A stretch of 64,000 nucleotides of DNA from Eubacteriales bacterium (lineage in GTDB: Bacteria > Bacillota > Clostridia > Lachnospirales > Lachnospiraceae): positions 28,543 through 92,542 of the forward strand of contig JAUNGC010000013.1 in the NCBI GenBank assembly GCA_030524745.1. Reading direction: 5' to 3'. Below, piece after piece: positions 1 to 64,000 of the stretch; within the stretch, counting starts at the first letter, position 1; each line of letters opens with the position of its first letter. The notes below the pieces were generated by a model. It saw only the letters and a list, made by a program, of their open reading frames with translations. It was not told where the DNA came from and did not search any database. The translations under genes were made by a program, and so were the position numbers.

Positions 1-1
1 C

Positions 2-526
2 GAGGAGCAGTACCGGGATCTCTTCGGCGTGGTCTTTCAGGATTTTAAACTGTTTGCTTTTCCGGTGTGGGAAAATATTGCCGCAGGATATAAGCGGGAT
101 GACGAAAAACTATGGAAAGCGCTTCGGCAGGCGGGCGCGGATGAGATGGTGAAAAGTATGCCGGACCAGCTTGAAACCTGGCTGTATAAAAATATAGAAG
201 ACGGAGTGGAAATCAGCGGCGGAGAGGCGCAGAAGCTGGTACTGGCAAGAGCGCTTTACAAGGATGCGGCTCTGGTCATTCTGGACGAGCCGACAGCGGC
301 GTTGGACCCCATGGCGGAGGCGGAAATTTACGCCGGCTTTAACGCGATGGTGGAAGGCAAAACAAGCGTATATATTTCCCACCGGATGAGTAGCTGCCGC
401 TTCTGCGATGACATCATCGTATTGGAGGAAGGCGGGATCGCAGAGCGCGGCAGCCACGAAAAGCTGCTTGCAGAGGAAGGACAGTATGCCAGAATGTGGA
501 ATGCGCAGGCGAAATATTATGCGTAG
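2..526 (+). CDS. ABC transporter ATP-binding protein, C-terminal part (5' truncated)
   Basis: The reading frame is open from the first bases, so the gene starts outside the window; the GTG at 29 lies inside the domain and is not a start. The visible part is the C-terminal two thirds of a nucleotide-binding domain: a Q-loop (VVFQDF), the ABC signature ISGGEAQ, Walker B with catalytic glutamate (LVILDEPTAALDP) and an H-loop (YISHRM). The short tail after the H-loop and the style of the signature fit a fused exporter (membrane domain plus ATPase), but the membrane part is not visible. The substrate cannot be told. The next gene is convergent, starting after a 27-base gap. Confidence 0.88.
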   Translation, partial: EEQYRDLFGVVFQDFKLFAFPVWENIAAGYKRDDEKLWKALRQAGADEMVKSMPDQLETWLYKNIEDGVEISGGEAQKLVLARALYKDAALVILDEPTAALDPMAEAEIYAGFNAMVEGKTSVYISHRMSSCRFCDDIIVLEEGGIAERGSHEKLLAEEGQYARMWNAQAKYYA

Positions 527-553
527 CGTATAAACGGAAAGCAGAGCGGTTGT

Positions 554-1750
554 TTATTCGTTACATTTTAAAATGTCCTTGTAGAACGCATCCATTTCTT
601 TCTGAGAACTGAAGGTGGCGATATACATCTGATTTCCCATGGCGCCGGAGAGAACGTCGGGAATGCGCTCGACCATCTTCATGTTGTCCTTGTACTTTTC
701 CACAATGTCTGCATGACTTAAGGAAAAATCCTTTCCATCCCGCCGTCCGGCGAAGGCGCAGTAAGCGTGCTGACCGATCGGCATGGTGGAACGGTCGAAG
801 GCGATCATGTCGGCCCATATTTTGTACACGTCGGTGCTGTGGGCGAAGTCGATCATATCAGGCGTGAAGCCGCCGCTGGGACGCATGTTCACCTCCAGCG
901 CCACGATCTCTCCTTTTTTGCCCAATCCTTCCTGGTCTTTTTGCAGGCGGAAAAATTCAAAATGCACGAAACGGCTCTTTACGCCGAAGCTTTTTACCGT
1001 GGCGCGTCCCGCAGCGCGGGTGTCGTCGGGGAGATTTTTGAGTATGTAGTAGATGGAATTGTCGTTGTTGTTCACGATATCCATGATGGACATCGGCGTG
1101 ACATTTCCGGTCTCAAACATCGGCTCTCCCCTGGAATCGATGATCGCATCATAGGAATTGACTTCGCCGGCAATGAATTCTTCCATGATATAAGGAGTGT
1201 TCGGCCACTTCAGTTTAAAAAAGCTGTTGAGCTGCCGGCCATTCTCAATTTTAAAAGTGTGGGAAGCGCCCACGCCGTTGTCCGGTTTTGCGACGACAGG
1301 GTAGCCCACTTCTTTTATGAATTCCAGACAGCCCTCAGGTGTATCCACCATATGGTAACGGGCTACCGGGATGCCGGCTTTTTTGTAAAATTCTTTCATC
1401 CGGGACTTGAACTTGATATGAGGGATGTCGGCAACCTGAAAGCCGCTGGTGATGTTGAAATCAGTGCGCAGTCTGGCGTCCCGTTCCAGCCAGTATTCGT
1501 TGTTGGATTCCAGCCAGTCGATGCGGCCGTGCTTGAAAATCAGAAACGCCACGGCGCGGTATACTTCTTCATCATTTTCCAGATTGCTGACTTTATAATA
1601 TTCATTTAAGCTGTCCTTTAAATCGGAACTTAATTCATCGTAAGGCTGATCTCCTATTCCCAGCACGTTTAGCCCGTTTTTTTTCAGTTCCCGGCAGAAC
1701 ATCCAGTAGTTTGTCGGAAAATTAGGGGAGATAAAAATAAAGTTTTTCAT
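554..1750 (-). CDS. ATP-grasp domain protein
   Basis: A 398-residue protein of the ATP-grasp superfamily, which couples ATP hydrolysis to joining a carboxylate to an amine or thiol. An N-terminal pre-ATP-grasp region (residues 1 to about 110) is followed by the ATP-grasp fold. The phosphate-binding loop sits in YPVVAKPDNGVGAS, and the metal-binding C-terminal strand is ALEVNMRPSGG. It is the last gene of a three-gene minus-strand operon, 17 bases after an alpha/beta hydrolase that itself follows another esterase. The substrate is unknown. The grouping suggests that a ligated product is built and also hydrolysed or tailored by the same operon, which is inference. Confidence 0.85.
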   Translation of the reverse strand: MKNFIFISPNFPTNYWMFCRELKKNGLNVLGIGDQPYDELSSDLKDSLNEYYKVSNLENDEEVYRAVAFLIFKHGRIDWLESNNEYWLERDARLRTDFNITSGFQVADIPHIKFKSRMKEFYKKAGIPVARYHMVDTPEGCLEFIKEVGYPVVAKPDNGVGASHTFKIENGRQLNSFFKLKWPNTPYIMEEFIAGEVNSYDAIIDSRGEPMFETGNVTPMSIMDIVNNNDNSIYYILKNLPDDTRAAGRATVKSFGVKSRFVHFEFFRLQKDQEGLGKKGEIVALEVNMRPSGGFTPDMIDFAHSTDVYKIWADMIAFDRSTMPIGQHAYCAFAGRRDGKDFSLSHADIVEKYKDNMKMVERIPDVLSGAMGNQMYIATFSSQKEMDAFYKDILKCNE

Positions 1751-1767
1751 GTCGCATCCTTTCTTTT

Positions 1768-2517
1768 TCAGAGTAAGTGAGGAACAAAATAGTCAACCTG
1801 TTTATACCACCAGTTCCAGTCGTGGGAACAATCATAACCCCAGTAATCCACCCAGACGTCGATGCCTTTGCTTTGCAAAATGGAATGTAATTCGCGGGTG
1901 GAATCGGGCAGTTCCCATGGACCCTGGCCGACGCAGACGATCGCTTTTTTCAGATTGTAAAGCGGAATATAAGGATGATCGGCAGGCATGTTGGCGAGAT
2001 AATGAACCGGAGAATTGGCATAAACCAATTCGTCCATATAGTCGCCAAAGCCGTATGCCGCCGTATAGATACCGCTTAAGGCGAGCAGGCCGTCGAACAG
2101 ATCGGGACGGCGGAAGTAGAGGTTGACGGCATGGGTGGCCCCAAGGCTGCAGCCAAAGACGATGACGCCCGGATATCCGGTCCAGCCGTTGCGCTCATTT
2201 ACCATGGCGCGCATGAAGGGAACCATTTCATCCGTGATATAGCGGAACCATTGTTCATGACGGCAGATGCGCCATCTGCAATCTCCGCCTTTGTTGGACC
2301 AGGTTTCCATATCGACGGTATCGATGGAAAAGACCATCGCTTTCCCGGATTCGATCCAGGGGGCCCAGGCGTCGGTCATGCGGAAATTTTCAAAATCGAA
2401 GAAACGGCCGTCCTGGCAGGGGATGAATAGAACGGGACGGCCGGCATGACCGTAAACCTTACATTCCATGTCCCGGTTTAATGCAGGACTGTATTGTTTG
2501 AAATATTGTATTTCCAT
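1768..2517 (-). CDS. alpha/beta hydrolase, putative esterase
   Basis: A 249-residue alpha/beta hydrolase without signal peptide, so probably cytoplasmic. The nucleophile elbow is GCSLGA (about residue 122), a G-x-S-x-G motif with serine as nucleophile. The likely acid and histidine lie in the C-terminal third, where a Cys-Ser-His-Asp stretch sits in a Trp/Tyr-rich segment. It belongs to the putative esterase group (esterase D / Fes-like fold) but to no family of known substrate that I recognise. It lies 15 bases downstream of a second esterase and 17 bases upstream of the ATP-grasp gene, all minus strand, and is almost certainly cotranscribed with both. Confidence 0.85.
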   Translation of the reverse strand: MEIQYFKQYSPALNRDMECKVYGHAGRPVLFIPCQDGRFFDFENFRMTDAWAPWIESGKAMVFSIDTVDMETWSNKGGDCRWRICRHEQWFRYITDEMVPFMRAMVNERNGWTGYPGVIVFGCSLGATHAVNLYFRRPDLFDGLLALSGIYTAAYGFGDYMDELVYANSPVHYLANMPADHPYIPLYNLKKAIVCVGQGPWELPDSTRELHSILQSKGIDVWVDYWGYDCSHDWNWWYKQVDYFVPHLL

Positions 2518-2532
2518 GGTTTGCCTCCGTTC

Positions 2533-3300
2533 TTATTGCAGTTGATAAAGCAGCGTATTCATGAAAAAGGGAATCTGGCGTTCCCAACTGGCCTCACAGT
2601 GAGTGCCGCCGGGAACGATCCGGCTTTCCAGATAAATACCTTTTGCCAGCAGGCAGGAGACGATCTGCTTGTAGGAGCGCTGCATGCCCGCGTGATTTTT
2701 GAATTCTTCGGAACCGTAGTCCATATAAAGTACGGTATCGGGAAGCTGCTTTGCGCTCATAATCAGTTGCTCTATTCTGGAAGCGTTCGTCCAGAGAGAA
2801 GGGGAAAGGGCGGCGGCGCGGGAAAATACCTCGTTGTATGCAAACAGCGCATACAGGCTCATCAGGCCGCCCATGGAACTTCCGGCAATAAAAGTATGGG
2901 CCCGGTCGGGAAGCGTCCGGTAGTGATCGTCGATTTCCTGCTTAAAAGAGCGGATTAACCACTCCATTGTGAGTTTTCCTTTCCCGGTGATGGCGCCTAT
3001 TTTGGGATTGGTGAAGCTATAGGGGGAATATTCCTTCAAACGCCCGTTGTCCGGACTGTGGTTGCATTCCACGGCCGCAATAATCAACTGGGTATTGGTA
3101 TAATCCATATATTCTTTCAGCCCCCAGCACTTGCCGTAGGTGGCGTCGGAGTCAAAGAATACGTTGTGTCCGTCAAACATGTAGAGTACCGGATAGCGCT
3201 TTTGCGTATCGTACTGATAGGACTCCGGAAGATAGAGATAGGCGCTGCGGACTTCGCTGCCGGTCAGTTCCGGAATCGTAATATTCCATTTTTTTACCAT
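2533..3300 (-). CDS. putative esterase (Fes/IroE-like family)
   Basis: A 255-residue putative esterase of the Fes/IroE/esterase D type. Visible landmarks are the family N-terminal strand around RYPVLYMFDG (residues 35-44), the oxyanion-type segment after it, and the nucleophile elbow GSSMGG (about residue 140). A C-terminal GGTHCEASW stretch carries the probable catalytic histidine. It is the first gene of the minus-strand operon, reading from a promoter at 3381-3409. Family members hydrolyse ester bonds of acyl compounds such as siderophores or S-formylglutathione. No siderophore genes are nearby, so a siderophore role is not supported. Confidence 0.87.
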   Translation of the reverse strand: MVKKWNITIPELTGSEVRSAYLYLPESYQYDTQKRYPVLYMFDGHNVFFDSDATYGKCWGLKEYMDYTNTQLIIAAVECNHSPDNGRLKEYSPYSFTNPKIGAITGKGKLTMEWLIRSFKQEIDDHYRTLPDRAHTFIAGSSMGGLMSLYALFAYNEVFSRAAALSPSLWTNASRIEQLIMSAKQLPDTVLYMDYGSEEFKNHAGMQRSYKQIVSCLLAKGIYLESRIVPGGTHCEASWERQIPFFMNTLLYQLQ

Positions 3301-3380
3301 AGTTGGCCTCCGTGCATTCGGATGAGTTGTGTGCTATACCGTTGTCTCCCAAAATAGGAAACGGCATATTTTTTGCTTTC

Positions 3381-3409
3381 AATTTAGCATAACCGTGGGC
3401 AAAGTGCAA
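3381..3409 (-). promoter_or_regulatory. promoter of the esterase/ATP-grasp operon
   Basis: Read on the minus strand, a -35 TTGCAC (3409-3404) and a -10 TAAATT (3386-3381) are separated by 17 bases, about 80 bases upstream of the esterase start at 3300. Together with the plus-strand promoter at 3437-3465 it makes this intergenic region a divergent promoter pair. Confidence 0.6.
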
Positions 3410-3436
3410 GATACACCGAAATTTTTGGATGTTCTC

Positions 3437-3465
3437 TTGTAAGCGCCCGGGATCTTGATTATAAT
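3437..3465 (+). promoter_or_regulatory. promoter of degV
   Basis: TTGTAA (3437-3442) and a perfect TATAAT (3460-3465) are separated by 17 bases. The pair lies about 90 bases upstream of the degV-family start and fits the primary sigma factor consensus. Confidence 0.65.
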
Positions 3466-3556
3466 GAATGGGAAGTTAGTGTTATGAAACAACCGTTTTC
3501 TGCCGACGATGCGATACGGCAAAAGGCGGACTGTGGTTTGGAAAGTGAGGAGTAAT

Positions 3557-4444
3557 ATGAGAGATTATGTCATTACATGCTGCTCGACGGCGGATATGAG
3601 CAGTTCTTTTATGAAGGAGCATGGGGTACCGTTTGCGATGTTTCATTATCAGATGGATGGAACGGAATATCCGGATGATCTTTATACATCGGTTACGCCC
3701 CAGGCGTTTTATCAGAAAATTGCCGACGGCGCGCAGCCGGTGACCTCGCAGGTCAATATAGAGCAATATTGCGATATGTTTGAGAAGATTTTAAAAGAAG
3801 GAAAAAGTGTCCTTCATCTGACGTTGTCCAGCGGGATATCCGGCACGGTGAATTCTGCAAACGTGGCGAAGGCGCAGATGGAAGAGGCTTATCCGGAGCG
3901 GAAGGTGATCGTGATCGATACGCTGGGCGCGTCGTCGGGCTACGGCCTTCTTTTGACGAAAGCGCTGGAAAACCGGCAGGCAGGAATGAGCCTGGAGGAA
4001 AACGCCAAATGGCTGGAGGAAAATAAACTGCGCCTGCATCACTGGTTTTTCTCCACGGACCTGACCAGCTATGTGCGCGGCGGCCGCATTTCAAAAGTGT
4101 CGGGCTTTGTAGGGCAGGCGCTCAACATCTGTCCCCTTCTGAACATGGATTCTCTGGGAAGGCTGATCCCCAGAACGAAATGCAGGGGAAAGAAACAGGT
4201 GATCCGGGAGATTGTGAAGCGGATGGAAGAGCATGCGGAGAACAATACGGAGTATTCAGGTAAGTGCTATATTTCCCATTCCGCCTGTGAAGAGGATGCA
4301 AAAAAGGTGGCGCAGCTTGTGGAGGAGAAGTTTCCCAACCTCGACGGGAAGGTGCTTATCAACAATGTGGGCACGGTGATCGGTTCCCACACGGGTCCCG
4401 GAACGGTAGCGTTGTTTTTCTGGGGCGACGAGAGGACGCTGTAG
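3557..4444 (+). CDS. DegV family fatty-acid-binding protein
   Basis: A 295-residue DegV-family protein. The family binds long-chain fatty acids and in Firmicutes presents them to fatty acid kinase for phospholipid synthesis. Landmarks are the N-terminal CCSTADMS segment, LHLTLSSGISGT (about residues 85-96), where the serine contacts the carboxylate, and a C-terminal segment ending GTVIGSHTGPGTVALFF, typical of the domain. The frame is open further upstream to 3509, but the ATG at 3557 is preceded by a good GTGAGGAG ribosome binding site and gives the usual family length. It is monocistronic. Confidence 0.9.
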   Translation: MRDYVITCCSTADMSSSFMKEHGVPFAMFHYQMDGTEYPDDLYTSVTPQAFYQKIADGAQPVTSQVNIEQYCDMFEKILKEGKSVLHLTLSSGISGTVNSANVAKAQMEEAYPERKVIVIDTLGASSGYGLLLTKALENRQAGMSLEENAKWLEENKLRLHHWFFSTDLTSYVRGGRISKVSGFVGQALNICPLLNMDSLGRLIPRTKCRGKKQVIREIVKRMEEHAENNTEYSGKCYISHSACEEDAKKVAQLVEEKFPNLDGKVLINNVGTVIGSHTGPGTVALFFWGDERTL

Positions 4445-4536
4445 GCGAAACCGGAATGTGTTCCGGCAGAGAAGGGAATTTTCGCCGCTCTGAATTTGCG
4501 CAGGATTGATTTTGTGACAGATTGATTTTGTGATAG

Positions 4537-4565
4537 TTGACAAGTACGAAAAAGCAACCTATAAT
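4537..4565 (+). promoter_or_regulatory. consensus promoter of alaS
   Basis: A perfect TTGACA (4537-4542), a 17-base spacer and a perfect TATAAT (4560-4565). The alaS start is about 80 bases downstream. The leader shows no T-box consensus. Confidence 0.8.
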
Positions 4566-4644
4566 TAATTGAATTGAGCATTTGTAAGACGTCAGCGACA
4601 GAATTGACGTAAAATTAAGAACCTGCTTTTGGAGGTAGAGATAC

Positions 4645-7287
4645 GTGAAGAACTATGGTGTGAATGAATTGAGAAAGATGTTCCTGGAATTTTTTGAAAG
4701 CAAGGATCATCTGGCGATGAAGAGTTTTTCTCTGGTACCCCACAATGACAACAGTCTGCTTCTGATCAACTCCGGTATGGCTCCGCTGAAGCCTTATTTT
4801 ACCGGTCAGGAAATTCCGCCCAGGAGAAGGGTGACGACCTGTCAGAAGTGTATCCGGACAGGCGATATTGAGAATATCGGCAAGACTGCCCGTCACGGTA
4901 CCTTTTTTGAAATGCTGGGCAATTTCTCTTTCGGCGATTATTTCAAGCATGAGGCGATTGCATGGAGTTGGGAATTTCTGACGGAAGTAGTCGGACTGGA
5001 TCCCGACAGATTATATCCGTCCGTTTATCAGGAGGACGATGAGGCGTTTGAAATCTGGAATAAGGAAATCGGCATCGCGCCGGAACGCATTTTCCGCTTC
5101 GGAAAAGAGGATAATTTCTGGGAACACGGTTCCGGTCCCTGCGGCCCCTGTTCCGAGATTTATTATGACCGCGGTGAGAAATACGGCTGCGGCAAGCCGG
5201 GCTGCACGGTGGGCTGCGACTGCGACCGCTATATGGAAGTATGGAATAACGTGTTCAGCCAGTTTGATAACGACGGACACGGCAACTATTCCGAATTGAA
5301 ACAGAAGAACATCGATACCGGCATGGGGCTGGAACGTCTGGCCGTTGTAGTTCAGGACGTGGATTCCATTTTTGACGTGGATACCATCCGCGCGCTGCGC
5401 GACCATGTGTGTGCGCTGGCGCAGAAGGAATATCATGTGGAACATGACTGGGATGTTTCCATCCGTATCATTACGGATCACATCAGAAGCGCGACCTTCA
5501 TGATTTCTGACGGCATTCTGCCTTCCAACGAAGGCCGGGGCTATGTGCTGCGCAGAATTATCCGCCGGGCCGCAAGACACGGCAGGCTGCTGGGCATTGA
5601 AGGCGAGTTTCTGGCGAACTTGAGCAGGACCGTGATTGAAGGCAGTAAGGACGGCTATCCGGAACTGGATGAGAAGAAGGACTTCATTTTCAATGTGTTG
5701 ACCCAGGAGGAGAATAAATTCAATAAGACCATCGATCAGGGACTGGCGATTCTGAATGACCTGGAAGAGAAGATGGCGCAGCAGGGGACGAGCGTACTGG
5801 CGGGCGAGGATGTGTTCCGTCTGTATGACACCTACGGCTTCCCGCTGGATCTGACAAAAGAAATATTGGAAGAGAAGCATTTCACCATAGATGAGGACGG
5901 CTTCAACGCGGCGATGACGAAGCAGAGAGAAACGGCGAGAAAAGCCCGCAAGGCCACGAACTACATGGGTGCGGACATCACGGTGTATGAATCCATCGAT
6001 CCTGCAATCACTTCTGTATTTGTCGGATATGATCATTTGCGCTATGATTCCAGAATCAGCGCGCTGACCACCGATACCGAAGTGGTGGAAGCTTTGACGG
6101 ACGGACAGAACGGCACGATTATCGTGGATGAGACGCCTTTTTATGCGACCATGGGCGGTCAGGAAGGCGATAAGGGCACCATCACCTGTGCCGGCGGCGC
6201 CTTCGTGGTGGAAGATACAATTAAGTTAAAGGGCGGCAAGGTAGGACATGTGGGCAGAGTGACCGGCGGCATGTTCAAACTCGGCGACAGCGTCACCCTT
6301 CAGGTAGACGAAGCAAACCGGACAAAGACCTGTAAGAACCACAGCGCGACGCACCTTTTGCAGAAAGCGCTGCGCGAAGTGCTGGGAACTCATGTGGAAC
6401 AGCAGGGGTCTTTAAATAACGCGGATCATCTGCGTTTCGACTTCAGCCATTTCTCCGCTATGACGGCAGAGGAACTGGAAGCGGTGGAAAGAATCGTCAA
6501 TGAGAAGATTGCGGAAAACCTCCCTGTTGAGACGAAGGTCATGAGCATTGAGGAAGCCAAGAAATCCGGCGCGATGGCGCTGTTCGGAGAGAAATACGGC
6601 GATACGGTCCGCGTTGTCTGCATGGGCGATTATTCCAAGGAATTTTGCGGCGGCACTCACATCGGCAATACCGGCGCGATTGCGGCGTTTAAAATCCTTT
6701 CTGAAAGCGGCGTGGCCGCCGGCGTCAGAAGAATTGAAGCGCTGACGGGACAGGGCGTATTCGACTATTATAATGATCTGGAAAAGAAACTGGAAGCGGC
6801 GGCGAAGACCGTGAAAGCGACTCCCGCAACCCTGCAGGAGAAGCTGGAGCATCTGATGGCGGAGATGAAAGCGCTGCAGAGCGAAAACGAATCCTTAAAG
6901 AGCAAGGCTGCGAAAGATGCGCTGGGCGACGTCATGAACAAAGTGGTGGAAATCAAGGGCGTGAAGCTTTTGGCCGCTAACGTTGCGGATGTGGATATGA
7001 ACGGTCTGCGCGAACTGGGCGATCAGTTAAAGGAGAAGCTGGGCGAAGGCGTGGTTGTGCTTTCCTCCGTCAAGGACGGCAAAGTGAACCTGATTGCCAT
7101 GGCGACTGACGATGCGATGAAGAGCGGCGCACATGCGGGCAATCTGATCAGGGGAATTGCCGCGCTGGTCGGCGGCGGCGGCGGCGGACGTCCGAATATG
7201 GCGCAGGCCGGCGGAAAGAATCCGGAAGGTGTGGAGAAGGCGATTGCAGAAGCGGCGAAAGTCCTCGAAACACAGATTAAAGGATAA
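4645..7287 (+). CDS. alaS: alanine--tRNA ligase
   Basis: An 880-residue class II alanyl-tRNA synthetase of full family length. It charges tRNA-Ala in the cytoplasm. Domains in order: the catalytic core (residues 1 to about 240, with the CQKCIRTGDIENIG and HGTFFEMLGN motifs), the tRNA-recognition helical domain, the editing domain with zinc-binding HSATHLL and CGGTH motifs, and the C-Ala domain. The C-terminus carries the six-glycine GGGGGGRP run typical of the family. The start is GTG at 4645, preceded by GGAGGT at ideal distance. It is transcribed from a consensus promoter. Confidence 0.98.
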   Translation: MKNYGVNELRKMFLEFFESKDHLAMKSFSLVPHNDNSLLLINSGMAPLKPYFTGQEIPPRRRVTTCQKCIRTGDIENIGKTARHGTFFEMLGNFSFGDYFKHEAIAWSWEFLTEVVGLDPDRLYPSVYQEDDEAFEIWNKEIGIAPERIFRFGKEDNFWEHGSGPCGPCSEIYYDRGEKYGCGKPGCTVGCDCDRYMEVWNNVFSQFDNDGHGNYSELKQKNIDTGMGLERLAVVVQDVDSIFDVDTIRALRDHVCALAQKEYHVEHDWDVSIRIITDHIRSATFMISDGILPSNEGRGYVLRRIIRRAARHGRLLGIEGEFLANLSRTVIEGSKDGYPELDEKKDFIFNVLTQEENKFNKTIDQGLAILNDLEEKMAQQGTSVLAGEDVFRLYDTYGFPLDLTKEILEEKHFTIDEDGFNAAMTKQRETARKARKATNYMGADITVYESIDPAITSVFVGYDHLRYDSRISALTTDTEVVEALTDGQNGTIIVDETPFYATMGGQEGDKGTITCAGGAFVVEDTIKLKGGKVGHVGRVTGGMFKLGDSVTLQVDEANRTKTCKNHSATHLLQKALREVLGTHVEQQGSLNNADHLRFDFSHFSAMTAEELEAVERIVNEKIAENLPVETKVMSIEEAKKSGAMALFGEKYGDTVRVVCMGDYSKEFCGGTHIGNTGAIAAFKILSESGVAAGVRRIEALTGQGVFDYYNDLEKKLEAAAKTVKATPATLQEKLEHLMAEMKALQSENESLKSKAAKDALGDVMNKVVEIKGVKLLAANVADVDMNGLRELGDQLKEKLGEGVVVLSSVKDGKVNLIAMATDDAMKSGAHAGNLIRGIAALVGGGGGGRPNMAQAGGKNPEGVEKAIAEAAKVLETQIKG

Positions 7288-7303
7288 AAATTTCAAAAAA
7301 CTG

Positions 7304-7331
7304 TTGACGAATCGGGAAATTTTGCTATAAT
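7304..7331 (+). promoter_or_regulatory. promoter of rpsU
   Basis: TTGACG (7304-7309), a 16-base spacer and TATAAT (7326-7331), just after the alaS stop. It leaves a leader of roughly 85 bases before the rpsU start. Confidence 0.75.
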
Positions 7332-7425
7332 AATCATGTGCATGCGAGATGTGAGTCTTCGTATGCTAATTAACCCGGTCAGTCGTGATACGAGAAGGGA
7401 CTGAAGGGAGGTCAGGTGTGAGCAT

Positions 7426-7602
7426 ATGTCTAACATTATCGTAAAAGAAAATGAGACTTTAGATAGCGCTCTGCGTCGTTTCAAGAGAAGTTGTGCGAAG
7501 GCAGGTATCCAGCAGGAAATCCGCAAAAGAGAACACTACGAGAAACCCAGCGTAAAGCGTAAGAAAAAATCTGAAGCAGCAAGAAAACGCAAATATAACT
7601 AA
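7426..7602 (+). CDS. rpsU: 30S ribosomal protein S21
   Basis: A 58-codon gene beginning [20 protein letters not shown], the conserved start of bacterial S21. It has the internal [14 protein letters not shown] segment and the basic C-terminus rich in Arg and Lys. S21 joins the small subunit late and helps mRNA base pairing. GGGAGG at 7406-7411 lies somewhat far upstream, so the distance to the ATG is longer than usual. An intrinsic terminator directly follows. Confidence 0.97.
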
Positions 7603-7607
7603 GATTA

Positions 7608-7642
7608 TAAGTCCCTGAGGGTTCTCGGGGACTTATTTTTTG
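7608..7642 (+). terminator. intrinsic terminator of rpsU
   Basis: A 12-base stem (left arm 7608-7619, right arm 7624-7635, one G-T pair) with a GGTT loop, followed by a run of six T. Confidence 0.85.
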
Positions 7643-7748
7643 GCCCGCAGAGAATGGAAAGCGGAATTTTCTCGTTTTTTTCTGCAGGAATAATCCGGAA
7701 AATATCACATAAGAATAACTATAGGAAAGTCAGGATGGAGAGCATTTT

Positions 7749-8936
7749 ATGAGTAAGTCATGCAGAGAACGCGCGTACGCTCTGTTTCTGTCGGTAACGG
7801 TTATTTTTGTGCTGGTATTCACGCCGGCAACGGGCGTTTATGCGGCAGAAGGAGCGGTCACCATTTCGGCCCCTTCTGCTATTTTATTGGAAGCTTCTAC
7901 CGGTAAGGTCATCTTTGAACAGAATGCGGATCAGGTCTGCGCCCCCGCCAGCATCACAAAGATCATGACTCTGCTTTTGATTTTTGAAGCGCTGGACAGA
8001 GGAGAAATCAAACTGACGGACGAGGTCATAACGAGCGAACGCGCGCAATCCATGGGCGGTTCCCAGGTTTTTCTGGAAGCGGGCGAACTGCAGACGGTGG
8101 ATACGCTGATTAAATGTATTGCGGTCGCCAGCGGGAACGATGCGGCGGTGGCCATGGCAGAGCATATCGCCGGCAGCGAAGAGGAGTTTGTGGCGCGGAT
8201 GAATCAGAAAGCGCAGGAACTGTCCATGACAAACACGCATTTTGTGGACTGCTGCGGGCTGACGGATTCGGACGATCATCATACGACGGCCAGAGACGTG
8301 GCGGTCATGAGTCGGGAACTGGTGGTAAATCATCCGGATATCTATCAGTATACCGGAATCTGGATGGAGGATATCACGCATACGACGGCCAGGGGAAGTT
8401 CCACCTTCACGTTGTCTTCCACCAATAAACTGCTGAAACAGTATCAGTGGGCGACCGGATTAAAGACCGGTTCCACCAGCAAGGCGAAATATTGTCTTTC
8501 CGCCACTGCGCGGAAGGACGATGTGGAACTGATCGCCGTCGTCATGACCGCGCCGGATTCCAAATCCCGCTTTGAAGACGCGGCTGCGATGCTGAATTAC
8601 GGTTACAGCGTGAGCGCACTGTACCGGGATGAAAACCGGGATAAGATCCCGGATATGAACGTAAAGGGCGGCGTGCAGGAAAAAGTGCCGCTGGCATATC
8701 AGACCGGCTTCTCTTATCTGGATGTGGAAGGAAACGATATTGAGATGATCCAGAAGCATCTGGAACTGCCCGAAAGCGTGGATGCGCCTGTGAAGGCGGG
8801 AGAGAAGGCCGGGGAAGCGCAGTATGTCTTAAACGGCGAAGTCATCGGCACGGTGCCGGTTCTGTTTGCCGCGAGCGTTCAGAAAGCCGTTTACCGGGAC
8901 TATGTGTTGAAAATTATGGGATATTTTCTTTTATAA
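7749..8936 (+). CDS. D-alanyl-D-alanine carboxypeptidase (serine, S11 family)
   Basis: A 395-residue penicillin-binding protein that trims the terminal D-Ala from peptidoglycan stem peptides. An N-terminal signal sequence (residues about 10-33, cleavage likely after VYA-A) is followed by the S11 domain. The catalytic motifs are SITK (Ser68, Lys71), SGN (128-130) and KTG (239-241). The C-terminal domain and the final hydrophobic segment (GYFLL) resemble the membrane-anchoring end of DacF/DacA types. It stands alone between rpsU and the metallophosphoesterase. A second S11 enzyme lies 3 kb downstream. Confidence 0.93.
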   Translation: MSKSCRERAYALFLSVTVIFVLVFTPATGVYAAEGAVTISAPSAILLEASTGKVIFEQNADQVCAPASITKIMTLLLIFEALDRGEIKLTDEVITSERAQSMGGSQVFLEAGELQTVDTLIKCIAVASGNDAAVAMAEHIAGSEEEFVARMNQKAQELSMTNTHFVDCCGLTDSDDHHTTARDVAVMSRELVVNHPDIYQYTGIWMEDITHTTARGSSTFTLSSTNKLLKQYQWATGLKTGSTSKAKYCLSATARKDDVELIAVVMTAPDSKSRFEDAAAMLNYGYSVSALYRDENRDKIPDMNVKGGVQEKVPLAYQTGFSYLDVEGNDIEMIQKHLELPESVDAPVKAGEKAGEAQYVLNGEVIGTVPVLFAASVQKAVYRDYVLKIMGYFLL

Positions 8937-9047
8937 TATGATTTTTTGTGATAGAATACAAAGGATTGTAATTATTTTGACAGCGCAGGACGCTTTCGTC
9001 TGCGGCTCTGCGGATGTCCTGAACGTTTGCCCTGAAAAGGAGGTTTC

Positions 9048-9908
9048 ATGGAGATAATCTTTGGCGCGCTGTTATGTGCCGTGTGTCTTTTTTTTCTGAT
9101 TGTGATGGTATATGACAGCAACCGCTTCGTGACCGTATCTTACCGGATTTCGGATCCGAAAATCAAAAAAAAGACGCGTCTTGTATTGCTGGCGGATCTT
9201 CATAATAAGCAGTATGGGAAAGAAAACGAAAAACTGCTCGCCGCTATAGAGGAGGCGTCTCCGGATCTGATTTTGTGCGCCGGCGATCTGATGACGTCCG
9301 TGCCGGGAAAGTCCATGGAGCCTGCGGAAAAATTCGTGGAAAAGCTGGCGGAGAAATATCCCTTTTATTACGGAAACGGCAATCATGAATACCGGATTTA
9401 TCATGATGAAGAAAAATTCGGAACCATGGGAGAAGAGTACCGGCGCTTTCTGCGGCAATGTAAGGTCCGGCTGCTGGAAAACGCGACGGCGTGGCTGCCG
9501 CTGTGGGGACTGAAAATTGTGGGGCTGGACCTGACAGGAGAGCATTATCACCGGTTTAAGGATGGCGTTCTGCCATCCGAGGAACTGGAAAGCATGATCG
9601 GGAAGTATGACGACGGCGTTTATACGATTCTCCTGGCGCATAATCCGGCTTTTTTTGAAAGTTATGCCGAATGGGGAGCGGACCTTGTGCTTTCCGGACA
9701 TGTTCACGGCGGAGTGATGCGGCTGCCCTGGATCGGCGGGGTGCTGTCCACCTCTTTCCGTTTTTTTCCGAAGTACGACGGCGGAATGTTTGAAAGAGGA
9801 CAAAAGAAGATGATCGTCAGCCGGGGGCTGGGAAGTCATACGATTCCGATCCGCATCTTTAACCCCGCGGAACTTGTCGTCATCGATCTGGAGCCGGGAA
9901 AAGAATAG
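9048..9908 (+). CDS. membrane-anchored metallophosphoesterase
   Basis: A 286-residue calcineurin-like phosphoesterase of the YkuE/YaeI type. An N-terminal transmembrane helix (residues about 2-22) is followed by the metal-site motifs: ADLHN, CAGDLM, GNHEY, LAHNP and SGHVHGG. All the metal ligands of the family are present, so it should be active on a phosphoester at the membrane. Homologues act on lipid-linked or nucleotide substrates, but the substrate cannot be read here. AAGGAGG precedes the ATG. scpA follows 61 bases later. Confidence 0.88.
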   Translation: MEIIFGALLCAVCLFFLIVMVYDSNRFVTVSYRISDPKIKKKTRLVLLADLHNKQYGKENEKLLAAIEEASPDLILCAGDLMTSVPGKSMEPAEKFVEKLAEKYPFYYGNGNHEYRIYHDEEKFGTMGEEYRRFLRQCKVRLLENATAWLPLWGLKIVGLDLTGEHYHRFKDGVLPSEELESMIGKYDDGVYTILLAHNPAFFESYAEWGADLVLSGHVHGGVMRLPWIGGVLSTSFRFFPKYDGGMFERGQKKMIVSRGLGSHTIPIRIFNPAELVVIDLEPGKE

Positions 9909-9969
9909 AACGGAAGAAGAAAAAGAGACTTGAGAGAGAACTTTTATGTAACAGGAGAGATATCGGGAT

Positions 9970-10725
9970 ATGGCGCTGGAAGTGAAGCTGGAAGCATTTG
10001 AAGGGCCGCTGGACCTGCTTTTGCATCTGATCGAAAAAAACAAAGTGGATATTTATGATATTCCCATCGTGGAAATCACCGAACAATATCTGGAATATAT
10101 CCGGTGCATGGAAACGGAAGATATGAACGTGATGAGCGAGTTTCTTGTCATGGCCGCGACGCTTCTGGATATCAAATGCCGGATGCTTCTGCCCAAGGAG
10201 GTCAACGAGGACGGCGAGGAAGAGGACCCGAGAGCGGAACTGGTGCAGAAGCTGCTGGAATATAAAATGTATAAATACATGTCCTATGAACTGAAGGACA
10301 TGCAGGTGGATGCCCAAAAGAGCATGTATAAGGAAATGACGCTGCCGGAGGAAGTGCAGGCATACCGGCCGCCGGTGGACTATGAAGAACTGATCGGGGA
10401 TACGACGCTTGCAAAGCTGCATGAGATTTTTAAGAGCGTGATCCGGCGGCGGGAGGACAAGATCGATCCGGTCAGGAGCAACTTCGGAAAAATCGAAAAG
10501 GACGAAGTCAATATTGAAGAAAAATCCGGATATGTGCAGGATTTTATCCGGCGGCATAAAAAATTTTCGTTCCGCGAACTTTTGGAAAAGCAGCACAGTA
10601 AAATGGAAGTGATCGTTACCTTTCTGGTGGTGCTGGAATTGATGAAAATGGGAAAAGTGACCGTGGAACAGGAATCCATAGACGATGAAATCACAGTCAT
10701 TTCAAAAGAGGCAGAGGAAAACTGA
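9970..10725 (+). CDS. scpA: segregation and condensation protein A
   Basis: A 251-residue ScpA kleisin that bridges the SMC heads and binds an ScpB dimer in the bacterial condensin complex, needed for chromosome segregation. The N-terminal SMC-neck-binding segment FEGPLDLLLHLIEKNKVDIYD is textbook, an acidic linker (GEEEDPRAE) follows, and the C-terminal winged helix binds the SMC cap. Its TGA stop overlaps the ATG of scpB by one base, which fits coupled translation. Confidence 0.96.
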   Translation: MALEVKLEAFEGPLDLLLHLIEKNKVDIYDIPIVEITEQYLEYIRCMETEDMNVMSEFLVMAATLLDIKCRMLLPKEVNEDGEEEDPRAELVQKLLEYKMYKYMSYELKDMQVDAQKSMYKEMTLPEEVQAYRPPVDYEELIGDTTLAKLHEIFKSVIRRREDKIDPVRSNFGKIEKDEVNIEEKSGYVQDFIRRHKKFSFRELLEKQHSKMEVIVTFLVVLELMKMGKVTVEQESIDDEITVISKEAEEN

Positions 10726-11294
10726 TGGAACGACAAAGACAGGAAGCGGCGCTGGAGGCGGTTCTTTTTACAATGGGGGAATCGGTTGAGGTAAAGCGCC
10801 TTGCAGAGATTATCGAAGAAACACCGAAGAAAACAAAAGAAATTCTGGAACAGATGAAGGAAAAGTGGGAAGAAGAAGGGCGCGGCGTGACGCTGATCGC
10901 GCTGGAGGATTCCTGGCAGATGTGTACGAGGCCGGAATTATACGACTGTCTGATACAAATTGCGAAAGTGCCCCGCAAATATGTCCTGTCGGACACCCTT
11001 CTGGAAACGCTTTCCATCGTTGCGTACAAGCAGCCTGTGACCCGGCTGGATGTGGAACGGGTGCGGGGGGTGAACTGCGACCATGCCATCAACCGGCTGC
11101 TGGAATTCGGGCTTGTGGAGGAGATCGGAAGGCTGGACGCGCCGGGAAGGCCGCTTTTATTCGGAACCACGGAACAGTTTTTGAGAACTTTCGGCGTCAG
11201 TTCCCTGGAGGATTTGCCGGAACTTTCCGCCGTGCAGGTGGAAGAGTTTAAAGAGCAGGCGGAGGCGGAAGCGCAGTTGCAGTTGGAAATTTGA
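10725..11294 (+). CDS. scpB: segregation and condensation protein B
   Basis: A 189-residue ScpB with two winged-helix domains. The N-terminal part (EAALEAVLFTMGESVEVKRL) mediates dimerisation, and the central TLSIVAYKQPVTRLDVERVRG segment is the family hallmark, followed by LIEEIGRLDAPGRP-like text near residue 135. It overlaps scpA by one base and forms SMC-ScpAB with it. The glutamate-rich end is usual for the family. Confidence 0.96.
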   Translation: MERQRQEAALEAVLFTMGESVEVKRLAEIIEETPKKTKEILEQMKEKWEEEGRGVTLIALEDSWQMCTRPELYDCLIQIAKVPRKYVLSDTLLETLSIVAYKQPVTRLDVERVRGVNCDHAINRLLEFGLVEEIGRLDAPGRPLLFGTTEQFLRTFGVSSLEDLPELSAVQVEEFKEQAEAEAQLQLEI

Positions 11295-11399
11295 GAACAG
11301 CCGGGGAAAGCGGAAGGCTGCATTTTCATGGAATGAAAGCGTTTCTTTCTCTCATATATTAGCAGTAACCGCAGAAGGAATAACCAAGGAGACTGCTAT

Positions 11400-12728
11400 A
11401 TGAAAGAAGGTTTAAAGAAAAGGCGCGTCCGGCTGCAGGCGGGAGTTCGATATCTGTTTCCGGTCATTTGCATAATGTTGTTTTTGACGGGGGCGGCGCC
11501 CGCGGATGAAAGGAAAGAAGAAAAAACAAGTACAACCAGTCAGCTATACGCCCAGTCGGCAGTCCTGATGGATGCGGACAACGGGCGTATTTTATTGGAA
11601 AAAAACGGGACGGATATTCTGCCTATGGCCAGCACGACAAAGATCATGACCTGTATTGTGACGCTGGAGCAGGGGAATCTTTCGGATATGGCGTCCGTTT
11701 CCGCCTATGCGGCTTCCCAGCCCAAAGTCCATCTGGGCGCGCAAAAAGGAGAATATTATAAAATAGAAGATTTGCTTTATTCGCTGATGCTGGAATCTCA
11801 CAATGACGCCGCTGTCATCATTGCGGAATATTACGGAAGCAGATGGGCGGGGCTTTCTTCGGATTTGAGCAGTCATTCCGCCGAAGAAAGCAAAAAAGCG
11901 GTGCTTGCCTTTACGGCGAAGATGAATGAAGCGGCCCAAAAAATCGGCTGCACCGATACCTTTTTTGTGACGCCAAACGGACTGGACGGAACGTTAACCG
12001 TGCAGAAAGACGAAGAGACGATAGAAAAGAATCATTCCACTACGGCGCGGGACCTGGCGAGAATCATGAGTTACTGCATTACCGATTCCCCGGCAAAGGA
12101 GTCCTTTTTGCAGATCACGCAGACGGCGGCATATTCTTATTCCAATTACAAGACGGACAGCCAGAGCGGGGAATTTTTGCCGGGAAGCCGGACTATTTCC
12201 TGCAATAATCACAACGCCTTTTTACAGATGATGGAGGGAGCGCTTTCGGGGAAAACAGGTTTTACGGGAAAGGCAGGATACTGCTATGTGGGAGCGCTGA
12301 CAAAAGACGGAAAAACCTTTGTGGTTGCCCTGCTGGCCTGCGGCTGGCCCAACAACAAGACCTGGAAATGGCACGATACGAAGCTGTTAATGGAGTATGG
12401 ACTGGAAAACTATGAGAAGCGGGATATTTATGAGGGCAGAAAGCTTGCGCCGGTCATAGTGGAAAACGGGCAGCAGGAATGGGCGGCTTTAGCGGCGGAG
12501 GAGAAAGAAATTGAACTGCTTTTGGGTCCGTCTGACAGCGTGGAAGTGAAATGGACGCTTCCCGATCTGCTGACCGCGCCGGTGGCCAAGGGCGAAGTGG
12601 TGGGAAAGGAATCCTTTTATGTGAACGGAGAACTTTATGCTTCCATACCGGTGACGGCGGCGGAGGATGTGCCGGAAGTTACATACAGATACTGCATAAG
12701 ACAGGTATTTCGTGCCGCTTTTTTGTAA
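11400..12728 (+). CDS. second D-alanyl-D-alanine carboxypeptidase (S11)
   Basis: A 442-residue serine D,D-carboxypeptidase. A signal sequence (residues about 15-36) precedes the S11 domain with STTK (Ser78, Lys81), an S-x-N motif as SHN in the segment ESHNDAAV, and KTG in SGKTGFTG. Compared with the enzyme at 7749 it carries a short insertion before the FVTPNGLDG segment and has a less hydrophobic C-terminus. It sits 105 bases after scpB, a position where Lachnospiraceae often place a DacF-type gene. A role in vegetative or spore peptidoglycan cannot be decided from sequence. Confidence 0.9.
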   Translation: MKEGLKKRRVRLQAGVRYLFPVICIMLFLTGAAPADERKEEKTSTTSQLYAQSAVLMDADNGRILLEKNGTDILPMASTTKIMTCIVTLEQGNLSDMASVSAYAASQPKVHLGAQKGEYYKIEDLLYSLMLESHNDAAVIIAEYYGSRWAGLSSDLSSHSAEESKKAVLAFTAKMNEAAQKIGCTDTFFVTPNGLDGTLTVQKDEETIEKNHSTTARDLARIMSYCITDSPAKESFLQITQTAAYSYSNYKTDSQSGEFLPGSRTISCNNHNAFLQMMEGALSGKTGFTGKAGYCYVGALTKDGKTFVVALLACGWPNNKTWKWHDTKLLMEYGLENYEKRDIYEGRKLAPVIVENGQQEWAALAAEEKEIELLLGPSDSVEVKWTLPDLLTAPVAKGEVVGKESFYVNGELYASIPVTAAEDVPEVTYRYCIRQVFRAAFL

Positions 12729-12928
12729 AAATTGACCAAAAATGACGTATCGTGAGACCGAAATTGGGCACATTATTTTTTTTTTACATCTGGCGGGGCT
12801 TGCCTTTTCATGGTATACTACATACAGTACGGATTTTGTGCGAAAATTGTGCGATTATGCTCAGTTTTAGGAAAATCCGGCAATCCCGTTTAATTATTTT
12901 TATCTAATATAAAATGGAGGGCTGAAAT

Positions 12929-14359
12929 ATGAGCAATTCTTCACAGGCGAGTCAAAGAATTACAGCTTTACTCGACGACAACAGTTTCGTTGAAATTGGC
13001 GCGAAGGTTACTGCAAGAGCGACCGATTTCAATCTGAAACAGACAGAGACTCCTTCTGACGGCGTCATTACCGGCTATGGAGTGATCGACGGCAATCTTG
13101 TGTATGTTTACAGCCAGGATGCTTCCGTTCTCGGCGGCAGCGTTGGCGAAATGCATGCGAAGAAAATTGTCAATCTCTATAATCTGGCGATGAAAACAGG
13201 CGCGCCGGTCATCGGTCTGATCGATTCCGCAGGCTTAAGACTGCAGGAAGCGACCGATGCGCTCAACGGTTTTGGAGAAATCTATTTAAAGCAGTCGCTG
13301 GCATCCGGCGTGATCCCGCAGATCACAGCAGTTTTCGGCGCATGCGGCGGCGGACTTGCAGTGATTCCCACACTGACGGATTTCACTTTCATGGAAGGTA
13401 AGAAAGCGAAATTATTCGTCAATTCCCCCAATGCGATCGATGGAAACAGCGTTGATAAATGCGATACCGCGGCAGCCGCATTCCAGAGCGAAGAAGCGGG
13501 CATCGTAGATGTTGTGGCGGACGAGGATACGATCCTTGCGCAGATCCGTGAACTGGTATGCATGCTTCCCGCGAACAACGAGGATAATGACGCTTATGTG
13601 GAGTGCACGGATGATTTAAACAGAAGCAACCCGGAGATCGAGGGCTGCGCCGGCGATACTTCCATCGGGCTTTCCCTGATCGCGGATGATAACAATTTCT
13701 TTGAAGTCAAGGGCGCATATGCAAAAGACATGGTGACCGGCTTCTTAAGACTCAACGGCATGACGATCGGCGCTGTGGCGAACCGCAGCGAAGTTTATGA
13801 CGAAGAAGGCAACGTATCCGAGAAAATGGACGCGGTGCTTTCCGCAAGAGGCTGTGAGAAAGCGGCTGATTTCGTGAACTTCTGCGATGCTTTCGGCATT
13901 CCGGTTCTTTCCCTGACCAACGTGAAGGGCTTTGCGGCGACCAAATGCGCTGAAAAGAGAATGGCAAAGGCTGTTGCAAAACTTACATATGCGTTTGCAA
14001 ATGCGACCGTTCCGAAGGTGAATGTTGTAGTTGGAAAAGCTTACGGCAGCGCTTATGTGGCGATGAACTCCAAAGCGATCGGCGCTGACATGACATATGC
14101 GTGGCCGAACGCTGAGATCGGCACAATGGACGCGAAGCTGGCTGCGAAGATTATCTGCGACGGCAAGGACGCTGCAGAGATTGATGCGTGTGCAAAAGAA
14201 TATGCCGCACTGCAGACAAGCGTTGAGAGCGCGGCAGGAAGAGGCTATGTAGACCAGATCATCGAAGCTGCCGATACCAGAAAGTACCTGATCGGCGCGT
14301 TTGAAATGTTATTTACAAAGAGAGAAGATCGCCCTGCAAAGAAACATGGCACAGTTTAA
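12929..14359 (+). CDS. carboxyltransferase subunit (MmdA/12S-like) of a biotin-dependent decarboxylase
   Basis: A 476-residue crotonase-fold carboxyltransferase. The two halves show GACGGGLAVIPTLTDF (about residues 136-151) and YGSAYVAMNSKAIGAD (about 373-388), the oxyanion-hole regions of the acyl-CoA carboxyltransferase family. Relatives are the methylmalonyl-CoA decarboxylase alpha subunit and the transcarboxylase 12S subunit, usually a little longer (about 510). It heads an operon with OadG-like, biotin carrier, OadB-like and OadA/PycB-like genes. The acyl-CoA substrate is uncertain: methylmalonyl-CoA is the best guess and another malonyl-type thioester is possible. GGAGGG precedes the ATG. 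Confidence 0.82.
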   Translation: MSNSSQASQRITALLDDNSFVEIGAKVTARATDFNLKQTETPSDGVITGYGVIDGNLVYVYSQDASVLGGSVGEMHAKKIVNLYNLAMKTGAPVIGLIDSAGLRLQEATDALNGFGEIYLKQSLASGVIPQITAVFGACGGGLAVIPTLTDFTFMEGKKAKLFVNSPNAIDGNSVDKCDTAAAAFQSEEAGIVDVVADEDTILAQIRELVCMLPANNEDNDAYVECTDDLNRSNPEIEGCAGDTSIGLSLIADDNNFFEVKGAYAKDMVTGFLRLNGMTIGAVANRSEVYDEEGNVSEKMDAVLSARGCEKAADFVNFCDAFGIPVLSLTNVKGFAATKCAEKRMAKAVAKLTYAFANATVPKVNVVVGKAYGSAYVAMNSKAIGADMTYAWPNAEIGTMDAKLAAKIICDGKDAAEIDACAKEYAALQTSVESAAGRGYVDQIIEAADTRKYLIGAFEMLFTKREDRPAKKHGTV

Positions 14360-14377
14360 GAAAGGAAGATACTTAAT

Positions 14378-15130
14378 ATGAAAAAATTTCTCTTAATATT
14401 AGGTATGGCGACCTGTCTTTTGGGCATGACAGCTTGCGGCGAAGAAGCGGATGTGTCCGCAGAAGGGGTCTCTGCGGAAGAACTTGAAGCTGCTTATACC
14501 GGTCTTGGCATTGAAGAGTACGTGGCAAGCCTGGATGATATTGTCGAACAGAATGCGCAGAGTCAGGTTGCGGGCAATGCGGTCTATGAGATGGGACTTA
14601 CCGCCTGGGAAGCGGCAAAAGAGGATCTCGGCACGTTTAACGGCATCACGGGTCATACGATCACGAGTGACGGGGAAGAGATGACAGTCACGATGGATAT
14701 CGACGGCGAATTTTACGACGCGCAGATGATCATGGTGATTGATACCGCAAGCTATGTACCTACAAGCATCACCGTAAATGTCAGCAAGCCTATGAGCGAA
14801 CTGATGACAAACGCGGCGCTTAATACCTTACTTGGCATGGGAACCGTATTTATTGTTCTGATTTTGATTGCCGGACTGATCAGTTGCTTCAGATTTATTT
14901 CCGTTCTGGAAAAGAAGGCTGCTGACAAGAAGGCGAAGAAGACGGCGCAGAGCGCGCCTGCGGCAGAACCTGTCGCGGCGGTTCCTGTTGTGGAAACGGT
15001 GGAAGAGGACGATTGCGAACTGGTTGCTGTTATCGCTGCGGCGATTGCGGCGAGCGAAGGCGCGGCGAGCACGGACGGATTTGTTGTAAGAAGCATCAAA
15101 CGCCGTGCAGGAAAATGGCAGAAAGCCTGA
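14378..15130 (+). CDS. OadG-like gamma subunit with lipoprotein N-terminus
   Basis: A 250-residue protein with an unusual build. The N-terminus is a lipoprotein signal (LLGMTACG, lipobox cysteine about residue 20) followed by a roughly 125-residue extracytoplasmic domain. A transmembrane helix (about 150-170) and an Ala/Lys/Glu-rich linker precede a C-terminal end, AVIAAAIAAS...FVVRSIKR, typical of the sodium pump decarboxylase gamma subunit. Classical OadG is under 100 residues and consists of the helix and tail only. Here it should anchor the carboxyltransferase to the beta subunit. The outer domain is unexplained. Confidence 0.8.
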   Translation: MKKFLLILGMATCLLGMTACGEEADVSAEGVSAEELEAAYTGLGIEEYVASLDDIVEQNAQSQVAGNAVYEMGLTAWEAAKEDLGTFNGITGHTITSDGEEMTVTMDIDGEFYDAQMIMVIDTASYVPTSITVNVSKPMSELMTNAALNTLLGMGTVFIVLILIAGLISCFRFISVLEKKAADKKAKKTAQSAPAAEPVAAVPVVETVEEDDCELVAVIAAAIAASEGAASTDGFVVRSIKRRAGKWQKA

Positions 15131-15166
15131 AAATAATAATTGAATCATTCATAGGAGGATTTCATA

Positions 15167-15544
15167 ATGAAAAATTATACCATTACCGTTAATGGCAACG
15201 TATATGATGTAGTAGTAGAAGAAGGCGCTAATACCGGCGCACCCGTAGCGGCTCCCAAAGCAGCGCCCAAGGCGGCTCCGAAGGCTCCCGTAGCAGCAGC
15301 AAAAACCGCGGCAGCGGCAGGCGCAGCAGGCAGCATTGAAGTAAAAGCGGGCGCGGCAGGCAAAGTATTTAAGCTGGATGCTTCCGTAGGACAGGCTGTG
15401 AAAGCCGGCGATCCTGTTGTTACCATCGAAGCGATGAAGATGGAAATTCCTGTTGTAGCACCTCAGGATGGTACTGTTGCAAGCATCAACGTAGCGGTTG
15501 GCGATGCGATCGAAGCAGGCGCTGTTCTTGCAACTTTAAACTAA
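15167..15544 (+). CDS. biotin carboxyl carrier protein of the decarboxylase
   Basis: A 125-residue biotin carrier. A short N-terminal strand region is joined by an Ala/Pro/Lys-rich flexible linker (residues about 24-52) to a biotinyl domain. The biotinylation motif is EAMKME with Lys91 as acceptor. It shuttles CO2 between the carboxyltransferase and the membrane beta subunit. The linker is built of near-repeated APKAAPKAAPKAP units. An AGGAGG site precedes the ATG, and the gene lies 36 bases after the gamma subunit and 53 before the beta subunit. Confidence 0.96.
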   Translation: MKNYTITVNGNVYDVVVEEGANTGAPVAAPKAAPKAAPKAPVAAAKTAAAAGAAGSIEVKAGAAGKVFKLDASVGQAVKAGDPVVTIEAMKMEIPVVAPQDGTVASINVAVGDAIEAGAVLATLN

Positions 15545-15597
15545 TCCGGAACCGGCATTGCGCCGGGATCTGACTACTAACACAGGAGGTCAACAAA

Positions 15598-16749
15598 ATG
15601 TCTTATATTATGACTACATTGGACAACCTGATTCATCAGACCGCGTTTTTCAACATGACATGGGGAAATGTGCTGATGATTTTAGTGGCTTGCGTCTTTT
15701 TATATCTGGCAATTGCCAAAGGATTTGAGCCGCTGCTTCTTGTTCCAATTGCATTTGGTATGCTGTTAGTGAATATCTATCCGGATATCATGCTTCATCC
15801 GGAGGATTCCGCTAACGGTGTGGGCGGTTTATTGTATTACTTCTATATTCTGGATGAATGGGCGATCCTGCCGTCGCTGATTTTCATGGGCGTAGGCGCT
15901 ATGACGGACTTTGGTCCGCTGATTGCCAATCCCAAGAGTTTCCTTCTGGGCGCTGCGGCGCAGTTCGGTATTTTCGCCGCTTATTTCGGCGCGATCGGCC
16001 TTGGCTTCAACGATAAGGCTGCCGCTGCAATTTCCATCATCGGCGGCGCCGACGGTCCTACCTCCATTTTCCTTTGCGGCAAACTGGGGCAGACCGCGAT
16101 CATGGGACCGATCGCCGTTGCGGCATATTCCTATATGTCCCTGGTGCCGATCATTCAGCCCCCGATCATGAAACTTCTGACCACAGAAGAGGAAAGAAAG
16201 ATCAAAATGGAACAGCTTCGTCCGATTTCCAAGCTGGAGAAAATTCTGTTCCCTATCATTGTAACGATTGTTGTTTGTCTGATTCTGCCTACCACAGCGC
16301 CCCTTGTCGGCATGCTGATGCTGGGTAACCTGTTCCGCGAGAGCGGCGTGGTAAGACAGTTGGCGGATACGGCGTCCAATGCGTTGATGTACATCGTGGT
16401 TATTCTGCTGGGTACTTCCGTTGGCGCGACGACAAGTGCGGAAGCATTTTTGAACTGGTCCACGATCAAGATCGTCATTCTGGGTCTGATCGCATTCGCG
16501 TTCGGTACTGCGGCCGGCGTTCTTTTCGGTAAGATCATGTGCAAGGCAACCGGAGGCAAGGTGAATCCGCTGATCGGTTCTGCAGGCGTATCTGCGGTTC
16601 CTATGGCGGCCCGCGTATCCCAGAAGGTGGGCGCTGAGTCTGATCCCACCAACTTCCTGCTGATGCATGCGATGGGACCTAACGTTGCCGGCGTTATCGG
16701 AACTGCGGTTGCAGCCGGTACATTCATGGCTATTTTCGGAGTATTCTGA
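15598..16749 (+). CDS. sodium ion-translocating decarboxylase beta subunit
   Basis: A 383-residue integral membrane protein with about nine to ten hydrophobic segments. The family signature [11 protein letters not shown] (about residues 147-157) contains the aspartate essential for carboxybiotin decarboxylation and Na+ pumping. The conserved [10 protein letters not shown] segment and the C-terminal [12 protein letters not shown] region are also present. It is OadB/MmdB/GcdB-like and completes the pump with the biotin carrier at 15167 and the gamma-like protein at 14378. The closest named subtype cannot be separated by eye. Confidence 0.94.
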
Positions 16750-16809
16750 TTCCGAGAGACAACGTAGACGGTTACTTATAACAACAAAATTTTCATGGAG
16801 GTAAAGATA

Positions 16810-18216
16810 ATGCCTGAACAGAAACCGATTAAAATTACGGAAACAGTTCTTCGTGATGCGCATCAGTCCCTGATTGCGACCAGAATGCCCACCGAGTTCA
16901 TGCTTCCTATCGTTGATAAAATGGATAAGGTTGGTTACCACTCCGTAGAGTGCTGGGGCGGAGCGACCTTCGACGCTTCCCTTCGTTTCCTGAAGGAAGA
17001 TCCCTGGGAGAGACTCAGAAAGCTTCGCGCAGGCTTTAAGAATACAAAGCTTCAGATGCTTTTCAGAGGCCAGAATATTCTGGGTTATCGTCACTATGCG
17101 GACGATGTGGTGGAATATTTTGTACAGAAATCAATCGCAAACGGTATTGATATCATCCGTATTTTCGACTGCTTAAACGATATCCGCAATCTGGAATGCG
17201 CTGTAAAAGCATGTAATAAGGAAGGCGGACATGCGCAGATCGCTCTTTCCTACACGTTGGGCGATGCGTACACGCTGGACTACTGGATGAACATTGCGAA
17301 GGAAATCGAGGCTATGGGCGCGGATTCCATCTGTATCAAGGATATGGCTGGTCTGCTCGTACCTTATGAGGCTTCCAAACTCATCACCGCGATGAAGAGC
17401 GCTACCAAGCTGCCGATCCAGTTGCATACCCATTATACGTCCGGCGTTGCCAGCATGACTTACTTAAAGGCTGTTGAAGCGGGCGTTGACGTGATCGACT
17501 GTGCAATGTCTCCTTTTGCGCTGGGAACCTCCCAGCCCGCTACGGAAGTTATGGCTGAGACCTTTAAAGGAACTCCTTATGATCCCGGCTTTGATCAGAA
17601 CCTGCTCGCAGAGATCGCTGACTATTTCCGTCCTTACAGAGAAGAGTGCTTAAAGACCGGCCTGCTGGATCCCAAGGTATTGGGCGTAAACATCAAGACG
17701 CTGATGTACCAGGTGCCTGGCGGTATGCTTTCCAACATGGTGAGCCAGTTGAAAGAGCAGAACGCAAGCGATAAATATGACGAAGTGCTCCAGGAGATCC
17801 CGAGAGTTCGTAAAGACTTCGGCGAGCCGCCGCTCGTTACGCCTTCTTCCCAGATCGTTGGTACACAGGCTGTATTCAACGTGCTGATGGGCGAGAGATA
17901 TAAGATGGCTACCGGCGAGACAAAGGATCTGCTTTCCGGTAAATACGGCAAGACGGTGAAGCCTTTCAATGCGGAAGTGCAGAAGAAGGTTATCGGCGAT
18001 GCGGAAGTGATCACCTGCCGTCCGGCAGATCTGATTCCGAACGAACTTGAGAAGATCGAGAACGAAATGAAACAGTGGAAACAGCAGGATGAAGACGTTC
18101 TTTCTTACGCGCTGTTCCCTCAGGTTGCAGTTGACTTCTTCAAGTATCGCCAGGCTCAGCAGGAAAAAGTGGATATGACACAGGCTGATACCAAGAATGC
18201 GGCTTATCCGGTTTGA
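16810..18216 (+). CDS. oxaloacetate decarboxylase alpha / pyruvate carboxylase B-type carboxyltransferase
   Basis: A 468-residue carboxyltransferase of the OadA/PycB/5S family without its own biotin domain. TETVLRDAHQS (metal-binding Asp16), SICIKDMAGLL (the lysine that carries the carboxyl) and LHTHYTSG (metal-binding histidines) are all visible. It moves CO2 between oxaloacetate/pyruvate and the separate biotin carrier at 15167. The frame has an ATG at 16795, but GGAGGT at 16798-16803 lies between it and the ATG at 16810, which makes the latter the start. An intrinsic terminator follows the operon. Confidence 0.92.
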   Translation: MPEQKPIKITETVLRDAHQSLIATRMPTEFMLPIVDKMDKVGYHSVECWGGATFDASLRFLKEDPWERLRKLRAGFKNTKLQMLFRGQNILGYRHYADDVVEYFVQKSIANGIDIIRIFDCLNDIRNLECAVKACNKEGGHAQIALSYTLGDAYTLDYWMNIAKEIEAMGADSICIKDMAGLLVPYEASKLITAMKSATKLPIQLHTHYTSGVASMTYLKAVEAGVDVIDCAMSPFALGTSQPATEVMAETFKGTPYDPGFDQNLLAEIADYFRPYREECLKTGLLDPKVLGVNIKTLMYQVPGGMLSNMVSQLKEQNASDKYDEVLQEIPRVRKDFGEPPLVTPSSQIVGTQAVFNVLMGERYKMATGETKDLLSGKYGKTVKPFNAEVQKKVIGDAEVITCRPADLIPNELEKIENEMKQWKQQDEDVLSYALFPQVAVDFFKYRQAQQEKVDMTQADTKNAAYPV

Positions 18217-18263
18217 GAATTGCTGCAGAGCGATCGTGTGATGGAAAATGAATAAAAGCTACA

Positions 18264-18295
18264 ACGGACAGATGCTTCGGCGTCTGTCCGTTTTT
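18264..18295 (+). terminator. intrinsic terminator of the decarboxylase operon
   Basis: A 12-base stem (18264-18275 with 18280-18291, one G-T pair) closed by a TTCG tetraloop and followed by T-rich sequence. Confidence 0.88.
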
Positions 18296-18300
18296 ATTCG

Positions 18301-18329
18301 TTGACATGCGGCGTTATTATCGGTAAAAT
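18301..18329 (+). promoter_or_regulatory. promoter of the MurR/RpiR regulator gene
   Basis: TTGACA (18301-18306), a 17-base spacer and TAAAAT (18324-18329), starting right after the upstream terminator. Confidence 0.75.
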
Positions 18330-18392
18330 ATATTTTGGGTATTCAGGCATGTGGTAAGGCATATTATCGGTTATGATGCAGAGGATTTTGGG

Positions 18393-19325
18393 ATGGACAA
18401 CAGAAACGACATTATTTCACGAATCAATGAGAAATATTCCCGCATGAGTAAAGGACACAAAGCGATAGCGGCATATATCATAGATCATTATGATCAGGCG
18501 GTTTTTATGACCGCTGCCAAAATGGGGGAAGAACTTCATATCAGTGAATCCACGGTGGTGCGTTTTGCCTCAGGCCTGGGATATGACGGTTATCCGCAGA
18601 TGCAGGAAGCGTTGGCGGTGTGGGTGAAGGGAAAATTGAACGCCGTGGAAACCATGGACGTCAAGTATTCCAACAGCACCCAGTCTGAAGTTCTGACTTC
18701 TGTGTTGTCCAGCGATATTGAGAAAATCCGTCATACGATTGAACATCTGGATCCGGTAGCTTTTGAAACGGCGGCAGAGCTGATTCTGGAGGCCAGAACG
18801 GTTTATATTCTGGGAATCAGAAGCTGTCAGCCGCTGGCTGATTTCCTGGCCTTTTATCTGAGTATGATACGGGGAAATGTGGTTCAGATCAAGACGACCA
18901 GCACGAGCGAAGTGTTCGAGCAGATGATCCGCATCAATGAAGAAGATTGTATTATCGGAATCAGCTTTCCGAGATATTCCATGCGGACACTGAAGGCGAT
19001 GGAATTTGCAAACGACAGAAACGCCAAGGTGATTACGCTTACGGACAGCGTACATTCTCCGATGAATCTTTACTCGTCCTGTAATCTGCTGGCCAGAAGC
19101 GATATGGTGTCCATCGTGGATTCGCTTGTGGCGCCGCTTTCCGTGATCAATGCGCTTGTGGTTGCGCTGTGTTTAAAACAACCGGATGTGGTGAAATCGA
19201 ATCTGGAAACGCTGGAAGGCGCATGGAACAACTATCAGGTCTATTTAAACGACGAGATCAATTTTATTAACGAAGACTCCATGTTTGCGAATACATTTAG
19301 AAAAAAGGACGGGGAATCCCTTTGA
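18393..19325 (+). CDS. MurR/RpiR family transcriptional regulator
   Basis: A 310-residue regulator with an N-terminal helix-turn-helix domain (residues 1 to about 77, segment MTAAKMGEELHISESTVVRF) and a C-terminal SIS sugar-phosphate-binding domain (about 120-260, with YILGIRSCQP). Such proteins respond to phosphosugars. The neighbours downstream are a flavoprotein, cmk and ispH rather than sugar genes, so the regulon is not evident. The frame opens at 18351 with GTG, but GAGG at 18381 and the start of homology favour the ATG at 18393. The stop lies 14 bases before the next start. Confidence 0.9.
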   Translation: MDNRNDIISRINEKYSRMSKGHKAIAAYIIDHYDQAVFMTAAKMGEELHISESTVVRFASGLGYDGYPQMQEALAVWVKGKLNAVETMDVKYSNSTQSEVLTSVLSSDIEKIRHTIEHLDPVAFETAAELILEARTVYILGIRSCQPLADFLAFYLSMIRGNVVQIKTTSTSEVFEQMIRINEEDCIIGISFPRYSMRTLKAMEFANDRNAKVITLTDSVHSPMNLYSSCNLLARSDMVSIVDSLVAPLSVINALVVALCLKQPDVVKSNLETLEGAWNNYQVYLNDEINFINEDSMFANTFRKKDGESL

Positions 19326-19339
19326 CAGGGGAGAAACAG

Positions 19340-20611
19340 ATGAAAAAGGAAATTGCGGTGGTCGGCGGCGGCGCTGCCGGTATGATGGCCGCTTACGCGG
19401 CGTCTCTGGGAGACAGTCATGTGACCATCTATGAAAAGAATGAAAAATTAGGGAAAAAGATTTACATTACGGGCAAAGGACGATGCAATGTGACGAACGC
19501 CTGCGATACGGAAAGTCTGTTTGCCAGCGTGATCAGGAATCCCAAATTTCTGTACAGCGCCTTTTACGGCTTTGATAACCGGAAGACGATGGATTTCTTT
19601 GAACAGGAAGGCTGTTCTTTAAAGACGGAGCGGGGAGACAGGGTATTTCCTGTGTCGGATCATGCTTCGGATATTATCAGGACGCTGGAGAACGTTCTGA
19701 AAAAGCGAAAAGTGGATATCTGTCTGCAGACAGAGGTAAAAAGCGTTTTAACGGTGAAAAAAGCGGAAGCGGATGGGACGGACCACGAGCAGACTACGGT
19801 CTGCGGTCTTGAACTGCGCGGCGGAAGACGGGTTAAAGCGGATGCCGTTATTTTGGCGACGGGCGGCCTTTCCTATCCGGCGACGGGATCGACCGGAGAC
19901 GGATACCGGATGGCGGAAGAACTTTCTCATACGGTAGTGTCCTGCAGTCCCTCTCTTGTACCTTTTGAAACGGCGGAAGAGTGGTGCCGCGATTTGCAGG
20001 GACTGGCCCTTAAAAATGTGGAAGTTTCCATGGAATCCGGCGGCAGAGAAGTTTATCGCGGATTCGGAGAAATGCTTTTTACCCATTTTGGCGTCAGCGG
20101 TCCGCTCATCCTGAGCGCCAGCAGCTTTTATAAAGGGAAAGACTGCCGGCTGTATTTGAATTTAAAGCCGGCGTTGGACCTGGAACAGTTGGATAAGCGT
20201 CTGGTCCGGGACTTTGAAGCGAATAAAAACAGAAATTTTAAAAACGCTCTGGACGGTCTGTTTCCAGCGCGGCTGATTCCTGTCATGATCGGCTTGTCCG
20301 GCATTGATCCGGAAAAAAAGGTACATGAAATTACGCGGCAGGAACGGAGAGCGTTTGCCGCGCTGATCCGGCATGTGCCGGTGACTGTTACGGGAACGAG
20401 GAATTTTAAAGAAGCGATTATCACCAGAGGCGGCGTCAAGGTGCAGGAGATAAATCCTTCCACGATGGAATCAAAACTGGCAGGAGGCCTGTATTTTGCG
20501 GGCGAACTGCTGGATGTGGACGCGTTGACAGGCGGTTTTAATCTGCAGATCGCCTGGTCCACCGGATATCTGGCGGGAGAGAGCGCTGGCGGGATGAGGA
20601 TGGAAGAATAA
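19340..20611 (+). CDS. NAD(P)/FAD-dependent oxidoreductase (HI0933/BaiN-like)
   Basis: A 423-residue flavoprotein of the HI0933 group. The FAD dinucleotide fold VVGGGAAGMMAAY is at residues 7-19, YITGKGRCNVTN at about 47-58, and LATGGLSYPATGSTGDGY at about 172-189. The C-terminal FAD segment GELLDVDALTGGFNLQIAWSTG is characteristic. BaiN of Clostridium scindens, a bile acid reductase candidate, belongs here, but most members have no known substrate. A TTG at 19322 is in frame. The ATG at 19340 has GGGGAG at good distance and matches the family start. It lies in a run with the regulator, cmk and ispH. Confidence 0.9.
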   Translation: MKKEIAVVGGGAAGMMAAYAASLGDSHVTIYEKNEKLGKKIYITGKGRCNVTNACDTESLFASVIRNPKFLYSAFYGFDNRKTMDFFEQEGCSLKTERGDRVFPVSDHASDIIRTLENVLKKRKVDICLQTEVKSVLTVKKAEADGTDHEQTTVCGLELRGGRRVKADAVILATGGLSYPATGSTGDGYRMAEELSHTVVSCSPSLVPFETAEEWCRDLQGLALKNVEVSMESGGREVYRGFGEMLFTHFGVSGPLILSASSFYKGKDCRLYLNLKPALDLEQLDKRLVRDFEANKNRNFKNALDGLFPARLIPVMIGLSGIDPEKKVHEITRQERRAFAALIRHVPVTVTGTRNFKEAIITRGGVKVQEINPSTMESKLAGGLYFAGELLDVDALTGGFNLQIAWSTGYLAGESAGGMRMEE

Positions 20612-20675
20612 ATCCTGTGATTGGTTATGGAGTGAACGGCAGAAGAAATTCGGAAGAAAAGGAAGGACTGTATTT

Positions 20676-21344
20676 ATGAGTTATAGTATTGCAATAGACG
20701 GGCCGGCAGGAGCCGGAAAGAGCACGATTGCGAAAATGATTGCGCGGCAAATGGGCTGTATCTATGTGGATACGGGAGCGATGTACCGCGCCATGGCGCT
20801 GTTTATGATCCGGAATAAAATTTCGCCTCAGGATGGCAATGCTATTTCGGAAAAATGCAGGGAAGCGGATATCACCATCCGTTATGAAAACAAGGAACAG
20901 GTGGTATTTTTAAACGGAGAAAATGTAAACGGGCTGATCCGGACGGAGGAAGTGGGAAAGATGGCCTCTTCCAGTTCCAAAAATGCGGATGTACGCGCAA
21001 AGCTGGTGGAACTGCAGCGAAAGCTGGCCGAAAGCAGCGACATCATAATGGACGGCCGGGATATCGGCACCTGCGTGCTCCCTGACGCAACGGTCAAAAT
21101 TTATCTGACCGCTTCTTCCGGCGTGCGGGCAAAAAGAAGATATGACGAATTGACCGCAAAAGGGGAACCCTGTGATTATGCGACGATAGAAGCGGATATC
21201 ATCCAGAGGGATCATCAGGATATGACAAGAGAGATTTCTCCGCTGAAACAGGCGGACGATGCGGTTTTGGTCGATACTTCCGACATGACAATTGAAGAAG
21301 CGGTGGAGACGATTATTACCATTTGTCGGCAGAAGTGTTTTTAA
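20676..21344 (+). CDS. cmk: cytidylate kinase
   Basis: A 222-residue (d)CMP kinase. The P-loop GPAGAGKST is at residues 9-17, with the CMP-binding DTGAMYRAMAL, the GRDIGTCVLPDA segment and the lid RDHQDMTREISPLKQADDA. It phosphorylates CMP and dCMP using ATP. It sits before ispH and the S1 protein, a conserved order in Clostridia. Confidence 0.97.
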   Translation: MSYSIAIDGPAGAGKSTIAKMIARQMGCIYVDTGAMYRAMALFMIRNKISPQDGNAISEKCREADITIRYENKEQVVFLNGENVNGLIRTEEVGKMASSSSKNADVRAKLVELQRKLAESSDIIMDGRDIGTCVLPDATVKIYLTASSGVRAKRRYDELTAKGEPCDYATIEADIIQRDHQDMTREISPLKQADDAVLVDTSDMTIEEAVETIITICRQKCF

Positions 21345-21419
21345 CGGCCGGGAAAGGGAACGGATGCCGGCGGACTATATCAGTCCCTCTTCAGGCGCAT
21401 CTTTCAGGAGGATTTTGAA

Positions 21420-22268
21420 ATGGAAATAATGCTGGCAAAAAGCGCAGGCTTTTGTTTTGGCGTCAAAAGAGCGGTGGAGACAGTTTATGATCTGACGGAT
21501 ACCGGAGAAAAAATTTACACCTTCGGACCGATTATCCATAACGAACAGGTGGTGGCGGATCTGGAAGAAAAAGGCGTGCAGGTCATCGAGAGCGAGAAAG
21601 AGTTACAGACGCTGCGAGAGGGAACCGTTGTCATCCGGTCTCACGGCGTGCCCAAAAGCGTATATGAATTGATTGAAAAGCAGGGACTCAGATGCGTGGA
21701 CGCAACCTGCCCGTTTGTCAGAAGAATTCATAAGATTGTGGAAAAGGAAAGCGCGGAAGGAAAGCAGATCCTGATTATCGGAAACGCGGGACATCCGGAG
21801 GTGGAGGGCATCATGGGATGGTCTCATACGCCGGCGCTTGTCGCGGAAACAAAAGAGGAGATTGCAAAACTGCAGTGCAGCAAAGAAAAAAAAGTCTGCA
21901 TTGTATCGCAGACGACATTTAACTACAATAAATTTCAAGAATTAGTTGAAATTTTCTCCGAAAGAGGGTATGATATTAGTGTTGTGAATACTATCTGTAA
22001 CGCAACTGAGGAAAGACAGACCGAGGCAAGAGAGATTGCTGCCAAAGTTGATGCTATGATAGTAATAGGAGGTAAGCACAGTTCCAACACCAGGAAGCTG
22101 TATGAAATATGCAGCCGGGAGTGTGTCGACACCTATTTTATACAGACACTGGATGACTTGCATTTAGAACTACCTAAATCTGTCCGACTAGTGGGTATTA
22201 CAGCCGGGGCATCTACCCCGAATAAAATCATCGAGGAGGTTCAAAATTATGTCAGAATTAACTTTTGA
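21420..22268 (+). CDS. ispH: 4-hydroxy-3-methylbut-2-enyl diphosphate reductase
   Basis: A 282-residue IspH, the last enzyme of the MEP isoprenoid route, reducing HMBPP to IPP and DMAPP with a [4Fe-4S] cluster. The three cluster cysteines are in AGFCFGV (Cys12), DATCPFV (about 96) and NTICNAT (about 190). The histidines of IIHNEQV, SHGVP and GHPEVEG are present. AGGAGG precedes the ATG. The last 20 bases overlap the start of the S1 gene in another frame. In some Clostridia the two are fused. Confidence 0.97.
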   Translation: MEIMLAKSAGFCFGVKRAVETVYDLTDTGEKIYTFGPIIHNEQVVADLEEKGVQVIESEKELQTLREGTVVIRSHGVPKSVYELIEKQGLRCVDATCPFVRRIHKIVEKESAEGKQILIIGNAGHPEVEGIMGWSHTPALVAETKEEIAKLQCSKEKKVCIVSQTTFNYNKFQELVEIFSERGYDISVVNTICNATEERQTEAREIAAKVDAMIVIGGKHSSNTRKLYEICSRECVDTYFIQTLDDLHLELPKSVRLVGITAGASTPNKIIEEVQNYVRINF

Positions 22269-23403
22269 ACAGATGCTGGAAGCATCACTGAAAACAATAC
22301 ATGCAGGAGAGGTAGTCGAAGGTACGGTCATTGATGTGAAGCCTGAAGAAGTGGTACTGAACATCGGATATAAGTCCGACGGTATTCTTACAAAGAATGA
22401 ATATTCCAACGATTCAAGCGTAGACATGACTAACGTCGTGAAACCTGGTGACACGATGGAAGTAAAAGTGCTGAAAGTAAACGACGGCGAAGGCCAGGTG
22501 CTTCTGACCTACAAGAGACTTGCAGCAGACAGAGGCAATAAGAGAATCGAAGAAGCGTTTAACAGCCATGAAGTGCTCAAGGCGAAGGTGGCGCAGGTTC
22601 TGGACGGCGGACTGATCGTCGTGGTGGAAGAAGTGAGAATCTTCATCCCCGCAAGCCTTGTTTCCGACACTTACGAGAAGGATCTGACCAAGTATGCAGA
22701 TCAGGAGATCGAATTTGTAATCAGCGAGTACAATCCGAAGAGAAGAAGATATATCGGCGACCGCAAGCAGCTCATCGTTGCAAGAAAAGCGAAGCTGCAG
22801 GAAGAACTCTTTGCAAGAATTAAAGAAGGCGATGTTGTGGAAGGCACCGTGAAGAATGTGACAGATTTTGGCGCATTCATCGATCTCGGCGGCGCGGACG
22901 GACTGCTTCACATCTCTGAGATGTCCTGGGGCAGAATCGAACATCCCAAGAAGGTGTTCAAGGTTGGCGAGAAGCTGAACGTTCTGATTAAGGAAATCAA
23001 TGGCAATAAGATCGCGCTGAGCCTTAAGTTTGAAGATCAGAATCCCTGGAAAGATGCTGATGTGAAATATGCGGTAGGCAATGTGGTTACCGGTAAGGTG
23101 GCAAGAATGACCGACTTCGGCGCATTCGTTGAACTGGAACCCGGCATTGACGCACTGCTTCATGTTTCTCAGATTGCGAAAGAGCACATCGAGAAGCCCG
23201 CTGACGTGCTGAAGGTTGGCGAGGAAGTTACCGCAAAAGTGGTGGATTTTAACGAAGCGGACAAGAAGATCAGCTTAAGCATCAAAGCTTTGCTGGCTCC
23301 CGAACCGAAGAAAGAAGCAGAGGCTCCTGCTGAAGACGATGCGGAAGTGGTATCCGTTGATATCGAAGCCGTAATCGCAAACCAGGAAGCAGAGGAAGAA
23401 TAA
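22249..23403 (+). CDS. rpsA: S1 RNA-binding domain protein (ribosomal protein S1 homologue)
   Basis: A 384-residue protein with four S1 (OB-fold) repeats: about residues 15-85, 100-165, 190-258 and 275-345. The third and fourth show the canonical TDFGAFIDLGGADGLLHISE and TDFGAFVELEPGIDALLHVS text, while the second is degenerate. An acidic tail follows. It resembles the short S1 homologues of Firmicutes that bind mRNA and may or may not be stable ribosome components. GAGGAGGT lies inside ispH before the ATG. The downstream hairpin at 23405-23438 should terminate transcription. Confidence 0.92.
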   Translation: MSELTFEQMLEASLKTIHAGEVVEGTVIDVKPEEVVLNIGYKSDGILTKNEYSNDSSVDMTNVVKPGDTMEVKVLKVNDGEGQVLLTYKRLAADRGNKRIEEAFNSHEVLKAKVAQVLDGGLIVVVEEVRIFIPASLVSDTYEKDLTKYADQEIEFVISEYNPKRRRYIGDRKQLIVARKAKLQEELFARIKEGDVVEGTVKNVTDFGAFIDLGGADGLLHISEMSWGRIEHPKKVFKVGEKLNVLIKEINGNKIALSLKFEDQNPWKDADVKYAVGNVVTGKVARMTDFGAFVELEPGIDALLHVSQIAKEHIEKPADVLKVGEEVTAKVVDFNEADKKISLSIKALLAPEPKKEAEAPAEDDAEVVSVDIEAVIANQEAEEE

Positions 23404-23404
23404 A

Positions 23405-23438
23405 GCAAAACAGCGAGCCAAAAGGCTCGCTGTTTTGC
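23405..23438 (+). terminator. strong hairpin terminator after the S1 gene
   Basis: A perfect 15-base inverted repeat (23405-23419 with 23424-23438) with an AAAA loop. It contains its own T run, TTTTGC, at the foot of the right arm. It is symmetrical and could stop transcription from both sides. It forms the first half of the 67-base tandem repeat. Confidence 0.85.
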
Positions 23439-23551
23439 GCTACGCTGCGATGAGCAGGGCGAATTGCAGCGGTTCCATAAGGAAAGCGAGCCGAAAGGCT
23501 CGCTGTTTTGCGCTACGCTGCGATGAGCAAAGCGAATTGCAGCGGTTCCAT
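23412..23551. repeat. two tandem copies of a 67-base hairpin-bearing repeat
   Basis: Copies at 23412-23478 and 23485-23551 differ at only three or so positions and are separated by 6 bases. Each unit begins with the AGCGAGCC/GGCTCGCT hairpin and ends with a second imperfect palindrome bounded by CGCTGC and GCAGCG. The second copy abuts the stop codon of the minus-strand Rpn remnant. Such two-hairpin units resemble dispersed intergenic palindromic elements, but copy number elsewhere cannot be seen. Confidence 0.85.
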
Positions 23552-23553
23552 TT

Positions 23554-24060
23554 TCATCGAAAATCCTTCAGGATATCTTTCGAGAAAGCTTCTATGGATT
23601 CCGCTTTGGCCGCCAGTTTCAGCCATTCGCTCAGCACCTTTTGATCCCGAACCTGTATGATCCGGTCGTGAAGTTCTTTCGGAATTTCTCCCAGATCTCC
23701 CAACAGAACAAGAACTGCCTCTGCCTTTCCTTCCGCGATTCCTTCTGACCTTCCTTCAGATCGTCCGGCTTCCAATCCCAACTCATATTCAGCTTCCCGG
23801 ATCTTGCGCATTTCCTCTTCTTCATTGTATTCAAAAATAGACATCGCCACTACCTCCGATCGCTGCGCCGTCAGGAAATCTGCAAGAATCCCTTTCTGAA
23901 TACATTCCGTGACAGCATGCTCAACAGCATCTTCAATTTTTTCCTTATCCGCATATGCACGGACACAGGCCACATATTCACTGTATTCCTTCAACGTCCT
24001 GCACTTTTCCATCAGTTCGCTGTTATTGCTTTAAGACGGTCTGTGACCTGGATTTTCCGA
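23554..24060 (-). pseudogene. C-terminal remnant of an Rpn-family nuclease/putative transposase
   Basis: The open part (23554-24012, 152 residues) matches only the C-terminal region of Rpn (recombination-promoting nuclease) proteins: MEKCRTLKEYSEYV, then GILADFLTAQRSEVVAMSIFEY and a Gly/Glu/Arg-rich low-complexity stretch (GRSEGRSEGIAEGKAEA). The N-terminal PD-(D/E)XK catalytic half is absent. Just upstream on the minus strand the family text continues in broken form (codons for NNSEL in frame, TDRLKAITA in another frame, with an in-frame TAA between). That points to a frameshift plus truncation rather than a short gene. Confidence 0.7.
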
Positions 24061-24142
24061 AAGTTTATGCTTGCCCTTATCTTATCACGATATTTTTTCC
24101 GGCACAATCCCTTTCTCGTTTCTTTTGTATGAATAGAAAAAG

Positions 24143-24170
24143 GGCATAGTCCGCAGACTACGCCGTTTTC
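24143..24170 (-). terminator. terminator of the DUF805 gene
   Basis: On the minus strand, a 9-base stem with one mismatch (24164-24156 with 24151-24143) and a four-base loop is followed by CTTTTTC. It lies 60 bases past the DUF805 stop. Confidence 0.6.
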
Positions 24171-24230
24171 CAAAAACATTTATACTGCCTTATGAGTGCC
24201 GCCCTAAAGACTAAAGGCGCGCTTTTTTGC

Positions 24231-24575
24231 TTACATTCCTTTCGGATTCGGGCCAAATTCGTTATCACCGAGCTGGCTGTCCATGCACAGGAGAACGAGC
24301 AGCCAAACGGTTCCGATCAGCGGAATGAGACCGATTAAGATCCAGGTCCATTTTTTGCCGATGTCATGGAGTCTGCGCACAGCGAGCGCGAGAGAAGGAC
24401 ACAACACAACCAGCGAATAGAGCGATGAAAGCGCCGGAACGTGGATCAGGTTAGCGATGATGGCAACCACAAAAGAAACGATTACGTTGAATAATACAAA
24501 CATCCAGTATTCTTTCCTTCTGGCTCTGCCCTGAAAATTTACATAGTTTTGAAAAGCGCTAATGTAATATTGCAT
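24231..24575 (-). CDS. DUF805 membrane protein
   Basis: A 114-residue integral membrane protein with three to four hydrophobic segments. It has the DUF805 layout: an N-terminal FQGRARRKEYWMF segment (about residues 15-27), a membrane pair, the LAVRRLHDIGKKWTW turn (about 65-79), and a final helix ending in a charged GDNEFGPNPKG tail. Function is unknown for the family. The frame opens at 24593, but GGGAGGT sits directly upstream of the ATG at 24575, which is the start. Confidence 0.88.
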   Translation of the reverse strand: MQYYISAFQNYVNFQGRARRKEYWMFVLFNVIVSFVVAIIANLIHVPALSSLYSLVVLCPSLALAVRRLHDIGKKWTWILIGLIPLIGTVWLLVLLCMDSQLGDNEFGPNPKGM

Positions 24576-24603
24576 GAATATTACCTCCCTCATTTTTTTC
24601 TTA

Positions 24604-24632
24604 AGTATACCTTTTTTTTCGCTTTAAAGCAA
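24604..24632 (-). promoter_or_regulatory. promoter of the DUF805 gene
   Basis: On the minus strand, TTGCTT (24632-24627), a 17-base spacer and TATACT (24609-24604), about 30 bases before the DUF805 start. Confidence 0.6.
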
Positions 24633-24647
24633 TACAGTTCCCTGTTT

Positions 24648-25802
24648 TTATTTACATTTTTTTTCATATTTCATCATTTTTTGCAAAAAGTGGTGAATAT
24701 ACAGATGTTGTAATTTTTCGTCCTTCCAAAACTGTTCGTCCGGTAAAAACCAGTTTTGCCTGTCTTTGTTAGTGTGTTTGAACAGCGGGATATGTTCCGG
24801 CGCTTCTCCGAACCAGGGAAGAAACTGTCCGGTTTTGCGGGTATAACAATTGGAAGCATTGGCCGGCATGCGCCGGGACTTATCCACATATACTGCTACA
24901 GATTTATGAATCGCCTGATCTTCCTCCGGAAGATAGGCATAGTTTTTGTAGTCGGGATAAAAAAACTTCAATTCGCCGTCCCAAACGGGCAGCTTAACGA
25001 GTATGGTCCGGTTTTTTCCGGAAAGAAAGCATTGTTTTAAAATGCCATCTGCACCGTGACAGGAGATCGGAACAGGAAGCGCCGTCCCGGCATTTAAGCG
25101 GATCCGGAATTCCGGTCTGGAAACGCCGCCTGTATCCGGCAGGCTTTGTAGGTACATTTGATCAATGGTAAATCTGCCCTGCTCAAAGAGCATGGGAATC
25201 GACATAATCGAATAGAGACGGAGCATTCCCGACAAATCTTCGGCATTATGCAGAAGAAGAACCTGAAGCAGCCGTTCTTCCCGGTTTTCCTGATAGGCCC
25301 GGTACAATTCAATCAACTGTCCGCCGGTAAAGGGATCTTCCCGGTGTATGCCGATGAATTCCTCAAGCTGTCTCTGACGGCAGCCGGGAAGATGGAGCAT
25401 GTTTTTATACGGGCTGATGCATTTATAAATATCGCATTGATTTTGAGGAGAAAAAGTGGAAACGGCGTGTCTTTTACATTTTGCCTGCAAAAAAGGCACG
25501 TCGAAGGTCAGTCCGTTAAAGTGGACGATGTCAGTGAAGGTGGCGGAAAAGGAAACAAATTCTTTCACGATCTCCGCTTCCTGCGCCGGAGTATCCGCGA
25601 AATATTGTCGTATCCGCCAGCCGCTCTGCGTGTAAAAGGCGCAGCCGATCAGGTAAATGGAAGCGCTTCGGGGCGAAAATCCAGTCGTTTCGATATCGAA
25701 AAAAAGTACGTCCTGCGGATATTCAAAGAATGAATTTAAATGGTTTGTCTGTTCTGCCGTAAGGCTTTGTTCTATCGTTTTCATGGTCTTATGATAGCAC
25801 AT
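24648..25802 (-). CDS. ribonuclease H-like exonuclease (YprB family)
   Basis: A 384-residue protein with a DEDD-type 3'-5' exonuclease fold of the YprB/RNase_H_2 group. The first acidic motif is FFDIETTGF (about residues 34-42), the second is HFNGLTFDVPFL, and the third region LLHNAEDLSGML carries the last acid. The C-terminal half is family-specific and unassigned. The start could also be the ATG at 25784; neither has a strong ribosome binding site. It is divergent from rnfC, sharing a 131-base intergenic region. Confidence 0.82.
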   Translation of the reverse strand: MCYHKTMKTIEQSLTAEQTNHLNSFFEYPQDVLFFDIETTGFSPRSASIYLIGCAFYTQSGWRIRQYFADTPAQEAEIVKEFVSFSATFTDIVHFNGLTFDVPFLQAKCKRHAVSTFSPQNQCDIYKCISPYKNMLHLPGCRQRQLEEFIGIHREDPFTGGQLIELYRAYQENREERLLQVLLLHNAEDLSGMLRLYSIMSIPMLFEQGRFTIDQMYLQSLPDTGGVSRPEFRIRLNAGTALPVPISCHGADGILKQCFLSGKNRTILVKLPVWDGELKFFYPDYKNYAYLPEEDQAIHKSVAVYVDKSRRMPANASNCYTRKTGQFLPWFGEAPEHIPLFKHTNKDRQNWFLPDEQFWKDEKLQHLYIHHFLQKMMKYEKKCK

Positions 25803-25933
25803 TTTTATATTTTGCAGTAGTAATTTGTCGGAAAAAATAGTATGATAAAGCTATTGAGCAAAGCAGTTTAGACAAAACCGGACTGTTATTGAGTATCAGT
25901 ATTAATATGATTATAAGGAAAGAAGGGTAGAGA

Positions 25934-27256
25934 ATGGCAAAGTTTACATTTCTGGGCGGCATCCATCCATACGATGGGAAAGACATTTCCAAGGATAAGC
26001 CCATGAAAGCGGTGTTGCCGAAGGGGGATCTGGTGTATCCGTTATCCCAGCATATCGGCGCGCCTGCAGCGCCTATTGTGAAAAAGGGCGACCGGGTGCT
26101 GGCCGGACAGAAGATTGCGGAAGCGCAGGGGTATGTGTCCGCGCCGATATACGCTACGGTTTCCGGCACCGTGAAGGCCATTGAACCGCGGCGGGTTGTG
26201 ACCGGAGACAATGTGATGAGCATTGTCATTGAAAACGATCATTTATATGAAGAGGTGGAGTATCCGCCTGCAGTTCCTGTTGAAAAGATGACCCGGGACG
26301 AGATTGTCACGAAGATCAAAGAAGCCGGGATCGTCGGAATGGGAGGCGCGGGATTCCCGACCCATGTGAAGATGTCTCCGAAGGAGCCGGATAAGATTAC
26401 ATATGTCATTGCGAACTGCGCGGAATGCGAGCCCTATCTGACCTCCGATTACCGGAGAATGCTGGAAGAGCCGGAGAAGCTGATCGGCGGACTGAAGGTG
26501 ATTCTGCATCTGTTCCCGAACGCGAAAGGGATTCTGGCGATAGAAGATAACAAGCCGGATTGTATCGAACTGTTCCGGAAGCTGACAAAGGACGAGGACA
26601 GAATTTCCGTGGTCAGCCTGAAGACAAAGTATCCCCAGGGTTCGGAGCGCCATCTGATATATGCGGCTACCGGCCGTGCAATTAACTGTGATATGCTGCC
26701 GGCGGATGCGGGCTGTATTGTGGATAACGTGGACACGGTTGTCGCCATCAACCGGGCGATCAATGAAGGAAAGCCTCTGATGAACCGCATTGTCACGGTG
26801 ACGGGGGATGCGGTCGCAAATCCGCAGAATTTTATCGTGCGCATCGGTACCAACTATCATGAGTTGATTGAGGAAGCGGGCGGTTTTAAGCAGGATCCGG
26901 TGAAAATCGTGTCCGGAGGCCCGATGATGGGATTCGGCATTTTCGATCTGGATGTGCCCACGACCAAGACGGCGTCGGCGCTGCTTTGTCTGACCCACGA
27001 CGATGTTTCGGATTCCGAACCTTCTGCCTGCATTAACTGCGGCCGCTGCGTGGAGGCATGTCCGGGGCGCGTGGTGCCGAAACTTCTGGCGGAATATGCC
27101 GAACATTACGACTTTGAAAGTTTTGAAAAACATAACGGACTGGAGTGCTGCGAATGCGGCTGCTGCAGTTATGTCTGCCCGGCCAAACGCCCGCTGACAC
27201 AGGCGATCAAGTCTGCGCGCAAGCTGGTGCTGGCGGAGAAAAAGAAGAAAAAGTAG
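25934..27256 (+). CDS. rnfC: Rnf complex subunit C
   Basis: A 440-residue RnfC, the peripheral NADH-binding subunit of the ferredoxin:NAD+ oxidoreductase that pumps Na+ or H+. The GMGGAGFPTHVK loop (about residues 136-147) binds FMN/NADH. Two [4Fe-4S] motifs lie near the C-terminus: CINCGRCVEACPGRVVP and CCECGCCSYVCPAKRP. It heads the complete rnfCDGEAB operon, with the next gene 13 bases on. Confidence 0.97.
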   Translation: MAKFTFLGGIHPYDGKDISKDKPMKAVLPKGDLVYPLSQHIGAPAAPIVKKGDRVLAGQKIAEAQGYVSAPIYATVSGTVKAIEPRRVVTGDNVMSIVIENDHLYEEVEYPPAVPVEKMTRDEIVTKIKEAGIVGMGGAGFPTHVKMSPKEPDKITYVIANCAECEPYLTSDYRRMLEEPEKLIGGLKVILHLFPNAKGILAIEDNKPDCIELFRKLTKDEDRISVVSLKTKYPQGSERHLIYAATGRAINCDMLPADAGCIVDNVDTVVAINRAINEGKPLMNRIVTVTGDAVANPQNFIVRIGTNYHELIEEAGGFKQDPVKIVSGGPMMGFGIFDLDVPTTKTASALLCLTHDDVSDSEPSACINCGRCVEACPGRVVPKLLAEYAEHYDFESFEKHNGLECCECGCCSYVCPAKRPLTQAIKSARKLVLAEKKKKK

Positions 27257-27269
27257 GAGGAGAAAGGCA

Positions 27270-28211
27270 ATGAGTGATTTGATGAAGGTATCATCCAATC
27301 CCCATATCAGAGCCAAAGATACAACGGCAAAAATCATGCTCACTGTGGTCATCGCTTTGCTTCCGGCTACGTTCTTTGGCATTTATAATTTCGGCGTGAG
27401 AGCGGCGCTCATCATCGCAATATCCATTGCGACCACCGTTCTGACGGAATATTTATTTGAGAAAATCTGCAAAAAGAAGGTGACGATCGGCGATTTCAGC
27501 GCAGTTGTGACCGGACTTTTGCTCGCTTTGAATCTGCCGGTTTCCGTGCCCTGGTGGATTCCCGTGGTGGGCGGCGTTTTTGCCATATTGGTGGTGAAAA
27601 TGCTGTTCGGCGGACTGGGGCAGAATTTCATGAATCCGGCGCTGGCAGGAAGATGTTTTCTGCTGATCTCCTTTACGTCGATCATGACCAATTTTGAATG
27701 CGACGCTTATACCGGCGCAACGCCTCTTGCCAGTTTAAAGGCCGGACTGGGCGTCAACGTGATGGATATGGTGATCGGCCGGACAGCGGGCACGATCGGA
27801 GAGACTTCCATGATCGCAATTGTGATCGGCGCCTGCATTCTGATTCTGGCCGGCGTCATTGACCTGAAAGTGCCGGGCAGTTACATCGTTTCTTTCCTCA
27901 TTTTTGTCGCTGTATTCGCATCTTTAACAGGAAGAACGGTGAACGGTCCCTATCTTTCCGCGCAGCTTGCAGGCGGCGGGCTGATGCTGGGCGCATTTTT
28001 CATGGCGACAGACTATGTGACAAGGCCCGTCACGAAGAAGGGACAGTATGTGTACGGCATTTTTCTCGGCTTTCTGACGGCGATTTTCCGGATATTCGGC
28101 GCCAGCGCCGAAGGCGTTTCCTATGCGATCATCATTGGAAACCTGCTGGTGCCGTTGATTGAAAAATATACGATGCCCAGGGCATTCGGCAGAGGAGGGG
28201 AGCGTTCATGA
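27270..28211 (+). CDS. rnfD: Rnf complex subunit D
   Basis: A 313-residue membrane subunit with about nine to ten helices. The covalent flavin motif TGATPLA is at residues 148-154; Thr151 is the expected FMN attachment residue, modified by ApbE. The segment GGLGQNFMNPALAGRCFLL before it is typical. Its stop overlaps the rnfG start by four bases, which fits coupled translation. Confidence 0.96.
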   Translation: MSDLMKVSSNPHIRAKDTTAKIMLTVVIALLPATFFGIYNFGVRAALIIAISIATTVLTEYLFEKICKKKVTIGDFSAVVTGLLLALNLPVSVPWWIPVVGGVFAILVVKMLFGGLGQNFMNPALAGRCFLLISFTSIMTNFECDAYTGATPLASLKAGLGVNVMDMVIGRTAGTIGETSMIAIVIGACILILAGVIDLKVPGSYIVSFLIFVAVFASLTGRTVNGPYLSAQLAGGGLMLGAFFMATDYVTRPVTKKGQYVYGIFLGFLTAIFRIFGASAEGVSYAIIIGNLLVPLIEKYTMPRAFGRGGERS

Positions 28212-28831
28212 AAAGTATGCTAAAAGACGCGGCAATCCTGTTTGCCATCACTTTGATTGCGGGCCTTCTTCTCGGCGGCGTTTATCAGATTACGAAAGAG
28301 CCGATCGCCGTGCAGGAAGCGCTGAAGCTGGAAAATGCATGCAGGGAAGTGTTTGCGGATGCGGCTTCCTTTGAAGAAGCCGGGGATTTTGATGCTGTGC
28401 ATGCGGAAGAGGTCCTTGCGGCAGGCGGCTATACGGCGCAGACGATCGGCGGCTGTCAGACGGCGTTTGATTCGTCGGGGCAGATCATCGGTTATGTCAT
28501 TACCGTTACCTCTCATGAAGGTTACGGCGGAGATATTCAGTTCACGATGGGCATCAACAGCGACGGCTCCTTAAATGGTATTTCCCTGCTGTCCATTTCG
28601 GAGACGCCGGGGCTTGGCATGCAGGCGGAGGATGTGCTGGTGCCTCAGTTTGCGGGACGCAGTTCGGATTCTTTCGTGTATACGAAGACAGGAGCGTCCG
28701 CGGAGAATGAGATCGATGCGATTTCCGGCGCGACCATTACCACCAATGCGGTGACGAACGGAGTCAACGCCGGTTTATATTATTTTCAGTCGGAACTTCA
28801 GTCCATGACGGGAGGTGCAGGCAATGAGTGA
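28208..28831 (+). CDS. rnfG: Rnf complex subunit G
   Basis: A 207-residue subunit with an N-terminal membrane anchor (about residues 8-27) and an external FMN-binding domain. The flavinylation motif D-x-x-S-G-A-T-x-T is at residues 170-178, so Thr178 should carry FMN. GYGGDIQFTMGI and SETPGLG are further family marks. It overlaps rnfD by 4 bases and rnfE by 8. Confidence 0.96.
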   Translation: MKSMLKDAAILFAITLIAGLLLGGVYQITKEPIAVQEALKLENACREVFADAASFEEAGDFDAVHAEEVLAAGGYTAQTIGGCQTAFDSSGQIIGYVITVTSHEGYGGDIQFTMGINSDGSLNGISLLSISETPGLGMQAEDVLVPQFAGRSSDSFVYTKTGASAENEIDAISGATITTNAVTNGVNAGLYYFQSELQSMTGGAGNE

Positions 28832-29576
28832 GAACAAAAATGCGTCAAACGGCGCAGGAGAACGCCTGATAAACGGCATCATTAAGGAAAATCCTACTTT
28901 TGTGCTGACGCTGGGTATGTGCCCGACGCTGGCCGTCACCACTTCCGCAATGAACGGACTGGGCATGGGACTGACCACCATGGTGGTGCTGGCGCTCAGC
29001 AATATGATTATTTCCGCGCTGCGCAATATCATTCCCGACAAGGTGAGAATACCGGCGTTTATCGTCATCATTGCATCCTTTGTTACGGTGATGCAGCTTT
29101 TGTTACAGGGATTTTTACCTGATCTGTATGATTCGCTGGGAATTTACATCCCGTTGATCGTCGTAAACTGCATTATCTTAGGCCGTGCGGAAGCCTATGC
29201 GTCCAAAAATCCTGTGATCCCGTCTTTATTTGACGGAATCGGCATGGGACTCGGTTTTTCCCTGGCGCTGACCTGTATCGGCGCGGTGCGGGAAATTCTG
29301 GGAGCGGGAGAAATTTTCGGTTTTCACATCATGCCGGATTCCTATGTTCCCTTTTCCATCTTCGTCATGGCGCCGGGCGCGTTCTTTGTGCTGGCGGTTC
29401 TGACCGCGATTCAGAATAAGGTGAAAATAAACGGAGAGAAAAAGGGCCGGGATATGAGCAAAATCCAGTCCGGATGCGGTCAGGATTGCTTAAACTGCGA
29501 TACGGCCGGCGGCTGCGATCATAAATTTTACGATGCTTCGGCCCAAAAATCCAAAAAAGAAGGGGAGGACAGATAA
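28824..29576 (+). CDS. rnfE: Rnf complex subunit E with Cys-rich tail
   Basis: A 250-residue membrane subunit with six helices in the RnfE/NqrD arrangement (ENPTFVLTLGMCPTLAVTTS near the N-terminus, GMGLGFSLALTCIGAVREILG later). After the last helix there is an extra hydrophilic tail of roughly 50 residues holding C-x3-C-x2-C-x5-C, which standard RnfE lacks. An in-frame GTG at 28815 falls within the GGAGGT ribosome binding site, so the ATG at 28824 is the start. The rnfA ATG overlaps the TAA stop region closely. Confidence 0.94.
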   Translation: MSENKNASNGAGERLINGIIKENPTFVLTLGMCPTLAVTTSAMNGLGMGLTTMVVLALSNMIISALRNIIPDKVRIPAFIVIIASFVTVMQLLLQGFLPDLYDSLGIYIPLIVVNCIILGRAEAYASKNPVIPSLFDGIGMGLGFSLALTCIGAVREILGAGEIFGFHIMPDSYVPFSIFVMAPGAFFVLAVLTAIQNKVKINGEKKGRDMSKIQSGCGQDCLNCDTAGGCDHKFYDASAQKSKKEGEDR

Positions 29577-30164
29577 ATGTTGGCACAGGTGAAGGATTTA
29601 TTGCTGCTGATGATCGGTTCCGCCCTTGTCAGCAACGTGGTTTTGAGCCAGTTTTTGGGGCTTTGTCCGTTCCTGGGCGTATCCAAAAAGGTGGAGACTG
29701 CGGCAGGAATGGGAACGGCTGTCATTTTTGTCATTACGCTGGCAAGCGGTGTGGCAGGCGTCATCTATCAATGCATTCTGGTACCGCTTCAGATTGAATA
29801 TCTGCAAACGATCGTGTTCATTCTCGTGATCGCGGCGCTGGTTCAGTTTGTGGAAATGTTTCTCAAAAAATATATGAAGGGTCTTTATGAAGCGCTGGGC
29901 GTTTATCTGCCTCTGATCACTACAAACTGCGCTGTGCTGGGCGTGGCGCTCACGAACGTACAAAAGGAATACGGCATTTTCACCGGTATGGTCAACGGAT
30001 TTGCGACAGCGCTGGGCTTTACGATTTCCATCATTATTCTGGCGGGCATCCGTGAGAAAATGGCGTACAACGATATTCCGGAGTCCTTCCGCGGAATGCC
30101 CATCGTGCTTTTGACGGCGGGATTGATGGCGATCGCTTTTTGCGGATTCTCAGGACTTTTGTAG
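29577..30164 (+). CDS. rnfA: Rnf complex subunit A
   Basis: A 195-residue membrane subunit with six helices, homologous to RnfE and NqrE. Markers are NVVLSQFLGLCPFLGVSKK near the N-terminus and TTNCAVLGVAL in the middle. The two conserved cysteines in the half-membrane helices of RnfA and RnfE are thought to hold a [2Fe-2S] cluster between the subunits. It begins immediately after the rnfE stop. Confidence 0.97.
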   Translation: MLAQVKDLLLLMIGSALVSNVVLSQFLGLCPFLGVSKKVETAAGMGTAVIFVITLASGVAGVIYQCILVPLQIEYLQTIVFILVIAALVQFVEMFLKKYMKGLYEALGVYLPLITTNCAVLGVALTNVQKEYGIFTGMVNGFATALGFTISIIILAGIREKMAYNDIPESFRGMPIVLLTAGLMAIAFCGFSGLL

Positions 30165-30176
30165 GAGGTGGGAATT

Positions 30177-30971
30177 TTGGTATCAGGTGTTTTCATTGCA
30201 ACGGCAGTCGTAGGCGCGGTCGGGCTTTTTATCGGACTGTTTCTCGGCGCTGCCGGAATGAAATTTAAAGTGGATGTGGATGAAAAGGAAGAGGCGGTAC
30301 TGGCCGTCCTTCCCGGAAATAACTGCGGCGGCTGCGGTTTTGCAGGCTGCAGCGGTCTGGCGGCCGCCATCGCAAAGGGAGAGGCTGCCGTAAACGCCTG
30401 TCCCGTAGGTGGGGAGGCAGTCGGCAAAAAGGTGGCTGAAATCATGGGCGTGGAAGCGGAGGAAGGTAAGCGGATGGCGGCCTTTGTGGCCTGTCAGGGA
30501 ACCTGCGAGAAAGCTTCTCTCGACTATGAATATACCGGGATTGAGGACTGCAGGATGCTTTCTTTTGTGCCCAACGGCGGGGCGAAAACCTGCGACTATG
30601 GCTGTCTGGGCTTCGGAAGCTGCGTGAAAGCCTGCCCCTTTGATGCGATTCATGTGGTCGACGGCGTTGCCGTGGTGGATAAGGATGCGTGTAAAGCCTG
30701 CGGAAAATGTGTGGCGGTCTGTCCGAAGCACTTGATTTCGCTGATTCCTTACGATGCGAAATATATGGTGGCGTGCAGTTCCAAAGACAAGGGGCCTGTG
30801 ACGATGAAAGCATGCAGTGCAGGCTGTATCGGATGCACGCTGTGTAAACGAAACTGCCCTGCCGATGCGGTGACGATCGAAAGCTTCAATGCCACGATCG
30901 ATCCGGAGAAATGCATCGGATGCGGAGCCTGTGCGGAAAAGTGCCCGAAAAAGGTTATTGTGGAGCACTGA
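30177..30971 (+). CDS. rnfB: Rnf complex subunit B
   Basis: A 264-residue ferredoxin-accepting subunit. An N-terminal helix is followed by the four-cysteine domain NNCGGCGFAGCSG and a C-terminal multi-cluster region with four Cys-rich motifs (CVKACP, CKACGKCVAVCP, CIGCTLCKRNCP, CIGCGACAEKCP). A GTG at 30168 is in frame but falls in the AGGAGGTG ribosome binding site. The TTG at 30177 is at the right distance and gives the normal MVSGVF-type start. It ends the rnf operon. Confidence 0.95.
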   Translation: MVSGVFIATAVVGAVGLFIGLFLGAAGMKFKVDVDEKEEAVLAVLPGNNCGGCGFAGCSGLAAAIAKGEAAVNACPVGGEAVGKKVAEIMGVEAEEGKRMAAFVACQGTCEKASLDYEYTGIEDCRMLSFVPNGGAKTCDYGCLGFGSCVKACPFDAIHVVDGVAVVDKDACKACGKCVAVCPKHLISLIPYDAKYMVACSSKDKGPVTMKACSAGCIGCTLCKRNCPADAVTIESFNATIDPEKCIGCGACAEKCPKKVIVEH

Positions 30972-31037
30972 CAAACGTTCTTTGCGGCGGTTTTTCGAAC
31001 CGAAGCTGTTTCGGATTTTTTACAGGGAGATTTGAGA

Positions 31038-32060
31038 ATGAATACAGTTACATTGGGAAAAACGGGAATCACAACGAACAAGAATGGATTTGGCGCGCTG
31101 CCGATCCAGAGAATCAGTGATGAAGCGGCGGTGTATCTGCTGCGGAAAGCCTATGATGCAGGGGTGACCTTTTTTGATACCGCCCGCTATTATTCGGACA
31201 GCGAGCATAAGCTGGGGCTGGCCTTTGCCGGAATGAGAGAGAAGATTTTTATCGCGTCCAAAACAGGGGCGAAAACGCCGGAGATGTTCTGGAAGGAACT
31301 GGAAACGACGCTCGGCAATCTGCAGACCGATTATCTGGATATTTACCAGTTCCATAATCCGGAATTCTGCCCGAAACCCGGGGACGGAAGCGGATTATAT
31401 GAATGTATGGCGGAAGCGAAGAAGCAGGGAAAGATCCGCCATATCGGCATCACCAATCACAGACTGAATGTGGCGAACGAGGCCGTAGAAAGCGGGCTGT
31501 ATGAGACGCTGCAGTTTCCGTTCTGCTATCTGGCGAGCGAAGAGGACCTTGCGCTGGTGCAAAAATGTAAGGAAGCCGGGATGGGATTTATTGCGATGAA
31601 GGCGCTGTCCGGCGGTCTGATCACCAATTCGGCGGCCGCGTATGCTTTTGAAGCGCAGTTTGACAACGTATTGCCGATCTGGGGCGTTCAGCGGGAATCT
31701 GAACTGGATGAATTTTTATCCTATATTGAAAATCCGCCGGTGATGACGGATGAATTGCAGGCGGTCATTGATCGTGACAGGAGCGAACTCATCGGTGAAT
31801 TCTGCCGGGGCTGCGGCTATTGTATGCCCTGCCCGGCCGGCATTGAGATCAATAACTGCGCGCGCATGTCTCTGATGATCCGTCGCGCGCCTTCTGCCGC
31901 GCAGCTCACGCCCGAAATGCAGCAGAAGATGATGAAAATAGAGAATTGTCTGCATTGCGGCAGGTGTAAAACAAAGTGTCCTTACCATCTGGATACGCCG
32001 GCGCTGCTGCAGAAGAATCTGAAAGATTACAAGGAAATTCTGGCCGGAAAGGAATGCTGA
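31038..32060 (+). CDS. aldo/keto reductase with C-terminal iron-sulfur domain
   Basis: A 340-residue NAD(P)H-dependent aldo/keto reductase. The barrel carries the catalytic set: Asp and Tyr in FFDTARYYS, Lys in IASKTGAK and His in YQFHNPE. An appended ferredoxin-like tail has CRGCGYCMPCPAGIEI and CLHCGRCKTKCPYHLD, enough for two [4Fe-4S] clusters. This two-part build is common in anaerobes, and the substrate is unknown. AGGGAGA favours the ATG at 31038 over the TTG at 31032. It lies 66 bases after rnfB and may be cotranscribed. Confidence 0.9.
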   Translation: MNTVTLGKTGITTNKNGFGALPIQRISDEAAVYLLRKAYDAGVTFFDTARYYSDSEHKLGLAFAGMREKIFIASKTGAKTPEMFWKELETTLGNLQTDYLDIYQFHNPEFCPKPGDGSGLYECMAEAKKQGKIRHIGITNHRLNVANEAVESGLYETLQFPFCYLASEEDLALVQKCKEAGMGFIAMKALSGGLITNSAAAYAFEAQFDNVLPIWGVQRESELDEFLSYIENPPVMTDELQAVIDRDRSELIGEFCRGCGYCMPCPAGIEINNCARMSLMIRRAPSAAQLTPEMQQKMMKIENCLHCGRCKTKCPYHLDTPALLQKNLKDYKEILAGKEC

Positions 32061-32111
32061 GCCGTGTGTGACGGCGGCAACAGGTCAGAGTTATCAAAAC
32101 GTTGAAAACGG

Positions 32112-32146
32112 CGGGCGGCTTTCCGGTTATTCCGGAAAGCCGCCCG
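32112..32146. terminator. bidirectional hairpin between the AKR gene and apbE
   Basis: A perfect 15-base stem (32112-32126 with 32132-32146). The TAA stop of the minus-strand apbE gene falls in the loop. On the minus strand the hairpin is followed by GTTTT and a second T run; on the plus strand there is no clear T run. Confidence 0.75.
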
Positions 32147-33116
32147 TCTGGTATAAGGAACCGTCCTTTGTGACAAATAATGCTTCTATGCCGGGCAGGG
32201 ATTCAATGAGATCCTGTCCTTTTTTTTGCCCCAGTATAAAGCAGGCGGTGCTTAAAGCGTCTCCTTCCATAGAGGAATCGGAGAGTATGGTAACGCCGCT
32301 TAAATCCGTATCCGCCGGGTATCCGGTGGCGGGATCCAGTATGTGATGATAGAGTACGCCGTCCGCTTCAAAATAGCGTTCATAGCTGCCGGAAGAAACC
32401 AGAGACATATCGTTCAGGCCGATAATGCGGACGAGTTCGCTGCGTTCCCCGAAGGGCTTTTGAATGCCGGTACGGAAAGAACTTCCGTCTGGTTTGGTTC
32501 CTACGGCGAGCACGTTGCCGCCAAGGTTGATCAGCGCATGAGAAAGTCCGCGCTCTTCAAACAGCGCTTTGAGTTGGTCCGCAATATAGCCCTTTGCGAT
32601 AAAGCCCAGGTCCACGCGGGCGTCCGGATCCTCCAGCCGGACGGCGGTGCCTTCTATGCGAATGGTCTCATAACTGACATGGGGAAGGAGCGCTTCGATT
32701 TGGGAAACCTGCGGTACAGGGCCGGGCGGATCGCCGGTAAAATTCCAGAGTTCGGAAAGGGGCGTCACGGTGGGATCGATTTTCCCCTCCGTCATTTTGG
32801 CGAATTCCACCGCCTGCGCGAGCAGATAAGCCGTTTCTTCCTGCACCTCCACAGGCTGGCCTTTTGCATGGTTGATATTCCAGATGTCGCTTCCTTCTAT
32901 GGTGCGGCTGAAAAGATTTTCGTACCGGGAACAGAGAAGAAGTCCTTCTTCCAGAACGGAATCCGCATCTTTTCCATATCCGGTCAACGTGACGATGGTA
33001 TCAAAATAATATCCGGTTTTGACTACAGGATCTGAATTATTTTCACAGCCCGTAAGAAGCTGAGAGAAAATACAGAGAACGCAGGCAAATAACATAATAT
33101 TTTTTTTTCTGATCAT
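32127..33116 (-). CDS. apbE: FAD:protein FMN transferase
   Basis: A 329-residue ApbE lipoprotein that attaches FMN to threonine in target flavoproteins outside the membrane. The signal ends in a lipobox LLTGC (Cys24). Family segments include DPTVTPLSELWNF, DLGFIAKGYIAD, ALINLGGNVLAVG and HHILDPATGYPAD. It lies 1.1 kb from the rnf operon on the opposite strand, and both RnfD and RnfG show clear flavinylation motifs, so they are the obvious targets. The last codons form half of a terminator stem. Confidence 0.96.
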   Translation of the reverse strand: MIRKKNIMLFACVLCIFSQLLTGCENNSDPVVKTGYYFDTIVTLTGYGKDADSVLEEGLLLCSRYENLFSRTIEGSDIWNINHAKGQPVEVQEETAYLLAQAVEFAKMTEGKIDPTVTPLSELWNFTGDPPGPVPQVSQIEALLPHVSYETIRIEGTAVRLEDPDARVDLGFIAKGYIADQLKALFEERGLSHALINLGGNVLAVGTKPDGSSFRTGIQKPFGERSELVRIIGLNDMSLVSSGSYERYFEADGVLYHHILDPATGYPADTDLSGVTILSDSSMEGDALSTACFILGQKKGQDLIESLPGIEALFVTKDGSLYQTGGFPE

Positions 33117-33245
33117 AAACGACGCCCTTTCCTTGGATTATCAATCATTGTTATCATATCATAATCTGTCGCATTCTGTCCTGGAAAAGAAGTCATTTTT
33201 TCAGGACATGTTGTATAGAATAATAGGGAAAGGAATGGATGGATT

Positions 33246-33875
33246 ATGTTTCAGAAATATGCGGCCGTTATGGCGGCCTTTTCCCTTCTGCTGGCCGCCG
33301 CCTGGTTTTGCGTCAGAGGAGGGCAGATAAACCGCTATGTGGCGGAAAATGCGTTTGTAACAGAACCGCTTACGTGCGTGGAGGAAATGCTGGATTATGA
33401 AAAGGTACGGGAGACCGGACAGACTGACACAGTACAATCTGTTCAGCCGGTAATTGATGTAAATGTACTGGAAAAGGAACCCTTGTACCAACTGACCAGG
33501 GAAGATTACGTGACGCTTTTGAAAATTGTGGAGGCGGAGGCCGGATCGGAGGATGAAACCGGAAAGCTTCTGGTTGCGAATGTGGTATTAAACCGGGTGA
33601 AGAGCGATCAGTTTCCGGACACCGTCACGGAAGTGGTGTATCAGCGTTCCGGGAAAAAGGCTCAGTTTTCTCCGGTGGGAAACGGGAGCATTGAAACGAT
33701 ACAGGCCAGCGAAGAAACGGTAGAGGCGGTGGAAAGAGCGCTGAATGGAGAAGATATTTCACAGGGAGCGCTCTATTTTGCGGCCAGAAGCGCGGCGGAT
33801 CCGCAGAACATGAACTGGTTTGACGAATGTCTGACCAGACTATTTTCCTATGGAGGACATGAATTTTTTGAATAA
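33246..33875 (+). CDS. SleB/CwlJ-type cell wall hydrolase
   Basis: A 209-residue protein with an N-terminal membrane segment (residues about 5-24), a linker, and a C-terminal hydrolase_2 domain from about residue 95. Landmarks are KIVEAEAGSEDETGKLLVANVVLNRV, with the catalytic glutamate, and the end FDECLTRLFSYGGHEFF. The domain cleaves spore-cortex or vegetative peptidoglycan. There is no peptidoglycan-binding domain as in SleB proper. The 3' end, including the stop codon, is followed by an almost exact duplicate of its last 19 bases. Confidence 0.9.
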   Translation: MFQKYAAVMAAFSLLLAAAWFCVRGGQINRYVAENAFVTEPLTCVEEMLDYEKVRETGQTDTVQSVQPVIDVNVLEKEPLYQLTREDYVTLLKIVEAEAGSEDETGKLLVANVVLNRVKSDQFPDTVTEVVYQRSGKKAQFSPVGNGSIETIQASEETVEAVERALNGEDISQGALYFAARSAADPQNMNWFDECLTRLFSYGGHEFFE

Positions 33876-33904
33876 GGCCTATAACGAATTTCTTGAATAA
33901 GGCC
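33861..33904 (+). repeat. 19-base direct repeat at the 3' end of the hydrolase gene
   Basis: Copies at 33861-33879 and 33886-33904 differ at one position and repeat with a 25-base period. The first copy contains the last codons and stop codon of the SleB-like gene. Confidence 0.85.
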
Positions 33905-33912
33905 GGCGGGCA

Positions 33913-33941
33913 TTGACTGACTCACTTTACTATGTTAAAAT
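33913..33941 (+). promoter_or_regulatory. promoter of thrC
   Basis: TTGACT (33913-33918), a 17-base spacer and TAAAAT (33936-33941), 52 bases before the thrC start. Confidence 0.75.
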
Positions 33942-33993
33942 ATAGGGCGATATTTGGGAAAACTGTCAAAAATCAGTAATAGTGAGGTAACGC

Positions 33994-35481
33994 ATGGATA
34001 TCTTTTATAGAAGTACAAGAGGAAATGAAAGAAAAGTGACTGCATCTGAAGCGATTTTGCAGGGGCTTGCAGTGGATGGCGGCCTGTTTGTGCCAGAGCA
34101 GATACCGGCTTTTGATAAGACGATGAAGGAGTTTTCGGAGATGTCTTATCAGGAGACCGCTTACGAGGTCATGAAGCTTTTGCTGACCGACTTTACGGAA
34201 GATGAATTGAAGTCCTGTATCCGGAACGCTTATGATGAGAAGTTTGATACGGAGACGATCGCGCCTCTTGCAGAGGCGGAGGACGCTTATTTTCTGGAAC
34301 TGTTCCATGGTAAGACCATCGCTTTTAAGGATATGGCGTTGTCCATACTGCCGCATTTGATGACGACGGCGGCAAAGAAAAATCAGGTAAAAAATGAGAT
34401 CGTGATTCTCACTGCGACTTCCGGAGATACCGGAAAGGCCGCGCTGGCCGGTTTTGCAGATGTGAAGGGGACCAGGATTCTGGTATTTTATCCCAAAAAC
34501 GGCGTCAGCCCGATACAGGAGCGCCAGATGGTGACGCAGAAGGGTGCCAATACCCGCGTTGTAGGGATTTACGGCAATTTTGACGATGCCCAGTCCGGCG
34601 TAAAGAAGCTGTTTGCGGATCAGGAACTGGCAGAGCGAATGCAGGCAAAGGGCTATCAGTTTTCTTCCGCCAATTCTATCAATATCGGCCGCCTGGTACC
34701 TCAGATTGTATATTATGTTTATGCGTATGCGCAGCTTTTGAAGGAAGAGCGGATTGCGGAGAACGAGTTCATTAATGTTGTGGTTCCGACCGGCAATTTC
34801 GGCAATATACTGGCTGCTTTCTATGCAAAGAATATGGGACTTCCTATCCGGAAACTGATTTGTGCTTCCAATGACAATAAGGTACTATACGATTTCTTCC
34901 GGACGGGAGAATATGACAGAAACCGGGAATTTGTGCTGACCACTTCGCCTTCCATGGATATTCTGATTTCCAGCAATCTGGAACGCCTGATTTACCGCAT
35001 TGCGGGGAATGACGCGCAGAAGAACGCCGAACTGATGAAATCCTTAAACGGAGAGGGCCGTTATGAAATAACGGAAGAGATGAAAGCGCAGCTTTCTGAT
35101 TTTTACGGCAACTTTGCAACGGAAGAGGAATGCGCCGCAAAGATCAAATCTCTTTACGAAGATACCGGTTATGTGATCGATACCCATACGGCGGTGGCGG
35201 CTGTCGTGCATGATAAATACCGGGCGGATACGGAGGATGGAACGAAGACTGTGATTGCGTCCACGGCAAGCCCTTATAAATTTACCAGAAGCGTGATGAC
35301 GGCCATCGACGGCAAGTATGATGAGATGGATGACTTCGCGCTGGTGGACGAGTTGTCCAGGATCAGCAATGTGCGGATTCCTGGCGCGATAGAGGAGATC
35401 CGTACGGCGCCGGTGGTACATGATATTCAGTGCGATAAGACGCAGATGAAAGAAGCGGTGGAAGCTTTTTTGAATCTGTAA
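33994..35481 (+). CDS. thrC: threonine synthase
   Basis: A 495-residue PLP enzyme converting O-phosphohomoserine to threonine. The N-terminal STRGNERKVTASEAILQGLA motif is typical of the long bacterial/fungal form. The PLP lysine is in HGKTIAFKDMAL (about residues 105-116), and the phosphate-binding loop is TATSGDTGKAAL. It has its own promoter and ends before a hairpin terminator shared with the convergent citrate synthase gene. Confidence 0.96.
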   Translation: MDIFYRSTRGNERKVTASEAILQGLAVDGGLFVPEQIPAFDKTMKEFSEMSYQETAYEVMKLLLTDFTEDELKSCIRNAYDEKFDTETIAPLAEAEDAYFLELFHGKTIAFKDMALSILPHLMTTAAKKNQVKNEIVILTATSGDTGKAALAGFADVKGTRILVFYPKNGVSPIQERQMVTQKGANTRVVGIYGNFDDAQSGVKKLFADQELAERMQAKGYQFSSANSINIGRLVPQIVYYVYAYAQLLKEERIAENEFINVVVPTGNFGNILAAFYAKNMGLPIRKLICASNDNKVLYDFFRTGEYDRNREFVLTTSPSMDILISSNLERLIYRIAGNDAQKNAELMKSLNGEGRYEITEEMKAQLSDFYGNFATEEECAAKIKSLYEDTGYVIDTHTAVAAVVHDKYRADTEDGTKTVIASTASPYKFTRSVMTAIDGKYDEMDDFALVDELSRISNVRIPGAIEEIRTAPVVHDIQCDKTQMKEAVEAFLNL

Positions 35482-35513
35482 AGGAAAGAGATGCGCCTGA
35501 CGATATTTTCAGC

Positions 35514-35559
35514 ATAAAAAAACAGCGTCCGGAAAATGGATTCCGACGCTGTTTTTTTA
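35514..35559. terminator. bidirectional terminator between thrC and citrate synthase
   Basis: A 13-base stem with one bulged C (35521-35534 with 35541-35553), flanked by an A run on the left and a T run on the right, so it serves both convergent genes. Confidence 0.88.
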
Positions 35560-35611
35560 TATCATTGACTTCATTGACCTGCTTTCGGCCGCTTTTTTGG
35601 AATGCTATCGT

Positions 35612-36988
35612 TTAAGTTCTGTCGGAGAGATTCGTATATTCCCTGTCCGTGCAGAGCGTCTTATACGCGGGACGAATGATCTTGCCGTTGGTGGCCAGTT
35701 CTTCCATACGGTGCGCACTCCATCCGACCATACGTGCAATGGCGAAAATCGGCGTATACAGTTCCATCGGAAGACCGAGCATCTTGTAAACAAAGCCGGA
35801 GTAAAAGTCCACATTGACACTGACGCCTTTGTACATCTGGCGCTCTCCGGCTATTACCAGGGGAGCAAGTCGCTCTACGCGGTTGTAAAGTTCAAATTCG
35901 TCATGCAGCCCTTTTTCCTCAGAAAGCCTTTCCACAAAGTTTTTGAAGATGACCGCACGGGGATCAGATTTGGAATAAACGGCGTGGCCGACGCCATAAA
36001 TCAGACCTGCATGGTCGAAAGCTTCTTTGTTGAGAAGACGGTTTAAGTAACGGCAGATTTCTTCGTCGTCTTCCCAATCGCGCACTTCTTCTTTGAGTTC
36101 TTCAAACATTTTGACGACCTTGATATTTGCACCGCCGTGACGGGGACCCTTCAGGGAGCCGATCGCCGCCGCAATGACAGAGTAGGTGTCGGAGAGGGAG
36201 GAAGTAACGACTCTTGTCGTAAAGGTAGAGTTATTACCGCCGCCGTGCTCCATGTGGAGAATGAGAGCGATATCAAGGATTCTCGCTTCCAGCGGCGTAT
36301 AATGGCTGTCCGGACGGAGAATATGTAAAATGTTTTCTGCCATGGAAAGTTCCTGCACAGGCTGGTGAATGTACAGGCTGTTCCCATCATGGTAATGGCT
36401 GTATGCCTGATAACCATAAATGGAAAGCATGGGGCAGAGACTGATTAACTGCAGGCATTGACGCAAAACATTGGGCAAAGATACATCATCCGCTCTGTCG
36501 TCATAGGAATAAAGAGTCAGAACGGAGCGTGCCAGCGTATTCATCATATCTTTACTGGGCGCTTTCATGATGATATCACGTACAAAGCTTGTGGGTAAGC
36601 TGCGATAGGAGGCGAGAAGTCTGGAAAAAGAATCCAGTTCTTTATTGCTGGGAAGCTTGTCGAAAAGAAGCAGATAAGTCACTTCATCAAAGCCAAAGCG
36701 GTTGTCGGCGCTGAAGCCTTTCACAAGATCTTCCACATTGTAGCCTCTGTAAAATAGTTTGCCGTGTGCGGGGACTGATTTGCCGTCCACGATTTGAGTT
36801 GCGCGGACATCAGAAATGTTTGTTAAGCCTGCAAGAACGCCTTTGCCGTTTAGATCGCGCAGACCGCGCTTGACATCGTATTGTGTATACAGACCGGAAT
36901 CGATGGTTCCTGCCTGTTCGCTCATACGGGCGAGTTTCAGAATTTCCGGTGTGATATCGGAAAAGCTGTTAGAAGTTTGAAGTTCCAT
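35612..36988 (-). CDS. citrate synthase
   Basis: A 458-residue citrate synthase condensing acetyl-CoA and oxaloacetate. The catalytic residues are visible: His in MEHGGGNNSTF, His in KGPRHGGAN and Asp in SKSDPRAVIF. It is longer than the common type (about 370-430) because of an N-terminal extension of some 60 residues with a DVKRGLRDLNGKGVLAG segment. A GTG at 37000 is in frame but lies within the AAGGTGG ribosome binding site, so the ATG at 36988 is the start. It is a single-gene unit from the promoter at 37085-37114. Aconitase and isocitrate dehydrogenase are not in the window. Confidence 0.94.
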   Translation of the reverse strand: MELQTSNSFSDITPEILKLARMSEQAGTIDSGLYTQYDVKRGLRDLNGKGVLAGLTNISDVRATQIVDGKSVPAHGKLFYRGYNVEDLVKGFSADNRFGFDEVTYLLLFDKLPSNKELDSFSRLLASYRSLPTSFVRDIIMKAPSKDMMNTLARSVLTLYSYDDRADDVSLPNVLRQCLQLISLCPMLSIYGYQAYSHYHDGNSLYIHQPVQELSMAENILHILRPDSHYTPLEARILDIALILHMEHGGGNNSTFTTRVVTSSLSDTYSVIAAAIGSLKGPRHGGANIKVVKMFEELKEEVRDWEDDEEICRYLNRLLNKEAFDHAGLIYGVGHAVYSKSDPRAVIFKNFVERLSEEKGLHDEFELYNRVERLAPLVIAGERQMYKGVSVNVDFYSGFVYKMLGLPMELYTPIFAIARMVGWSAHRMEELATNGKIIRPAYKTLCTDREYTNLSDRT

Positions 36989-37084
36989 ATTGATTACCAC
37001 CTTTCTATAAATATAACGCTAAGAGCACATCGCACTTATCCCCCTTGAATTACTTTAATGGTTAAATTCACCAAAATATTTATT

Positions 37085-37114
37085 ATTCTATCATGTTTTT
37101 TGGGGTTTGTACAA
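37085..37114 (-). promoter_or_regulatory. promoter of the citrate synthase gene
   Basis: On the minus strand, TTGTAC (37114-37109), an 18-base spacer and TAGAAT (37090-37085), about 100 bases before the ATG. Confidence 0.6.
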
Positions 37115-37225
37115 GAAAAAAAACAAATGTTTAGAAACAATTCATAATTTGTTTACGTTTTGAGGGGGGGAGACGAATGCGGCCGGTCCGGAAGCGGCAA
37201 TATCCCCGCCAACTCCATTTCCGGA

Positions 37226-37254
37226 TTGTTTTCTGCTTTGATTTGGGGTAGAAT
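37226..37254 (+). promoter_or_regulatory. promoter of deoC
   Basis: TTGTTT (37226-37231), a 17-base spacer and TAGAAT (37249-37254), about 70 bases before the deoC start. Confidence 0.6.
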
Positions 37255-37324
37255 AGGGGTGGCTGAACACAGAGTTTTGTATAAAAAGTAAAAATTTTGA
37301 GTAAAACGGGAAGGGAAAAACTTT

Positions 37325-37987
37325 ATGGATGAGAAGAGCATATTGTCCCATATAGACCATACGCAGCTAAAGGCGTTTGCAACGTGGGAAGACGTAAAGA
37401 AACTGTGCGATGAAGCTGTGCTGTATCAGACGGCCTCTGTCTGCATTCCGCCGGCTTATGTCGGCCGTGTGAGGGAGCGTTACCCGGCTCTGAGGATCGC
37501 CACGGTGGTCGGTTTCCCGCTGGGATACAGCGTAACTGCCGCGAAAGTTACGGAAGTACAGGAAGCGTTGAAGGCGGGCGCGGATGAGATCGATATGGTG
37601 GTGAATATCAGTGATGTGAAAAATCACGATTACGAAAAGGCGGAGGCGGAAATAAGAACGTTGAAAGCGGCCTGCGGGGAGCATGTTCTGAAAGTTATTA
37701 TCGAGACCTGCTATCTGACAGAAGAGGAAAAAATTGCCATGTGCACAGCGGTGACAAAGGCGGGGGCCGATTTTATCAAAACCTCAACCGGCTTTGGGAC
37801 AGGCGGCGCGACGTTGGAAGATGTGCGGCTTTTTAAGACTCATATCGGTCCCGGGGTGAAAATCAAGGCTGCCGGCGGCGTGAAGACGCGGGAAGATCTG
37901 GAACGTTTCCTGGAAGAAGGCTGCGAACGTATCGGGACATCTTCAGCGGTCGGGCTTTTGACCGGCAAGGATGCGAAAGAATATTAA
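37325..37987 (+). CDS. deoC: deoxyribose-phosphate aldolase
   Basis: A 220-residue class I aldolase splitting 2-deoxyribose-5-phosphate to glyceraldehyde-3-phosphate and acetaldehyde. IDHTQLKAFAT at the start, EIDMVVNI with the catalytic aspartate region, KVIIETCYLT and FIKTSTGFG (Schiff-base lysine) are all intact, as is the C-terminal AAGGVKTREDLERFLEEG. It is followed 37 bases later by an aminopeptidase gene and probably cotranscribed. Confidence 0.96.
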   Translation: MDEKSILSHIDHTQLKAFATWEDVKKLCDEAVLYQTASVCIPPAYVGRVRERYPALRIATVVGFPLGYSVTAAKVTEVQEALKAGADEIDMVVNISDVKNHDYEKAEAEIRTLKAACGEHVLKVIIETCYLTEEEKIAMCTAVTKAGADFIKTSTGFGTGGATLEDVRLFKTHIGPGVKIKAAGGVKTREDLERFLEEGCERIGTSSAVGLLTGKDAKEY

Positions 37988-38023
37988 GCGTGTTTAAGTG
38001 AGATGACGGCAGGAGGATAAAAA

Positions 38024-39823
38024 ATGGTGAATGAAAAAATTTGCAGCAGACTGACAGCGCTGCGCGCGGTGATGAAGGAGAGCGGAGTGGACTGGTATAT
38101 GGCGCCCACCGCCGATTTTCATAATTCCGAGTATGTGGACGATTATTTTAAGGTGAGAGAGTTTCTGTGCAATTTCAGCGGTTCCAACGGCACGCTGATC
38201 GTCGGACAGAATGAAGCCGGATTATGGACGGACGGCCGGTATTTCATTCAGGCGGAAAGGGAACTGGAAGGCACGGGCGTGACGCTGTACCGGATGCTGG
38301 AGGAGAACGTACCGACGAAAGAAGAATTTTTGGCGGAGAAAATGCAGAAAGGGGAGACGCTCGGATTTGACGGACGGGTGGTAGACACGAATTTCGGCCG
38401 GAAGCTGGAGGAGAAGCTGAAAGAGAAAGAAATCCGTTTTGCATACGGGAATGATCTGGCGGATCAGGTGTGGAACGGCAGACCGGCGCTGCCCTGCCAT
38501 CCTGTGACGGTGCTGGACGAGGAAATCTGCGGTCAAACGGCGGGAGAGAAACTTGCCGCGCTGCGGGAAAAAATGAAAGAATTGGGGGCGGACGCGCATT
38601 TTTTAAGTAAGCTGGATGATTTGATGTGGCTGTTGAACATCCGGGGACGGGATGTGGAATGCAATCCGGTGGCGCTTTCCTATGCTTATGTGACCGGGAA
38701 GGAATGCCACTATTTCCTGCAGGAAGGGGCGGTAACGGAAAAATTGAAGGCCCATGCGCAAAAATACGGCGTCACCCTGCATTCCTATGAAGATACGCTT
38801 TCTTTTCTGAAGAATTGTTCCATGGAAGGAAAAGTGCTTTGCGATCCCCAAAATGTAAGCTATGCATTTTATAAGGCGATTTCCCAAAGGGCAGAGGTGA
38901 TAAATGCGGCTAACCCTACGGAACTGATGAAAGCGGTCAAAAATCCTGTGGAACTGGCCTGTATGGAAGAAGTTTATGTGAAGGACAGCGCGGCGCTTTG
39001 CAAGTTTATTTACTGGGTGAAAAAGAACGTGGGGAAAATCCCGATAACGGAACTTTCCGCGGCGCAGCATCTGGACCGGCTGCGGAGTGAGATTGACGGG
39101 TATCTGGATCTCTCTTTTCCTACCATCAGCGCTTACCGCGCCAATGCGGCCATGATGCACTATGAGGCGACGCCGGAGAGTTATGCGGACCTGGCGCCGG
39201 AAGGCATGTTGCTGGTGGACTCCGGCGGACAGTATCTGGGCGGCACGACGGATGTGACAAGAACTATCGTGCTGGGACCTGTCACCGATGTGGAGAAAGA
39301 ACATTTTACCGCAGTCGCAATGGGAATGCTGCAGCTTACCGACGCGAAGTTCCTTTACGGCTGTACGGGGCGCAATCTGGATATTCTGACCCGCCAGCCC
39401 ATGTGGGACAGAAATATCGACTATAAATGCGGAACCGGGCATGGGGTAGGATATATTCTGAACGTCCATGAAGGACCGCAGGGGATTCGCTGGAGATTTA
39501 CAGAGGGCATGAAAGAAGCCGTTCTGGAGCCGGGAATGGACGTGACCAACGAGCCGGGAGTATATATTGAAGGGAGTCACGGCATCCGCACGGAAAACGT
39601 TATGGTGGTCAGAAAGGGAGAGAAAAACGGAGACGGACAGTTTCTGTATTTCGATACGCTGACATGGGCCCCCATCGACCTGGAGGCTATCGATCCTTCC
39701 ATGATGCAGCCGAAGGATATTGAACGTTTGAACCGTTATCACGAGACGGTGCGGGAAAAGATCACGCCTTATCTGGAGGAAGAGGAAGCGGCGTGGCTGG
39801 CGGAAGCGACGAGAAAAATCTGA
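38024..39823 (+). CDS. aminopeptidase P family protein (Xaa-Pro aminopeptidase)
   Basis: A 599-residue M24B metallopeptidase of the long three-domain form (eukaryotic APP1-like). Two creatinase-like N-terminal domains (with YVDDYFKVREFLCNFSGSNG at about residues 36-55) precede the pita-bread domain. Metal ligands lie in LLVDSGGQYLGGTTDVTR (two Asp), GTGHGVGYILNVHEGP (His), and EPGVYIEGSHGIRTEN (two Glu). It removes N-terminal residues before proline. GGAGG precedes the ATG. Confidence 0.94.
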   Translation: MVNEKICSRLTALRAVMKESGVDWYMAPTADFHNSEYVDDYFKVREFLCNFSGSNGTLIVGQNEAGLWTDGRYFIQAERELEGTGVTLYRMLEENVPTKEEFLAEKMQKGETLGFDGRVVDTNFGRKLEEKLKEKEIRFAYGNDLADQVWNGRPALPCHPVTVLDEEICGQTAGEKLAALREKMKELGADAHFLSKLDDLMWLLNIRGRDVECNPVALSYAYVTGKECHYFLQEGAVTEKLKAHAQKYGVTLHSYEDTLSFLKNCSMEGKVLCDPQNVSYAFYKAISQRAEVINAANPTELMKAVKNPVELACMEEVYVKDSAALCKFIYWVKKNVGKIPITELSAAQHLDRLRSEIDGYLDLSFPTISAYRANAAMMHYEATPESYADLAPEGMLLVDSGGQYLGGTTDVTRTIVLGPVTDVEKEHFTAVAMGMLQLTDAKFLYGCTGRNLDILTRQPMWDRNIDYKCGTGHGVGYILNVHEGPQGIRWRFTEGMKEAVLEPGMDVTNEPGVYIEGSHGIRTENVMVVRKGEKNGDGQFLYFDTLTWAPIDLEAIDPSMMQPKDIERLNRYHETVREKITPYLEEEEAAWLAEATRKI

Positions 39824-39884
39824 CAGTCCGGACAAATCTGATTTATGAATGAGAAAACGGGAGTAAAATTTTAGAGGATTTTTA

Positions 39885-39912
39885 TTGATTTTATCGATTT
39901 ATTATGTATAAT
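39885..39912 (+). promoter_or_regulatory. promoter of pckA
   Basis: TTGATT (39885-39890), a 16-base spacer and a perfect TATAAT (39907-39912), leaving a leader of about 110 bases with a small CCTGC/GCAGG hairpin near 39960-39975. Confidence 0.65.
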
Positions 39913-40029
39913 ATAGTATGGAAGTCGATGGAACGGCTTCATTGGAAAGATACCGTAAGTCCTGCTCAGGCAGGCAGTTATCATATTTTACCAAATACAT
40001 ACTATTAAAGAAAAGGAGTTTAGTGTAAG

Positions 40030-41634
40030 ATGGCAGAAATTAATTTAAGCCAGTATGGGATTACTGGAACCACAGAAATCGTGTACAACCCTTCTTATGA
40101 GTTATTGTTTGAAGAAGAGACAAAACCTGAACTGGAAGGCTATGAAAAAGGCCAGGTGAGCGAACTTGATGCGGTTAATGTAATGACCGGTATTTATACA
40201 GGACGTTCCCCTAAAGACAAATTCATCGTTGTAGATGAGAATTCCAAGGATACCGTATGGTGGACTTCTGACGAGTACAAGAATGACAACCATCCTGCAT
40301 CACAGGAAGCATGGGATGCGGTGAAGAAAATTGCGTTGGAAGAACTTTCCGACAAGAGACTGTTCGTTGTAGACGCATTCTGCGGCGCGAACCACGACAC
40401 CCGCATGGCGATCCGCTTCATCATGGAAGTGGCATGGCAGGCACACTTCGTTAAGAATATGTTCATCCAGCCTACGGCGGAAGAACTTGAGAACTTCAAG
40501 CCTGATTTCGTCGTTTACAACGCTTCCAAAGCTAAGGTGGAAAATTACAAAGAGTTAGGCCTTAACTCCGAGACAGCAGTCGTATTCAATATTACCAGCC
40601 GTGAGCAGGTTATCATCAACACATGGTACGGCGGCGAGATGAAGAAGGGTATGTTCTCCATGATGAACTACTATCTGCCTTTAAAGGGCATCGCTTCCAT
40701 GCACTGCTCCGCAAACACAGATATGAACGGCGAGAACACCGCTATCTTCTTTGGTCTTTCCGGCACAGGTAAGACAACACTGTCCACAGATCCCAAGCGT
40801 CTGCTGATCGGCGATGACGAGCACGGCTGGGATGATAACGGCGTGTTCAACTTCGAAGGCGGCTGCTATGCGAAGGTTATCAATCTGGACAAAGAATCCG
40901 AGCCTGATATTTACAATGCAATCAAGCGCAACGCGCTTCTGGAGAACGTAACGCTGGATGCAGAAGGCAAGATTGACTTCGACGACAAGAGCGTAACGGA
41001 GAATACCCGTGTATCTTATCCGATTAACCATATTGAGAATATCGTTCGCCCGGTTTCTTCTGCGCCCGCAGCTAAGAATGTAATCTTCCTGTCCGCAGAT
41101 GCTTTCGGCGTACTTCCTCCTGTATCTGTTCTGACGCCTGAACAGACACAGTATTACTTCCTGTCCGGCTTCACTGCAAAGCTGGCTGGTACAGAGCGCG
41201 GCATTACAGAGCCTACTCCTACTTTCTCCGCATGCTTCGGCCAGGCATTCCTGGAACTGCATCCGACCAAATATGCGGAAGAACTGGTTAAGAAGATGGA
41301 GAAGAGCGGCGCTAAGGCATACCTGGTAAATACCGGATGGAACGGCACCGGCAAGCGTATTTCCATTAAGGATACCCGTGGTATTATCGATGCAATTCTC
41401 AATGGCGACATTCTGAATGCACCTACCAAGAAGATTCCTTACTTTAACTTCGAAGTTCCCACAGAACTTCCCGGCGTAGATCCCGCAATTCTGGATCCCC
41501 GCGATACCTATGCGGATGCTTCTGGATGGGAAGTAAAGGCGAAAGATCTGGCTGCAAGATTCAACAAGAACTTTGCAAAATATGAAGGAAATGAAGCCGG
41601 CAAAGCGCTGGTTTCCGCTGGCCCTCAGATCTGA
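40030..41634 (+). CDS. pckA: phosphoenolpyruvate carboxykinase (ATP)
   Basis: A 534-residue ATP-type PEPCK interconverting oxaloacetate and [13 protein letters not shown] (substrate arginine), the [14 protein letters not shown] segment with metal and substrate ligands, the kinase-1a P-loop [11 protein letters not shown] and the following GDDEHGWD are all present. In gut anaerobes it often works in the PEP-carboxylating direction, but the direction cannot be read from sequence. The codon choice is noticeably optimised (many AAG, GGC, TTC), which suggests high expression. Confidence 0.97.
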
Positions 41635-41678
41635 TAATAGTTCTGGATGAATCAGTAATTAAAACAAAATTATAACGT

Positions 41679-41732
41679 AAAAGGGGCTGTCGCTTTATCG
41701 AATGAAAATTCGTGAGGCGGCAGCTTTTTCGC
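41679..41732 (+). terminator. hairpin after pckA, first copy of a repeat
   Basis: A long imperfect stem with GCTGTCGC on the left and GCGGCAGC on the right, an inner CGAAT/ATTCG pair and a GAAA loop, followed by CTTTTTC. A second copy lies after the toxin gene (42519-42575). Confidence 0.75.
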
Positions 41733-41764
41733 TGTTTTTACGATTTATTTCAGAAAAAATAGTG

Positions 41765-41793
41765 TTGATAATTTAATTAGTTTAGCATATAAT
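41765..41793 (+). promoter_or_regulatory. promoter of the toxin-antitoxin operon
   Basis: TTGATA (41765-41770), a 17-base spacer and a perfect TATAAT (41788-41793). Directly downstream are three AAGGAAT repeats. Confidence 0.75.
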
Positions 41794-41801
41794 ATCAATG
41801 T

Positions 41802-41826
41802 AAGGAATACAAGGAATGTAAGGAAT
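41802..41826 (+). repeat. three AAGGAAT direct repeats in the antitoxin leader
   Basis: AAGGAAT occurs at 41802-41808, 41811-41817 and 41820-41826 with an exact 9-base period, between the -10 box and the antitoxin start. The position suits an operator for autoregulation. Confidence 0.7.
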
Positions 41827-41845
41827 TTGTGGTGGAGGTGATGAT

Positions 41846-42115
41846 ATGGAACTTGCAAAAATTACATCAAAGGGTCAAATAACGATTCCGGCAGCAATTC
41901 GTAAATTTCTGGGTGTAAAAGATGGTGATAAAGTTATGTTTGTGCAGGAAGATAATAAGATCATTATGATGAACGCTTCTATTCACGCTTTGCTGGAGGC
42001 TCAAAAGTCATTTCAAGGCATTGCTGATAAACTGGGCATTGAGGATGAACAGGATGTTGTTGATATGGTTAAGGAGATACGGGCAGAAAGAAGTGGTAAA
42101 TATCAATGCGAATAA
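41846..42115 (+). CDS. AbrB/MazE/SpoVT-type antitoxin
   Basis: An 89-residue protein with an N-terminal swapped-hairpin DNA-binding domain, KITSKGQITIPAAIRKFLGVKDGDKV (residues 4-29 region), and a helical C-terminal half that should bind the toxin. It overlaps the start of the PIN-domain gene by ten bases, the normal layout for a type II toxin-antitoxin pair, and probably represses its own promoter. Confidence 0.88.
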   Translation: MELAKITSKGQITIPAAIRKFLGVKDGDKVMFVQEDNKIIMMNASIHALLEAQKSFQGIADKLGIEDEQDVVDMVKEIRAERSGKYQCE

Positions 42116-42507
42116 TGTTGGATACTAATGTGCTGATATCAATGATTTTTTTTCAGGGCAGGCGCTTTTTACAGATGGTAGAATACATTACTCAAAAGCA
42201 CACATTGATATTATCATCTTTTGTTATTGAAGAACTATTGGCAGTTGCGGATAGAAAATTTCCGGAAAAAAAGGATGCAATAGACAGGTTTCTCGCTGAA
42301 TTAACGTATGAGTTGGTGTATACACCGATCAATATGCCTGCAGGACTATTTACAATACGAGATATGAATGATTATCCGGTTTTGTATACTGCTATCATAG
42401 AAGATGTAGATATTTTGGTTACCGGGGACAAAGATTTCGCAGATATTCTTTTCGAAAGGCCTGAAATATTGACACCTGCAGCATTTATGGAGAAATATTT
42501 GGATTAA
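42106..42507 (+). CDS. PIN-domain toxin ribonuclease
   Basis: A 133-residue PIN-domain protein of the 'putative toxin component, PIN family' type. The Mg2+-site acids are Asp6 (MLDTNVLIS), a Glu in FVIEELLAVAD (about 42), the RDMNDYPVL segment and the terminal LVTGDKDF aspartate. It likely cuts RNA when free from the antitoxin. A second ATG at 42115, overlapping the antitoxin stop, is an alternative start. Confidence 0.87.
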   Translation: MRIMLDTNVLISMIFFQGRRFLQMVEYITQKHTLILSSFVIEELLAVADRKFPEKKDAIDRFLAELTYELVYTPINMPAGLFTIRDMNDYPVLYTAIIEDVDILVTGDKDFADILFERPEILTPAAFMEKYLD

Positions 42508-42518
42508 TATTGATTTAT

Positions 42519-42575
42519 GAAAAGGGAGGCTGTCGCTTCAACGAACGAAAATTCGTGAGGCGGCAGCTTTGTTTT
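42519..42575 (+). terminator. hairpin after the toxin gene, second copy of the repeat
   Basis: Nearly the same sequence as 41679-41732: GCTGTCGC and GCGGCAGC arms, a CGAAAATTCG core and a T-rich end. It follows the toxin stop by 11 bases and should end that transcript. Confidence 0.75.
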
Positions 42576-42754
42576 GTGCACTTTATGGTTTATGTGTATT
42601 CACCAAAATGAATACAATGTATTTAAGTCACAATCTTATCTGAACAGACGCCGAAGGTTCGTTTCATTGTGAGAAAAAAACAATTTATATTTCAATCTTT
42701 TATATAAAATGTGACTAAAATTGTTGAATTTATAGCATTTCCTGGTATTGCTAA

Positions 42755-42784
42755 TTGACAAAAACCGTCTAAAACGTATACAAT
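42755..42784 (+). promoter_or_regulatory. promoter of the polysaccharide operon
   Basis: TTGACA (42755-42760), an 18-base spacer and TACAAT (42779-42784). No other equally good promoter is seen in the next several kilobases. Confidence 0.7.
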
Positions 42785-42854
42785 ATAACAGTCTGAGACA
42801 GGAATATGTAGAAAGTGACAAAAGCGAAGGCGCTTTTGCGCAAGGGAGATCAAT

Positions 42855-43580
42855 GTGTATTATACAGATATTCATTCGCATATTTTGCCGGGCGTAGACG
42901 ACGGGTCGCAAAGCATGGAAGAAAGTCTTCTGATGCTTGAAATAGCGGAAAAAGAAAACATCCACAAGATTATTCTTACCCCTCATCAGAAACCGGACAG
43001 AAAATGCGTATCCGTGGATGGAATTGAAAGAAGAATGCTGCAGCTTCAGGACGAATTGAGAAGGCGGCATATTGATATTGAACTGTATCCCGGCAGTGAA
43101 ATTTTATACAGTCATGATGCGGGAGAACGATTGCTCAATGGCAGTATATGCACTTTGGCCGGGTCTCATTATGCTCTTGTGGAGTTTATGCCGGACGAAA
43201 ACTGGCCTTATATCAGGGATGGGCTGTATGGACTGATATGCAGCGGTTATTGGCCGGTTGTTGCGCATGTGGAACGATACATGCACGTGGTAAAAAATCT
43301 GGATCGCGTGCAGGAATTGATTGAGATGGGCTGTTATATCCAGATTAACTCCGGAAGCCTGACAGGCGACTGGGGATTTGAAACCAAACGAACCTGTGTA
43401 AATCTGGTGAAAAATCATCTGGTCCATTTCATTGGAACGGACGCGCACAGGGGGACGGGAAGCCGAGTGCCGAAAATGGCGAAATGCGCGGCGGTTTTGA
43501 AAAAAAAAGCAGGGGACCGTTACGCAGAGGAACTCTTATTTGAGAATGCAGAGAATATTTTTGAAGATACAGAAATTTAG
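42855..43580 (+). CDS. CpsB/CapC-type tyrosine-protein phosphatase
   Basis: A 241-residue PHP-fold phosphatase that dephosphorylates the capsule tyrosine kinase. The metal-binding start DIHSHILPGVDDGS is diagnostic, followed by ILTPH (about residue 44), PGSEI, VAHVERY (about 136-142) and FIGTDAHRGTGSRVP (about 194-208). It is the first gene of the locus, with the chain-length regulator and the kinase next, the CpsB-CpsC-CpsD trio of Firmicutes. Confidence 0.95.
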   Translation: MYYTDIHSHILPGVDDGSQSMEESLLMLEIAEKENIHKIILTPHQKPDRKCVSVDGIERRMLQLQDELRRRHIDIELYPGSEILYSHDAGERLLNGSICTLAGSHYALVEFMPDENWPYIRDGLYGLICSGYWPVVAHVERYMHVVKNLDRVQELIEMGCYIQINSGSLTGDWGFETKRTCVNLVKNHLVHFIGTDAHRGTGSRVPKMAKCAAVLKKKAGDRYAEELLFENAENIFEDTEI

Positions 43581-43595
43581 GGCAAGGAGTATAAG

Positions 43596-44324
43596 ATGAA
43601 TACGCAGAATAATCAGCAATCCGATGAAATTGAAATTGACCTCGTGGAAATGCTTGGCCTGCTTGTCAGGAAAATTCCGTTGATGATTACAGTAGGACTG
43701 ATGGCGGCCTTACTGGCTTTTCTGGTCAGCAAATTTTTGATGACGCCCACCTATCAGTCCACGACAAAGGTCTATATTCTGAACAAGCAGGATAGTTCCA
43801 ACGTGGCTTATTCCGACCTGCAGATGGGCACGCAGTTGACAAAGGATTATGTGGAACTGATCCAAAGCCGGTTTGTGCTGGAAGAGGTGATTGAACGCCT
43901 GGGCCTGGATATAGGATATGAGGAACTGAAAAGCAAAGTTTCCGTTACGACGCCCACGGATACGCGTATTATTTCCGTTACGGTGGAAGACAGCGATCCT
44001 GTTATGGCAATGAAGATTGCGAATGCCATCCGTGAGGCGGCTGCAGTACACATTACAAACGTAATGGACATTGAGGCGGTCAATGTGGCGGAGACAGCGG
44101 ATATGCCGACGGTAAAATCCAGCCCCAGCGTCGGCAGGATGACCTTGCTTGGCGGAATTCTGGGTGTGCTGATCGTTGCTATTGTGGCTGTGATCGGCTA
44201 TTTCACGGACGATACGATTAAGACAGCGGAAGATGTGGAAAAATACCTGAATTTGTCCACGTTGGTGCAGATCCCCTTAAACGAAGATGAGAAGAAGGGG
44301 AAGAAAAAGGTTAAAAAGAAGTAA
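43596..44324 (+). CDS. Wzz-type chain length determinant / kinase activator (CpsC-like)
   Basis: A 242-residue membrane protein with two transmembrane helices (about residues 32-52 and 178-200) around an extracellular coiled domain, the Wzz fold. The segment before the first helix, EIDLVEMLGLLVRKIPLM, and the Pro-rich AETADMPTVKSSPS before the second are typical. It controls polymer length and activates the separate CpsD kinase with its C-terminal basic tail (KKGKKKVKKK). Confidence 0.93.
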   Translation: MNTQNNQQSDEIEIDLVEMLGLLVRKIPLMITVGLMAALLAFLVSKFLMTPTYQSTTKVYILNKQDSSNVAYSDLQMGTQLTKDYVELIQSRFVLEEVIERLGLDIGYEELKSKVSVTTPTDTRIISVTVEDSDPVMAMKIANAIREAAAVHITNVMDIEAVNVAETADMPTVKSSPSVGRMTLLGGILGVLIVAIVAVIGYFTDDTIKTAEDVEKYLNLSTLVQIPLNEDEKKGKKKVKKK

Positions 44325-44339
44325 GGAGAGATCAGAAGA

Positions 44340-45173
44340 ATGCAGCAGATAGAGATCCGTTCAATTGACAAGCAGGACTTCCGCATGAAAGAAGCCTATA
44401 AAACGCTTCGCACTAACCTTGAGTTTGCAGGCAGAAACGTGAAGGTGGTTGCACTGACAAGCTGTACGCCCAATGAAGGCAAGACGAGTACTTCCCTTCA
44501 GCTTGCGCTTTCTCTGGCGGAAGCAGGGAAAAAGACGATTCTGGTGGATGCGGATTTGCGGAAAAGCGTTCTGAGAGGACGCTACAAGGTAAGTCATGAA
44601 AAATATGGCCTTTCGCATTATCTGAGCGGACAGGCGGATTTGGATGACGCATGTTGTTCTACAAATGTGGAAAATTTCCATGTCATCTTTGCCGGTCCGG
44701 TGCCGCCCAATCCCAGTGAATTGCTGGGAGGCGATAACTTTAAATCAATGGTGGATACCCTGCGCAAGGAATATGATTATGTGATTATTGATACACCACC
44801 GTTGGGCAGTGTGATTGACAGCGCTGTGGTGGCAAGAGAATGCGACGGAGTAGTGATTGTTATTGAATCCGGCGCGATCAGCTATAAGTTTGTCCAGAAT
44901 GTGAAGGGACAGCTGGATAGGGCGGACTGCAGAATCCTGGGCTGCGTGCTCAACAAGGTGAATATGAGCCGGAACAGTTACTATGGCAAGTATTATGGTA
45001 AATATTACGGTAAATATTACGGCCATGAAAATGAAGAGGGAGCGCCATTGCAGGAAAGCATTGTAAAGAAGAAAAAGAACGGAGAGAAAACCTCAGGCAA
45101 AAAGGTGACGGTTGAACCTGAGAAACAGGGTACGGAGGAAGAGTTTGAGCTGGTATTGGAAGATGCGGATTGA
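44340..45173 (+). CDS. CpsD/CapB-type tyrosine-protein kinase
   Basis: A 277-residue BY-kinase. Walker A is in SCTPNEGKTSTS (about residues 40-51), Walker A' in ILVDADLRKS and Walker B in YVIIDTPPLGS. A tyrosine cluster, SYYGKYYGKYYGKYYG (about 217-232), is the autophosphorylation region. Unusually it is not the C-terminus: about 45 charged Lys/Glu-rich residues follow. In DNA the cluster is a run of 12-base repeats. Together with the genes on either side it controls polymer export. Confidence 0.94.
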   Translation: MQQIEIRSIDKQDFRMKEAYKTLRTNLEFAGRNVKVVALTSCTPNEGKTSTSLQLALSLAEAGKKTILVDADLRKSVLRGRYKVSHEKYGLSHYLSGQADLDDACCSTNVENFHVIFAGPVPPNPSELLGGDNFKSMVDTLRKEYDYVIIDTPPLGSVIDSAVVARECDGVVIVIESGAISYKFVQNVKGQLDRADCRILGCVLNKVNMSRNSYYGKYYGKYYGKYYGHENEEGAPLQESIVKKKKNGEKTSGKKVTVEPEKQGTEEEFELVLEDAD

Positions 45174-45216
45174 ACCGGATCTTTCGGTGAAAGCCTGAAA
45201 GGGAGGAATAATTGAA

Positions 45217-46071
45217 ATGAAAACAAAAGGTATCGTGATAGGCTTTTGTGTAATTGATATCGTTTTGATTGCAGTGTGTATATTTCTGCTTGCACGTCAG
45301 GACCGTACCGTTCCGGTGATTTCTTTTTCGGAAGAACCTGTCATCTATTCCGAGTCCATGAATGAGGATCAGCTTCTGGAGGGAGTGACCGCGACGGATG
45401 ATGCGGACGGAGACGTCTCGGATACGCTTGTGATTGAAAAGATCGCGGAGACTTCGGACGGTAAAGTGATCGTCACTTACGCTGCGCTGGACAGTTCCAA
45501 TAATGTGGCAAAGGTGTCCAGAATTTTGCCGGTGGAGGAAAAACAGGAAATTTCAGTATCGAATACGGACATTCCTCAGGAAGAAAGCCAGGCGGAAACG
45601 ACGAGAGAAGAAGCAAACGGAGAGAATCCGAATCAGGAAGAAGATCCAAATGTGCCCGAAGCGGACGCAAACGGCGAAAATAATGATGAAAATAATGACG
45701 GAAATAATGACGATCAGGCAAACGGTACACCTCGGGAGGCTCAGGAGCCGCCGGTTGTACAGCAGCCGGAAGAGGTGGCAGTAGGCGCGAATGACAATCC
45801 GGATGAAGGCGTCCGGGAAAATCAGGCGCCTATTATGCAGTTGAGCACAAATGTGCTGCCGGTAGCGGCGGGAAGCACCGCTGTGGATTGGAACAGCTGC
45901 ATTGGGACACTGAGTGATGATACGGACAGCAGAGATCAGCTGTTTTCCAATATTGTGATGGAAGGGAATGTGGATCTGGCAACGCCGGGGGATTACCCTG
46001 TGGTTTTGTATACGAGGGATTCGGAAGGGACCGAGTCGGAAAGGAATACTTTGCTGGTGCATGTGGAGTAG
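45217..46071 (+). CDS. membrane-anchored surface protein with Ig-like domains
   Basis: A 284-residue protein with an N-terminal membrane anchor (residues about 5-26), a first Ig-like module of the DUF5011 style (TDDADGDVSDTL, then a GKVIVTYAALDSSNNVAKVSR strand pair, about 55-105), a low-complexity Glu/Asn/Asp/Gln linker (about 110-200), and a second module ending in LLVHVE. The linker DNA is built of short AATAATGA-type repeats. No catalytic motif is seen. Its place after the kinase suggests a surface or assembly role tied to the polymer, which is inference. Confidence 0.75.
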   Translation: MKTKGIVIGFCVIDIVLIAVCIFLLARQDRTVPVISFSEEPVIYSESMNEDQLLEGVTATDDADGDVSDTLVIEKIAETSDGKVIVTYAALDSSNNVAKVSRILPVEEKQEISVSNTDIPQEESQAETTREEANGENPNQEEDPNVPEADANGENNDENNDGNNDDQANGTPREAQEPPVVQQPEEVAVGANDNPDEGVRENQAPIMQLSTNVLPVAAGSTAVDWNSCIGTLSDDTDSRDQLFSNIVMEGNVDLATPGDYPVVLYTRDSEGTESERNTLLVHVE

Positions 46072-46127
46072 AGAGTAATCAAAACATAAAACATTGGATG
46101 AAAAGCAAAGTATGAAAGGCTGATATT

Positions 46128-46592
46128 ATGGAATATGAACTTATTAATATTCGGACAGTTATGAATAAGGATGAGGGAGGAAGCGGTCTGAGTTTTGTTG
46201 AGGCAAAACATGATATCCCTTTTGAAATAAAGCGAATGTATTTTATTTATAAGAATGAAGAATGTATGCAAATGGGATTCCACCCCCATAAGCAGAGTTG
46301 GCATTTGTTCTTTTGCCCTAATGGAAGGATAGATATAACAATTGATAATGGTGAAACGTGTTCTACAATTTCTTTAGATGATCCTTCAAAAGGATTGATT
46401 CTTCATCCGGGAGTTTGGAGAGAAATTAAGTGGATTAATAACAATAGTGTTTTGTGTGTAGCAGCATCCGGCCACTATGAAGCATTTAAATATAGAAAAG
46501 ATTATGAGTCATATTTAAAATATGTGGCAGAAAAAAAGAAAACTACGAATGATGAAATGGCAGATATTTGGGGAGAGAGTATCTATGAATAA
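46128..46592 (+). CDS. sugar 3,4-ketoisomerase-like cupin (FdtA/WxcM family), first copy
   Basis: A 154-residue single-domain cupin of the FdtA/QdtA/WxcM C-terminal family, which shifts the keto group of dTDP-4-keto-6-deoxyglucose from C4 to C3. The pair of catalytic histidines fits GFHPHKQS (His52, His54), and PFEIKRMYFIY is the conserved strand before it. With the aminotransferase at 47034 it should supply a dTDP-3-amino-3,6-dideoxyhexose. Visible drop in GC begins here relative to the upstream CpsBCD genes. Confidence 0.84.
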   Translation: MEYELINIRTVMNKDEGGSGLSFVEAKHDIPFEIKRMYFIYKNEECMQMGFHPHKQSWHLFFCPNGRIDITIDNGETCSTISLDDPSKGLILHPGVWREIKWINNNSVLCVAASGHYEAFKYRKDYESYLKYVAEKKKTTNDEMADIWGESIYE

Positions 46593-47016
46593 ATATATTA
46601 AGGATGTTAAAATGCTGAAATTTCCATCTTATATTGTAGACGACCTGAGTATTGGCCATGTTGAAATAGAAGGGTTGAAAGAAATCCCCTTTGAAATTAA
46701 GAGGTTTTTCTATATTTTTGGTTCAGGAAATGTCGGAATGGTTAGAGGAAAGCATGCGAATCGAAGATCGAAATTTGTTCTTCTTAATATAGCGGGCAGA
46801 AGTAAGGTAAAAACAATTGATGAGGATGGAAATACAGAAATTTATGAACTTAACCATCCATACGATGCCCTTTATTTACCGGAATATGTTTGGAAGGAAA
46901 TGTATGATTTCACAGAAGATTCCGTCTTAATGGTACTTACCAATGAATACTATGATAGTACGGAATATATAAGAGATTTTGAAGAATACGTTAAGATATT
47001 AAAGGAAGAACAATAA
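46585..47016 (+). CDS. FdtA/WxcM-family cupin, second copy
   Basis: A 143-residue paralogue of the preceding protein, overlapping it by 8 bases. PFEIKRFFYIFG and VRGKHANRR match the family, but the second histidine of the H-x-H pair is Asn59 (His57 kept). The RG-x-H form before it is closer to canonical QdtA than in the first copy. It may be an inactive partner, an isomerase of altered outcome, or specific for another sugar. The frame is open upstream to 46522, but GGGGAGAGA supports the ATG at 46585. Confidence 0.82.
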   Translation: MNKYIKDVKMLKFPSYIVDDLSIGHVEIEGLKEIPFEIKRFFYIFGSGNVGMVRGKHANRRSKFVLLNIAGRSKVKTIDEDGNTEIYELNHPYDALYLPEYVWKEMYDFTEDSVLMVLTNEYYDSTEYIRDFEEYVKILKEEQ

Positions 47017-47033
47017 GAAAGAAGGTTGTTGGG

Positions 47034-48125
47034 ATGGATGTTAAGTATTCTGTTTTAAAGAGAACATATGATTTGCATAGAATTGAGTATGAGGAGGCTG
47101 CTTTACGTGCGCTCAGATCAGGGTGGTATATTCTTGGAAATGAAATGGAAACGTTTGAAAAGCAATTTGCAGAATGGGCAGGTGTAAAACATTGTGTGGC
47201 TTTAAATTCTGGTACAGATGCTTTGATTCTCGCGTTTCGGGCACTTGGTATTCAAAAAGGCGATGAGGTTATTTGTCCTGCAAATACATATATTGCTTCT
47301 GTGATTGGCGTGTATGAAAATGGGGGAACGCCTGTTTTTGTTGATGCGGATGACCATATGGAAATTGATGCAGATGCCATAGAGGCTAAGATTACTGATA
47401 AAACAAAAGCGATTTTGCCGGTTCATTTGTACGGGCATCCCAGTAATATGGATAAAATCAAAGCAATTGCAGAACGGTATAATTTATCGATCGTAGAAGA
47501 TTGTGCCCAATCTCATGGAGCTACTTTTAATGGGAAATTGACTGGTACATTTGGCGATATAGGTTGTTTCAGCTTTTATCCTACGAAACCGCTGGGAGCG
47601 TTCGGGGATGCGGGTGCTATTGTGACCAATAACGATGAAATTGCTGAAAAAATAAGATTACTTAGGAATTATGGAAGTAAAAAAAAGTACTACAATGAGA
47701 TAAACGGGATCAATAGCCGCATGGATGAAGTGCAGGCTGCGGTTCTTCAAATTGGTCTAAAGTATCTGGAAGAGGGAAATAAAGAACGTCAGAAAATCGC
47801 AAACAGATATTTGACGGAAATAAAAAATCCGCTTGTGCAGTTTCAGGTTCCGTATGCAGAATCGAATCATGTTTATCATTTATTTCCCGTACTTGTGCAG
47901 GAACGTGATCGTTTTCAGAATTTTCTAAAGGAACATGGTATTGGTACGGCTGTCCATTATCCGATTCCACCCTATGTAGCCGAGTGTTACAAGGAATGGG
48001 GATATCAGTGGAGTGATTTTCCGAACGCGGCGAGGTACGCCAGGCAGGAGATCAGTCTCCCTATTTATGCAGGGCTGCCGGATGAGGAAGTGCAGTATGT
48101 GATTGATGTGATTAACCGGTATTAA
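47034..48125 (+). CDS. dTDP-3-keto-6-deoxyhexose aminotransferase (DegT/DnrJ/EryC1 family)
   Basis: A 363-residue PLP-dependent sugar aminotransferase. The PLP lysine is Lys185 in FSFYPTKPLGAFGDAG; other marks are VALNSGTDAL and VEDCAQSHGA. It is most like FdtB/QdtB, which aminate C3 of the dTDP-3-keto sugar made by FdtA/QdtA, and it directly follows the two cupin genes. The dTDP-sugar donor would come from rfbA (61472) and an rfbB not in the window. The likely product is dTDP-Fuc3N or dTDP-Qui3N; which one cannot be decided. Confidence 0.88.
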   Translation: MDVKYSVLKRTYDLHRIEYEEAALRALRSGWYILGNEMETFEKQFAEWAGVKHCVALNSGTDALILAFRALGIQKGDEVICPANTYIASVIGVYENGGTPVFVDADDHMEIDADAIEAKITDKTKAILPVHLYGHPSNMDKIKAIAERYNLSIVEDCAQSHGATFNGKLTGTFGDIGCFSFYPTKPLGAFGDAGAIVTNNDEIAEKIRLLRNYGSKKKYYNEINGINSRMDEVQAAVLQIGLKYLEEGNKERQKIANRYLTEIKNPLVQFQVPYAESNHVYHLFPVLVQERDRFQNFLKEHGIGTAVHYPIPPYVAECYKEWGYQWSDFPNAARYARQEISLPIYAGLPDEEVQYVIDVINRY

Positions 48126-48261
48126 AGGACGGTGTGTTACCTGCTATCGATAGCAGGAGACCAAAAGGTCTTGAAGTTATGGTCGCTCGAATCGTGTGAA
48201 ATGGAACATAACATACCGATACAGATGAAGATTAAACTTCAATTCCGATAATAGGAGGGTA
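48126..48261 (+). promoter_or_regulatory. structured intergenic leader between the aminotransferase and FemAB-like genes
   Basis: This 136-base gap contains a perfect 18-base palindrome (48140-48157), a second hairpin right behind it (48158-48171, AAAA loop), a GTTATG/CATAAC pair (48176-48181 and 48207-48212) and a TGAAG/CTTCA hairpin near 48222-48237. No T run follows, so it is not a plain terminator. I recognise no riboswitch class. Confidence 0.5.
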
Positions 48262-49281
48262 ATGGCATTGGATATAGTAAGAGTAACTCCAAGTGAATAT
48301 ATGGACTCTGTACCAGACAGACGGATTTTTTTTAATGAACCCAGCTTTACAGAACTTAACAGAGATAAGGTTGAAGAGATTTATTACTTACTTGTAAAAA
48401 AAGGTAATTCTCCTCGCTTTGGCATGATTCTTGGTGTTAAGGATGGCGTGGCAAAAAGCCCATTCTCAGCGCCATATGCGTATCCTGTTGTGATTAGCAC
48501 AGCCCATGTGGAAGCGTTTGATGAGGCGGTTGGTGCGCTGGAACGCTATTGTATCGACAATGATATTAAGGAGATAAGGTTTACCTTTCCCCCTTTTTTA
48601 TATGATGAGGATATATTAAGTGTATGGACAAGTGCGATGTATAGGGCGGGATATGAGCCGATAAGCATAGATATTAACTACATACTGGATTTAGAGGCAC
48701 TAAATCGGGAAGACTATGAGATGATTATTCCTAAGAAAGGAAGAAGTCATCTGAGAAAAGCAAAAGCTTCTGGAATAGAGATTGTTAGATGCGTTGAAGA
48801 GAAGGATATAGCAGAGGCCTATGAAGTTATAGTTGAAAATCACAATGCGAAGGGATTCCCAACTCATATGTCGTTAAAACAGTTGAAGGATACCTTTATA
48901 CTGGTGCCACACGAGGTTTTTCTTGCGAAACTTGATGGTAAAGGCATTGCATCGATGATTTACTATGAAACATCTAAAGACATTGTGGAGTGTATTTATA
49001 GCGGATATCTTCTGAAGTATTCAAATTCTGGTGTCATGAATTTGCTTAGCTGGTACGCCATCAGATTTTTCGGGGACAAGGGCTATAAATACATAGATAG
49101 AGCAACTGCAGGAAAAGACAGCATTCCAAATTACGGATTGTGCGACTTCAAAGAAAGCATAGGTGGAAAGAGAAGTCTGAAGTATTCATTCAGAAAAATT
49201 ATCGGGGGGGGGTACAGATCCCTTAGAATAGTTCTTTCCTTTAAATCAGAATCTGCCATTTCTTATCAGGAGGTGGCATGA
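48262..49281 (+). CDS. FemAB/GNAT-like acyltransferase, first copy
   Basis: A 339-residue protein of the GNAT superfamily in the double-domain FemAB/'BioF2-like' arrangement. An N-terminal half with FNEPSFTELNRDKVEEIYYL and FSAPYAYPV precedes a second half with KKGRSHLRKAKASGIEIV, NHNAKGFPTHMS, IASMIYYE and the ATAGKDSIPNYGLCDFKESIG end. FemAB proteins transfer amino acids from tRNA to lipid II, and relatives N-acylate amino sugars. Here an N-acylation of the 3-amino sugar is plausible. AGGAGG is only three bases from the ATG at 48262, so a TTG at 48268 may be the true start. Confidence 0.72.
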   Translation: MALDIVRVTPSEYMDSVPDRRIFFNEPSFTELNRDKVEEIYYLLVKKGNSPRFGMILGVKDGVAKSPFSAPYAYPVVISTAHVEAFDEAVGALERYCIDNDIKEIRFTFPPFLYDEDILSVWTSAMYRAGYEPISIDINYILDLEALNREDYEMIIPKKGRSHLRKAKASGIEIVRCVEEKDIAEAYEVIVENHNAKGFPTHMSLKQLKDTFILVPHEVFLAKLDGKGIASMIYYETSKDIVECIYSGYLLKYSNSGVMNLLSWYAIRFFGDKGYKYIDRATAGKDSIPNYGLCDFKESIGGKRSLKYSFRKIIGGGYRSLRIVLSFKSESAISYQEVA

Positions 49282-50255
49282 TGGATGAGAAGACGTTGTG
49301 GTATGTAAAAAGGGTAAATGCGGAAGAGTATAGAGACATTGTTCCAGACAGACGAATCTTCTTCAATGAGCCGGATTTCACAGAATTAAACAAAGATAAA
49401 GTTGATGAAATATACTACTTGGTCTTCATGCGTGAGAATTCAGCAAGATTCGGATTGATTACAGGTAGAGTCGGCTGTGAAATGCGCACACCGTTTTCGG
49501 CACCGTACTCTTATCCGGTAGCAATAATAAACGAATCCAAGCAAGAGACAATTGATGCAGCGCTGGATGTTTTTGAAGAGTATTGCATAGAAGAAGGCAT
49601 TGAATCTATACGTTTTATTTTACCACCACTTTTCTATGACGAGCACCAGATCAGCGGCTGGGTAAGTGCATTATATAGAAATGATTACCGCTTTGATAAT
49701 GTTGATCTGAATTATGCTCTGGACTTGAAAAAGCTGAATGTAGATGAGGAAACATATGGACAGTTAATCACGCAAAAGGGGCGCAAAGGATTGAGAAGAG
49801 CGAGACGCGCTGGACTTGATATTATCAAATGTAAATCGGAAAAAGAATATTTGGAAGCCTATAGAATTGTACAGATTGGTCATGATGCGAAAGGATTTCC
49901 AACACATCTTACTTTTGAACAATTGATGAGCACATTGAGGCTGGTTGGTCATGATGTATTCATTGTCCGTAAAGGTGATGTAGGAATTGTTTCAGAGTTC
50001 CTGTACAGAATCAACAATAGAATTGTTCAGGGAATTTATACAGGAACGCATCCAGACTATATGGAATGCAACGGAATGAATCTTTTGACATATTATACGA
50101 TTGGGTATTATGCAGAACAGGGCTTTGAGATATTGGACAAAGCGACAGCTGGAAAAGACAGTATTCCGAATTATGGGTTGTGTAATTTTAAGGAAAGCGT
50201 AGGTTGTGAGCGTAGCCTGAAATATACATTCAAAAAAGAGTTAAAGAAGGGATGA
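49278..50255 (+). CDS. FemAB/GNAT-like acyltransferase, second copy
   Basis: A 325-residue paralogue of the preceding gene, overlapping it by 4 bases. It repeats all its landmarks: PDRRIFFNEPDFTELN, FSAPYSYPV, QKGRKGLRRARRAG, GHDAKGFPTHLT and ATAGKDSIPNYGLCNFKES. The tandem pair clearly comes from duplication followed by divergence, since the end motif is almost identical while the middle differs. Two separate transfers onto one or two amino groups would explain keeping both. There is no membrane segment, so it acts in the cytoplasm on a nucleotide- or lipid-linked sugar. Confidence 0.72.
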   Translation: MMDEKTLWYVKRVNAEEYRDIVPDRRIFFNEPDFTELNKDKVDEIYYLVFMRENSARFGLITGRVGCEMRTPFSAPYSYPVAIINESKQETIDAALDVFEEYCIEEGIESIRFILPPLFYDEHQISGWVSALYRNDYRFDNVDLNYALDLKKLNVDEETYGQLITQKGRKGLRRARRAGLDIIKCKSEKEYLEAYRIVQIGHDAKGFPTHLTFEQLMSTLRLVGHDVFIVRKGDVGIVSEFLYRINNRIVQGIYTGTHPDYMECNGMNLLTYYTIGYYAEQGFEILDKATAGKDSIPNYGLCNFKESVGCERSLKYTFKKELKKG

Positions 50256-51058
50256 CTGGGATGGAGACATCGACGGTAGGAAATAAGAACCTCATTTCGG
50301 GTGAAGAGGAAAAATATGCGGACTTTTTAAAGAAACGCAATCTTGAAAAGACAAATTCCATAGATACAGTTGTTCATCCTGCGGATAATATCTATTCCAG
50401 ATATATAAAAAGAGGATTAGATATTCTGATAGGTATGTTTGCATTTGTCATTACGTTGCCGTTCAATCTGATATTCGGAATATGTACATTCTTTGATGTA
50501 GGATATCCGATTTTTTATAAGCAAACGAGGATTGGGAAAGACGGAAAACCTTTTGTCATGGTGAAGTTCCGTAATATGAACAACAAGACGGATTCTGATG
50601 GAAAGTTGCTTCCTCCTAACGAGAGAGTTACGAAATTCGGGAGATTTATGCGCAAGTTTTCTCTGGATGAACTTTTGAATTTCTGGTTTGTTATCAAAGG
50701 AGATATGAGCATCATTGGACCGAGACCTATGCCGGAGTTTTTTGTTGAGAGAATGAGTGAGAGACATAAAATGCGGCATGCTGTCCGCCCTGGTCTTGAA
50801 TGTCCATATACTGTACCAGAAAATAGCAGGTTGAACAATTATTATTGGAAGTTTGAAAATGATGTATGGTATGTTGAAAATGTCAGCTTTAAGACGGATA
50901 TATCGATGTTGGTGAAGCTTTTTAAACTTACTTTTAATATGAGAAATCGGGGAAATCATGCCGGCGGACTCAGTTATTTTGTGGGTTATGATGATGAAGG
51001 ACATGCGATAAGCCTGAGAGAAGCAAAAGAAACATTTAACTTGGAGTCTGTGAAATGA
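50252..51058 (+). CDS. phosphoglycosyl transferase (PglC/WbaP-type sugar transferase)
   Basis: A 268-residue monotopic phosphoglycosyl transferase that puts the first sugar-1-phosphate on undecaprenyl phosphate. After a soluble N-terminal extension of about 50 residues comes the re-entrant membrane helix (about 55-80). The family text KQTRIGKDGKPFVMVKFRNM, the catalytic Asp139-Glu140 pair in FSLDELLN, and GDMSIIGPRPMP then follow. It starts inside the stop of the previous gene (ATGA overlap). The first-sugar specificity is not readable. Confidence 0.93.
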   Translation: MTGMETSTVGNKNLISGEEEKYADFLKKRNLEKTNSIDTVVHPADNIYSRYIKRGLDILIGMFAFVITLPFNLIFGICTFFDVGYPIFYKQTRIGKDGKPFVMVKFRNMNNKTDSDGKLLPPNERVTKFGRFMRKFSLDELLNFWFVIKGDMSIIGPRPMPEFFVERMSERHKMRHAVRPGLECPYTVPENSRLNNYYWKFENDVWYVENVSFKTDISMLVKLFKLTFNMRNRGNHAGGLSYFVGYDDEGHAISLREAKETFNLESVK

Positions 51059-52032
51059 TGAAAGAATATGGTGGTTACTTACCTCTTGAGTTAAGAGAGG
51101 GTCATGAATTATTTGATACATATAACGGAGCGAAAGTGGCAAGATTTAATAGTGGAAGAGCATCTATCGCTGCCGCTGTTAAGTCTGTACATCCCCAAAA
51201 ATTATATATTCCGTATTATAACTGTGCTGTTGTCAGAGAGACTTTAGCAGCAGAGGGGGTTGATTACGAATATTATTATCTGGATGAAAATTTGGAACCG
51301 GCTATTGAAATAATAAATACTGATGAGTGGCTTATATACGTACATTACTTTGGAATTGCATCAGAAGAAAAAATGAAGAAAATAGCTGACAAATATAAAA
51401 ATGTCATTTTCGACAACACGCAGGCTTTTTTTGCGAAACCAATTCTTGATGGAAATTGCATGAATGTCTATTCACCGCGGAAGTTTGTTGGCCTCATAGA
51501 CGGAGGATATCTTGTATGGAGTGGTGAAAGAGAGGTTTCGGAAGATTATCCACAGGATATTTCCTGGGAGAGGGGCGGTTTTCTTTTAAAAAGTCTTGAA
51601 TTAGGAACTAACGCTGCGTACAAGGACAATCTCGATAGTAAGGTGTGTTTAGCTGATGGGATTAAGAGAATGTCAGTCTTAACCCGGCGGATGCTGAAGT
51701 CTTTAGACTATGATGATTTAGCAGAGAAACGTGACCGGAATTATAGAGTGCTGGTAAAAAAGTTTGAAGATGTAAATCTGCTGAAAGTGCCTATGCAGGG
51801 ATTTGCCCCGTTTGTTTATCCGCTTGTGATTGAGAATTCAGACTTAAGACGCAGAGTCGTAGAAAAAAAAATCTACGTACCGCAGTGGTGGAAATATCTA
51901 TTGGACGAGGTTCCAGAGGACTCTATAGAATCATGGCTAAGTCAATGGTTATTGCCACTTCCGGTTGACCATAGATACAATGAGAATGACATGGAAGATA
52001 TGGCTTCGATTATATTCCAGTGTTTAAAATAA
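51055..52032 (+). CDS. DegT-like PLP-dependent protein, divergent
   Basis: A 325-residue fold-type I PLP protein distantly related to DegT/StrS aminotransferases. FNSGRASIAAAV (about residues 31-42), the aspartate in VIFDNTQAFF (Asp120) and SPRKFVGLIDGG with the probable PLP lysine Lys143 are visible. It is shorter than usual and lacks the standard C-terminal text. It could be an aminotransferase or a dehydrase acting on a sugar or acyl compound. It overlaps the phosphoglycosyl transferase gene by 4 bases and precedes an ATP-grasp gene. Confidence 0.7.
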   Translation: MMKEYGGYLPLELREGHELFDTYNGAKVARFNSGRASIAAAVKSVHPQKLYIPYYNCAVVRETLAAEGVDYEYYYLDENLEPAIEIINTDEWLIYVHYFGIASEEKMKKIADKYKNVIFDNTQAFFAKPILDGNCMNVYSPRKFVGLIDGGYLVWSGEREVSEDYPQDISWERGGFLLKSLELGTNAAYKDNLDSKVCLADGIKRMSVLTRRMLKSLDYDDLAEKRDRNYRVLVKKFEDVNLLKVPMQGFAPFVYPLVIENSDLRRRVVEKKIYVPQWWKYLLDEVPEDSIESWLSQWLLPLPVDHRYNENDMEDMASIIFQCLK

Positions 52033-52063
52033 ATCACTAATAAAGATTTGGAGGAGAGAGAAA

Positions 52064-53365
52064 ATGTATCAAAACCCTGATATTAATGGAAAGAAACTGC
52101 TATTGCTCGGCGGCGTACAGACTGCTGCTGGGTTAATTGATATTTGTCACAGAAACGGGGCCTTTTTAGGCGTTTCTGACTATAATAAGGGAACTTATAT
52201 AAAACAAATAGCCGATGAATCGTTTGATGTTGACGCTTTCAATACGGAAGCTGTTATTAAACTGTGTAAAGAAAAGCATTATGACGGTGTCATTACACAG
52301 TTTGTAGACAGAGTTTTACCCTTGGCAGCGGAGGTCGCGGAAGGCATTGGCGCCTATTCTCCTTTCACGAAAGAACAGATTAGGATGTCCACGGACAAAG
52401 CGTTTTTCAAAAAGGTCTGCATGGAATATGGGGTTCCGGTTCCAGCGGTTTATGAAATCTCATCCGAGGAAGATATTGACAAGGATGATTCTATCCAATA
52501 TCCGGTGCTTGTGAAACCGGTTGACAGCAGTTCCAGCAGAGGACTTGTTGTGTGCAGAAATGCAAAGGAACTTAAAGAAGGCTTAAAAACCGCTAAATGC
52601 GCTTCTCATTCTGACAGGATCCTGGTGGAAGCCTACCTTCCTTATGACGAGATTAATGTTACCTATATTGCGCAGGATGGCGATATTCAGCTTGCCGCGA
52701 TTCATGACAGGTACTTTAATGAATCACAGAAGGGTTTCATGAAAGTTCCCGATATGTATATCTATCCGAGCCGTTATACCAATATGTATTATGAGACAGT
52801 CAATGACAAGGTTATCCATATGCTTAAGGGAATCGGTATCAAAAACGGTTCTCTGTTCATGCAAGCAGTCGTTCATGACGGAAAAATATACTTCTATGAA
52901 GCCGGAATGCGACTGAACGGTTGTAAGACCTATGAGATTCTGGAATGTGAGAATAACTATAATACGCTTGAACATTTAGCATATTACTGTCTTACTGGAA
53001 ATATGGGACAGTATCAGAAGTTCGATGCCCATTTCAAAAAATGGTATGCAACTTGGAATGTTATCGGTATTCCGGGAATGATGTGCGACAAATTTTTGAA
53101 CTTAGATGCACTGAATTCCTATCCCTGGATTATTAAGATAGGAAAGAGTTACGCGCCGGGAAGCAAAGTGAGAGAACACACAGAAGGTACTTTGCTGCAG
53201 CTTGTGGCGAGAATCCATCTCATGGCGGATAATAAAGAGCAGTTGTTTGAACGCATTGCTAAAATGCAAGAACTTTTTAAAGTGGAAGATGAGAGCGGAA
53301 ACAGTGTTATTCTTCCCGGACATGATGTGGAAGATCTGAGAAAGAGGATTGATTACGATCTATGA
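52064..53365 (+). CDS. ATP-grasp ligase in the polysaccharide locus
   Basis: A 433-residue ATP-grasp enzyme of the carbamoyl-phosphate-synthase-like group. A pre-ATP-grasp Rossmann region (KKLLLLGGVQTAAGLIDICH) precedes the ATP-binding core with YPVLVKPVDSSSSRGLV and ILVEAYLPYDEINV. The metal-binding strand is IYFYEAGMRLNG. The C-terminal 120 residues match no domain I know. It is unrelated at a glance to the ATP-grasp gene at 554. It may form an amide or ester on a sugar or its substituent, which is inference. The stop overlaps the epimerase start by 4 bases. Confidence 0.78.
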   Translation: MYQNPDINGKKLLLLGGVQTAAGLIDICHRNGAFLGVSDYNKGTYIKQIADESFDVDAFNTEAVIKLCKEKHYDGVITQFVDRVLPLAAEVAEGIGAYSPFTKEQIRMSTDKAFFKKVCMEYGVPVPAVYEISSEEDIDKDDSIQYPVLVKPVDSSSSRGLVVCRNAKELKEGLKTAKCASHSDRILVEAYLPYDEINVTYIAQDGDIQLAAIHDRYFNESQKGFMKVPDMYIYPSRYTNMYYETVNDKVIHMLKGIGIKNGSLFMQAVVHDGKIYFYEAGMRLNGCKTYEILECENNYNTLEHLAYYCLTGNMGQYQKFDAHFKKWYATWNVIGIPGMMCDKFLNLDALNSYPWIIKIGKSYAPGSKVREHTEGTLLQLVARIHLMADNKEQLFERIAKMQELFKVEDESGNSVILPGHDVEDLRKRIDYDL

Positions 53366-54264
53366 GCAAAGAACGAATCCTGATAACAGGAGCGAACGGA
53401 AATCTTGGCGGAGCGCTTGTGAAGGAACTGGCTGATAACACTCCGTATGAAGTCATAGCGGTCTCCAGCGATCAGGCGAAAATATACGACATGCTGGAAC
53501 GAGAGTGCGTTATACACAGGGAACGTGTTACCTCAATGAATAGTGATACCTTCTTTCATACAAACTGGTCAGATTTGGGTGTCTTTGCGTGTGTCCATAT
53601 GGCGTTTTCACGTGCAAACCAGTCAAAGGAGAGAATCGCAGCAAGTCTGGATTTTTCAAAAAATGTATATCGCAGATTGCATGAAATGAGCGTCCCGCGT
53701 ATTGTGTATCTCTCAAGTCAGTCCGTATACGGCGCTATATCGGAGTGGCGTAGTGAAGACTGTGCAGCGGCTCCGGAGTCCGTGTATTCTATGGCTAAGT
53801 ACGCCGGAGAAAAATTGCTGGAAGCCGAATTTACCGGGTCACAAACAGAGTTTTCGATACTGCGCCTTGATTATGTGATCCAAAGCCAAAACCTGGTTCC
53901 AGTTCTATGCCGAAGCGCAAAGGAAACTGGGACGATCAGGCTGCAGGGCGGAAAACAGACTTTTTCCTATATCGATAAGTCCGATGTGGCCAAAGCAATC
54001 ATTGCCCTGCTGGACTACAATGGCCCCTGGCAGAGAGTCTATAACGTTGGGCACGATCATATGCGCTACTCATTGCAAGAAGTTGCGGACATTGTTGCAA
54101 AGGTTGCTGAAAAAGACGGAAAGAATAAAATCAGTATTTCCCTTGAAGAAAATGACACGATTCTCTGGGCTGGGATGGACAGCGCACGTTTTATGAGTGA
54201 TACCGGTTGGCATCCATTGATGGATCTTTATCAGATGGTGGAAGAGATTTATAAGAAAAATTGA
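53362..54264 (+). CDS. NAD-dependent epimerase/dehydratase family protein
   Basis: A 300-residue extended short-chain dehydrogenase. The NAD-binding TGANGNLGGALV is at residues 8-19, the serine-rich strand is IVYLSSQSVYG and the catalytic Y-x-x-x-K is in VYSMAKYAGEK. The C-terminal substrate half is typical of sugar-nucleotide enzymes. It could be a 4-epimerase, 4-reductase or dehydratase. Start overlaps the ATP-grasp stop (ATGA), so the pair is translationally coupled. Confidence 0.86.
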   Translation: MSKERILITGANGNLGGALVKELADNTPYEVIAVSSDQAKIYDMLERECVIHRERVTSMNSDTFFHTNWSDLGVFACVHMAFSRANQSKERIAASLDFSKNVYRRLHEMSVPRIVYLSSQSVYGAISEWRSEDCAAAPESVYSMAKYAGEKLLEAEFTGSQTEFSILRLDYVIQSQNLVPVLCRSAKETGTIRLQGGKQTFSYIDKSDVAKAIIALLDYNGPWQRVYNVGHDHMRYSLQEVADIVAKVAEKDGKNKISISLEENDTILWAGMDSARFMSDTGWHPLMDLYQMVEEIYKKN

Positions 54265-54294
54265 GAACTTGCATTGAAGTTCGGAGGTAGAAGC

Positions 54295-55341
54295 ATGGCA
54301 AAAGTTAGCATTATTGTTCCGGTTTACAACATGGAAAAGTATTTGGAGAAAAGCCTTCCCAGCTTTCTTAATCAAACAGAAGAGGATATTGAGATCATTT
54401 TAGTGGATGATGGCAGCAAGGATGAAAGCTACAATATTTGCAAACTGTTCGCCGATAAGGATGACAGAATAAAAATTATAAGAAAAGAGAATGCTGGTGT
54501 ATCTGAGGCAAGAAACACTGGAATTGATAATGCAAGTGCGGATTTCATTATGTTTGCAGATCCGGATGATTGGATGGAGTTAAATTGCTGTGAGCTCATG
54601 TTAAATGAGCAAAAAAGAACAAACGCCGATATGGTTTTGGCAGACGTTGTTGTTTGTAAAAACGATGCAAAGCTTTCCTGGCATATATTTTCTGAAGAAT
54701 TCACGACTTCTGACCCAATGTTTATGAAGCAATATCAGAAAACATGCATTGGATATAGTTATAATCCGAAGCCGGGAGTGAAGTGGAGAACTCCAGGATT
54801 AGGAAGCCCATGGAATAAACTGTTTAGAAGAAGCATTATTGAGGAAAATAACCTTCGATTCGACCCATATGTAAAGGGAATTTATGATGATAATCTTTTC
54901 ACTTTACACTACTTGATGTATACAAAAACTCTGAGTTATATTCAAAAACCAGTATATAACTATCTATTGCTTACCGGGTCGATTACAAGATCATATAAAG
55001 CAAATAGTTTGGACATCAGCGAGAGGATCTATAAAAGAATCAACGACTTTATCGACGAAACCGGTGATAGACCGTTTTTTGAGGACGCATTCTACATTTA
55101 TGTGATCAGAAGGTTTCTAAGATTGCTTGATGTATACTTTTGCGCTGAAAACAATCCGAAGTCGAAAAACGAGCGATATAAGGAAATGAGGGATGTTATG
55201 AACTCTGAACCTTATCGAACTGCTTTCAAAACGGTTAAGTTAAATATGCTCCTTACAAATCATAAATATGTTGCTATATTGGCAAGAGTGGGTTCGCCAA
55301 GGTTAATCGATTTCTGCGTTGGAATCAGCAGAAAACATTGA
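54295..55341 (+). CDS. family 2 glycosyltransferase
   Basis: A 348-residue inverting GT-A glycosyltransferase. SIIVPVYNMEKYLEKSLPS opens the fold, with IILVDDGSKDES, the ENAGVSEARNTGID segment and the metal-binding MFADPDDWME (about residues 86-95). The C-terminal half (about 220-340) is variable and defines the acceptor. It has no membrane helix. A TTG at 54274 is in frame, but GGAGGT at 54283-54288 supports the ATG at 54295. Confidence 0.92.
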   Translation: MAKVSIIVPVYNMEKYLEKSLPSFLNQTEEDIEIILVDDGSKDESYNICKLFADKDDRIKIIRKENAGVSEARNTGIDNASADFIMFADPDDWMELNCCELMLNEQKRTNADMVLADVVVCKNDAKLSWHIFSEEFTTSDPMFMKQYQKTCIGYSYNPKPGVKWRTPGLGSPWNKLFRRSIIEENNLRFDPYVKGIYDDNLFTLHYLMYTKTLSYIQKPVYNYLLLTGSITRSYKANSLDISERIYKRINDFIDETGDRPFFEDAFYIYVIRRFLRLLDVYFCAENNPKSKNERYKEMRDVMNSEPYRTAFKTVKLNMLLTNHKYVAILARVGSPRLIDFCVGISRKH

Positions 55342-55388
55342 CCAAGACGTTTGTGGGCATAAGAAGCTAAATCACCAGAAAAGGGGAT

Positions 55389-56483
55389 ATGGGTATGATA
55401 TATTGCATAAACCGAATCAAAAAGGAAAAAGTGGCCGGGCAAAGGACAGCTGGAAAGAAAGCACCTGATGATATTGCCAGGATTGTCGAGAGCAAACTTA
55501 ATGGTGAGATTATACCCTTTTTTGAGCCTGATGGCAAAGGAAATCGATATATAAAAAGTTTGAAGAGTTATTTTATAAATATAGGAAACTGGAATCGGGT
55601 TTTCAAAAAGATTAAACCTGGCGATTGGGTTATTATACAGCATCCATATGAGGGAGCGAAGCAAGGCTATAAGAAAATTGAAAAATGCAATAAGTTAGGG
55701 GCAATAACAGTTGTTTTAATTCACGACATTTCGCTTGAACGAAAAGATATTGATTTTGTTGAATCTAATGTGTTGAGAAATATGACGATGAGAAGCGAAA
55801 CAGAAGTTTTAAAACTTTGCAAATATATTATCTGTCACAACCCAAAAATGAAACAGTATTTGATTGAGCACGGTATCAAGAAGGATAAGATATTCTGCCT
55901 TGGTATTTTTGACTATATATTTACGGGGACGGAGATTCCAGACAGGAAGTTCAAAAAAGAAATATGCGTTGCGGGGAATCTGTCAAAGAGTAAGAGCGGA
56001 TATCTCTATAAATATATGAAGGACCCCATAAATTGTGTTCTGAAACTGTACGGACCAAATTATGATGCGCAATCGGATGAGTGTATTCAATATATGGGAA
56101 CACTGCCACCTGATGAATTGCCGGGAAAACTTGAAGGCTCATTCGGATTAGTTTGGGATGGGAATGATACAAAGGGCTGCACAGGAGTTGCAGGTGAATA
56201 CATACGGATTAATAATCCGCATAAATGCAGCCTATATCTGGCCTCTAATATGCCGGTTATAATATGGAAACAAGCGGCACTGGCAGATTATATTGTTGAA
56301 AATGGACTTGGAATCGCGGTTGAAAAGCTTGAAGATATTAAGTTTGAATTAGCTGATTTAAGTGAAGAGAAATACAACATTATGATGGAGAATGTGAAAA
56401 GAGTAGGATGTAAAATAAGAAATGGAAGTAATTTTATTAATACGTTTAGTAAAATTAGAGAAGATATGTTGGAAGCAAAGTAA
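55389..56483 (+). CDS. galactofuranosyltransferase-like glycosyltransferase
   Basis: A 364-residue GT-B glycosyltransferase. The N-terminal half (NWNRVFKKIKPGDWVIIQHPY) and the C-terminal GEYIRINNPHKCSLYLASNMPVIIWK resemble the beta-1,6-galactofuranosyltransferases of streptococcal and lactococcal loci (WbbI-like). GVAGEY and WKQAALADYI sit in the donor site. The glf gene at 63567, which makes UDP-Galf, supports this donor. Composition is AT-rich like its neighbours. Confidence 0.78.
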   Translation: MGMIYCINRIKKEKVAGQRTAGKKAPDDIARIVESKLNGEIIPFFEPDGKGNRYIKSLKSYFINIGNWNRVFKKIKPGDWVIIQHPYEGAKQGYKKIEKCNKLGAITVVLIHDISLERKDIDFVESNVLRNMTMRSETEVLKLCKYIICHNPKMKQYLIEHGIKKDKIFCLGIFDYIFTGTEIPDRKFKKEICVAGNLSKSKSGYLYKYMKDPINCVLKLYGPNYDAQSDECIQYMGTLPPDELPGKLEGSFGLVWDGNDTKGCTGVAGEYIRINNPHKCSLYLASNMPVIIWKQAALADYIVENGLGIAVEKLEDIKFELADLSEEKYNIMMENVKRVGCKIRNGSNFINTFSKIREDMLEAK

Positions 56484-56642
56484 ATTACAAGAGATGTGAA
56501 CAATTGCCATTAAACCATGTTACGCATCAAAATTCTGTTTACATACTATTAGCTGTAACAAGGAGCCAATGTTTTCGATGTTTGTTAAACATTTGTAGAT
56601 AGAAAAAATGGAAAGAATATAGAACCTTGGAGGTGTGGCATC

Positions 56643-57956
56643 ATGCTTCAGCTGATGTTGTGGTTTATAGTGTTAATGATGCTTTTATTGTTTTGCTATA
56701 ATTTCTCAGATAAAGGAATAATAACACCGGAGATTATTTTCCTGGCAGGATTTATTCCTCAAGTGCTTCAGGCATTTTTTTATGTTAACAAATTTGAAAT
56801 TGATCTTTCGGATGAGACGCTCTTTGTGTTAATTCTGGGGAGCGTTTTATTCGTGTTCGTATCGTTTTGGTCTGCAAGATTCTTTCGCAAGTTTAAGAAA
56901 AGGACTTTTCAATACGGTCAAAGATACAAAGCACCCAGAATCGATAAGACAATCATCGTTGTGTTTACTGTGTTTGAAGTGTTAACTGTTTTAGTGACTA
57001 TCTATTTCCTGGTTTCTGCATATGGCACTTCATTGCAACGAGCCATTTACTTATTTCGAGCGCAATCGATGGTTGGATATCATGGCGTTGATATAGAAGT
57101 TCGTATGCCTGGATGGTTACGTCTTGCTAAAAGAATTACAACAGCTTCCGGTTATTTCTGGGGCTATGTTTTAATGCAACAAATAATCTTAAAGAATAAA
57201 GAAAATCGAAAGCTTATTATTGCCAATTTCTTGCTTAGTGCTGCAAATAGCTTTATATCTACAGGCGGAAGGAAAGGAATCTTCCTATTAGTGATAGCAA
57301 CTCTGATGGATCTATATATTGTTTATGGGATTAATACTAATTGGAAGAGGAGAATGAAACCTAAGACAGTCATTATGCTGATTGTTTTTGGCTTTGTATT
57401 TGTAGGAACGTTTAAGATAGCGGGGGAGGCTGCAGGAAAAACAATAAACTATGATTTTGGCGATTATCTGGCAGTTTATTTATCAGCACCATTGAAGAAT
57501 CTTGATATTTTTATAAGAGAGGGCACATTCGGTATTTCTGATATATCACAATCAGCTTTGTTTGCTCATCTCGTACAATACTTTAATGCAAGGGGCTATT
57601 TGAATCCTTATCAAGATTCTTTTACATATAATCATGTCAATGGGATAAACATCGGTAATGCATATACGACATATTTCAGCTATTTACATGACTTTGGGTA
57701 CATTGGGTTAGTGACATTTGTCACCTTTAGCGCGTTACTATGCCAGTACTTGTTTCAGAAGATAAAGAAAGCAAATGCTTACGATATATCTGCTGGAACA
57801 ATACTATACTCATATTTGGTTTCAAACCTTGCATTTTCATTTTTTGGTAGTTTTTTTATCACTTCTATATTTGATATGACATTTTTTTGGAACTTATTCG
57901 TTTGGATAGGGCTTAGCATAATCGTTAAAGTAAAATTCGTAATAAGGCGAAGATGA
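56643..57956 (+). CDS. O-antigen/capsule repeat-unit polymerase (Wzy-like)
   Basis: A 437-residue polytopic membrane protein with about eleven hydrophobic segments and a large extracytoplasmic loop (about residues 270-340), the layout of oligosaccharide repeat-unit polymerases of the O-antigen polysaccharide polymerase Wzy type. A STGGRKGIF stretch and the loop sequence NAYTTYFSYLHDFGYIG, with the final helices, match that family. Wzy proteins share little sequence, so the call rests on topology and the wzx, phosphoglycosyl transferase and chain-length genes around it. Confidence 0.82.
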   Translation: MLQLMLWFIVLMMLLLFCYNFSDKGIITPEIIFLAGFIPQVLQAFFYVNKFEIDLSDETLFVLILGSVLFVFVSFWSARFFRKFKKRTFQYGQRYKAPRIDKTIIVVFTVFEVLTVLVTIYFLVSAYGTSLQRAIYLFRAQSMVGYHGVDIEVRMPGWLRLAKRITTASGYFWGYVLMQQIILKNKENRKLIIANFLLSAANSFISTGGRKGIFLLVIATLMDLYIVYGINTNWKRRMKPKTVIMLIVFGFVFVGTFKIAGEAAGKTINYDFGDYLAVYLSAPLKNLDIFIREGTFGISDISQSALFAHLVQYFNARGYLNPYQDSFTYNHVNGINIGNAYTTYFSYLHDFGYIGLVTFVTFSALLCQYLFQKIKKANAYDISAGTILYSYLVSNLAFSFFGSFFITSIFDMTFFWNLFVWIGLSIIVKVKFVIRRR

Positions 57957-58027
57957 TGCGATTAGAGAATATGATTTATGGGGCATTACATACTGGAACT
58001 ACTCATTTATAAATAAGGAGGCAAGTT

Positions 58028-59995
58028 ATGAACAATGCAATTACACAGAGGCTAAATGCCTGGTCTACTGACAGGAAGAAATACGAAAGAATTAATCCGG
58101 GTGTAAATACATATGCTTCTCGAATAAGGTCAATGGTATACCTCAAGACTATCCCAATTAAAAAGAGCGGCGGAAAAACTATGCAATTGTCTTCTCTTAT
58201 TCAACGTGCCAAAGTGATTGATAAAGGATACGGCAATTTTTTCTATTCACTTGACGAGAAATGCGTGCCTCTATTATCTGGAAAAGTCATAGATAATATG
58301 CCTATTGATTACTCCGTTATAGTGGAGTCCTCTCTTGCCGATCTTAGAAAGAAGAATGAGGATACGGTAAATAATATTTCTAAGCAAAATCTTCGGGTGC
58401 TTGACATCGTTGAAAAATATCTACGGTTTCTTCTGCCGCAGATCAACAAAAATATTGCTAAGGAATGTTTGGAAAGTATCCTGAGCCGGCGTGCTGAATC
58501 GCTGGAGGAAGCCCTTCAAAGAATATTATTTGTCAACCAACTTTTATGGCAGAGTAAGCACACGCTTGTGGGTTTAGGAAGAATAGATAAGATTCTTAAT
58601 AGATTTGAGATTGATGATCGTTCTAAGACGATCATTATGGATTTTATGCGGACCCTTCATGAATTCTATAATTATAAAAGTAATTCTTTAATGGGTGATA
58701 CCGGTCAAATATTCATTCTCGGTGGTTTAGAACCAGATGGTAACTATTTTTGCAATGACTATACATATCTGTTCATTGAATGCATCAAGGATTTAGGACT
58801 GCCTGATCCAAAAGTATTACTGCGTGTTAGTGCCAACATGCCGGAAGATCTGCTGAAGTTAGCCACCGAAAGCATTGCTACAGGCGTGGGGAGCCCGCTT
58901 CTTTCAAACGATGATGTTGTTATTCCGGCTCTTCTGGATTTCGGATACACAGAAGAAGATGCTTTCGGATATGGAACCTCAGCATGTTGGGAGCCTTTGG
59001 TTATTGGAAAATCGCTCGAACAGAATAATATTGCTTCTATTTTGTATGGACGTGCTGCCCATGATACATGTGTTGACGACGCATTCACTGGTTGCAAGTC
59101 ATATGATGAAGTAATTGAAATATTCAAGAAACATCTTGACAATGAGATTCATATTGCTTTAGAAACTATTGATAAAATTGAATGGGAATATGATCCTTTG
59201 GTGACATTATTTACAAAAGGGTGCCTGGAAAAAGACTTGGATATATCTCAAGGCGGAACCATTTATAACAATTATGGCTTGCTGACCGAGGGGATGTCAT
59301 CGGCGGTTAATTCGCTTTTAAACATAAAACGATTTTGCTTTAAGCAAGAAAAGGTGTCGCTGGAAACCGTTAAAAATTGTATTTATTCTAACTTTGAGGG
59401 CTACAGTGAAGAGAAAGAACTGCTTTCATTGAATGCTGATGGATTTGGCACAGATTCAGAGGAAGCGATTGAACTCACAAATGAGATTCTCCAATATACA
59501 ATTGTTCAGCTTAAGGATTATAGGAACAAATTTGGCGGGAAGGTGAAGTTTGGCCTCAGTTCTCCAAACTATGTAAAGAATGGATTGAAAGTTGGAGCAA
59601 CAGCTGACGGGCGGCTTGCTTATACTCCATTTGCCACCCATATTTCCAGAGAGAAAGGTGACCCGATTACAGAAATTGCAAACTTCGCATCAGGGCTCCG
59701 TTATGAGGGGATAAATGCGAACGCTAATGTGGTCGATGTCGTTATTCAGCCAAATCTCATTGTGGACAATATAGATAAGTTTGTGCAGTATCTTATGGCA
59801 ATTATTAAGAAAGGCGTTTTTCAAATTCAATTTAATGTGCTTTCATACGAAAAACTTGTGGATGCAAAAGCCCATCCTGAATTATATCCTGATCTGATCG
59901 TGCGAGTGTGGGGTTTTAGCGCCTATTTCAAGGATTTACCAGAAAGCTATCAGGATCAACTGATTAAACGAGCCAAGGAAATGGAAAGGGTCTAA
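58028..59995 (+). CDS. glycyl radical enzyme (dehydratase/lyase type), compact form
   Basis: A 655-residue member of the pyruvate formate-lyase/glycerol dehydratase family. Family landmarks in order: LQRILFVNQLLWQSK and GLGRIDKIL (about residues 164-190), the thiyl site ACWEP with Cys320 and Glu322, GGTIYNNYG (about 415), FGTDSEEA, KVGATADGRLAYTPFA (about 521-536), FQIQFNV (about 597), then RVWGFSAYF with the radical Gly629, 26 residues from the C-terminus. The C-x-E at the active site is that of dehydratases and decarboxylases; pyruvate formate-lyase has Cys-Cys. It is 100-200 residues shorter than usual, mostly at the N-terminus. It lies between wzy and wzx; its activase is at 62657. Confidence 0.9.
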   Translation: MNNAITQRLNAWSTDRKKYERINPGVNTYASRIRSMVYLKTIPIKKSGGKTMQLSSLIQRAKVIDKGYGNFFYSLDEKCVPLLSGKVIDNMPIDYSVIVESSLADLRKKNEDTVNNISKQNLRVLDIVEKYLRFLLPQINKNIAKECLESILSRRAESLEEALQRILFVNQLLWQSKHTLVGLGRIDKILNRFEIDDRSKTIIMDFMRTLHEFYNYKSNSLMGDTGQIFILGGLEPDGNYFCNDYTYLFIECIKDLGLPDPKVLLRVSANMPEDLLKLATESIATGVGSPLLSNDDVVIPALLDFGYTEEDAFGYGTSACWEPLVIGKSLEQNNIASILYGRAAHDTCVDDAFTGCKSYDEVIEIFKKHLDNEIHIALETIDKIEWEYDPLVTLFTKGCLEKDLDISQGGTIYNNYGLLTEGMSSAVNSLLNIKRFCFKQEKVSLETVKNCIYSNFEGYSEEKELLSLNADGFGTDSEEAIELTNEILQYTIVQLKDYRNKFGGKVKFGLSSPNYVKNGLKVGATADGRLAYTPFATHISREKGDPITEIANFASGLRYEGINANANVVDVVIQPNLIVDNIDKFVQYLMAIIKKGVFQIQFNVLSYEKLVDAKAHPELYPDLIVRVWGFSAYFKDLPESYQDQLIKRAKEMERV

Positions 59996-59999
59996 ACAA

Positions 60000-61475
60000 A
60001 TGGCATCAAAACCGGGAAAAAGCATCAAGAAGAATTATATATATAATGTAAGTTACCAGATTCTGGTACTACTTACGCCACTTATAACAACGCCATACTT
60101 ATCAAGAACTCTTGGAGCTGATGGTGTTGGAACTGTAAGCTATGCAGAATCAATTGTGTCCTATTTTGTGCTTTTTGCCACATTTGGAATGACTACATAT
60201 GGTCAACGAGAAGTATCATATGTGCAGGATAGCAGAGAAAAACGGACAGTTGTTTTTTGGGAAACGAAGATTTTGGAAGTTATTACCAGTTGTATATCTC
60301 TCCTGATTTATCTTCCAATGGCGATTAGGCAGCCGAACTCCACCATGTATCTGGTTCTGGCTTTGAATATTGTCGCAGTAATTGCAAATGTTACATGGTT
60401 CTTCCAGGGCATGGAAGAGTTCGGAAAGATTGTACTGCGTAATGTAATCTTTAAGTTTATCAACATTGTATATATATTTGTATTCGTTAAAACAAAAGAT
60501 GATATTGTCATTTATGCATTCGGCCTTGCATTCTTTCTCTTTCTTAGCAATGCCTCTCTTTGGTTCTATTTGCCAAAGTATATTGGCAAGATTGACTTTA
60601 AAGCAATACATCCTTTTAAGAATATCAAGGTTGTAATATCTTTGTTTGTTCCGACTATTGCGGTTCAAGTCTACACAGTTCTTGATAAAACGATGATAGG
60701 GTTGATCACAAAGAGCGCATTTGAGAACGGATACTATGAACAGGCCATTAAGATATCAAAGATGGTTTTGACAATAGTTACTTCCCTGGGTACCGTGATG
60801 GTTCCACGGATTGGTTCCCATTATGCAAAAGGTGAAACTGAGATAGTCAGTACGCTTATGTATCGAGCTTATCAATTTGTGTGGTTTATGGGTATTCCTC
60901 TATGTTTTGGATTACTCGGAATCGCTTCAAATTTCGTGCCGTGGTTTTATGGAGATGGATTTGATAAAGTTGTTCCCCTGTTAAGCATTCTTGGATTCCT
61001 GGTATTGGCAATTGGAATTAATAATGTAACAGGAATTCAATATTTCATTCCAACTGGTCGGCAAAACCTGTTTACCTTAACTGTTATGATTGGAGCAGTG
61101 GTTAATTTCGTATTGAATTTAATTTTGATTCGCTTTTATCAGTCGATTGGAGCGGCCATAGCGTCCGTTGTTGCAGAAACGGTAATTGCGATGGTACAAA
61201 TTTATATAGTAAGAAATGAATTATCACCAAAAAAGATTGTCTTTAGTTCGTGGCATTATTTTGTTTCTGGTACTGTAATGTTAGTTGCTTTAAGAATATT
61301 TAATAGATTTTTGACGCCCAGTATTATTAATACATTTATCATGATAGCTTTTGGGGCTTTAATATATTTCGGCGTACTTTTCATTATGAAAGATTTGTTT
61401 ATGATGAGGTACTTTAATATAATTATAACAAAAGGTAAAAAGATTATTGTAAAGATTAAGGATCACTCAAAATGA
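60000..61475 (+). CDS. lipid-linked oligosaccharide flippase (Wzx-like)
   Basis: A 491-residue MOP-superfamily flippase with about 14 transmembrane helices that moves undecaprenyl-linked repeat units across the membrane. The N-terminal LLTPLITTPYLSRTLGADGVG is the family's most conserved segment. It starts four bases after the stop of the glycyl radical enzyme gene, so the two are surely on one transcript. Its stop overlaps the rfbA start by 4 bases. Confidence 0.94.
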   Translation: MASKPGKSIKKNYIYNVSYQILVLLTPLITTPYLSRTLGADGVGTVSYAESIVSYFVLFATFGMTTYGQREVSYVQDSREKRTVVFWETKILEVITSCISLLIYLPMAIRQPNSTMYLVLALNIVAVIANVTWFFQGMEEFGKIVLRNVIFKFINIVYIFVFVKTKDDIVIYAFGLAFFLFLSNASLWFYLPKYIGKIDFKAIHPFKNIKVVISLFVPTIAVQVYTVLDKTMIGLITKSAFENGYYEQAIKISKMVLTIVTSLGTVMVPRIGSHYAKGETEIVSTLMYRAYQFVWFMGIPLCFGLLGIASNFVPWFYGDGFDKVVPLLSILGFLVLAIGINNVTGIQYFIPTGRQNLFTLTVMIGAVVNFVLNLILIRFYQSIGAAIASVVAETVIAMVQIYIVRNELSPKKIVFSSWHYFVSGTVMLVALRIFNRFLTPSIINTFIMIAFGALIYFGVLFIMKDLFMMRYFNIIITKGKKIIVKIKDHSK

Positions 61476-62374
61476 AAGGTATCATTCTCGCGGGCGGGTT
61501 CGGGACCCGGCTTTATCCACTGACGATGGTAACAAGTAAACAATTACTCCCGGTATACAACAAGCCGATGATTTATTATCCATTGTCCACGCTGATGCTG
61601 GCACGGATTCAGGACATTCTGATTATTTCCACGCCGGAGGACACGCCGCGCATTCGGCAGCTTCTTGGCGATGGATCATCTTTTGGCATTGCCCTGTCCT
61701 ACGCAGTCCAGGAAAAGCCCGAGGGGCTTGCTCAGGCATTTACAATCGGGAAGGACTTTATCGGCGATGACAGCTGCGCTATGATTCTTGGCGATAATAT
61801 TTTCTACGGAAACGGTCTGGGGCATAAGCTTTCATCGGCAAGAAAAATGGCAGAGGGTGGACAGGCTTGCGTCTTTGGGTATTATGTGGAAGATCCAGAG
61901 CGGTTCGGCATCATGGAATTTACAAAAGAAGGAAAAACGGATGACGGCGTAAAGGTGCTTTCCGTAGAAGAAAAGCCTAAGACACCAAAATCCAACTACG
62001 CCATTGTGGGCTTGTACTTCTATCCTGCCGGTGTGAGTCAGAAGGCAGAGTGTGTCAGGCCCAGTGCGAGAGGGGAACTGGAGATCACCACGCTGAACGA
62101 TATGTATCTCCAGGAGGGGCGACTGAACGCTTTGCTTCTGGGCCGCGGTTTTACGTGGATGGATGCTGGAACATTCAATAGTCTTCGCAAGGCGACCAAT
62201 TTTGTTTGCATGATTGAGGAGTACCAGGGCATGACGATTTCTTCCCCAGAGGAGATTGCCTACCATATGGGGTGGATTGACGATGAAAAGCTCCGGCTGA
62301 GTGCGCAGCGGTATGGCAAAAGCCCTTATGGTGAGCACCTTAGGGCCGTGCTGGAAGGAAAAGTTGTACTGTAA
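61472..62374 (+). CDS. rfbA: glucose-1-phosphate thymidylyltransferase
   Basis: A 300-residue RmlA/RfbA forming dTDP-glucose. GGFGTRLYPLTMVTSKQLLP at the N-terminus, ILGDNIFYG, the FGIMEF strand and TWMDAGTFNSL are all intact. It supplies the dTDP-sugar route used by the ketoisomerase-like and aminotransferase genes at 46128-48125. rfbB and rfbC are not in the window and may lie beyond it. The gene is GC-richer than its neighbours, closer to the left half of the window, which suggests a different history from the AT-rich block. Confidence 0.96.
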   Translation: MKGIILAGGFGTRLYPLTMVTSKQLLPVYNKPMIYYPLSTLMLARIQDILIISTPEDTPRIRQLLGDGSSFGIALSYAVQEKPEGLAQAFTIGKDFIGDDSCAMILGDNIFYGNGLGHKLSSARKMAEGGQACVFGYYVEDPERFGIMEFTKEGKTDDGVKVLSVEEKPKTPKSNYAIVGLYFYPAGVSQKAECVRPSARGELEITTLNDMYLQEGRLNALLLGRGFTWMDAGTFNSLRKATNFVCMIEEYQGMTISSPEEIAYHMGWIDDEKLRLSAQRYGKSPYGEHLRAVLEGKVVL

Positions 62375-62656
62375 GTAATCGTGGTGCAGCGGGGAAAAAT
62401 CAGATTGTGATGGAAAGAATATGAAGATAATAGTAGGGAAGAATGGGACATAGATTCGCCTTCACAAAAAAAAGGATGACGTTTTATTTCGCGTACCTTT
62501 CTGACTGGAAAACGAAGTGCATTGCACCTGAAATGACACAGTTTTCGCCCATTATAGAATGCTTATCATTGTTTGTAACTTTATAAAACATTGCACAAAT
62601 GGCTAAAATAAAGGCCTTTTTGTGCAAAATAATTAAGAAAGTATAGAGAGAAAATA
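62375..62656. other. non-coding gap before the activase gene with inverted repeats
   Basis: These 282 bases hold no supported gene. They contain a palindrome GTGCATTGCAC (62517-62527), and a 9-base perfect inverted repeat TTGCACAAA/TTTGTGCAA (62591-62599 and 62619-62627) centred about 48 bases before the activase start. TTGCAC thus occurs three times counting both strands. I see no clear -35/-10 pair. Confidence 0.5.
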
Positions 62657-63499
62657 ATGAAGGATAAGAATACAATTCTGATAACCAATATCCAGAGATT
62701 TTCACTTCATGATGGTCCCGGAATTCGCACAACTCTATTTCTTAAAGGGTGCAGCCTTCGCTGTCCGTGGTGTTGCAATCCGGAAAATTTGTTCTCTCAG
62801 CCACAGGGCTATATGAAGGATGGAGTACCTGGTAAATATGGAATGTATTATTTTTCTGATGAAATAGTTAAGGAATGTTTGAAGGATTACAGCTTTTATG
62901 GAGGGAAGCTGCAGGATCCGAATCAATGGAATATTACTGCATCTAATCAAATTCAACAATTGCCAGGTGGTGTTACGTTCTCGGGCGGGGAAGCTCTTCT
63001 GCAGATGAAGGCTTTGGTACCAGTGTGCAAGGCATTACATGAAAAAGCTGTACATCTAGCGGTTGAGACTTGCCTGTTTTGTCCTACATTCGATGTGCAG
63101 CTTGCAATTGAGCATATTGATCTTTTCTATGTTGATATGAAGATATTGGACTCAAAACGATGCGAGTCTGTTGAACATGGAAATCTTGCTTTATATTTTG
63201 ATAATCTAGATATACTTATGAGAAGTGCAAAGCCTGTAGTCATACGAGTGCCGGTTATTGGACAAAGAACGGATGATGAAGGAAACCGCAGATTAGTGCA
63301 TGAACTAATAAAAAAAAGCAAGGATGATGGAGGGATAATATTAAAAATTGAACTTATTAAAGAGCACAGTCTTGGAGAGAATAAGTACAAATCTTTAAAT
63401 ATGCAGATGGATTATCACGGTGTAGAAGACAGCCTGATGGATCAATATAAAGAAGAAATGTTGGATATTGGGATTCCTGTTGAGGTGTGTAGAATATGA
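62657..63499 (+). CDS. glycyl radical enzyme activating enzyme (radical SAM)
   Basis: A 280-residue radical SAM activase that installs the glycyl radical on its partner. FSLHDGPGIRTTLFLKGCS leads into the cluster motif C-x3-C-x2-C (Cys32, Cys36, Cys39), then NPEN, the GGE motif in GGVTFSGGEALLQ (about residues 101-113) and VDMKILD. The insert between the cluster motif and GGVTFSGGE lacks the eight-cysteine ferredoxin-like domain of most non-PFL activases. It is separated from the radical enzyme gene (58028) by wzx and rfbA, and no other glycyl radical enzyme is in the window. Confidence 0.92.
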   Translation: MKDKNTILITNIQRFSLHDGPGIRTTLFLKGCSLRCPWCCNPENLFSQPQGYMKDGVPGKYGMYYFSDEIVKECLKDYSFYGGKLQDPNQWNITASNQIQQLPGGVTFSGGEALLQMKALVPVCKALHEKAVHLAVETCLFCPTFDVQLAIEHIDLFYVDMKILDSKRCESVEHGNLALYFDNLDILMRSAKPVVIRVPVIGQRTDDEGNRRLVHELIKKSKDDGGIILKIELIKEHSLGENKYKSLNMQMDYHGVEDSLMDQYKEEMLDIGIPVEVCRI

Positions 63500-63566
63500 T
63501 AATGCGCAATGTATTATCAGAAAGAGGAAAGTTAATTATTTTTATTGACGAAGGAGAAATAAACAA

Positions 63567-64000
63567 ATGTTTGATTATTTAGTAGTGGGGTCAGGTCTTT
63601 ATGGAGCTATTTTCGCTCATGAGGCGAAAGCAAAAGGCAAGTCTGTTTTGGTTATTGATAAACGCCCGAATATCGGCGGCAATGTCTACACTGAAAAAGT
63701 GGAAGGCATCAACGTCCATAAATATGGTGCGCATATCTTCCATACGAACAATAGGAGAGTCTGGGAATATATTACGCAGTTTGCGGAGTTCAACCGTTTC
63801 ACAAATTCTCCTGTAGCGAATTACCATAATGAACTATATAGCCTTCCTTTTAACATGTATACCTTCAATAAGATGTGGGGTGTTGTGACACCGGAAGAAG
63901 CCGAAGCTAAGATCGCCGAGCAAAGGAAAGAAATTACGGGTGATCCGTATATGGTAAATAACCAGTCCTCCGGACAAAATAATGCCAGCCCAAAGGCTGG
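63567..64000 (+). CDS. glf: UDP-galactopyranose mutase, N-terminal part (runs off the window)
   Basis: The first 144 codons are visible. MFDYLVVGSGLYGAIFAHEA carries the FAD fold, then DKRPNIGGNVYTEK and INVHKYGAHIFHT, and the substrate segment FTNSPVANYHNELYSLPFNM are close to Glf. The enzyme makes UDP-Galf, matching the Galf-transferase-like gene at 55389. AAGGAG precedes the ATG. After the codons for ITGDP (about 63951) the expected NLEEQAISLVG text is replaced by unrelated residues including NNQSSGQNN, and a hairpin begins, so the gene may be interrupted just there. Confidence 0.88.
   Translation, partial: MFDYLVVGSGLYGAIFAHEAKAKGKSVLVIDKRPNIGGNVYTEKVEGINVHKYGAHIFHTNNRRVWEYITQFAEFNRFTNSPVANYHNELYSLPFNMYTFNKMWGVVTPEEAEAKIAEQRKEITGDPYMVNNQSSGQNNASPKA

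Follow-up and report, generated by a model that had tools for sequence, protein, structure and literature searches.

A putative clade of glycyl radical enzymes encoded with flippase and glycosyltransferase genes in bacterial surface-polysaccharide clusters

Analysis of a 64,000-nucleotide stretch of a Eubacteriales genome (hereafter the window) pointed to an oxygen-sensitive glycyl radical enzyme (GRE) and activase pair that probably removes or rearranges part of a sugar before export. The GRE belongs to a separate, uncharacterised branch with genes in bacterial surface-sugar (capsule) clusters, and gene neighborhoods showed that genes for a flippase and glycosyltransferases accompany the pair. 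Known GREs serve fermentation or catabolism or act as class III ribonucleotide reductases, and the literature searches made listed no paper on a capsule-dedicated GRE clade. If the clade is indeed devoted to assembling surface glycans, glycyl radical chemistry would have a biological role not seen before, and this would imply capsule structures that can be built only without oxygen.

The features of the locus are given in Table 1. The first-pass annotation had placed the GRE gene between wzy and wzx; the downstream wzx stood, while the upstream wzy is plausible, not proven. The same locus also holds CpsB/CapC, Wzz, an AAA ATPase, a sugar transferase (Bac_transf), and a GT2 glycosyltransferase. 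The UDP-galactopyranose mutase gene is incomplete because the contig stops at the window end. A PHROGs search with three side genes of the locus gave no match.

Table 1. Features of the polysaccharide locus, with positions in the window.
Feature	Position	Strand	Remarks
Locus-specific sugar genes	46128..54264	+	As a set not conserved with the GRE; two FdtA-type ketoisomerases, PseC/FdtB-like aminotransferase, sugar transferase, ATP-grasp, epimerase, tandem pair of homologues (FemAB-like by reading), DegT-like gene (by reading)
Galactofuranosyltransferase-like glycosyltransferase	55389..56483	+	NF007326 255 bits, under its cut-off of 420
Probable Wzy polymerase	56643..57956	+	About 9 hydrophobic segments (simple hydropathy count); no Pfam match
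GRE, short, 655 aa	58028..59995	+	Thiyl Cys320, Glu322, radical Gly629; basic N-terminal segment of about 70 aa
Wzx-type polysaccharide flippase	60000..61475	+	Pfam Polysacc_synt 1.3e-24; starts 4 bases past the GRE end
RmlA glucose-1-phosphate thymidylyltransferase	61472..62374	+	417 bits, exceeds TIGR01207 cut-off
Radical-SAM GRE activase, 280 aa	62657..63499	+	Compact form, without auxiliary ferredoxin-like insert
UDP-galactopyranose mutase (Glf), by similarity to other Glf genes	63567..63998	+	Only the start present

At the level of sequence, membership of the GRE superfamily was confirmed for the window protein by the Pfam domains PFL-like (7.1e-58, 197.2 bits against a threshold of 24.3) and Gly_radical (2.1e-13, 51.2 bits against 22.2), in agreement with its original identification as a GRE. 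Its Cys320, Glu322, and Gly629 were invariant in an alignment of the 16 intact family proteins including its own, all of which kept the ACWE and RVWGFS motifs; Cys320 and Gly629 (the radical glycine of the RVxG motif) were also matched in 19/19 other GREs aligned, and Lys507 was invariant within the family. The glycerol dehydratase pocket residues, which we take to be H164, D447, and Y640, align with family positions N90, N334, and S511, so that these pocket positions differ. The first 70 residues carry a net charge of +4 to +15 in 14 of the 16 members (exceptions L024 and L028) on an otherwise acidic body, compared to -7 to +7 in 24 other GREs, a comparison that is approximate as the first Met of stop-to-stop frames was taken and in which the low end of the family range overlaps. 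The activase, also claimed from the outset, was upheld: it scored 195.8 bits against the NCBIfam GRE-activase model TIGR02494 (cut-off 174.35), its C32-x3-C36-x2-C39 motif was invariant in 15/15 aligned activases including its own, and on this evidence it was shown to belong to the GRE-activating radical-SAM subfamily.

The window protein scored far beneath every curated GRE model cut-off. It reached 236.3 bits with TIGR01774, the PFL2/glycerol dehydratase subfamily (cut-off 678.2; family loci in the 16 genomes 201-282 bits), and 37.7 bits with the pyruvate formate-lyase model TIGR01255 (cut-off 994.2). The pyruvate formate-lyase active site has an adjacent Cys-Cys pair, in place of which all 16 members have C-W-E. 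With the models for CutC, HypD, sulfopropanediol dehydratase, HPAD, indoleacetate decarboxylase, and PRK09983 (PflD-type), the scores were 106-189 bits against cut-offs of 1000-1150. In the tree, the 16 intact members formed a single clade with support of 100/100 and a long stem, and the window GRE clustered with no characterised catabolic family. The tree and the position table omitted L043 (YbiW-like annotation and scores), L046 and L048 (frames that stop short of a typical GRE C-terminus), L069 and L070 (GRE C-terminal motif absent), and the broken L029 copy. The nearest other GREs, L075 (693 aa), L076 (684 aa), and L077 (763 aa), two of them on long, unsure branches, resemble the family in that two are short, L075 has C-W-E and RVWG, and L076 has RVWGF. 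They differ in adjoining sugar ABC transport genes (by reading) in uptake or glycosidase loci, with the L076 GRE beside two Pfam-confirmed GH32 enzymes, in the Cys-rich stretch of their activases, and in lacking a basic N-terminus.

Genome searches gave 17 family loci including the window (16 genomes and one Mycoplasmatota MAG), the G712 locus (L088) being left out of the analysis. The activase lay at most three genes from the GRE in all 17. A Wzx flippase occurred in 14, and in 12 it adjoined the GRE or was separated from it only by the activase. Two of the three loci without Wzx hold glycosyltransferases, giving 16/17 with one or the other; the third, L028, had no match to the Wzx or glycosyltransferase queries and only a weak GT2 match in a separate search, making the evidence for it as a glycan locus weaker. 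In six loci a gene for a GlfT1-like GT2 directly precedes that of the GRE, and in L027 the two are fused (7/17 together); in L024 the activase was fused to a GT2 more distant from the GlfT1-like type. Further searches around G406 and G734 added no family member, no relatives were found in the viral contigs searched, and among the plasmid matches listed (20 of 115 records) there were only ordinary GREs at 24-28% identity.

Across the 17 loci, no nucleotide-sugar synthesis, reductase, or aminotransferase gene was conserved with the GRE-activase pair. The proposal that the GRE product is a substrate of the DegT-like and ATP-grasp enzymes found no support in conservation; both were singletons in gene clustering of the 17 loci, as was the epimerase, and all three were rejected as product-processing partners. 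A shared partner of the TPP-enzyme, aldolase, or phosphonate kind was likewise rejected, none being conserved across loci.

Galactofuranose-type genes were enriched at the locus level, occurring in 12/17 family loci compared to 2/21 control Wzx loci (Fisher one-sided p = 1.4e-4), although the marker set was picked after viewing the family loci, family sequences served as queries (own-locus matches excluded), the loci are not independent, and the control Wzx genes, chosen by similarity to the window Wzx-type gene, are mostly more distant from it. Without L024, whose match is weak (74 bits, no DDD motif), the count was 11/17 (p = 5e-4), and an earlier, smaller control had GlfT1-like and Glf genes in 0/8 Wzx loci. 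Galactofuranose-type genes were absent from the read stretch of 5/17 family loci, one stretch being just 5 kb. Nine GlfT1-like glycosyltransferases from the seven loci with such a gene beside or fused to the GRE all matched the NCBIfam GlfT1 model, the one score shown being 47 bits against a cut-off of 330, and their two best PDB matches were galactofuranosyltransferases. The control locus L103 encodes a similar Wzx, Glf, and a GlfT1-like glycosyltransferase with no GRE match in an earlier search, and this Wzx type may therefore follow the glycan and not the GRE. A genome-level link was rejected, since Glf was present in 53/56 genomes with or without the GRE, and the enrichment at locus level alone was retained.

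The pair is thus interpreted, with somewhat better than even confidence, as a glycyl radical system dedicated to surface polysaccharides that carries out radical C-O elimination on an activated sugar, possibly galactofuranosyl. Under anoxia, the activase would set a radical on Gly629 that passes to Cys320, which would take a hydrogen off a carbinol carbon of the sugar; Glu322 would then serve as base while the ketyl radical expels the adjacent hydroxyl to give a deoxy-keto or deoxy-aldehydo sugar. Rather than a free small metabolite, the substrate would most likely be a nucleotide- or lipid-linked sugar, perhaps a galactofuranosyl unit, at the membrane face, and an already activated substrate is favored because of the lack of conserved nucleotide-sugar synthesis or reductase genes noted above. 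The modified unit would then be transferred, flipped (usually by Wzx), and polymerised. Against this reading, neither a reductase nor an aminotransferase that could use the carbonyl product is conserved, and the C-x-E motif is compatible with decarboxylation as well; the five loci lacking galactofuranose-type genes in the stretch read, the near-universal Glf, the control locus L103, the weaker glycan evidence for L028, and the missing basic N-terminus of L024 and L028 also count against it. In a more specific form, considered improbable, a glycyl radical diol dehydratase would act on galactofuranose itself, either as UDP-galactofuranose or as a galactofuranosyl residue linked to lipid; in the furanose form an exocyclic C5-C6 glycol that resembles glycerol or propanediol is exposed, and its radical dehydration would yield a 5-deoxy-6-aldehydo or 6-deoxy-5-keto furanose, in which case this surface sugar would form only in the absence of oxygen. 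Because GRE and glycosyltransferase genes adjoin or are fused, the substrate can be tested directly.

A catabolic or fermentative GRE sitting in a capsule locus by chance is very improbable and already contradicted; most characterised GREs are catabolic, but this family is a separate clade with Wzx or glycosyltransferases in 16/17 loci, and no Wzx homologue lay near the 13 non-family GREs of the same genomes that were fetched out of 23 places counted. Two outcomes named beforehand as refuting, clustering with a characterised catabolic family and homologues mainly outside polysaccharide loci, did not occur, and the genomic context therefore gives good support to a role of the GRE in making or tailoring part of the polymer through radical chemistry. 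The anticipated reading is supported in part: C-x-E fits elimination and decarboxylation alike, and GRE chemistry predicts a surface structure that depends on anoxia.

Decarboxylation or C-C cleavage, for instance of a uronic-acid or carboxyethyl-type group, is rather unlikely. The Cys-x-Glu motif of GRE eliminases and dehydratases, present with E322 in 16/16 members, is common to glycyl radical decarboxylases, as in Cys500/Glu502 of indoleacetate decarboxylase (PMC6181972). All 16 members matched both decarboxylase models at E <= 1e-10, and the lack of a conserved reductase for a carbonyl product also fits such chemistry; however, the window protein scored 106 bits with the decarboxylase models against 174-189 with HypD, CutC, and PRK09983, and the top five PDB matches to the family profile were named dehydratase, formate acetyltransferase, or PFL2, none decarboxylase. 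Of the two chemistries, decarboxylation is the less likely. Known GRE eliminases act on small molecules, and LicD-like genes, cytidylyltransferases, TPP enzymes, aldolases, or a Stealth protein in some loci (partly by reading) may add polyol, acyl, or phosphonate-type groups; a lyase supplying such a non-sugar decoration to the polymer is nevertheless quite unlikely, as no such partner is conserved over the 17 loci and it is glycosyltransferases, twice as fusions, and the flippase that recur.

Among known systems, the isethionate lyase IseG/IslA is likewise a GRE eliminase, although one for catabolic C-S cleavage of a C2 sulfonate; it scored lower than the dehydratases against the family profile and was not included in the tree made here. 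It binds its anionic group via Arg187, Gln191, and Arg676 with Phe680 in contact (PMC6453916), and the spacing of window K507/S511 equals that of Arg676/Phe680, suggesting an equivalence by position as opposed to direct alignment. By sequence, the window GRE falls in the PFL2/glycerol-diol dehydratase family of TIGR01774 (glycerol dehydratase, propanediol dehydratase, CutC, HypD, PflD, and YbiW), with which it shares Cys-x-Glu, the C-terminal Gly loop, and a radical-SAM activase partner. It differs in length (655 aa compared to about 780-840), in RVWGF instead of RVAGY, in Asn at the presumed H/D pocket positions, in its basic N-terminal segment, and in its glycan-synthesis context, and the alignment of the family profile to glycerol dehydratase begins only at residue 149 of the latter, some 70 residues further in. 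Should dehydration be the right reading, SDR 4,6-dehydratases and RfbH/AscC-type PMP dehydratases would be alike in making deoxy sugars for surface glycans. These are unrelated proteins with NAD or PLP/Fe-S chemistry and no protein radical, and the GRE would open a path to deoxy or keto sugars that differs from those based on NAD or PLP.

The first-pass annotation had placed a glycyl radical enzyme (GRE) and its activase within a polysaccharide locus, and database matches bore this out (coordinates in the table). The 655-residue GRE matched the PFL-like and Gly_radical Pfam models, with TIGR01774 as its top curated family (236 bits vs a cut-off of 678), the activase scored above the TIGR02494 cut-off, and a Polysacc_synt (Wzx-type flippase) gene started four bases past the GRE end. 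The same block encoded CpsB/CapC, Wzz, an AAA ATPase, a sugar transferase, a GT2 glycosyltransferase (GT), RmlA, and the start of a gene similar to UDP-galactopyranose mutase (Glf), where the window and the contig both end.

Features of the window, of related loci, and of non-family GRE loci (L075 and L076)
Locus	Position	Feature	Remarks
Window	46128-47016	Two tandem FdtA-type ketoisomerase genes	~70-base overlap; followed by an aminotransferase gene
Window	48262-50255	Two tandem homologous proteins, FemAB-like in appearance	First without Pfam match, neither with PHROG match
Window	51055-52032	DegT-like protein of aminotransferase fold (by reading)	No Pfam, NCBIfam, or PHROG match
Window	58028-59995	GRE	
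Window	62657-63499	GRE activase	
L024	10911-13151	More distant GT2 fused to activase in one frame	74 bits, without DDD motif
L027	9010-11976	GlfT1-like GT fused to GRE	Single 988-aa frame
L029	5538-7136	GRE copy broken by in-frame stops	Draft genome
L033	196-5292	Gene content suggesting phosphonate decoration (by reading)	TPP decarboxylase, alcohol dehydrogenase, nucleotidyl/aminotransferase, LicD
L075	8866-11888	693-aa GRE with C-W-E and RVWGW, and activase	Adjoining sugar-transport genes (by reading); nearest tree row to the capsule clade
L076	8850-11804	Second short GRE of the window's own genome (contig C30), RVWGF, with activase	Neighbours: sugar ABC transporter and LacI-type regulator (by reading), two GH32 enzymes

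Searches with the GRE protein at E ≤ 1e-80, a threshold that would miss more distant members, gave positive genomes at the family (11/397, own genome included), order (8/392), class (3/291), and phylum levels (1/299, the own genome). The search sets overlap and contained 16 distinct positive genomes, while a scan of genome contigs added an uncultured Tenericutes MAG (L005, 42%). The GRE was often missing from further genomes of the positive genera, a patchy occurrence like that of capsule genes. Stops interrupt the L029 copy, and the remaining 16 of the 17 copies are intact.

The genomic context of the 17 loci was compared by calling and clustering ORFs over up to 20 kb per locus (13.6 kb for L005, 14.5 kb for L029, 5 kb for L035, and 22 kb for the window). 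The activase was present in all loci, adjoining the GRE in 11 and separated from it by Wzx alone in four or by Wzx together with a single sugar gene in two (the window and L033). Wzx adjoined the GRE, or had the activase alone between, in 12 loci. Location of homologues mainly outside polysaccharide loci, named beforehand as one outcome speaking against a dedicated capsule enzyme, was not seen, since Wzx occurred in 14/17 loci (L026 counted on a Wzx start at the stretch edge) and two loci without it carried glycosyltransferases, including five GT2-type domains in L024 and GTs with an ABC-2-type permease (the permease by reading) in L027. The weakest glycan-locus case was L028, also without Wzx, where the first Wzx/GT query search gave no match and the stretch contained one weak GT2 match (54 bits), a fusion of an IspD-type cytidylyltransferase with a short-chain dehydrogenase, and a WbsX-like gene by reading. 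Among the 13 of 23 non-family GRE places fetched from the same genomes as a control, none had a Wzx match and two had isolated GT or sugar-transferase matches.

Phylogenetic analysis of 35 GREs placed the 16 intact members in one group (support 100/100, stem 0.97), all maintaining ACWE and RVWGFS. Positions W321, N333, N334, K507, H538, F553, D570, F630, and D636 were among those conserved in 15-16 of the 16 members and in at most one of the 19 other GREs. The nearest tree rows were the non-family GREs L073, L051, and L074, the last two being long-branched and of unsure placement. Their loci contained, by eye, sugar-binding proteins, ABC permeases, and regulators, and in the one from the window's own genome two Pfam-confirmed GH32 enzymes follow. 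By this context, the neighbouring branch too appears linked to carbohydrates. The L076 GRE is apparently an uncharacterised carbohydrate-linked GRE.

The first 70 residues carried a net charge of +4 to +15 in 14/16 members, the remainder being acidic, vs -7 to +7 in 24 other GRE frames, a range overlapping the low end of the family. L024 and L028, whose loci have no Wzx, are the two exceptions and pair as sisters in the tree. Judged from its sequence, the basic segment could bind the membrane, the site of lipid-linked sugars. The activase is compact, with 10 of 15 aligned members lacking the insert that carries extra cysteines in the others.

A galactofuranosyltransferase-like GT2 (GlfT1-like) was directly upstream of the GRE in L020, L021, L023, L026, L030, and L031, and fused to it in L027. 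Nine such GTs from these seven loci all matched the NCBIfam GlfT1 model (in the one shown, 47 of the 330-bit cut-off) as well as a rhamnosyltransferase model (less well in the one shown), and their two top PDB profile matches were galactofuranosyltransferases. With markers chosen after seeing the family loci, non-independent loci, and control loci selected by similarity to the window Wzx, at least one marker (Glf, GlfT1-like, or the window's galactofuranosyltransferase-like GT) occurred in 12/17 family loci vs 2/21 Wzx loci from genomes negative for the GRE (p = 1.4e-4, one-sided Fisher test; 11/17 without L024, p = 5e-4), GlfT1-like alone in 8/17 vs 2/21 (p = 0.012; 7/17 without L024, p = 0.028), and Glf alone in 5/17 vs 1/21 (p = 0.05). 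Five family loci had no marker, and Glf was nearly universal at the genome level (53/56 genomes).

No GRE tied to surface-glycan synthesis was found among the open-licence papers listed, judged mostly on titles and abstract starts, although absence is not proof; many abundant gut GREs are of unknown function according to a review (PMC11574389). By analogy with known GRE eliminases, the Gly629 radical would form a thiyl at Cys320 that abstracts hydrogen from a carbinol carbon, with Glu322 helping the neighbouring group leave. The C-x-E motif is also present in glycyl radical decarboxylases (PMC6181972), and decarboxylation is therefore a possible alternative. For the proposed elimination, genomic context points to a sugar substrate, which may already be activated since clustering of the 17 loci revealed no conserved sugar-nucleotide synthesis gene with the GRE-activase pair. 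A galactofuranosyl identity for this substrate is the most tentative of these steps.

The glycerol dehydratase (1r8w) pocket residues, which we take to be H164, D447, and Y640, aligned with N90, N334, and S511 of the window GRE, and Q636 aligned with K507. In isethionate lyase, the sulfonate is held partly by Arg676 with Phe680 in contact (PMC6453916). K507 and S511 of the family GRE have the same spacing as Arg676 and Phe680, a likeness that hints at a substrate carrying an anionic group.
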